Assembly: GCA_027081145.1 (NCBI GenBank)
Contig: JALWLB010000167.1
Coordinates: 1 to 32,228 of the forward strand
DNA length: 32,228 bases
Direction of reading: 5' to 3'
DNA from: Campylobacterales bacterium
Lineage (GTDB): Bacteria; Campylobacterota; Campylobacteria; Campylobacterales; QNZT01
Every line of letters starts with the position of its first letter. Position 1 is the first letter of the stretch. The position numbers and the translations under genes were made by a program. The notes below the pieces were generated by a model. The model made no database searches. It saw nothing but the letters and a program-made list of their open reading frames with translations, and was not told the origin of the DNA. Shown here piece by piece: positions 1 to 32,228 of this stretch.

Positions 1-75
1 ATAAAAAAAATAAAAAAAAAATAAAAACAAAATAAAAAAAAAAAATAAAACATTTAAAAAAAAAAAAAAACGATA
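1..75. repeat. Adenine-rich low-complexity tract
   Basis: Almost uninterrupted A with scattered T/C (ataaaaaaaataaaaaaaaaataaaaac...), read directly. Confidence 0.8.
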
Positions 76-158
76 ATAAAAGCAAAAGTTATGCTAAAAT
101 TTAAGATAATTTCAAAATGCCGATATTATCCTAATACTACAGGCTAAAGGGTCAATAA

Positions 159-1211
159 ATGAGATATATAATAGTTATATTTTTAACAATTACTTTTATA
201 AATGCAGCTGAGTTTTCACACAAACCATACGATAAAACAAAATCATGTAAAGAGTGTCATGATATGGGTGAAGGTAAAAAATTTGTTCATGCTCCTGTTA
301 GATCAGGAGCTTGTACATCTTGTCACTCTATTAACAAATCAAAATCAAGAAATCTCTTAAGGGCGGTCTCTGTTAGTAAAATGTGTACATTGTGTCATTA
401 TAAAAAAGCAAATATCATAAGAGCTGATAAACATGTTCATCCTCCAGTAAAAAAAGATTGCACAGGTTGTCACGACCCTCATGCTGGTGATTTTAGATTT
501 AGACTCAGAGCCGATAGTAAAAAAGATTTATGTCTTACTTGTCATATAGAGAAAAAGGAGTATATAACAAGTGTAAAAAATCAACATGGAGCAATTTTTG
601 CAAAAGATGGTGGATGTATATCTTGTCATGATCCTCATGGAACTGGTCAGCCAAAAATGATCAAAGCAAAAAGCATAAAAGATCTTTGTATAAAATGTCA
701 TAACAAAGAGCTAAAAAGAGAAGAAGATGGGAAAAAACTACTCAATGTAGCAAAACACTTAAAAGACAATCCAGACTGGCATGGACCAATTCAATGGGGA
801 GATTGTGCTTTGTGTCATAACCCTCATGGAAGTAATAATCACAGAATGCTAAAAAAACCATTTCCTGAAAAATTTTATACCTCATTTGATACAAAAAAAT
901 ATATCTGCTTTGAGTGTCATGAAACAGAAAAATTTACAAAACAATACACAACAACTGCAACAAATTTTAGAAATGAAGATAAAAACATACACTTTGTGCA
1001 TGTCAATAGAGAAAAAGGGATAACCTGTAGAGCTTGTCACGATTTTCATGCAACAAAAGATTATCCACACCATATAGCACAAAAAACAAGTTTTGGTATA
1101 TCTCAACTACCTCTTAGATATATAGAGACTCCAACAGGAGGATCATGTGCACCAGCTTGTCACATAAGAAGAGGTTATGATAGGAAAAAGGCTATTAAAA
1201 ATTTGAGATAG
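159..1211 (+). CDS. Secreted multiheme cytochrome c (doubled CXXCH family)
   Basis: N-terminal signal peptide (MRYIIVIFLTITFINAAEF). Ten CXXCH motifs (CKECH, CTSCH, CTLCH, CTGCH, CLTCH, CISCH, CIKCH, CALCH, CFECH, CRACH) plus one CX3CH (CAPACH). Confidence 0.93.
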   Translation: MRYIIVIFLTITFINAAEFSHKPYDKTKSCKECHDMGEGKKFVHAPVRSGACTSCHSINKSKSRNLLRAVSVSKMCTLCHYKKANIIRADKHVHPPVKKDCTGCHDPHAGDFRFRLRADSKKDLCLTCHIEKKEYITSVKNQHGAIFAKDGGCISCHDPHGTGQPKMIKAKSIKDLCIKCHNKELKREEDGKKLLNVAKHLKDNPDWHGPIQWGDCALCHNPHGSNNHRMLKKPFPEKFYTSFDTKKYICFECHETEKFTKQYTTTATNFRNEDKNIHFVHVNREKGITCRACHDFHATKDYPHHIAQKTSFGISQLPLRYIETPTGGSCAPACHIRRGYDRKKAIKNLR

Positions 1212-1235
1212 ATCTGTTATTAATTTAAAATATGT

Positions 1236-1421
1236 TATTATGAAACAAATCATAATGAAGCTCTACATGATTTTTAATAAAATCTCAAAAAGAAGTAAAA
1301 ATCTTGAGAGTTTCATTTCTTGTCCGATAGGGCAAAGCTTTAGTGAGAGGAATTTTTGTTGGAATTTATTTCCAACAAAAAGGAGATTATTAGGTAAAAG
1401 ATAACATAATGTTTCATAATA
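1236..1421. repeat. 12-bp terminal inverted repeats bracketing a 186-bp intergenic segment
   Basis: tattatgaaaca (1236-1247) and its exact reverse complement tgtttcataata (1410-1421). Confidence 0.55.
1353..1381. repeat. Perfect 12-bp stem / 5-nt loop hairpin
   Basis: tttttgttggaa (1353-1364), loop tttat, ttccaacaaaaa (1370-1381). Confidence 0.8.
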
Positions 1422-1714
1422 GAAAAAAAGAGTTACAAACTTTAGAAAAAGAGTATCAAAACTGTTGAATCTTTAAACTCTTGTGTGTATTTACTACTTT
1501 TCATCTTTACCTCACTTATTTATTTTTATTGTAACTAAGAATTGTTTGTATTCTTTGTTTGAATAAGTGTAGCCAGATCAAGTGCAAATGGCAAAACAGT
1601 GTAAACAAAGAACAAATACTTCATCAACTTATCAAAAAATCCAAGTTAGTCAAACATGATTTAAAAGAGAGTTTTTTGGTAGCTACTAAAAAGGAGTTTA
1701 AAAATCTCAAATAG
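1409..1714 (+). pseudogene. Possible gene relic: one reading frame with two internal stops
   Basis: Translating from ATG 1409 gives MFHNRKKELQTLEKEYQNC*IFKLLCVF...LFLL*LRIVCILCLNKCSQIKCKWQNSVNKEQILHQLIKKSKLVKHDLKESFLVATKKEFKNLK*. Family not identified. Confidence 0.25.
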
Positions 1715-1715
1715 A

Positions 1716-2495
1716 CTATTTACAAATGACATCTATCGCCTCTTTAGCTTTAAGAGATAGTGAAATTGCTCCATTTGGAACATCACTATCTCTTGGATTT
1801 ACTCTTATGAGTTTTGCATTTTTTCTTCTTGCTATATCTTCACTAAACATTCTTACAGTTGGTACACTATGTCCTGCTCCAAACTCTAAAATTGCTAAAT
1901 TGGCTTTATCTATATCATATAGCCATTGGTTCAGTTTTTGATACTGATAGTGAGTTCTATTTTCAATCCACTCCCAATCGCCAAACATCAAAATATTTGG
2001 TCTTGCAAGTGAGTTACATTTTGGACATTTTGGGTGTGAGTTTAAATTCTCATTTTTTGCACTCCAGATATCATCACAGCATCTATTGACACACTGTAGA
2101 TGGTGAATAGAGCCATGAACTTCTACAATTTTATCACTATCAAACCCTGCTTTTTGAAATTGACCATCAACATTTGAAGTAAATACAAAATATCCATACT
2201 TTTTTGAATTTGCCAACTCTAAAAGTTTATAAAAACCATCATGTGGAGTAGTATCACGATACAAAAGCAATCTATGCCCATAAAACTTCCATGCTAAATT
2301 AGGATCATCTTTGAACCATCTTGGATTTGCAAGTTCTTCAAAACTAAGCCCTAACTCTTTTGCCATAGGATAAGCTCTCCAAAAACCATCTCGTCCTCTA
2401 AAATCAGGAAGTCCACTATCCACACCCATACCAGCTCCAGCACTTATCAAGATGGCATCCGCTTTTAAAATTATCTCTTTTGCATTTTCAAACAT
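1716..2495 (-). CDS. SIR2-family NAD-dependent protein deacylase (sirtuin)
   Basis: SAGAGMGVDSGLPDFRG NAD-binding motif, TSNVDGQFQKAG, VHGSIHHLQC catalytic His, two Cys pairs (QCVNRC / CPKC), FGAGHSVPTV. Confidence 0.93.
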   Translation of the reverse strand: MFENAKEIILKADAILISAGAGMGVDSGLPDFRGRDGFWRAYPMAKELGLSFEELANPRWFKDDPNLAWKFYGHRLLLYRDTTPHDGFYKLLELANSKKYGYFVFTSNVDGQFQKAGFDSDKIVEVHGSIHHLQCVNRCCDDIWSAKNENLNSHPKCPKCNSLARPNILMFGDWEWIENRTHYQYQKLNQWLYDIDKANLAILEFGAGHSVPTVRMFSEDIARRKNAKLIRVNPRDSDVPNGAISLSLKAKEAIDVICK

Positions 2496-3393
2496 TTACA
2501 AGCCTATCTAATGTTACATCAACGCTTTTTACCAATGAATCTAAGTTATAACCACCTTCAAGCAAAAATGCTACTGGTTTATCTTTTGAAAAGTGCAAAA
2601 TTTTTTCTACCATCAAACCAAGAGCATCATAAGTTATATTTGAAGTTGAAATCATCTCATCTTTCATCAAATCATATCCAGCAGAGACAAGCACTATATC
2701 AAAATCAAAATCTTTTGGAAGCCTATCAAAAAAGCTCAAAAACTCAATATCACCTATATAATCATGATAAGCGATATTTTGTGTAAAACCCTTACCTTTG
2801 CCTTTGCCAATTTCATCATCAGCTCCACTAAAATATGGGTAATTGTTTTTTTCATGTACACTAAAAAAATAGACACTATCATCTTCATAAAAGATATTTT
2901 GCGTACCATTTCCATGATGTACATCAAAATCTATTATCAAAACTTTTTTGTATCCAGCATCTTGTGCATATCTTGCCATGAGAGCTATATTGTTAAAGAT
3001 ACAAAACCCCTGCCCTGTAATAATCTCTGCATGATGACCAGGTGGGCGAAGATTTAAAAAAGCTCTTTTTATAGTTTTGTTTTTAAATAGTTCAATCGCA
3101 TTTTTTGTTGAAGTTGCTGCTTTTAAAGCTACATGATAACTATCACTTGAGAGTATAGTATCACTACTCATAATTTGTGTGATACCATTTTCAAAAGCCT
3201 CTTCTACCCAATTGACATAACCGATATCATGTATCTTATAAAGATCCTCTTTTGCTCCTATCGTTGTAGGAATTTTAAAAAGATCATATTTTTGCTCTAC
3301 AAGATTATTTATAAATTTGACTCGATTTTTATTCTCTATATGTTTGCCGCTATCATGTAGCTCAAAATCACTATCATACATATATCCAACCAT
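2488..3393 (-). CDS. Histone deacetylase / AcuC-family (arginase-fold, Zn-dependent) deacetylase
   Basis: LRPPGHHAE, IIDFDVHHGNGTQ, VSAGYD, LEGGYN motifs. ATG preceded by aggagg. Confidence 0.93.
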   Translation of the reverse strand: MVGYMYDSDFELHDSGKHIENKNRVKFINNLVEQKYDLFKIPTTIGAKEDLYKIHDIGYVNWVEEAFENGITQIMSSDTILSSDSYHVALKAATSTKNAIELFKNKTIKRAFLNLRPPGHHAEIITGQGFCIFNNIALMARYAQDAGYKKVLIIDFDVHHGNGTQNIFYEDDSVYFFSVHEKNNYPYFSGADDEIGKGKGKGFTQNIAYHDYIGDIEFLSFFDRLPKDFDFDIVLVSAGYDLMKDEMISTSNITYDALGLMVEKILHFSKDKPVAFLLEGGYNLDSLVKSVDVTLDRLVNV

Positions 3394-3430
3394 AGCAACC
3401 TCCTAAAACTTAGGTATGCTATGATTATAT

Positions 3431-4249
3431 CTACGCAGTCTGAAAAATCTCTTCTATAAGCTCATTAAATCTTTTTGGATTTAGATTGTAGTGTTGAGCT
3501 AACTTTAAACTTTGTTCTATATTTGATTGGATATCAAATTTTTGTGTTGGTATGAGTGTTTTTACAACTTTTAAAGCTTGTGCAAAAGCTTGTATATCTT
3601 CATCTGCATTTTGAGGATTGTGTAAATTTCTTATAGCCTCATACATATTTTCATCAAAATTCCACTCTTCAAAAAGTATTGCACTTACCTCTTCGTTTGT
3701 TATATTAAAAACTTGAGTTTCTAACTCTTTTAACTCTTCAAGAGTCGATAATTTATCTACATGAGCTTTAAACTCTTCTATTTTATTGTGCTCTTTTAAT
3801 ATACTTGATAAAACAACTTTGCCAACTTCCATCAAAAAAGATGTTAGTGCCAACACTTCAAGCATAGATCTTTTGTTTTTAAACCATTGCAACATAAAAG
3901 CATTTTGTTTTTCAGTGATATTTATGAACTCTTTGGCACTAAGTCCATAAGGAGAGAGATCAAGATCAAGTTTTTTTTGCAAAAAAGAGGAAAACGCAAA
4001 CCCTTTAACACTCTCCATACCAAAAATCGAAACAGCTTGAGAGATACCCCTAATCTCACGGCTAAAACCATATAGTGGACTATTTGCCGCCTTTAGTATA
4101 TTTGCAACGATCATAGGATCACTCTCTATAGCATTTACTAAATCTTTGATTGAACTATTTTCATCGTTACAAACTGCAACCACTTTTGAAACAGTATCAT
4201 CAAGCGGTGGAAAAGCTTTTACTTTTTCAAGGATCATCTCTCTTGTCAT
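3431..4249 (-). CDS. HDOD domain protein
   Basis: FPPLDDTVSKVVAVCNDENSSIKDLVNAIESDPMIVANILKAANSPLYGFSREIRGISQAVSIFGMESV is typical of the HDOD fold. Confidence 0.9.
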   Translation of the reverse strand: MTREMILEKVKAFPPLDDTVSKVVAVCNDENSSIKDLVNAIESDPMIVANILKAANSPLYGFSREIRGISQAVSIFGMESVKGFAFSSFLQKKLDLDLSPYGLSAKEFINITEKQNAFMLQWFKNKRSMLEVLALTSFLMEVGKVVLSSILKEHNKIEEFKAHVDKLSTLEELKELETQVFNITNEEVSAILFEEWNFDENMYEAIRNLHNPQNADEDIQAFAQALKVVKTLIPTQKFDIQSNIEQSLKLAQHYNLNPKRFNELIEEIFQTA

Positions 4250-4340
4250 CTTTTTTCCTTATTAATTTTTAAATTGTTTTGGTTTGGTCTATTATCGACA
4301 TTTTAAGAAAAATTTTTATGAAATTTGTGTATCATATATC

Positions 4341-4622
4341 ATGTATAATATTTTAACCTTTATTTTTGTTATTGTTATCTTTGGCGGTTTGGTTTGGGCT
4401 TATTTTTATTATCTAAAAGAAAAAGCTGGAAAATTACAACTTATAGAACAGGGAATTTGTCCAGAGTGTAGAGAAAAAACTATAGAAGTTGCTGATCAAA
4501 AAGGTGGAGGATGTAGTGGTGTTAATTTAGTGCAATTTGAGTGCACAAACTGTAATTACACAGATAGTTTCTCTATAGGTGGTGGTAGTTCATGTTGTAG
4601 TGGAGACTCTTGTAAACGCTAA
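4341..4622 (+). CDS. Small membrane-anchored zinc-ribbon protein with Cys-rich tail
   Basis: The ORF begins at 4284, but the internal ATG at 4341 directly precedes the TM helix [28 protein letters not shown] and CTNC pairs, C-terminus [14 protein letters not shown]. Confidence 0.7.
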
Positions 4623-5461
4623 TCTATTAAAGAATAAAGCAGTTTAATCTCTTGCTCCCAAATGGTATCATCAATAGTCTCTAAAATTAGAGGGATATCA
4701 TCCATCCTTTTATCATTCATGATATATTTAAACGCTTCTAACCCGATCTTGCCAACTCCAATACTCTCATGTCTATCAACTCTTGAGCCAAGATCCGGTT
4801 TGGAATCATTTAGATGCATCCCTTTTAAATACTTAAATCCTACAATTTCTTCAAATTTATCCCATGTTTTTGTATAAGCTTCATAGTCTCTCAAATCATA
4901 CCCCGAAGTAAATGCATGACAGGTATCTATACAGACTCCAACTCGATCTTTATCTATAGAGTTGTTTATCAAATATCCCAAATGCTCAAACTTATAACCC
5001 AAGTTACTACCTTGTCCTGCTGTATTTTCTATAACGAGAATTACATCTTTTGTGATCTCTAATGTTTTATTCATAGACTCTACAATCAAATCTAAACACT
5101 CTTGCTCACCAATAAGCTTTAAATGACTACCGGGATGGAAGTTTAACTTATCAAGTCCTAATTGCTCACATCTTTGTACTTCATCTATAAAAGCATTAAG
5201 AGATTTTTCTCGTTTTAGACTATCTGGATGACCAAGATTTATAAGATAGCTATCATGTGGCAATATATGTTTTGGCTCTATTTCTACTTCATTTAAGTTT
5301 TGTTTAAACTTTTCTATGCTCTCTTTATCGAGAGGCTTTGCATTCCATTGTCTTTGATTTTTTGTAAATATAGCAAACGCTTTTGCACCGATTTTTTGAG
5401 CATTTAAAGGAGCATTAAAAACTCCACCAGCTATACTTACATGAGCACCAACATATTTCAC
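4619..5461 (-). CDS. nfo: Deoxyribonuclease IV (AP endonuclease, TIM-barrel)
   Basis: [74 protein letters not shown]. Confidence 0.97.
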
Positions 5462-5943
5462 TATTTAAGTCCTGTTATTTTAATTATGATTTTATTTTTT
5501 TTATCTTTAAAATAGATATTTTCTTTATCAACTTTATACTTTATATTGTACCATTTGCTACTAAGAGTTTGCATAAATCCATTTTGATTTTTTTCTAAGT
5601 TTTTACCACCAAATATAGGTTTTTTATTTAGAATATTTTCTATCAAATCATCTGGATAGTATGGGCTTAAGTGAGTTTGATTAAAACTTTGTTTAGAATT
5701 ACACATCTTGTTTAAACATACATTATCTGAAACTTTTAACTCTAAAATTGGCACACCCATGGCAAAAATTTGTAAATCTGTTTTGTTTGGAGATTGGTTT
5801 AAAAATCCTGTATCTGCAAACGCTATTTTTTTAGTTTTAAATACAACTTTACAACTTTTTGAAACTGTAGGCACTTGATTAATAGTTTTAGTCGCACAGC
5901 TACTTAAAAAAATTACTAAAATTGCTATAAATATATTTTTCAT
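5461..5943 (-). CDS. Hypothetical lipoprotein
   Basis: Lipoprotein signal [19 protein letters not shown]. Stop overlaps the nfo start. Confidence 0.65.
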
Positions 5944-6056
5944 TGACCTACTCCATTATCTTTTTTTAAGTATAGTAAAATTAACTTTAAACTATTTAAA
6001 AAAATTAAAGTTTTTTTTAACTCTTTCAGTGTATTATTTTAACTAAGGAGATAGTA

Positions 6057-7253
6057 ATGAAAAAGATACTAATTGGTGCACTTTTGGCTTCATCTTTGCT
6101 TTATGGAGCAAAGGGAGAGAAACCTTACTCATTTGGAGCAATTTTAGGAGTTACCTCTATAAAAAATACAGGTGGCTTAGATGGATTGCATCTACAAGAA
6201 AAAACTATAGGGTTTAATTTTTTGATGAATGCATATGATAATATCAAGCCAAGATTTGATATCGAATATACCTCTTTAGATCTTAACGCTTCTCAACCTG
6301 ACTCACTTTTAAGAATCTCTTTAAATGCTATATATGAATTTTCAACCTTATACAGAATCTATCCATATCTTATAGCTGGAGCTGGATTTGAAAGAGTTGA
6401 TAATAAGACAAAAACTTTTAGTTCTCTTCCTTTTATGCAAGGTGGTGCAGGATTGAAATATAATATAAAAAACTCTATGGCAATAAATCTTGAAATGAAA
6501 GCACTTAGTGTTATTGGTGGAGATAAAGATGAAAAAAATGAAGCAATACTCACAGCTGGTCTATCGATACCATTTGGCAAAATTAAAACACCACAGCCAA
6601 AACAGAAACCTATAATCGATAGTGATGGCGATGGAGTTATGGATGAGCTTGATAAGTGTCCAGATACTCCTATTGGTATCACAGTTGATGGATCTGGTTG
6701 TCCTTTACCTGAACCAAAAGTAACAGTGATCGAAAAAAAGATAGAAGTACCTATACCTATGTCGCTTGATAATAGAGAGTGTCCAGTTAAAACAGACAAA
6801 CCTGATCGCGATCGTGATGGTGTTGAAGATAGTATAGATCAATGCCCAAATACTTTATGCGATTTTAATGTTGATAGCAAGGGTTGTCCAATAAAAGCTA
6901 TACTAAGAATACATTTTGAAACTGATAAAGCTGACATTACGCCATATTCGAGACCGTTAGTTAAAAAATTTGCAGACTTTTTGCTTAAAAACAAAGGTAG
7001 TCAAGTACTTATTACAGGTCATACAGATTGGAGAGGAAGTAACTACTATAACATGGTTTTATCTAAAAAAAGAGCTGAGAGTGTGAGAAAAGCACTAATT
7101 GAGTATGGAGTTAGCCCATCCAGACTAGAAACTGCTGGTAAAGGCGAAGAAGAGCCAATAGCTACAAATAAAACTGAAGAGGGAATGGCACAAAATAGAA
7201 GGATCGAAGTAACCTTGAGTTATCCAGGATATCAAAAAGTGGGGGAAGAGTAA
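6057..7253 (+). CDS. OmpA-family outer membrane protein (beta-barrel, TSP type-3 repeats, OmpA peptidoglycan-binding domain)
   Basis: Signal peptide, barrel region, DSDGDGVMDELDKCPDTP and DRDRDGVEDSIDQCPNT repeats, C-terminal ILRIHFETDKADITPYSRPLV...ITGHTDWRGSNYYNMVLSKKRAESVRKAL. RBS aaggag upstream. Confidence 0.94.
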   Translation: MKKILIGALLASSLLYGAKGEKPYSFGAILGVTSIKNTGGLDGLHLQEKTIGFNFLMNAYDNIKPRFDIEYTSLDLNASQPDSLLRISLNAIYEFSTLYRIYPYLIAGAGFERVDNKTKTFSSLPFMQGGAGLKYNIKNSMAINLEMKALSVIGGDKDEKNEAILTAGLSIPFGKIKTPQPKQKPIIDSDGDGVMDELDKCPDTPIGITVDGSGCPLPEPKVTVIEKKIEVPIPMSLDNRECPVKTDKPDRDRDGVEDSIDQCPNTLCDFNVDSKGCPIKAILRIHFETDKADITPYSRPLVKKFADFLLKNKGSQVLITGHTDWRGSNYYNMVLSKKRAESVRKALIEYGVSPSRLETAGKGEEEPIATNKTEEGMAQNRRIEVTLSYPGYQKVGEE

Positions 7254-8782
7254 TGAAAATAAAACTCAAGAGAGTATTAATATCAACAGCGACAAGTATC
7301 TATCTACTATCTTTTAGTGGATGTCTTGATGATAGAGCATTTTTAGGCACTCGTACAAATATAGCCGAAACTGGAATAGATACTGGAATAGATAGTGATG
7401 GAGATGGATTGAGCAACAAACAAGAAGAGAAACTTGGCACTAATCCAAATAACTCTGATAGTGATGGTGATGGAGTAAATGATGGAGTTGAAGTTGGAAT
7501 TAATGATGATGGAAGTTACAAGATAGATAATCCTGCAAATACAAATCATGATGATAGTCCAGATGTAATCGATGCTCTTGATCCAAAAAATGACTCTGAT
7601 AATGATGGATTGACAAATGCAGAGGAAAAGAAGTATGGAACTAAGCCTCTAGAAGCTGATAGTGATAGTGATGGTTTGCTTGATGGAGAAGAAGTTAATA
7701 TTTTAAACACAAATCCTATAAACAAAGATAGTGATAACGATGGTGTTGAGGATGGAATAGAGGTTGGATTTGATGGAGAGGGAGAGAATAAAGTATATCA
7801 TGTAAACAATCCTGCAAATACAAATCATGATGATGATCCAGATCTAATCGATGCTCTTGACCCTTTGAATGATAGTGATGGAGATAAAAGACCAAATCTT
7901 TACGAAATCGACTCTCAGAAAAGAAAAGATGCAGGCTATTTGGTTGATTTTAATGAAACTACAGATCCTTTGGATGAGAGTGATTATTATCCATGGATAA
8001 CTGAGGTTGAACCTGGTAAAACTATGATTGATAATGGTTTTGTTTATATTCCTGGTGGTTTTGATGTGGATGATGATGGAGATGATGAGAGTGGTTTTTG
8101 GATGGCTCAGTATGAGGCTAGAGCTAATGGTGCAACAACCATAACGATTGATAATTTGAGTAATTTTATTAAAGAAAACTTTATCTCTATAAATACTACT
8201 GATATATTGGTTTACAAAAGTAGTGCTCCTGGTCTTTCTGGAGAACCTTTATACACTCCTATTTATAGCCAAAATGGCACTGAGGCTATGACAGGCATGT
8301 ATGGATATGAAGCTGCTGCACTAATAGCTCAAAATCAAATAGATAGAGGCTTAAAAACTACTCTTCCTTCAAATAAACAATACTCTCATGTAGTAGCTAT
8401 ATTAAATAATAATAATGAGGTACAAAATAGCTATGATGTAAATGTACCAGCTAGTTATAAAGGAGAAATATTTGAGATTGATAGCGGTATTTTAGAATTT
8501 ACAAAAAACTTAGTAAAACTTAGTGATTTTGATGAGCAAAACCCTCCAAGCTGGTGGAGAGTAGAAAAAGTATTTTATAATGATAGCGATAAAGCTGCCG
8601 CTAGTACAAATACTTTAATAAATGAAGACTCTGGTGCGGGTAAAGAGCAAGATCCTTTTGCTGTGATTTTAGAAGGGGATAAAGACTCATCTGGAAAGTT
8701 TATGGTTGATTTAACTTATGGAGTAACTTTTGGTGAAAAAGGAAAAATCGGCTTTAGGGCTGCGAGTGATTATTTAAAATAG
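7253..8782 (+). CDS. TSP type-3 repeat lipoprotein with C-terminal formylglycine-generating-enzyme/C-type-lectin-like domain
   Basis: Lipobox LLSFSGC, many DSDGDG/DSDNDG repeats, then GFVYIPGGF...ESGFWMAQYEA...LPSNKQYSHV...KIGFRAA, resembling the FGE-sulfatase/CLec pattern. Starts inside the ompA stop (TAATG). Confidence 0.75.
   Translation: MKIKLKRVLISTATSIYLLSFSGCLDDRAFLGTRTNIAETGIDTGIDSDGDGLSNKQEEKLGTNPNNSDSDGDGVNDGVEVGINDDGSYKIDNPANTNHDDSPDVIDALDPKNDSDNDGLTNAEEKKYGTKPLEADSDSDGLLDGEEVNILNTNPINKDSDNDGVEDGIEVGFDGEGENKVYHVNNPANTNHDDDPDLIDALDPLNDSDGDKRPNLYEIDSQKRKDAGYLVDFNETTDPLDESDYYPWITEVEPGKTMIDNGFVYIPGGFDVDDDGDDESGFWMAQYEARANGATTITIDNLSNFIKENFISINTTDILVYKSSAPGLSGEPLYTPIYSQNGTEAMTGMYGYEAAALIAQNQIDRGLKTTLPSNKQYSHVVAILNNNNEVQNSYDVNVPASYKGEIFEIDSGILEFTKNLVKLSDFDEQNPPSWWRVEKVFYNDSDKAAASTNTLINEDSGAGKEQDPFAVILEGDKDSSGKFMVDLTYGVTFGEKGKIGFRAASDYLK
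7529..7863 (+). repeat. Internal direct repeat, period 279 bp (93 codons)
   Basis: 7529-7584 and 7808-7863 match at about 52 of 56 positions (aatcctgcaaatacaaatcatgatga...ccagat.taatcgatgctcttga.cc). Confidence 0.8.
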
Positions 8783-8784
8783 AC

Positions 8785-8808
8785 AAAAGGCTCTTATGAG
8801 CCTTTTTT
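8785..8808. terminator. Bidirectional rho-independent terminator
   Basis: aaaaggctc-ttat-gagcctttttt between convergent genes, with T-tracts usable on both strands. Confidence 0.85.
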
Positions 8809-8813
8809 ATTAT

Positions 8814-9578
8814 CTACTTTTTAAAAGCTCTATTAAACCCATCTTGAATAATCTGTTTTAATCCATTTTGAACAACTTGTATCTCTTTTTGTCCACTTTC
8901 TGTATCATAAAATAATAACATACTCTCTAACTCTTTGTTTTCTATATCCTTATAAACATACAAATATGTGATAAAAAGCCGTTGTTCTAATCCTTGTTTG
9001 ACAAGAGGTAATATTTGGTTTATTTTATCTTGTGCAAGGGAATTATTTGGATTTTGTTTATTAAAAAAATCCATTGTTAGTTTAAATATGTCTATTGCAT
9101 TTTGGCTTAACTTTAACTTTTGTATAACCTTTTTTATAATTTCTACTCTTTGATTAGATGGTGGATTATTTGATAAATTTGCCATAAAACGCAATAATTT
9201 AGCTTGTGCATCTGGATCTAATGAGTCAATATTGGCTTGAACTATTTTTTTTGCTATTGGAGTTTTATAATAGGCGATAATTTGTTTTAAGGTATCATTA
9301 TCAAACTCATTAGAAAGATATTTTTTAAACTTTTGTACTCCTTTATCAGAATCAAATACCTCTTCAAAGAGTTCTATATTTTTTGGATCTGTTTTCTTAC
9401 CATACATAACATCTCTCTGTTTTATATTATTTATCAGTTGTGATCCCATAGACTCTATTGTAGTTTGTGCTCCGGATAAATCCATATATTTATCAACCAA
9501 TAATTCACTTGCTTTGGCAAAAAGCCCACTAATAATTAAAGATATCATCAAAAAAGATATCAAAAAATTTTTCATCAC
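8814..9578 (-). CDS. DUF2059-like secreted protein
   Basis: Signal peptide. YKTPIAKKIVQANIDSL and LLFYDTESGQKEI resemble the DUF2059 motif (yYksPlGqki). Confidence 0.6.
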   Translation of the reverse strand: MMKNFLISFLMISLIISGLFAKASELLVDKYMDLSGAQTTIESMGSQLINNIKQRDVMYGKKTDPKNIELFEEVFDSDKGVQKFKKYLSNEFDNDTLKQIIAYYKTPIAKKIVQANIDSLDPDAQAKLLRFMANLSNNPPSNQRVEIIKKVIQKLKLSQNAIDIFKLTMDFFNKQNPNNSLAQDKINQILPLVKQGLEQRLFITYLYVYKDIENKELESMLLFYDTESGQKEIQVVQNGLKQIIQDGFNRAFKK

Positions 9579-9639
9579 AATACTCCTTTTAAATTAACAC
9601 TATGAAACAATATCGACTATGGTTTAAAAGACTTTACCT

Positions 9640-12000
9640 TCATTTTTTTGACAACATCTTCATATTTTCAACACACAGTTTTTGCCATTTGCTATCTTTT
9701 ACTATTTCACCACATTTTAGAAAAAACTCTTTTGCCTCTTTTGGTCTATTTAACTTTTGACTTAACTCTCCTAACATATATAGCACTCTTGCTTTTTGTT
9801 CATCATTTAGCTTTTTATATAGTAGTTTTAGCCCTATTTGGAGTGCTTCTTGATAGTTTTTTTCCTTCTTTAAAACACTCATTAGATCAAACTCCACCAT
9901 TGGTGAATAATCTGAGATATTATGTAACTTTTGAAGTTCAATAATTTTTTTACTATACTTTTTGATTAAAGAGCTATTGTTGATATTTTTTGCATATCGC
10001 AATACTTTATCAAATATATCTATATTTTTGATAGAGTTTTTAAAAACTTTATCAATTTTTTCTACCTCTTTTAACATCAAATCATCATACTTTTTTAAAT
10101 TGTAATAGGCTTCAGCTTTATCATACATGATATCTATATATTTGGTTGTATTTAATTTTTGTGAAATATTTTCAACCTTTTGGCTTAGCAAAATTGTATT
10201 TTTATAAAGCCCTATTTTATTAGAAACTTTTGCACCATTATATAACCATTGCAATCTATTTGAAATATTTTTATCATTAAAGTGTTTTTTTGCTATATCA
10301 AATGCTTCTTGATATGCTGCTACTCTTTGAAAACAGTTATAATATTTGTTTTCATTATACTCTTTTGGAGTGATATTGTATGTCGTTATCAAAGAGACAG
10401 CTGATACACACTCGTCATCTTTTAAAAGTTTGTTTATCTTTTTTATAGAGGCTTGTTTTAGTATATCTTTACCGATATCGCTCTTATTTAACTCCTGCTT
10501 TAATACCAATACCTCATCAAAATCTCTATTTTTTAGTAAAATTTCGGCTTTTTGGATTATTGCTTTATCATGTATAGGTTCATTTGGATATTTTTTTATC
10601 ATTTTGTTTAGATAATTTAATCTTTTTGTATCATTATTATCTTTGAAATTGATTTGCAATTTTTCTAATCTTTCCAATACAAATTGTTTATATTGACCAT
10701 CTTTATAATTTTGTAGATATTGATTATATAATTTATCTGCACTATTAAAATCTCCTCTTAACTCACTCCAATATGCCAAATCTTTCTCCATAGATTCCAA
10801 AAGATCACTCTTTGACTCACTCAAGTTTATCAATCTTTTTACGCTTTTTATTGCTAAATCATACTCTTTGATATTTGCAAGTTTTTTAGCTATATGATAA
10901 TTTTGTTTTATATTATCATGTAGAAATATGTCTCCAGCATTTAACACTTTTTTATAAAAGATAACTGCATTTTTATTATCTTTAATATCAAGATATCTAT
11001 CTGTAAGTTTAAGTGCTGCTATAGCAGCAGTAGAAATTTTTTTAGTTTTATATAGGCTATTTTTATAAAGTTTTATCGCCTTTGCTTGTTTACCACTAGT
11101 AAAAAGTTTATCAGCATAATAGATTTGAACTAAATTATAATAATCACTTTCACTATACTCTTGCTTAAGAATATCAATATATCTTTTTGCTTTTGAAATA
11201 AGTCCTAGTTTTAGGTATGATTTGGCTATATACATCAAAACTTCTGGCAAATTTTCATTTGAAGGATTTTGTTCTATCCATTGTATCGCTAAATCTACGC
11301 TATCATAAGGATCTATGTATGTACTAGTTTGAGAGTCTAAAAACATAAGCTTATCGAGTGATCTTAATTTATAAAGCTCTAATTCACTTTCAAAAGTCTT
11401 ATCTTTGCTATCTTCTAACAATATATCTACCATTTCAATAACATCTTCATACTTTTGTTTTTGATATAAAGATTTGATATTTGCTAATCTTTTTGCTTCA
11501 ACTGTAGTCTCTATCGGTTTTTCTTCAAGATCAAGCACACCAACACTTGGTAAATTTGGCTCATAAAAAGCAACAGGAAAATCGATACCTAAATTTGTAT
11601 TTTTTTTAAACATTGTAGGTCTATTTTTGTATCCAACAATAATCCAGTGATTATGTTTTGTAGTGCTATTTTTTAAAATTTCACTATTTTGTGGCAACTC
11701 TTCGATCACTGGATAGAGTGAGGCTTCAAATTTTGGAACTATTATGATACTTTTATTATCAAAAAATATATCAAAATGTTTGTTCTCTCTTTTTTTAATA
11801 TTTTGATCAACTCTTTCAAAAAAATCACACTTAATTTTATATTTATCTAAATTAAGATCTATTTTTCTACATGATATCTCTTTACTATCTTGTAAATGAA
11901 TAGTTGAAAATGTTTTGTTTTCATCTTTTGCAAAATTTACTATTATAGATGCTGCATCTATTTGTAATGTAAACAATATTAAAATAATTATATTTTTCAT
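9640..12000 (-). CDS. pflA: TPR-repeat periplasmic protein, probable paralysed-flagella protein PflA
   Basis: Signal peptide, many TPR-like helical repeats, 786 aa, located directly downstream of nuoN as in C. jejuni. Confidence 0.7.
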   Translation of the reverse strand: MKNIIILILFTLQIDAASIIVNFAKDENKTFSTIHLQDSKEISCRKIDLNLDKYKIKCDFFERVDQNIKKRENKHFDIFFDNKSIIIVPKFEASLYPVIEELPQNSEILKNSTTKHNHWIIVGYKNRPTMFKKNTNLGIDFPVAFYEPNLPSVGVLDLEEKPIETTVEAKRLANIKSLYQKQKYEDVIEMVDILLEDSKDKTFESELELYKLRSLDKLMFLDSQTSTYIDPYDSVDLAIQWIEQNPSNENLPEVLMYIAKSYLKLGLISKAKRYIDILKQEYSESDYYNLVQIYYADKLFTSGKQAKAIKLYKNSLYKTKKISTAAIAALKLTDRYLDIKDNKNAVIFYKKVLNAGDIFLHDNIKQNYHIAKKLANIKEYDLAIKSVKRLINLSESKSDLLESMEKDLAYWSELRGDFNSADKLYNQYLQNYKDGQYKQFVLERLEKLQINFKDNNDTKRLNYLNKMIKKYPNEPIHDKAIIQKAEILLKNRDFDEVLVLKQELNKSDIGKDILKQASIKKINKLLKDDECVSAVSLITTYNITPKEYNENKYYNCFQRVAAYQEAFDIAKKHFNDKNISNRLQWLYNGAKVSNKIGLYKNTILLSQKVENISQKLNTTKYIDIMYDKAEAYYNLKKYDDLMLKEVEKIDKVFKNSIKNIDIFDKVLRYAKNINNSSLIKKYSKKIIELQKLHNISDYSPMVEFDLMSVLKKEKNYQEALQIGLKLLYKKLNDEQKARVLYMLGELSQKLNRPKEAKEFFLKCGEIVKDSKWQKLCVENMKMLSKK

Positions 12001-12032
12001 AAAAAAGATTATAGCATAAGAGTAAAGTTTTA

Positions 12033-12057
12033 TCTACATGAGTTAAACTCATGCAGA
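12033..12057. other. Hairpin between nuoN and pflA
   Basis: tct-a-catgagt taa actcatg-c-aga. No strong T-tract on the minus strand, so a terminator call is not justified. Confidence 0.5.
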
Positions 12058-12061
12058 CATT

Positions 12062-13549
12062 TTAGTATCCACTTATAGTAACATAGTTTGTAATGATTTC
12101 TAATAGTGGTCCAGCAAAGAAGATTGTAAAAATTGTAGCTGCTGCCGAAAAACCGATAATTGTTTTTAATGAAGTTGACAAATTTTTTACATATCTTGTA
12201 GAATCATTTGTTTTTGGATCTTTTAAGAACATATAAACTACAAGTTTTAGATAATAGTAAACTGCAATAGCACTATTAAGAGCCATAATAACAGCCAATA
12301 CAATATAATCAGCATTTATGGCAGCACTCATCAGATACATCTTGCCCCAAAATAGAGAAAATGGAGGAACACCTGCAAGTGAAAACATAAATATCCCCAT
12401 CAAAACAGCACCAACTGGCAATATATTGACCATACCTGCAAACTTCTCATATGGGTGATCAAATCTATCATCAAATTTGTTTGTTTTGTGTCTTGATATC
12501 CAAAGCATTGTAAATGCTCCTAAGTTTGCAAACAAAAACAGTACCCAATAAAAGAAAAGTCCACTGTTTGCTTGAGTTGTACCTATAAGTATCGCCGCCA
12601 TAACAAAACCAGCATGAGAGATTGAACTATATGCGAGCATTCTTTTAACATCTTTTTGGACTAGTGCCATCAAATTTGTAATAGTCATAGTCAGCACAAC
12701 AATAACCCACAACACTGCCTCAATCCAAACAATATCTGCATTTGTCAAAAATTCAAAAAGCCTCATAGCAACTACAAAAGCTGCAATTTTTGGAACAACT
12801 GACATATACCCAGCAAGTGCCGCACTAGCACCTTCATAAACATCAGGAACCCATGTTTGAAAAGGCACCATTGATAGTTTAAATCCAAATGCGGCTAACA
12901 TAAATACGACTGCAAATAGTATCCCTCCAATTGGCTCATACTCATTTGCAGCTAAAACTTCTGCTATTTTATTGATTTCAACATTACCAGTAAGAGCATA
13001 AAGTATCAAAGCACCAAATGCATAAAGTCCAGCTGCCAATGCTCCCATCGTAAAATATTTTATCGCAGCTTCAAAACTTCTTGGTCTATTGTGCATAGCT
13101 ATAAGCGTATAGAGTGCTAAACTAGCAGTTTCAAGCCCTATAAAAATTAAAATTAAATTATCTGTTGCTACCATAAATTGAAATCCAGCTATCATAAATA
13201 AAAATAGTGCAAAAAATTCTGGATATGAAAATTCATGAAATCTTTTTGAAGTAAGAGCCAAAGGAATAAACAAAGCAGAAGAGAGTAGTATAACAATTTG
13301 AGCTAAAATGGATATTCCATCCATAAGCATCACATCAAAAAATCCTCTCTCTGCACTATTATACCCAAAAGTAGCACCTAAACTTAATAAAATAAACAGT
13401 AAACTAAGTGAAACATAAAGCGTTTTTGACAAGTTTTTTACCGCTAAGTCCAATATAATAATCACCAACGCCCCTACTACTATAATAGACATAGGAACAA
13501 GTGAAAGCAGGTTTAATGACTCTAAACTGACTGAAATTGGCTCTAACAT
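12062..13549 (-). CDS. nuoN: NADH-quinone oxidoreductase subunit N
   Basis: 14-TM antiporter-like subunit ([31 protein letters not shown]), operon position. Confidence 0.95.
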
Positions 13550-15075
13550 TATTTATGCTCCTTTATGCTATTTGCACTCTCTAGCAAATTTTTTGCATCT
13601 TTTGTTATAGATTTATCATGCATTTGAATTATCATATTTTTTACACTAGTATCAATTGGATCAAGAACAGGTTTTGGATAGACTCCCAAATAGACAACCA
13701 ATAAAACTAAAGGTACAAATGCAGTTATCTCTCTTGCATTTAAATCTGGCAGATTTCTGTTCTTTTCATTTGTTATTTCACCAAAAAATGATTTTTTATA
13801 AAGTCTTAACATATAAACAGCCCCCAAAATAATACCAGTTCCTGCAAGTGCTGTCATAATAGGAGAGATGGCATAAAAGCCTAAAAGGGCTAAAAATTCA
13901 CCTACAAAACCTATCGTTAAAGGAAGTCCGACTGACGCCATAAGCATTATTCCATAAACTGTGGCAAAACGAGGCATAGATGAGGCAAGTCCACCAAATT
14001 CACTCATCATTTTTGTGTGTCTTCTATCATATATCACACCAACTAACATAAATAGTGCACCACTAACTATACCATGACTTAACATTAAAAATATTGCACC
14101 TACAATTCCTTCAGCATTCATAGCAAATGTTCCAATTATAATTATTCCCATATGGGAGATAGAGCTATATGCAACAACTTGTTTCATATCCTCTTGAACA
14201 TAGGCTATCATAGCGGTATATATAACCATTATGATCGAAAGTATTGCAATTGGAGTGATAAAATAGACCGATGCATCAGGAAACATTGGAAGTGAAAATC
14301 TAACAAAACCGTAAGTTCCCATTTTTAATAAAATTGCCGCAAGTATGACAGAACCAACAGTTGGTGCTTGTCCATGAGCATAAGGTAGCCATGTGTGAAA
14401 TGGAAACATAGGCACTTTGATAGCAAACCCTAAGAAAAATGCTCCAAACAACCAAAGCTGCAAATCAAATGGAACAACCAAAGAGTGCCAATCTGGAATT
14501 GAAAAACTCCAAACTCCTGTCGCTTCGTGGTATAAAAATGCCATATACAATATACCAACTAGCATAATTAATGATCCAGCAAATGTATAGAGAAAAAACT
14601 TAATAGCAGCATATATTCGTCTCTCTGCTCCCCAAGCTCCAACTATATAAAGCATTGGAATTAATGAAAGCTCCCAAAATATATAAAATAAAATAACATC
14701 TAAAGAGACAAAAACACCAACCATTGTCATCTCTAAAAATAGTATAGAGATGATAAGATTTTTAAAGTTTTTATGAGGCCCTAGTCCAATAACCGCAATC
14801 ATAGTCATAAATGTACTTAAAACAACCAAAAATAGTGCTATTCCATCAACCCCAAGAAAATAGTTTATTCCAAAATCTTGAATAATAGGAACATTCTCTA
14901 TAAATTGAAATCCAGGATTTGTTGCATCAAAACTCATCCATAAAAATAGAGATATGAAAAATTCAATCACTACAATTGTTATTCCGTAAGCTTTGATGCT
15001 TTTGCTATCAACCAAAAAGCCAAAAACTGCGGCAACTGCAGGAAAAAATACCAATAATGTCAATAATGAATCCAT
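13549..15075 (-). CDS. nuoM: NADH-quinone oxidoreductase subunit M
   Basis: [50 protein letters not shown]. Confidence 0.97.
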
Positions 15076-15086
15076 TCATACACTCC

Positions 15087-16964
15087 TTAAGAACTCGGTA
15101 TATTAGGTAGTGCCAGTAATAATAACACAACCAAACCTATAACCATCCATCTAAGATTTTTAGATAGATTACCACTTTGCATCACTCGTGATTTATCACC
15201 ACTTGTATATATCATTCCAGCTATCATATCAACCGTAGCATCTACTATTTTCAAATCAATCTCTTTCCATGCAACTTGAGAAAGTCTTTCATATGGTTTA
15301 CAAATATAATTCTCATAAAATTGTGGTATAAAGTATTGATTTTTCAAAATTGAGTAAAGCTTTGTACCTCTTATATTGATATTTATAAGCTGATCAAATA
15401 TTTTAGTTTTAATAGGCAAATATCTAAAAACCGCAAATGCTATTCCACTAAGTGCTATACCAAGAGTGATAAATATCAAAATATAGATTGTTGGTGACTC
15501 TACATGAGGAGAGTATGCAGGTAAAACCTGAGTTACATAGTCTATAAAAGAGTGTTCAAAAAATCCTGAAATTACTGCCAAAATAGCAAGAGGCAACATT
15601 GCATAAAGCATATATGGATATGCTTCATGTGGATGATAACCATATTTTTCATATCTTTTTTCACCAAAGAAAACAAGCATTACAAGTCTAAAACTATAAA
15701 ATGCTGTTAGCCCTGCTCCAACCCAAAGCATTCCCCAAAGTATATAAGAGTGTTCACTAAATGCCACCTCTAAAATTTTATCTTTTGAGAAAAATCCAGC
15801 CAATGGCCAAATACCAGCAAGTGCAAGTGAAGCTATACTCATAATAATCATAGTCCATTTCATGCTTTTGCCAAGTCCACCCATTTTTTGAATATTAAGC
15901 TCATCATTCATAGCATGCATCACATTTCCAGCTCCTAAAAATAGAACCGATTTAAAAAATGCATGGGTCATAAGATGAAAAAGTGCTATCCAATAAGCTC
16001 CAAGACCGGCTGCTACAAACATATATCCAAGTTGCGACAAGGTTGAATAAGCAATAATTCTTTTAAGATCGTTATTAACTAGTGCCATTGATGCAGCAAA
16101 TATTGCAACAAATGCTCCAAGACAAGCTATAAAATAGCCAACATCAGGAATTAAAGCAAACACTTCATTTGCTCTAATAACTAAATAAACTCCAGCTGTA
16201 ACCATTGTAGCAGCATGAATTAGTGCTGAAACTGGAGTTGGTCCTTCCATCGCATCAGCCAACCAAGTATGTAGTGGAAATTGGGCTGATTTACCCATAG
16301 CACCAATAAATAGTAAAATACCTATTAGTGTTACTGTAAATATATCAACATTTACAATCTCTTTAAATACAATATCATAATTTAATGACCCGATATTCCA
16401 ATAAATTAAAAAGATTCCAATTAACATACCAAGATCAGCAATTCTATTCATAATAAATGCTTCATTGGCTGACCATGCGGCTATCTCTTTATGATACCAA
16501 TGTCCAATCAACAACCATGAACAAAGCCCAACTCCTTCCCATCCTATAAATAGTCCCAAAAAGTTATCACTCATTACAAGAACCATCATGGAAAATACGA
16601 ATGCAGAGAGATAAGAGAAGTATCTATTAAACCCTTTATCATGATCCATATAGCCTATGGAGTAAATATGAACTAGTGTAGAAACGGTTGTCACAACTAC
16701 CATCATAATAACCGAAACTTGATCTGCAATAAATCCAAAATCAAGATCAAAATTACCAGCAGCTATCCAATCCATCATCGTAACATGAACAACTGTTTTT
16801 CCATCTACATAAAATAGTAATACCATAGATGCAACCCATGATACAAAAAGTAATCCAGAAGTTACTATGCCTGTAATGATATTTTTTGGTCTATCTCCAA
16901 AAAAAGCTGCAAATAAAGATCCTACAAGTGGAGCAAAGAGTGCAATATATAAATATTTTTCCAT
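15087..16964 (-). CDS. nuoL: NADH-quinone oxidoreductase subunit L
   Basis: GWEGVGLCSWLLIGHW, FPLHTWLADAMEGPTPVSALIHAATMVTAGVYL. Confidence 0.98.
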   Translation of the reverse strand: MEKYLYIALFAPLVGSLFAAFFGDRPKNIITGIVTSGLLFVSWVASMVLLFYVDGKTVVHVTMMDWIAAGNFDLDFGFIADQVSVIMMVVVTTVSTLVHIYSIGYMDHDKGFNRYFSYLSAFVFSMMVLVMSDNFLGLFIGWEGVGLCSWLLIGHWYHKEIAAWSANEAFIMNRIADLGMLIGIFLIYWNIGSLNYDIVFKEIVNVDIFTVTLIGILLFIGAMGKSAQFPLHTWLADAMEGPTPVSALIHAATMVTAGVYLVIRANEVFALIPDVGYFIACLGAFVAIFAASMALVNNDLKRIIAYSTLSQLGYMFVAAGLGAYWIALFHLMTHAFFKSVLFLGAGNVMHAMNDELNIQKMGGLGKSMKWTMIIMSIASLALAGIWPLAGFFSKDKILEVAFSEHSYILWGMLWVGAGLTAFYSFRLVMLVFFGEKRYEKYGYHPHEAYPYMLYAMLPLAILAVISGFFEHSFIDYVTQVLPAYSPHVESPTIYILIFITLGIALSGIAFAVFRYLPIKTKIFDQLININIRGTKLYSILKNQYFIPQFYENYICKPYERLSQVAWKEIDLKIVDATVDMIAGMIYTSGDKSRVMQSGNLSKNLRWMVIGLVVLLLLALPNIPSS

Positions 16965-16966
16965 TA

Positions 16967-17269
16967 CTAACCTTTCATGCTTTGTAAGCTATCAAGATCA
17001 ATTGTACCTGATCTTTTGTACCATAAAACCAACAATCCAAGCCCAACTGCCACTTCACTTGCAGCAACCGCAATTATAAAAAATGCAAACAGTTGACCAG
17101 TAACATCTGCATAAAATTTAGATACTGCTGCAAACCCTATATTAACCGAGTTCAATAGTATCTCTGTTGAGAAAAAAAGCATTAAAAGGTTTTTTCTTCT
17201 TATAACACCCACTAAACCTATACTAAAAAGTATCGCAGAAATTACTAAATAGTGTGTAAGTGTAATCAT
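16967..17269 (-). CDS. nuoK: NADH-quinone oxidoreductase subunit K
   Basis: 100-aa, 3-TM protein with MLFFSTEILLNSVNIGF and AASEVAVGLGLLVLWY. Confidence 0.97.
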   Translation of the reverse strand: MITLTHYLVISAILFSIGLVGVIRRKNLLMLFFSTEILLNSVNIGFAAVSKFYADVTGQLFAFFIIAVAASEVAVGLGLLVLWYKRSGTIDLDSLQSMKG

Positions 17270-17838
17270 TTTATATCCTTATTATCATTATCAAACTCTT
17301 CTTTATCAATTTTTGCATCCAAAGTCAAACTAACATCCATCTTTTTGCTAACTAAAATAATTCCAGCTATCATAGCCACCAACAACATAACAGCGGCCAA
17401 CTCAAAAGGTACTAAATATTTTGTAAATAGTACAATACCTATATTTTGTGGATTATTTGCCCCTTCAATTAATGGAGCAGCAAGTTGTAGGTTTTCGGTT
17501 GCAAAAATAGGAGCAGAAATGATAACAACAATTAAAACTGCACTTAATATTGCAAGAGTATATATAATTTTTTTATTTCTAATATCCTCTTTAACATCTT
17601 TTGTTGTATCAAAAAACATCATACCAAAAGCATACAGTGCCATTACTGCACCTGTATAAACTATAATTTGAACAACTCCTAAAAAATCAGCATCCAACAA
17701 AAAGAAAAAACCGGCTATAAAAATCATACCAGCTGCTAATGCACTCATAGCATAGAGTGCATTTTTACTTAAAACTACTATCAAAAACATTCCTACCGTC
17801 AAAGCCGAAAAAAGATAAAAAGCTACAATTTCATACAT
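17266..17838 (-). CDS. nuoJ: NADH-quinone oxidoreductase subunit J
   Basis: DADFLGVVQIIVYTGAVMALYAFGMMFFD; 4-bp overlap with nuoK. Confidence 0.96.
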   Translation of the reverse strand: MYEIVAFYLFSALTVGMFLIVVLSKNALYAMSALAAGMIFIAGFFFLLDADFLGVVQIIVYTGAVMALYAFGMMFFDTTKDVKEDIRNKKIIYTLAILSAVLIVVIISAPIFATENLQLAAPLIEGANNPQNIGIVLFTKYLVPFELAAVMLLVAMIAGIILVSKKMDVSLTLDAKIDKEEFDNDNKDIK

Positions 17839-17847
17839 GATAAACCT

Positions 17848-18462
17848 TTAATACGCTAGAGGTGTTTTTTTAACAAAATTTTCTGCATCATCTCTGAGTG
17901 CACCAAAACCAGGAAATGGCTTCTGTTTTTTTGCTCTAAAAATATCCATAGGTGTTACCAAATCAGCCATAGTTGCAAAGTGTGCTCTTTGTTCACTAAC
18001 ATTTTCATAATCTTGTCCATGCACAATTGCAAGTTCTGGACAAACTTCTGCACAATAGCCACAGTATATACACCTTCCTAAATTGATGGTATAATCTTTT
18101 ACTACTTTTCTACCTTTTTTACCATACGCCGCTTCTATTCGAATGCAGTTTGCTACACAAATTTTCTCACAAAGCCCACACCCTATACAAGCTTGATTTC
18201 CACTCTCAAGCAACCTATTGATTTTGTGAAGTGCTCTATATCTTGGACTAATAGGAATTTTCTCAAGTGGATATTTGATTGTATGTATATTAAATCTTAT
18301 CATCTCTCTCAAAACTATCCAAAGCCCTACAAAAAGCTCACCTTTAAAGGTTCTCTTGACTACTCTTAAAAATGCACTTTGCCAAGTCGTAGGAGCTGGA
18401 TCAACCTCAACATACCTATAATCATCACTCACATCTCTATTATTATAATTTTTCAAATCCAT
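17848..18462 (-). CDS. nuoI: NADH-quinone oxidoreductase subunit I (2x[4Fe-4S])
   Basis: CIGCGLCEKICVANCIRIE and CIYCGYCAEVCPELAI. Confidence 0.96.
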   Translation of the reverse strand: MDLKNYNNRDVSDDYRYVEVDPAPTTWQSAFLRVVKRTFKGELFVGLWIVLREMIRFNIHTIKYPLEKIPISPRYRALHKINRLLESGNQACIGCGLCEKICVANCIRIEAAYGKKGRKVVKDYTINLGRCIYCGYCAEVCPELAIVHGQDYENVSEQRAHFATMADLVTPMDIFRAKKQKPFPGFGALRDDAENFVKKTPLAY

Positions 18463-18471
18463 ATCTTATCC

Positions 18472-19467
18472 TTAAATTAATACTAAACCGGTTATTAGTA
18501 TATTGATCAAAGCTACAGGCATTAACACTTTCCAGCAAAACCACATCAACTGATCTGGTCTTACATGTGGCCAAGCGGCTCTAACCCAAAAAAACAAAAA
18601 TATCAAAAAAGATACTTTTAACAAAATCATAATACCACCTGGAATAATCCAAAAAGAATTAAACCCACCCAAAAATATAATACTAGCTAAAAATGCAATT
18701 GTAAACATATTTGCATACTCACCAATTGCAAAAAGACCCCATCTTATACCAGAGTATTCTGTTGCAAAACCTGTTATAACTTCTGCTTCATGCTCTAATA
18801 GATCAAATGGAGTTCTATTTGTTTCTGCATATCCAGCTATTAAAAACATTAAAAATGCAACCGGTTGATACCAAATCATCCAATCAAATAGACCACCAGT
18901 TTGATAATTATTAATATCTATCAATGATAAAGAGCCTATCATCATCAAAGGAGCAATCAAAGAGAGTCCAGTAATTACCTCAAATGATAAAAGTTGAATT
19001 ACAGTTCTAGCAGCCCCTAAGAGTGACCATTTATTGCTTGAAGCCATCCCCCCAAATAAAGGAGCATACATACCAGTTGCCATAACTCCTAAAACAAACA
19101 AAACTCCAACATTTACATCAGAAATTATAGGACGAACAACATAATCAGTAAATGGAATTTTAAATTCAGGAAAAAATGGAATAGCTGCCATAGCTATAAA
19201 TGCAGTCGCAGCCGCAACAACAGGAGCTAGTTTAAAAATAGGTTTGATAGCATTTTGAGGAACTATATCCTCTTTTGTAAATAGCTTTATACCATCAGCT
19301 GCAACTTGCAAAATTCCAAATGGACCAACATGAGTTGGACCTAGTCTTCTTTGCATAAAAGCCAAAACCTTTCTTTCAAAATAGGTTGCAATTCCAGCCA
19401 AAGCTGAAAACACTAAAAGGATTACAACTATTTTGACAAGTACATCAATTACAAAAATACTATCCAT
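18472..19467 (-). CDS. nuoH: NADH-quinone oxidoreductase subunit H
   Basis: YFERKVLAFMQRRLGPTHVGPFGILQVAADGIKLFTKEDI, AETNRTPFDLLEHEAEVITGFATEYSG. Confidence 0.98.
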   Translation of the reverse strand: MDSIFVIDVLVKIVVILLVFSALAGIATYFERKVLAFMQRRLGPTHVGPFGILQVAADGIKLFTKEDIVPQNAIKPIFKLAPVVAAATAFIAMAAIPFFPEFKIPFTDYVVRPIISDVNVGVLFVLGVMATGMYAPLFGGMASSNKWSLLGAARTVIQLLSFEVITGLSLIAPLMMIGSLSLIDINNYQTGGLFDWMIWYQPVAFLMFLIAGYAETNRTPFDLLEHEAEVITGFATEYSGIRWGLFAIGEYANMFTIAFLASIIFLGGFNSFWIIPGGIMILLKVSFLIFLFFWVRAAWPHVRPDQLMWFCWKVLMPVALINILITGLVLI

Positions 19468-21748
19468 TTTTTACACCTTTGTTTATATTTATTTTAGCAA
19501 ATCTATAACCTGTTTGAAATATTTTATCGGTATCTATTTTTGCATCAAATGTTGGAAGATATGCAATCTTCCCACCAAGTTGTTTATCGAGCTTCACTTT
19601 TAATTCTATCACATTTTCTATAGATACTAGATCACCATCTTTTAAATCATAAGATTGTAAAAACTCATTTGAGACATATAGTGCACCATCTTCTTTTAAC
19701 TGATGAGCTTTATTTGTAAAAAAATTAAATTGATTTATAGGGTTTGATCTATAGATAGCATCTTTTGGATCAATTTTTTTAGGCTTTTTTACAAAATCAA
19801 TTTCATCAGTTGATTTTACACTCTTTTGTTTAAGCAAATATCCTCTTATCTCATTTGCTCCATTATCAAAAAAGTTTGGTAAAAGATCAAACTCTAGTGG
19901 CTCAAAACCTCTGTTTTTTGGTAATTGAGGTGTATAGTCTATTGTATATTTAGTTTTTAAACCTAACTCATTTGCTATATCATTTAAAATATATCCATTA
20001 TAAGATAGAGCTGCATTTGTAGGAACTACCCTTTTATCTATATTTGTAAAAGTTCCCTCTTGTTGATTTAGTGCTGGTATATCAAGATCACCATCACCCA
20101 AAGCACTAAGTGTAAAATCACCTTTTTCGTTATAACCAACTACACTTTTACCCTCTTTTTCATCCAAATCACATATCAAACTAACTCCAAGTGTATTTGT
20201 TTGTGAAGGAATTATAACTACACTAAAATCTGTATATTTTTCTATAAGACCTACCAGTTTTGCAATATTTTCAGATCTTTCATGTGTATATAAATCCTCA
20301 CCCACAATTAGAGAAAATCTATCCTTTTTGGCTAACATTTTTGTCATCTTCTCTTCAAAATCTTCAGGAAGTCCTATAATACTTCTATCAAACTCTGGCA
20401 GTTTTATATCTACACCTTCTTTTATAAAATAATTAAGAATAAATGCCAAAATATGCTCTTCAGATCCTATATCTGGCGATATTGTTAAAATATTTTTTGA
20501 AAATTTTTCTACCACTGTATCTATCAGTGGATGAAAATAGATCCCTGCTCCTTTATTCATACTAAGAGCATTATTCATAGCATATCCAGTTACAGGATTA
20601 TCATACCTTAAGTGAGTTCCAACAGATATGATAAAGTTTGACTCTCTTATAGTTTTTAAACTTCCACTATATAGTGATTTTCCAGATGTTTTTGAAAAAT
20701 TTTTCAAAAACTTTTGATAAGCAAGTGCATCTTTATTAATCAGTTTTAAGTTATATTTCTCTTTTAATTTTTGAAGAATTAAAGCCTCTTCATTTGTAAT
20801 ATATGAATTAAATTTAATAGTATCTGCTCTATTTTTTATAAAATCGACCGCTTTTTCAAAACTTTGTCTATCTTTTTCTTTGACTCTATTTTCAAAATCG
20901 TATCCAAATCTTACTGCACCACTTATAGGAGAGTAGTGAGGTTCATTTGTAACTCTATAGATAGAGTCATTTTTTACTTCATAATATATAAGTGAACAAT
21001 CACTACTATGTGGATTGGCAGCTGGAATTTTTTTAAGTTCCCACACATTCGCACGATATTGAAAATCTGTACTAACTAATGCTCCAACTGGACAAACCGC
21101 TATACACTCTCCACAATCTTGACACTCTAAGCTATTATCTTCATTAATGGTGCCAATGATAGATTTTTGCAATTTATTCCACATAGCATATGAATCTTTT
21201 GGCATCGAAGCTTTAAGCTCTTTATTTAGTGGCTCTCCTCCTCTTGGTACAGTTTTTAATACACTATCACCAATGCTATCTTTACAAACTGTTACACACT
21301 TTTCACAAACTATACACAAGGCTGCATCATATTTTAATACTCCCCAATCTCGTATAGGTCTTTTTGTATCAGCAATAGCAAACTTTTGTTCATTAACTTT
21401 TTCATAAAGAGTATAATTTTGTAATTCACACTCTCCACTTTGATCACAAACTCCACACTGTAATGGATGATTAACATTATAAACTTGCATGATAGCTTTT
21501 CTCTCGTTTGCTATCTCTTCACTATCTGTTGTAATTTGCATACCATCTTTTGCTTTAGCATTACATGCATATACTCGCTTGTTATCTGCATCAACTATAC
21601 AGAGCCTACAAGCTAGAGTAGGTGAACACCCTGTAAGATAACAAATAGCAGGTATAAATATATCTTCTCGTCTTGCAATATTGAGAATAAACTCACCCTC
21701 TTTAGCTTTGCACTGTTTTCCATTTATACTTATTGTTATATCACTCAT
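19460..21748 (-). CDS. nuoG: NuoG-like subunit, second tandem copy (N7-type cysteines lost)
   Basis: [2Fe-2S] (CYLTGCSPTLACRLC), HPLQCGVCDQSGEC, CIVCEKCVTVC, CQDCGECIAVCPVGAL. N7 region reads ANPHSSDCSLIYY...SPISGAVRFGYDF. Confidence 0.92.
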   Translation of the reverse strand: MSDITISINGKQCKAKEGEFILNIARREDIFIPAICYLTGCSPTLACRLCIVDADNKRVYACNAKAKDGMQITTDSEEIANERKAIMQVYNVNHPLQCGVCDQSGECELQNYTLYEKVNEQKFAIADTKRPIRDWGVLKYDAALCIVCEKCVTVCKDSIGDSVLKTVPRGGEPLNKELKASMPKDSYAMWNKLQKSIIGTINEDNSLECQDCGECIAVCPVGALVSTDFQYRANVWELKKIPAANPHSSDCSLIYYEVKNDSIYRVTNEPHYSPISGAVRFGYDFENRVKEKDRQSFEKAVDFIKNRADTIKFNSYITNEEALILQKLKEKYNLKLINKDALAYQKFLKNFSKTSGKSLYSGSLKTIRESNFIISVGTHLRYDNPVTGYAMNNALSMNKGAGIYFHPLIDTVVEKFSKNILTISPDIGSEEHILAFILNYFIKEGVDIKLPEFDRSIIGLPEDFEEKMTKMLAKKDRFSLIVGEDLYTHERSENIAKLVGLIEKYTDFSVVIIPSQTNTLGVSLICDLDEKEGKSVVGYNEKGDFTLSALGDGDLDIPALNQQEGTFTNIDKRVVPTNAALSYNGYILNDIANELGLKTKYTIDYTPQLPKNRGFEPLEFDLLPNFFDNGANEIRGYLLKQKSVKSTDEIDFVKKPKKIDPKDAIYRSNPINQFNFFTNKAHQLKEDGALYVSNEFLQSYDLKDGDLVSIENVIELKVKLDKQLGGKIAYLPTFDAKIDTDKIFQTGYRFAKININKGVKNG

Positions 21749-23961
21749 TGGCTTACCTGTGTAATTTTTACTTTATTAAATCTATATATAGAGTTTAACT
21801 TTTCACTTTTGATACCCATATCAAATGTAGGCATCAAGGCTGCTGTACCTTTTAGAGTTTCATCTACATGATAGATTGTCTCTATCTCAAAATCACCAAA
21901 AGAGATTTTTATCTTATCTTTATCATTAATTTTTGCTGCTATTGAAAACTGTTTTGACCCTATAAGAGCACTCTTGGTTTTTAATATTTTAGATGAATTT
22001 GTAGCATAATTAAATTGTAAAACCGGCTCACATAGATAAATAAGTGTCCCATCATAACTATCTAACTCTTCTATTTCATCTATATTATCTTTTGTTTTAA
22101 CTTTTTTTACTTTTAGCTTATAACCTCTATTTAAAGCACCATTTTCTAAAGAGTCAAAATCTATATCCAAATAACCGCTTTTTTTAGGTAACTCTTTTGT
22201 GTAGTCAATTGTATATTTTCCATCAACTCCTAACTGTACTGCAATATCATGTAGGCAAAACCCATCAAAATGTGCTGCTACATTTATAGGAACTACCTCT
22301 TTATCGATATTACTAAAAGTTCCCTCTTGTTGATTTAATGCTGGAATATTTACATCACCTTCACCACTTGAGCTTATTATAAAATCACCCAAAGCGTTAT
22401 AACCTATAGACTTTTTACCCTCTTTTTCATCCAAATCACATATTAAAGCAACTCCTAAAGAGTTGGTTTGAGGAGGAATAAGTGTAACTTCAAAATTACA
22501 CTCTCTTTCCAAAAGTCCTAAAATTTTTGCGATATTTTCAGCTCTTGGATGAGTATATAAGTCTCGACCAACAATAAAAGAGAGTTTTTTTCTATGATTG
22601 AGACTAGATTTAAACCTCTCTATCTCCTCTTCGCCGATATTGCTCTCAGCACTTATATACCCTTCATCCAAATCATCAAAAAAACTTTTTACCTCATCTG
22701 ATAACCCTTTTTTATCTTCAAGTAAACTTTTTACCAAAATTGCCAATACACCCTCTTCTGTTCCTGCTTCATATTTGAGAAATTGTGTTACAACATTTTT
22801 TAATAAATCATCCTCTATTGGGTGTAAATAGACAACTTCTCCTCCAAATTTTTGATATGAGGTAGTTATCATGTATCGTACCATTGGATTATCAGTTGAT
22901 ACTCTTGTTCCAAAAACGGCTATAAAATCACTCTCTTTGATACCTTCTAAACTTCCACTATATAATGATCTACCAGAAGTTGATGAAAAAGATTGTAAAA
23001 ATTTTTGATAAAGCAATGCATCACTGTTTATAAGCTTATATCCAAATTTTTCTTTTAATTGTTGTAATATTTTTGCCTCTTCATTTGTAATATATGAGCT
23101 AAATTTAATAGTATCTGCACTTTTAAAAGCCTCTATACACTTTTGTAAATCATCTTGATTGTTGCCTTTTGTATTTGCAAAATCGTATCCAAATCGTCCA
23201 GCTCCACATAGAGTGTTGATCTCAAACTCATTTTTTACTCTAAAGAGTGAGTTATTTTTAACATCATAATATATATGACAAGCACTACTACAGTGAGCAC
23301 ACGCAGATGGAATACTTTGTAATTCCCACACATTTGCACGATATTTAAAATTTGTACTTGTTAAAGCACCAACTGGGCAGACTGCTATACACTCTCCACA
23401 AAATGTACAATCAAGCACATCACTACCTTTTGGTATAATGCTTGAGTTGTATCCACCTACTTTAATCTCTATAGCATCATCACCTATAACTTCATTACAC
23501 ACATGAACACATCTTTCACAAAGGATGCAAAGACTCTCTTCATATTTTATCAAACCCCAATCGGCAAGTACTCTTTTTTGATCTTTTGTAGCAAATGTTT
23601 GTTGATTAATACCAAATTCCGTAGTCTTATTTTGCAATTCACACTCACCACTCTTATCGCAAACTCCACACTCTAATGGGTGATTTACATTATAAAGCTT
23701 CATAATATTTTGTCGATGTTTATAAAGCTCATCCGATTTTGTAGTTATATTTAATCCATCAACTACTCTCTCTTGACAACTTAAAACAAAATCATCAATA
23801 CCTTCTACTTCAACTACACACAACCTACAAGAGCCAATAGGCCTAATCTTGCTTATATAACACATAGTAGGTATATAGATATTCTCTCGTCTTGCAACTT
23901 CTAAAATGGTTTCATTTTCTATAGCTTTGATTTTTTTGCCATCTATTGTAATCTCTATCAT
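21745..23961 (-). CDS. nuoG: NuoG subunit, first tandem copy (full Fe-S complement including N7-type)
   Basis: ORF track begins at 23997 (GTG), but ATG 23961 (MIEITIDGKK) overlaps the upstream stop as ATGA. CYISKIRPIGSCRLC, HPLECGVCDKSGEC, CILCERCVHVC, CTFCGECIAVCPVGAL, CAHCSSACHIYY...LCGAGRFGYDF. Confidence 0.93.
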   Translation of the reverse strand: MIEITIDGKKIKAIENETILEVARRENIYIPTMCYISKIRPIGSCRLCVVEVEGIDDFVLSCQERVVDGLNITTKSDELYKHRQNIMKLYNVNHPLECGVCDKSGECELQNKTTEFGINQQTFATKDQKRVLADWGLIKYEESLCILCERCVHVCNEVIGDDAIEIKVGGYNSSIIPKGSDVLDCTFCGECIAVCPVGALTSTNFKYRANVWELQSIPSACAHCSSACHIYYDVKNNSLFRVKNEFEINTLCGAGRFGYDFANTKGNNQDDLQKCIEAFKSADTIKFSSYITNEEAKILQQLKEKFGYKLINSDALLYQKFLQSFSSTSGRSLYSGSLEGIKESDFIAVFGTRVSTDNPMVRYMITTSYQKFGGEVVYLHPIEDDLLKNVVTQFLKYEAGTEEGVLAILVKSLLEDKKGLSDEVKSFFDDLDEGYISAESNIGEEEIERFKSSLNHRKKLSFIVGRDLYTHPRAENIAKILGLLERECNFEVTLIPPQTNSLGVALICDLDEKEGKKSIGYNALGDFIISSSGEGDVNIPALNQQEGTFSNIDKEVVPINVAAHFDGFCLHDIAVQLGVDGKYTIDYTKELPKKSGYLDIDFDSLENGALNRGYKLKVKKVKTKDNIDEIEELDSYDGTLIYLCEPVLQFNYATNSSKILKTKSALIGSKQFSIAAKINDKDKIKISFGDFEIETIYHVDETLKGTAALMPTFDMGIKSEKLNSIYRFNKVKITQVSQ

Positions 23962-25955
23962 ACTGCCACCATCGCCATATAATAGCACTTCATACACCTA
24001 CTAGCTTCTAAAAGTGCTTGCTCTTTCGTAAAACCTAAATTTACCTCTTGATCATTTTTTATTCTATAATCTGCTGGTAACTTTTCACTAACTTCTCTTT
24101 TTAACCCCTTTACCCAACCTACAACTTTTTTATCTTTATCATATACTTTAAGAGCACTTAGATGATCTTCCATAATCTCTTCATCACTTAGAGTAATTTC
24201 ACCACTTTGTACATATCTTGATATAACTGAAGCTGCTCTTTTTGCTTGATCAACAGCATTTACTATAGTCATAGGTCCATACTCACAATCACCTGCAGCA
24301 AAAACTCCTTTTCTGCTTGTCATGTAGGTTTTGCCATCGGTTTTTATAGTTTTCCAACTTGTCTTTTCTATCTCCCACTCTTCAGGCAAAAAACTCAAAT
24401 CTGCATCTTGAGAAACAGCAGGAATAAGATAGTCACACGGAATATTAAAATCTGCTCCCTCTATTTTTACAAGCTGTGCTCTTCCACCATTTGGATCAGG
24501 AACCAATTCAAATTTATTTACTTTTAAATCAACCAACACATCATCTTTATCTATAATATCTGAAATGGCAGTATGAAATATAAATTCAACTCCCTCCTCA
24601 ACAGCTTCATGATACTCTTCATAGCTTGTATTTTTTATGATTGTTTTTTCATCTCTTCTATAGAGCATAATAACCTTTTTAGCTCCTGCTCTAATAGAAC
24701 ATCTAACAACATCCATAGAGGTATAACCACCACCAACACACACTACAGTTTTGCCAGTTAAATCAACCTTTTCACCAATTCCCCATTTGTTATATAAATT
24801 AACTTGATCTAAAAATGCAATTGCTGGCCAATAGCCTTTAATTTCTGGTCGTTCATTATTAGCTCTTACTTTTTTTGATACGCGTGTACCAGTAGCAATC
24901 AATATAGCATCATACTCCTTTTCAAAACGCCTAAGCATATTGGCTGTTACTCTTGTATTTAATATAAAATTGACTCCAAGATTTTTTATAGCCTCTATAT
25001 CTTTATAATATTTTTCATATGGCATTCTAAATTCAGGAACACCCACTGCAACTTCACCACCAATTACAGGCAATTCATCATAAACATCACAATCAATTCC
25101 CTCTAACGAAAGATAGTACGCTCCAGTCAAACCTGCAGGTCCTGCTCCAACTATTGCAACTTTTTTACCAATTTTCTCTTTCTGTTTTTTTGGATATACA
25201 AAATCATATCCATGATCACTTTCATAATCAGCACCCAACCTTTTTAATTCCATAATAGAGATAGGCTCATCTAAATTACCTCTCAAACATGCACTTTCAC
25301 AAGGATGAGGACAAACTCTTCCACAAGTATGGGCTAAAGGCATAGTCTGCTTGGTAGCTTTTAAACTATCTAAAAATCTTAAATCCCTCACACCCTCTAT
25401 ATAAGCTGGTATATCTACATGATCTGGACATGCATCAATACAAGGAGCAGTAACTTTGGAAATATAAGAGATATTATCATCATAATAGTGTGGAGAATGC
25501 TTTTTATTGTCTATTAAATCATACACTTCATCTGAAAAATGGTTTAAAATACTCAAAAGTGGAACTGGTACCGTTTTACCAATTTCACATTTACTGGTTT
25601 TAATCATACTCTCACATATCTCTTTTAAGTGATCAACATCACTTCTCTCGCCCTCACCTCTAGCAATTTTTTCAAACATATCTTGTAAAATTTTTCCACC
25701 CCATCTACCAGGAGTACATCTTCCACAAGCTTCAGAGTACTCTTGATAAAGTGCAGCATATTCACAAGCTAATTTAATAACATCAACATCTTTATCAAAA
25801 ATCGCAAGTCCATCCCAACCTATAAAAGCTTTAGAATTTTTTTCATCACTATAGTGATATGGGAGTTTTAATTGTGTATCTTGCCATTCACTTATATCTT
25901 TAGATCTATTATCGATTAGCTCATCTTTCCAATCTAAAAAGAGAACTTTACTCAA
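23958..25955 (-). CDS. NuoF C-terminal domain fused to a GltD-type FAD/NAD(P) oxidoreductase
   Basis: N-terminal YSEACGRCTPGRWGG...SKCEIGKTVPVPLLSILNHF (NuoF N3 domain). Then CIDACPDHVDIPAYIEG...CGRVCPHPCESACLRG, GAGPAGLTGAYYL, CVGGGYTSMDVVRCSIRAGAKKVIMLYRRDE (GltD-like). TTG start at 25955 follows aaggag and overlaps the upstream TGA (TTGA). Confidence 0.9.
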   Translation of the reverse strand: MSKVLFLDWKDELIDNRSKDISEWQDTQLKLPYHYSDEKNSKAFIGWDGLAIFDKDVDVIKLACEYAALYQEYSEACGRCTPGRWGGKILQDMFEKIARGEGERSDVDHLKEICESMIKTSKCEIGKTVPVPLLSILNHFSDEVYDLIDNKKHSPHYYDDNISYISKVTAPCIDACPDHVDIPAYIEGVRDLRFLDSLKATKQTMPLAHTCGRVCPHPCESACLRGNLDEPISIMELKRLGADYESDHGYDFVYPKKQKEKIGKKVAIVGAGPAGLTGAYYLSLEGIDCDVYDELPVIGGEVAVGVPEFRMPYEKYYKDIEAIKNLGVNFILNTRVTANMLRRFEKEYDAILIATGTRVSKKVRANNERPEIKGYWPAIAFLDQVNLYNKWGIGEKVDLTGKTVVCVGGGYTSMDVVRCSIRAGAKKVIMLYRRDEKTIIKNTSYEEYHEAVEEGVEFIFHTAISDIIDKDDVLVDLKVNKFELVPDPNGGRAQLVKIEGADFNIPCDYLIPAVSQDADLSFLPEEWEIEKTSWKTIKTDGKTYMTSRKGVFAAGDCEYGPMTIVNAVDQAKRAASVISRYVQSGEITLSDEEIMEDHLSALKVYDKDKKVVGWVKGLKREVSEKLPADYRIKNDQEVNLGFTKEQALLEASRCMKCYYMAMVAV

Positions 25956-26185
25956 TCTGCTCTCCTTTTTACAACAATTGTCCAATCAACTTCATTAAAT
26001 TTTACAGAGTTTATAAGCTCATGTCCATTCTCTTTTATAATATCTGCACTTTTTTGAACAGAAGAAAAGTCTCCAATTTCAAATAAAAAAATTGCCACAC
26101 CCAAAGGAGCTGTCTCTTTTTCTAAAATCTCTAACATTCGATCATAAAACTTATCTTTTAGTTTTCTTAAATCATATCTTAGCAC
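25952..26185 (-). CDS. 77-aa protein in the NuoE position (epsilonproteobacterial NuoE-replacement type)
   Basis: MLRYDLRKLKDKFYDRMLEIL...; too short for NuoE and lacks its [2Fe-2S] cysteines. Positional analogue of C. jejuni Cj1575c and H. pylori HP1264. Confidence 0.8.
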   Translation of the reverse strand: MLRYDLRKLKDKFYDRMLEILEKETAPLGVAIFLFEIGDFSSVQKSADIIKENGHELINSVKFNEVDWTIVVKRRAD

Positions 26186-26194
26186 ATCTGCTCC

Positions 26195-27427
26195 TTATCT
26201 ATCTATCTCACCAAAAACAATGTTTAAATTACCAATAATAGTAACAACATCCGCCAAATATGTACCAACCAACATCTCTTGCAAGACACTTGTGTGCCAA
26301 AAACTAGGAGCTCTTATTTTTAATCTATATGGATATGGATCACCTTGTGAATTTATATAAAAACCAAGCTCTCCTTTTGGAGACTCTGTTGCTACATAAA
26401 CTTCTCCAACAGGAGGTCTCATACCTTGAGTTACCAATACAAAATGCTGCATCAATGCAAAATTTTCTGTCATAAGTTGCTCTTTTGGAGCTGAAATATA
26501 TTCAGGAACATTTGCAACTATTTCGGGAGAGCTCTCTTTATACATAGGAATTAACTGTCTTAAAATTTTTGCACTCTCTCTCATCTCTTGCATATATAGT
26601 TTATATCTACCATAACTATCACAAGAGTCAGTCACAGGAACATCAAAATCAAGCTCATCATATATACTATATGGCTCCTCTTTTCTTATATCCCAAGCAA
26701 CGCCACTTCCTCTAAGAGTTGGACCACTACATCCCCAATTAAGTGCATCTTCTTTGCTTAACATACCAACTTGTTCAAGCCTCATAAGCCAAATTCTATT
26801 TTTATCCAAAAGTCCTTCATAATCAGCAATATTTTCAGGAAGTTTGTCTATAAACTTTTCTAAATCTTCAAGCCATCCTTTTGGTAAATCTAGTGGCACT
26901 CCACCTATTCTAATAGATGAGTGAGTTAGTCTTGCTCCGCAATAATCTTCCATAAGATCCATTGCAAATTCTCTCTCTCTAAAGCAGTACAAAAATATAC
27001 TCATAGCACCAACATCAAGTGCATGAGTTGCAAGCCAAAATAGATGAGATATAATTCTATTTAATTCAAGTAGCATAACTCTAATAATTTCGGCTCTTCT
27101 TGGAATCTTGTCTTCAATTCCTAAAAGTCTCTCAACTGCAAGAGCAAAACCATAATTATTTGAACTAGCTGCAATATAATCCATTCTATCTGTAGTTGGC
27201 AAAAACTCATTATAGATCATGTTTTCAGCCATCTTCTCAATACCTCGATGTAAATATCCAACATCAGGCACAGCTTTTACAACCTGTTCACCATCAAGCT
27301 CAAGAATCAATCTTAACTGCCCATGAGCAGATGGGTGTTGAGGACCAAAATTTACAATCATGCGATTGTCATCTTTTTCAAAAACAAGGTTTTCATAAAA
27401 TGGTTTTAATCTATTTGGAGTTTGCAT
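26195..27427 (-). CDS. nuoD: NADH-quinone oxidoreductase subunit D
   Basis: [39 protein letters not shown]-terminal GEIDR. Confidence 0.98.
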
Positions 27428-27431
27428 ATTG

Positions 27432-28232
27432 TTATTTCCTTGAATTTAACTCTTTTGAGTTCTCTTTTTTAAACTTACTTATCAAAGGTACACCACCATC
27501 TTCTTGGTAATTTCCAAAATCTGTTGGTTTACCTGAGTATTTTTCACCATATGGTACCTCATGTTTAACTCTTGCAAAATTTTTAGTATCTTTTATATTT
27601 ATTGTTGCTGAGTCTCTCATCTCTGGACCTATAATATCACGATACTCTTTTCCAAAAATCTTATCAACTTCATACCATTTAGCTGCTTCATCACCTTCAA
27701 GCGGATATGATTTTAACAGTGGATAACCAACCCAATCTTCAGGCATCAAAAGTCTTTTTAGATATGTATGATTGTTAGCAACTATACCAAACATATCAAA
27801 CATTTCTCGCTCAGCCCAATCAGCACTTTTAAAAATATGCATAATAGAATCAATTGCTTGATCTTGAGATATCATGTACTTGACTCTTAATCTTTTTCTT
27901 TTCGACATAGATAACAGTTGATAAAAAATTTCAAATTGATTTGATTTAGCTAAAAAATCTGTTGCACTAAGTTCGGATAAAAAATCATACTCAAGCTCTT
28001 GCTTTAGAGATAACATAACTTTGCAAATATCTTTTGGCTCTATAATCACAACCAATTGATCTAACTCTATATATGAATCCTTAATCTTTACAAGTGATTT
28101 TAAGTGCTTTAAATCGTTTGCAAAAATCTCATCTGTTGATACATCTTTTCTTGGAACTGGAGGGGCTTTAAAAAATCTATCACTATAATAGGCTTTTTTT
28201 TGCAAATTTTTTCTATCTTGATACGCTCTCAT
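27432..28232 (-). CDS. nuoC: NADH-quinone oxidoreductase subunit C
   Basis: [38 protein letters not shown]. Confidence 0.96.
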
Positions 28233-28742
28233 CTATACCAACCTTTTTGGTTTTAATTTTTGAAATGCACTCTCTCTTCTTATCTGTTTTTGAAGCATCA
28301 TAACCGCATATTGTAAAGTCTCTGGTCTTGGTGCACAACCTGGTAAATAGATATCAACAGGAATTACTCTATCAACTCCTTGTACTGTTGCATAAGTGTT
28401 AAACATACCACCAGTATTAGCACAACTTCCCATACTTATAACCCATTTTGGCTCAGTCATTTGATCATACAATCTTTTTATAAATTCAGCATGTTTTTTT
28501 GTTAAGGTTCCAGCCACAACCATAAGATCAGCTTGTCTAGGACTAGCTCTAAATATAGTTCCAAATCTATCAAAATCGTATCTACTAGCACCTGATGCCA
28601 TCATTTCAATAGCACAACAAGCCAATCCATAGGTCAATGCCCACAATGAGTTACTTCTACCCCATTGAACAAGCTTATCAACTGTAGTAAGTGCAACAGG
28701 TAAACCTGCATCTTGAAGATAATTTACTTTATGCTGTGCCAT
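28233..28742 (-). CDS. nuoB: NADH-quinone oxidoreductase subunit B
   Basis: Likely start ATG 28742 (MAQHKVNY) after aaggagcactaga. [35 protein letters not shown]. Confidence 0.96.
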
Positions 28743-29113
28743 TCTAGTGCTCCTTTTTTCCATGCATATATAAATCCAATAGCCAACAATAATATAAATA
28801 TTAACATCTCTGCAAATCCAAACCAACCAAGTATTTTAAAATTAATAGCCCATGGAAACATAAATATAATCTCCACATCAAATAGTATAAATAAAAGTGC
28901 AAAGAGATAAAATTGGGCAGAAATGGTATTTGGCTGTTTTGAAACCTCAGGACCACATTCATAAATAGAAAGCTTTAATTTTTCATTATCAAGTCTAGCC
29001 AATTTTCTACTTATAAATCTAGCTATTATAGTAGTAGCAATAAACGCTACAAAAGTGATAATAAGAAGCAAAAACGCTCCAAAATAAGGGTGAGCAACAT
29101 CCATATGACTCAT
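28724..29113 (-). CDS. nuoA: NADH-quinone oxidoreductase subunit A
   Basis: [39 protein letters not shown]. Confidence 0.97.
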
Positions 29114-29354
29114 TATGAATCCTTTGTTTAATAAATCACTATTTCTTATAATAAGTGTTAAAGAAAAGATTCTACTATATTAAAAATTAAACTTCACCCT
29201 AACTTGTCAATAAAAGAGTTATTTGATTACAAAATGAAACACTTTTAGATATAGTAGCACAAAAAATAGATTAATCTAATTAACAATATGTTTACTTTTA
29301 TGTTACAAATTGTTACATTACAAAGATATCATGTAGAGTTTTTACACTCCAAAA

Positions 29355-31094
29355 TCAATTTACAAAACCAACAGTTTTTGCTTCTCCAAATGATCCACTA
29401 ATCTCTTTTTTAATTGATTCTATAAAATCTTTTATACTAAAAATTGGCTCTTTTTTTACAGCAACACTCAATGCTGTGTTTTTTATAACTACCTTTATTT
29501 GTCCGCCTGTAAGATTATATTTTGCCAATAATTTTATATCAAAACTTTTTTCATATTGTGAAGTTTTTGGTAGCATTTTTTCCCATAAAAGTACTCTTTG
29601 CTCAAAAGTTGGTTTTGCAAACTCTATCTTATAATCAAATCTTCTTGAAAATGCTTGATCAATACTCTCAAGCAAATTTGTGGTAGCAATTAAAATACCA
29701 TCAAACTTTTCGATCTGTTCTAAAAAAATATTTTGCATTTGATTATGCATTTTATCAGCACTACCACCAGCAGATGTTGTACGAGAGCTTAAAAATTGAT
29801 CAGCTTCATTGAGTAAAAGAACTGGTTCACTTTTTGTTTGTCTGGCTATATCTTTAAAATCATCAAATATTTTTCTAACATTTTTTTCACTCTCACCAAC
29901 ATACATAGAGAGTATTTTAGAGCAGTCAAAACTTAAAACTTTTTTATTAAGCGACTTTGCAAGAGAAAGAGCTGTCATAGTCTTTCCAGTACCAGCTGGA
30001 CCATAAAATATCAACTTTGTCTCTATACCTTTTTTCTTATCTTTAACTCCCCACTCTTTTAAAAGCTTTAGTACATTTTTATCCATCTGCTTTAAAATAT
30101 TTTCCAATATCTTTTTGGTTTTTGGATTTAAAACCACATCTTCTATAGAGGTTTTTGGAGAGATTAGCTCAAATACTGTTTGCTCTTTTACAAGTGTTTT
30201 TAATTTTACTTTTTTTCTCTTTTTCTCTTTATGAGGGTGCATAATCTGCTGTAAAATATCTTCATTTATATAAAAATTTCTACTCACTCCACCATAGGTT
30301 GTTAGCACCTCTTCATAATCAACTATCTCTTTTTCTATCAAAGTTGAGCCCTCTTCTAAAAGAGATCTATTTTTAATCTTATCGTAATCATTCACACTTA
30401 CAATATCAATCAATGTATTGATATCTCTAAAACTCTCCAGTGAGCCTGAATACTCCTCTTTTAAAAGAAGCAAAAAAATTATCTGCTCTTTTGTGTTTAA
30501 TTTATTTTCTTTAAAAATTATCTCTACAGATAATGGTTTTTTACTTGTTTTTACTCTCTGGGCAATTCTCTCTTCTAATAGTTTTAACCTATTTTCCAGT
30601 CTATCTACACCAATTGAATTAGTAGCATAATTTTGTCTAATAGTACTTATCTTTTGATACAATTCCACTCTTAAAAATTGATCTTTTAGGTACTCTAAAT
30701 GGTCATTATAAGCTGTTGCTTTTGGAAGATTCATATCTTCTAAAGAGCCCTTCTCAAGCAGTTTAACAAAAGAAGAGCTCAAAGAGATAGTACTATTTAT
30801 AAGCTCTAAATTTGCAACTTTTCCAATATTTATTTTAGAAAGTGCTCCTTGAACTATCCAACCAGATTCAAGCAAATTTCGAATAAGTTGAAGTTTTTGG
30901 ATATGCTCATACCTCTTTTTAGAAAAGAGTTCACTCAAAATTAAAAAAACTGAACTCTCTTCTTCTCCTTTTATATATTTGTTGGTCAAATATTTTAAAA
31001 TTTCTGCCTCTTCTTTTGAACATCTAAGTTGAGAGAAAATTTTTGTTTTTTGAACATCACTATTTTCTAAAAAATCAATCAAATATTGCAACAA
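29355..31094 (-). CDS. AAA+ family ATPase with long N-terminal region
   Basis: Walker A GPAGTGKT, Walker B VLLLNEAD, SRRFDYKIEF. Confidence 0.88.
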   Translation of the reverse strand: MLQYLIDFLENSDVQKTKIFSQLRCSKEEAEILKYLTNKYIKGEEESSVFLILSELFSKKRYEHIQKLQLIRNLLESGWIVQGALSKINIGKVANLELINSTISLSSSFVKLLEKGSLEDMNLPKATAYNDHLEYLKDQFLRVELYQKISTIRQNYATNSIGVDRLENRLKLLEERIAQRVKTSKKPLSVEIIFKENKLNTKEQIIFLLLLKEEYSGSLESFRDINTLIDIVSVNDYDKIKNRSLLEEGSTLIEKEIVDYEEVLTTYGGVSRNFYINEDILQQIMHPHKEKKRKKVKLKTLVKEQTVFELISPKTSIEDVVLNPKTKKILENILKQMDKNVLKLLKEWGVKDKKKGIETKLIFYGPAGTGKTMTALSLAKSLNKKVLSFDCSKILSMYVGESEKNVRKIFDDFKDIARQTKSEPVLLLNEADQFLSSRTTSAGGSADKMHNQMQNIFLEQIEKFDGILIATTNLLESIDQAFSRRFDYKIEFAKPTFEQRVLLWEKMLPKTSQYEKSFDIKLLAKYNLTGGQIKVVIKNTALSVAVKKEPIFSIKDFIESIKKEISGSFGEAKTVGFVN

Positions 31095-31227
31095 AACATC
31101 CTTAATTATATCAAAGTTTTTATCATCAAAGATAAATTTTTCCTAAATAAATACTCTTTACCACTGCTTAAAAACAGATTAATTAGTTTCGCTTGATATC
31201 TTTTATTAAAATTAAGTAGTATTATAT

Positions 31228-31977
31228 CTAATAATTTAAATATTTATCGAAGATTTTTTGATATTGTGGCTCTTTTTTTACCAAATCTAATGCATTTTGA
31301 AACTTTTGAATAATCTCATCTGAAACTAGTTTATTAAATGCAAAATACAATCCATCCTCTTTTAATTTATACACTATTTTAAACTTATCTAAAATATCAC
31401 TATGTTGTATATCGCTTTGATAAGAGTATGCAAATAGATCTATTTTGTTTGAGTTTAATCTATTTGCAAGTATTTTAATAGCATTTAATCCACCAACTTT
31501 ATCCAAGTCCAGCTCTCTTTTTTCAAGCAAAATATCTCCAATATCATTTAATATAACACCTATTTTATACTTTTTAGCATCTTTTAGTGAATGTAGTTTA
31601 ATATCTTTATCTTTTTTTGCAAGAAGTACTACTGTTTTGGTAGATATTGGTCCTACCCACTTAAACTCCTTTTCTCTTTGCCAAGTTCTCATAGTTGAAA
31701 AAATCATACCATTTTTATCATGTAGAGTCTGTTTATATGCTCTAGCCCATGGTAAAAATTTGATATCTTTTATACTAATATTTGAATCTAGTTTTTTTAG
31801 TACCAAAGATAACACCTCTACAGATATTCCTTTTAGAGTACCATTGTTATCCATATAGTTAAATGGTGGATAGTTTTCTGTTCGTATATTTAAATCATTT
31901 ATCGAATTTGCCAATAAAGTTTGTATGGATAATATAAAGATTACTAAAAATGATATTTTAAATTTACTAACTATCAT
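31228..31977 (-). CDS. Periplasmic solute-binding protein (SBP_bac_3 type)
   Basis: Signal peptide, then IRTENYPPFNYMDNNGTLKGISVEVLSLVLKKL and FAFNKLVSDEIIQKFQNAL. Confidence 0.85.
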   Translation of the reverse strand: MIVSKFKISFLVIFILSIQTLLANSINDLNIRTENYPPFNYMDNNGTLKGISVEVLSLVLKKLDSNISIKDIKFLPWARAYKQTLHDKNGMIFSTMRTWQREKEFKWVGPISTKTVVLLAKKDKDIKLHSLKDAKKYKIGVILNDIGDILLEKRELDLDKVGGLNAIKILANRLNSNKIDLFAYSYQSDIQHSDILDKFKIVYKLKEDGLYFAFNKLVSDEIIQKFQNALDLVKKEPQYQKIFDKYLNY

Positions 31978-32033
31978 GTAGAGTCTCCTTGATGTGCATA
32001 AAAACTTGTGATAACATAAATTATACTAAATTA

Positions 32034-32228
32034 TTAAAAATCATAATTTACTTTTAATAAAAAGTTGTTTTTATTGTATGAATAAGTATTGATATTTGAT
32101 CTATTGTTGGTATAACTGTACTTAAACTCTGTTGATAGTTTTTTTAAGATATAGTATCTAAAAGATAAATTAACTTTATGTCTAGTATCTTTTCTAGCAA
32201 ATCCAAATCCAGGATCAGTCTCAGCATA
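32034..32228 (-). CDS. C-terminus of an outer-membrane beta-barrel protein (truncated by window edge)
   Basis: Manual translation to stop at 32034: YAETDPGFGFARKDTRHKVNLSFRYYILKKLSTEFKYSYTNNRSNINTYSYNKNNFLLKVNYDF*. Alternating strands and terminal Phe. Confidence 0.65.
   Translation of the reverse strand, partial: YAETDPGFGFARKDTRHKVNLSFRYYILKKLSTEFKYSYTNNRSNINTYSYNKNNFLLKVNYDF

Follow-up and report, generated by a model that had tools for sequence, protein, structure and literature searches.

A fused NuoF-GltD flavoprotein probably replaces the complex I entry point and exchanges electrons with NADPH in chemosynthetic bacteria related to Campylobacter and Helicobacter

In known complexes, the N3 domain of NuoF passes electrons to NuoG. 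The complex I of C. jejuni has been reported to use flavodoxin (review PMC6682613). In the transhydrogenase StnABC, the StnC subunit oxidizes NADPH and feeds a chain of clusters with no bifurcation, and its residue K170 is a ligand of the FAD-proximal cluster (PMC10482914). The window analysed here, the whole 32,228-nucleotide stretch of Campylobacterales DNA (contig JALWLB010000167.1), contains a complex I operon in which a flavoprotein fused to a NuoF remnant occupies the position of NuoF. The features are as follows.

27432..29113, reverse strand, nuoC, nuoB and nuoA
26195..27427, reverse strand, nuoD
25952..26185, reverse strand, NuoE' (NuoX), 77 aa, PF16514; no cysteine; a relative of H. 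pylori HP1264 (PDB 2lxr)
23958..25955, reverse strand, NuoF-N3::GltD fusion subunit of 665 aa; its TTG start overlaps the stop of NuoE'
25524..25760, reverse strand, NuoF C-terminal N3 domain of the fusion (PF10589); C77 GRC80 TPG83 ... KC123
25212..25451, reverse strand, GltD-type Fe-S domain (PF14691); C172, C176, C211, C215, C219, C223 and K238
24243..25166, reverse strand, FAD/NAD(P) two-Rossmann domain (PF07992); GAGPAG, GGGYTSMD, YRR and GDCEYG
23985..24002, reverse strand, C-terminal SRCMKC (C654, C657); a permuted RCxxC, as in StnC and in NfnA of NfnABC
21745..23961, reverse strand, NuoG1; full Fe-S set plus an extra [4Fe-4S] site of ferredoxin type; overlaps the stop of the fusion by ATGA
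19460..21748, reverse strand, NuoG2; extra [4Fe-4S] site; this copy has lost the N7 cysteines
12062..19467, reverse strand, nuoN, M, L, K, J, I and H (remainder of the operon)

The locus encodes a complex I, with nuoA-D and nuoH-N in one operon and a single NuoD in the genome. Four-base overlaps connect the genes for NuoE', the fusion, NuoG1 and NuoG2. The TTG start of the fusion at 25955 is common to its orthologs; the ORF lister gave 675 aa from an upstream in-frame TTG at 25985. Pfam searches of the fusion returned PF10589 (NADH_4Fe-4S), PF14691 (Fer4_20) and PF07992 (Pyr_redox_2), each above the cut-off, with no match to Complex1_51K or SLBB, and its likeness to NuoF is confined to NuoF positions ~292-407 of 410. 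The matches are beyond chance (E-values 1e-21 to 1e-110). The reading frame and its domain content are thus confirmed at the sequence level, in agreement with the original prediction of a protein that lacks the FMN/NADH-binding and SLBB portions of NuoF, keeps its C-terminal Fe-S region and is joined to a GltD-like module.

The same prediction held that canonical NuoE and NuoF are missing, and both absences were borne out. The 77-aa PF16514 protein in the place of NuoE is free of cysteine and is not the thioredoxin-like [2Fe-2S] subunit that carries N1a. The whole genome (184 contigs, listed as 100% complete) gave zero matches to PF01512, the FMN/NADH domain (Complex1_51K), which rules out a separate intact nuoEF elsewhere in this genome, and PF10589 occurs only once, within the fusion. 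The N3 domain itself departs from the four-cysteine [4Fe-4S] site of canonical NuoF: C77, C80 and C123 are retained, and the third ligand is replaced by Gly83 in 75 of 75 aligned orthologs. With three of four cysteines in every ortholog, N3 cannot be taken for granted as an intact relay.

The fusion is not peculiar to this genome. A survey for it had been proposed along with the prediction; of 150 Campylobacterota genomes, 33 carry the full fusion, and every one of these also has PF16514. Full-length orthologs share 54-77% identity and span several family-level groups. The operon is conserved as A-B-C-D-E'-fusion-G1-G2-H..N with two full nuoG genes, and the fusion lies between nuoD and nuoG wherever the contig of a fusion locus is long enough to show it. 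A GTDB-wide scan, using patterns derived from one sequence, gave 49 loci, and those with a named lineage belong to Campylobacterota. ATP-citrate lyase was found in 29 of the 33 fusion genomes and in 8 of the 117 others. A literature search found no description of the fusion complex, the Sulfurimonas denitrificans genome paper lying outside its coverage. What is new here is the distribution of the fusion, the Cys-to-Gly change in N3, the Stn/NfnABC-type GltD half, the identity of NuoY as a nuoG1 remnant and the association with ATP-citrate lyase.

The distribution also bears on the complex I of the pathogens. NuoG2 is the ortholog of the single NuoG in Campylobacter/Helicobacter-type operons. 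The gene called NuoF or NuoY in those operons is assigned by profiles and NCBIfam to NuoG, with NuoG1 as the best match, which rules out decay from a NuoF or from the fusion; on these assignments the gene is what is left of the C-terminal part of nuoG1. Among the operons examined, those with NuoE' and no fusion have lost the Fe-S half of NuoG1 too, a joint absence that is expected if both belong to one electron path. Since NuoF/NuoY is a nuoG1 remnant, the simplified pathogen-type complexes look like loss derivatives, and the complex I of the H. pylori/C. jejuni type looks like a truncated remnant of the fusion-bearing form.

The GltD half has the features of the GltD/NfnL superfamily, namely Fer4_20 and a two-Rossmann FAD/NAD(P) domain whose glycine motifs are intact. 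The predicted FAD and NAD(P) motifs are present and invariant across 46 sequences. Together with the missing FMN/NADH domain and the missing nuoEF, this means that none of the findings named in advance as refuting the original reading turned up. By sequence and fold, the nearest solved relatives of this half are NfnABC and StnABC. K238 aligns with the StnC ligand K170 and is invariant among orthologs, and the C-terminal RCxxC is of the StnC/NfnA (NfnABC) type; the chain carries a NuoF N3 domain instead of the NuoG-like domain found on StnC and NfnA. An invariant StnC-type lysine with a permuted C-terminal CxxC argues for a non-bifurcating, NADPH-type flavin. The YRR motif, common to NADPH-using relatives, is only suggestive of NADPH over NADH and does not prove it. 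In an AlphaFold model of the fusion, built from 46 orthologs, the N3 helix bundle and the Rossmann domains came out well; pLDDT was below 50 in the GltD Fe-S domain and the C-terminus, and the Fe-S domain of the model is unusable.

Of the functions considered, NAD(P)H coupling has the most support because the GltD half groups with the NADPH-using StnC and NfnABC subunits. The suggestion that the flavoprotein may restore NAD(P)H coupling therefore stands as to the coupling; "restore" probably reverses the history, the "NuoF" of H. pylori and C. jejuni being a NuoG1 remnant. We favor, with somewhat better than even confidence, a reversible complex I that links NAD(P)H (probably NADPH) to menaquinone, with the fusion as its end subunit on the nucleotide side and a flavin predicted not to bifurcate. 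A hydride would be exchanged between NAD(P)H, likeliest NADPH, and the FAD of the GltD module, and single electrons would pass via the pair of [4Fe-4S] clusters in the GltD domain to N3, the part derived from NuoF. From there they would move through NuoG1/NuoG2, NuoI and NuoB to menaquinone, with coupled proton pumping. The path would be reversible and in autotrophs may run mainly in reverse, making NADPH from menaquinol and the proton-motive force. The association with ATP-citrate lyase, the constant operon position with its overlaps and the joint absence with the Fe-S half of NuoG1 favor this reading. The sequence itself establishes the domains, the conserved operon, the absence of NuoE and NuoF, the conserved cofactor motifs and the two NuoGs; the physical assembly of the fusion into complex I, the order of electron transfer, the use of NADPH over NADH and the direction of flow are inferred. 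Neither ATP-citrate lyase nor RuBisCO was found in the window's own genome, and these negative results leave a carbon-fixing role of reverse flow unproven in this organism.

An unlikely alternative is that the complex is a ferredoxin/flavodoxin:menaquinone enzyme like that of C. jejuni, with entry at the extra [4Fe-4S] sites of NuoG1 and NuoG2 and the fusion acting as a docked ferredoxin:NADP reductase that exchanges electrons between NADPH and ferredoxin at the complex. Both NuoGs have an eight-cysteine dicluster, against one cluster at that place in two canonical NuoGs from this phylum, two POR/OOR-type genes are present, and flavodoxin use is reported for the related C. jejuni complex (review PMC6682613). 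However, the fusion itself contains no ferredoxin domain, its N3 domain faces NuoG, and the extra NuoG cluster is also kept in lineages without the fusion, so that the fusion must contribute something else. The original suggestion of electron exchange with ferredoxin/flavodoxin was neither supported nor contradicted by the analysis; the extra site in both NuoGs is a likelier place for it than the fusion.

Less probable still is bifurcation or confurcation, in which the flavin or the PF16514 subunit would split electrons among NADPH, ferredoxin and the quinone path and couple three redox pools. The GltD fold does bifurcate in NfnAB, the closest similarity of the fusion's N3 is to HydB/NfnB from bifurcating enzymes, R310 (aligned with NfnB R201/StnC R239) is conserved, and Nuo-Bfu has been put forward in other work as a complex I that bifurcates (PMC9304861). 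Yet the invariant K238 stands where bifurcating NfnL (NfnB) has a Glu ligand to the FAD-proximal cluster, a StnC-type signature of a non-bifurcating flavin, and the FMN domain and thioredoxin-like subunit, the bifurcation parts of Stn/Hyd, are both missing. It is very improbable that the fusion is just a soluble GltD-like oxidoreductase of the ordinary sort, in the operon by chance and outside complex I: GltD-like proteins are common and others are encoded in this genome, but this one bears a NuoF N3 domain, holds its operon position across family-level groups with overlaps on either side, and is absent jointly with the NuoG1 Fe-S half.

The preferred NADPH:menaquinone reading speaks to an ecological question of vents and redoxclines, that of low-potential reductant from menaquinol in sulfur- and hydrogen-oxidizing Campylobacterota. 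The operon is a concrete candidate, a complex I with an NADPH-transhydrogenase-type nucleotide module rather than NuoEF. Electron entry to complex I in these chemosynthetic bacteria, which are related to the pathogens, has probably passed to a fused flavoprotein with NADPH as its exchange partner. The operon also suggests how the unusual complex I of Campylobacter and Helicobacter arose: the module would have been lost, and the NuoG1 stump left behind is what is called NuoF or NuoY. As speculation that we hold doubtful, one machine might join NADPH (GltD flavin), ferredoxin (extra NuoG clusters) and menaquinone, with the tandem NuoG1-NuoG2 as a wire, the three-cysteine N3 as a switch and reverse electron transport in autotrophs.

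Among known systems, the canonical NuoEFG module shares the N3-domain fold and NuoG subunits, whereas the present module has no FMN/NADH domain, no NuoE thioredoxin fold, an N3 with three of four cysteines and two NuoGs, each bearing an extra [4Fe-4S] site. Nuo-Bfu, the BfuABC-fed complex I (PMC9304861), likewise has an alternative module at the NuoEFG position of the operon, but retains the FMN-bearing BfuB, of which there is none in this genome. NfnAB and GltD, the glutamate synthase small subunit, share the FAD/NAD(P) domains and Fe-S N-domain; they have an N-terminal RCxxC and a Glu ligand where the fusion has a permuted RCxxC and Lys. The epsilon-type complex I of C. jejuni and H. pylori, with nuoX/nuoY for nuoEF, shares the PF16514 NuoE' and the order A-D, E', ..., G2, H-N. 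It is without the fusion and the NuoG1 Fe-S half, its NuoF/NuoY being the NuoG1 C-terminal remnant; in place of the short NuoY ORF between NuoE' and a single NuoG, the present operon has the full-length fusion and NuoG1. The StnABC/NfnABC transhydrogenases (PDB 8oh5, 9bov, 9n5u) share a GltD with a C-terminal CxxC and Lys at the StnC K170 position, coupled to NuoF/NuoG-type clusters. These enzymes are soluble, with GltD fused to NuoG and an FMN-bearing StnB that bifurcates, whereas here GltD is fused to the NuoF tail within a full membrane complex I operon.

The window carries a complete complex I operon on its minus strand. A protein joining the C-terminal N3 domain of NuoF to a GltD module (the fusion) is encoded between a short protein in the place of NuoE (NuoE', or NuoX) and two full nuoG products, NuoG1 and NuoG2.

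29113 to 26195, minus strand: nuoA-B-C-D
26185-25952, minus strand: 77-aa ORF, NuoE' (PF16514)
25955-23958, minus strand: fusion (PF10589 + PF14691 + PF07992)
23961-21745, minus strand: NuoG1 gene (nuoG)
21748-19460, minus strand: NuoG2 gene (nuoG)
19467 to 12062, minus strand: nuoH-I-J-K-L-M-N, rest of the complex I operon

Stop and start codons overlap by 4 bases at each junction of the four middle genes: TTGA at NuoE'/fusion, ATGA at fusion/NuoG1 and NuoG1/NuoG2. The fusion likely starts with the TTG at 25955, which agrees with the originally predicted length of 665 aa; residues are numbered from this codon, and numbers in a 675-aa version are 10 higher. Elsewhere in the window, a CxxCH-rich ORF (159-1211, plus strand) likely encodes a multihaem cytochrome c, and an OmpA-like protein is followed by one whose repeats are Asp-rich and of a calcium-binding, thrombospondin type 3-like kind (6057-8782, plus strand). 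By eye, two ORFs that overlap by a few bases (1716-3393, minus strand) resemble a Sir2 NAD-dependent deacetylase and a member of the histone deacetylase family; these unrelated deacetylase types look co-transcribed.

The original prediction held that the fusion lacks the FMN/NADH and SLBB portions of NuoF, retains the C-terminal Fe-S part and carries a GltD-like module, and domain searches bear this out. Pfam identified NADH_4Fe-4S (PF10589, E 3.5e-21), Fer4_20 (PF14691, E 1.7e-23) and Pyr_redox_2 (PF07992, E 4.4e-25), with no match to Complex1_51K or SLBB. NCBIfam NuoF models align over their final ~115 positions only, and the best similarities are to PRK12771 and PRK12814, both GltD-like families; among the matches listed, all score under curated cut-offs, so no listed model claims the protein. 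Profile searches of the window's genome gave zero matches to PF01512, and PF10589 (the fusion) and NuoD occur once each. The 77-aa protein (PF16514, E 2.6e-36) has no cysteines and is related to H. pylori HP1264 (PDB 2lxr, E 2.4e-25), which reportedly binds FMN.

Among 150 Campylobacterota genomes (completeness ≥ 90%), 33 encode the full fusion, all 33 with PF16514, which occurs without the fusion in 86 more. PF01512 was found in 18 of the 150, only four of which (G007, G060, G117 and G134; open frames of 468-548 aa) also have the fusion. In these four, the PF01512 protein may be part of complex I, a hydrogenase or a formate dehydrogenase. A GTDB-wide scan returned 49 loci, Campylobacterota wherever the title gives a lineage and including Sulfurimonas, Nitratiruptor, Sulfuricurvum and Thiovulum. 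In every one of these loci whose contig extends far enough, NuoE' and NuoG1 flank the fusion, and a second NuoG follows NuoG1 in those of sufficient length. According to a 2019 review, nuoXY replaces nuoEF across the phylum as a group, flavodoxin/ferredoxin is the likely donor to this type of complex I, and Arcobacter butzleri has canonical nuoEF (PMC6682613). A Sulfurospirillum proteome contains an epsilon-type complex I alongside a standard one (PMC4585668). No mention of the fusion was found in the literature searched.

In operons without the fusion, an ORF named NuoF or NuoY sits between NuoE' and NuoG. In a 15-protein set, it matches NuoG1 residues ~349-750 (profile E 1e-15 to 8e-60), far exceeding the similarity to NuoG2, and does not match the fusion. 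For two such proteins NCBIfam likewise points to NuoG, at 7.5e-18 and 0.0012, and Pfam detects no NuoF domain. In Helicobacter-/Sulfurospirillum-like operons (L091 1701-2720, L098 1688-2560 and similar), this ORF is a C-terminal remnant of NuoG1, which probably makes NuoF a misnomer. The simplest account is that the fusion and the Fe-S half of NuoG1 were deleted in these operons. This probably occurred more than once, since at least four state changes are required on a tree of other nuo genes and the NuoY of locus L115 nests with the NuoG1 of its own family; the trees are quick ones in which SH-aLRT is the sole measure of support and some branches are long. Change counts alone cannot separate loss from gain, and loss is preferred because a NuoG1 stump is left.

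NuoG1 and NuoG2 form two distinct tree groups with a single exception, L121, judged by gene order to be probably a mislabelled NuoG2. The single NuoG of Campylobacter/Helicobacter/Sulfurospirillum-type operons (labels are our own reading; L091-type proteins match HP1264-like neighbours) groups with NuoG2. The persistence of the NuoG1 stump beside NuoG2 suggests that both NuoGs probably belong to one complex. Both have N1b and N5 as well as a ferredoxin-type pair of sites with 8 Cys, which is invariant in NuoG2 and present in most NuoG1, whereas two canonical NuoGs of Campylobacterota bear the N4 set alone at this place. The window's NuoG2 (19460-21748, minus strand) lacks the four N7-type cysteines, which are retained in 33 of 45 aligned sequences.

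ATP-citrate lyase (PF16114) was found in 29/33 fusion genomes versus 8/117 others (Fisher p 1.5e-19, shared ancestry ignored), and six of these eight belong to a single family (f5). Among the exceptions on the fusion side is the genome of the window itself, with no PF16114 match. The association suggests that the fusion complex I serves reverse electron transport in autotrophs.

In the best-supported reading, for which we infer assembly, electron order, nucleotide and direction from parts and linkage seen in the sequence, hydride would be swapped between NAD(P)H, probably NADPH, and the GltD FAD; two GltD clusters would carry electrons on to N3, and N3 would pass them through NuoG1/NuoG2 to menaquinone, along a reversible path. 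The FAD and NAD(P) motifs (GAGPAG, GGGxTSMD, YRR and GD) are essentially invariant in 46 aligned sequences. Within the N3 domain, Cys77, Cys80 and Cys123 are invariant, and Gly83 occupies the third-ligand position of canonical NuoF (CxxCxPC) in 75/75 fusion sequences, as does Gly in three more distant members; this replacement implies either that N3 has a fourth ligand of an unusual kind, an iron site left open or a three-iron cluster, or that its cluster is lost.

The transhydrogenases NfnABC and StnABC rank top in Foldseek for the AlphaFold model of the fusion; pLDDT stays under 50 in both the Fe-S domain and the C-terminus, so this result backs the fold and not cluster geometry. The CxxC that opens the Fe-S domain in NfnL/GltD is C-terminal in the fusion (C654, C657), likewise in StnC and NfnA of NfnABC. 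StnC oxidizes NADPH and is considered to have a non-bifurcating FAD; changing the Lys that ligates its FAD-proximal cluster to Ala or Cys collapses activity, and Arg keeps half (PMC10482914). This cluster ligand is Glu in NfnB but Lys170 in StnC, with which the invariant K238 of the fusion aligns.
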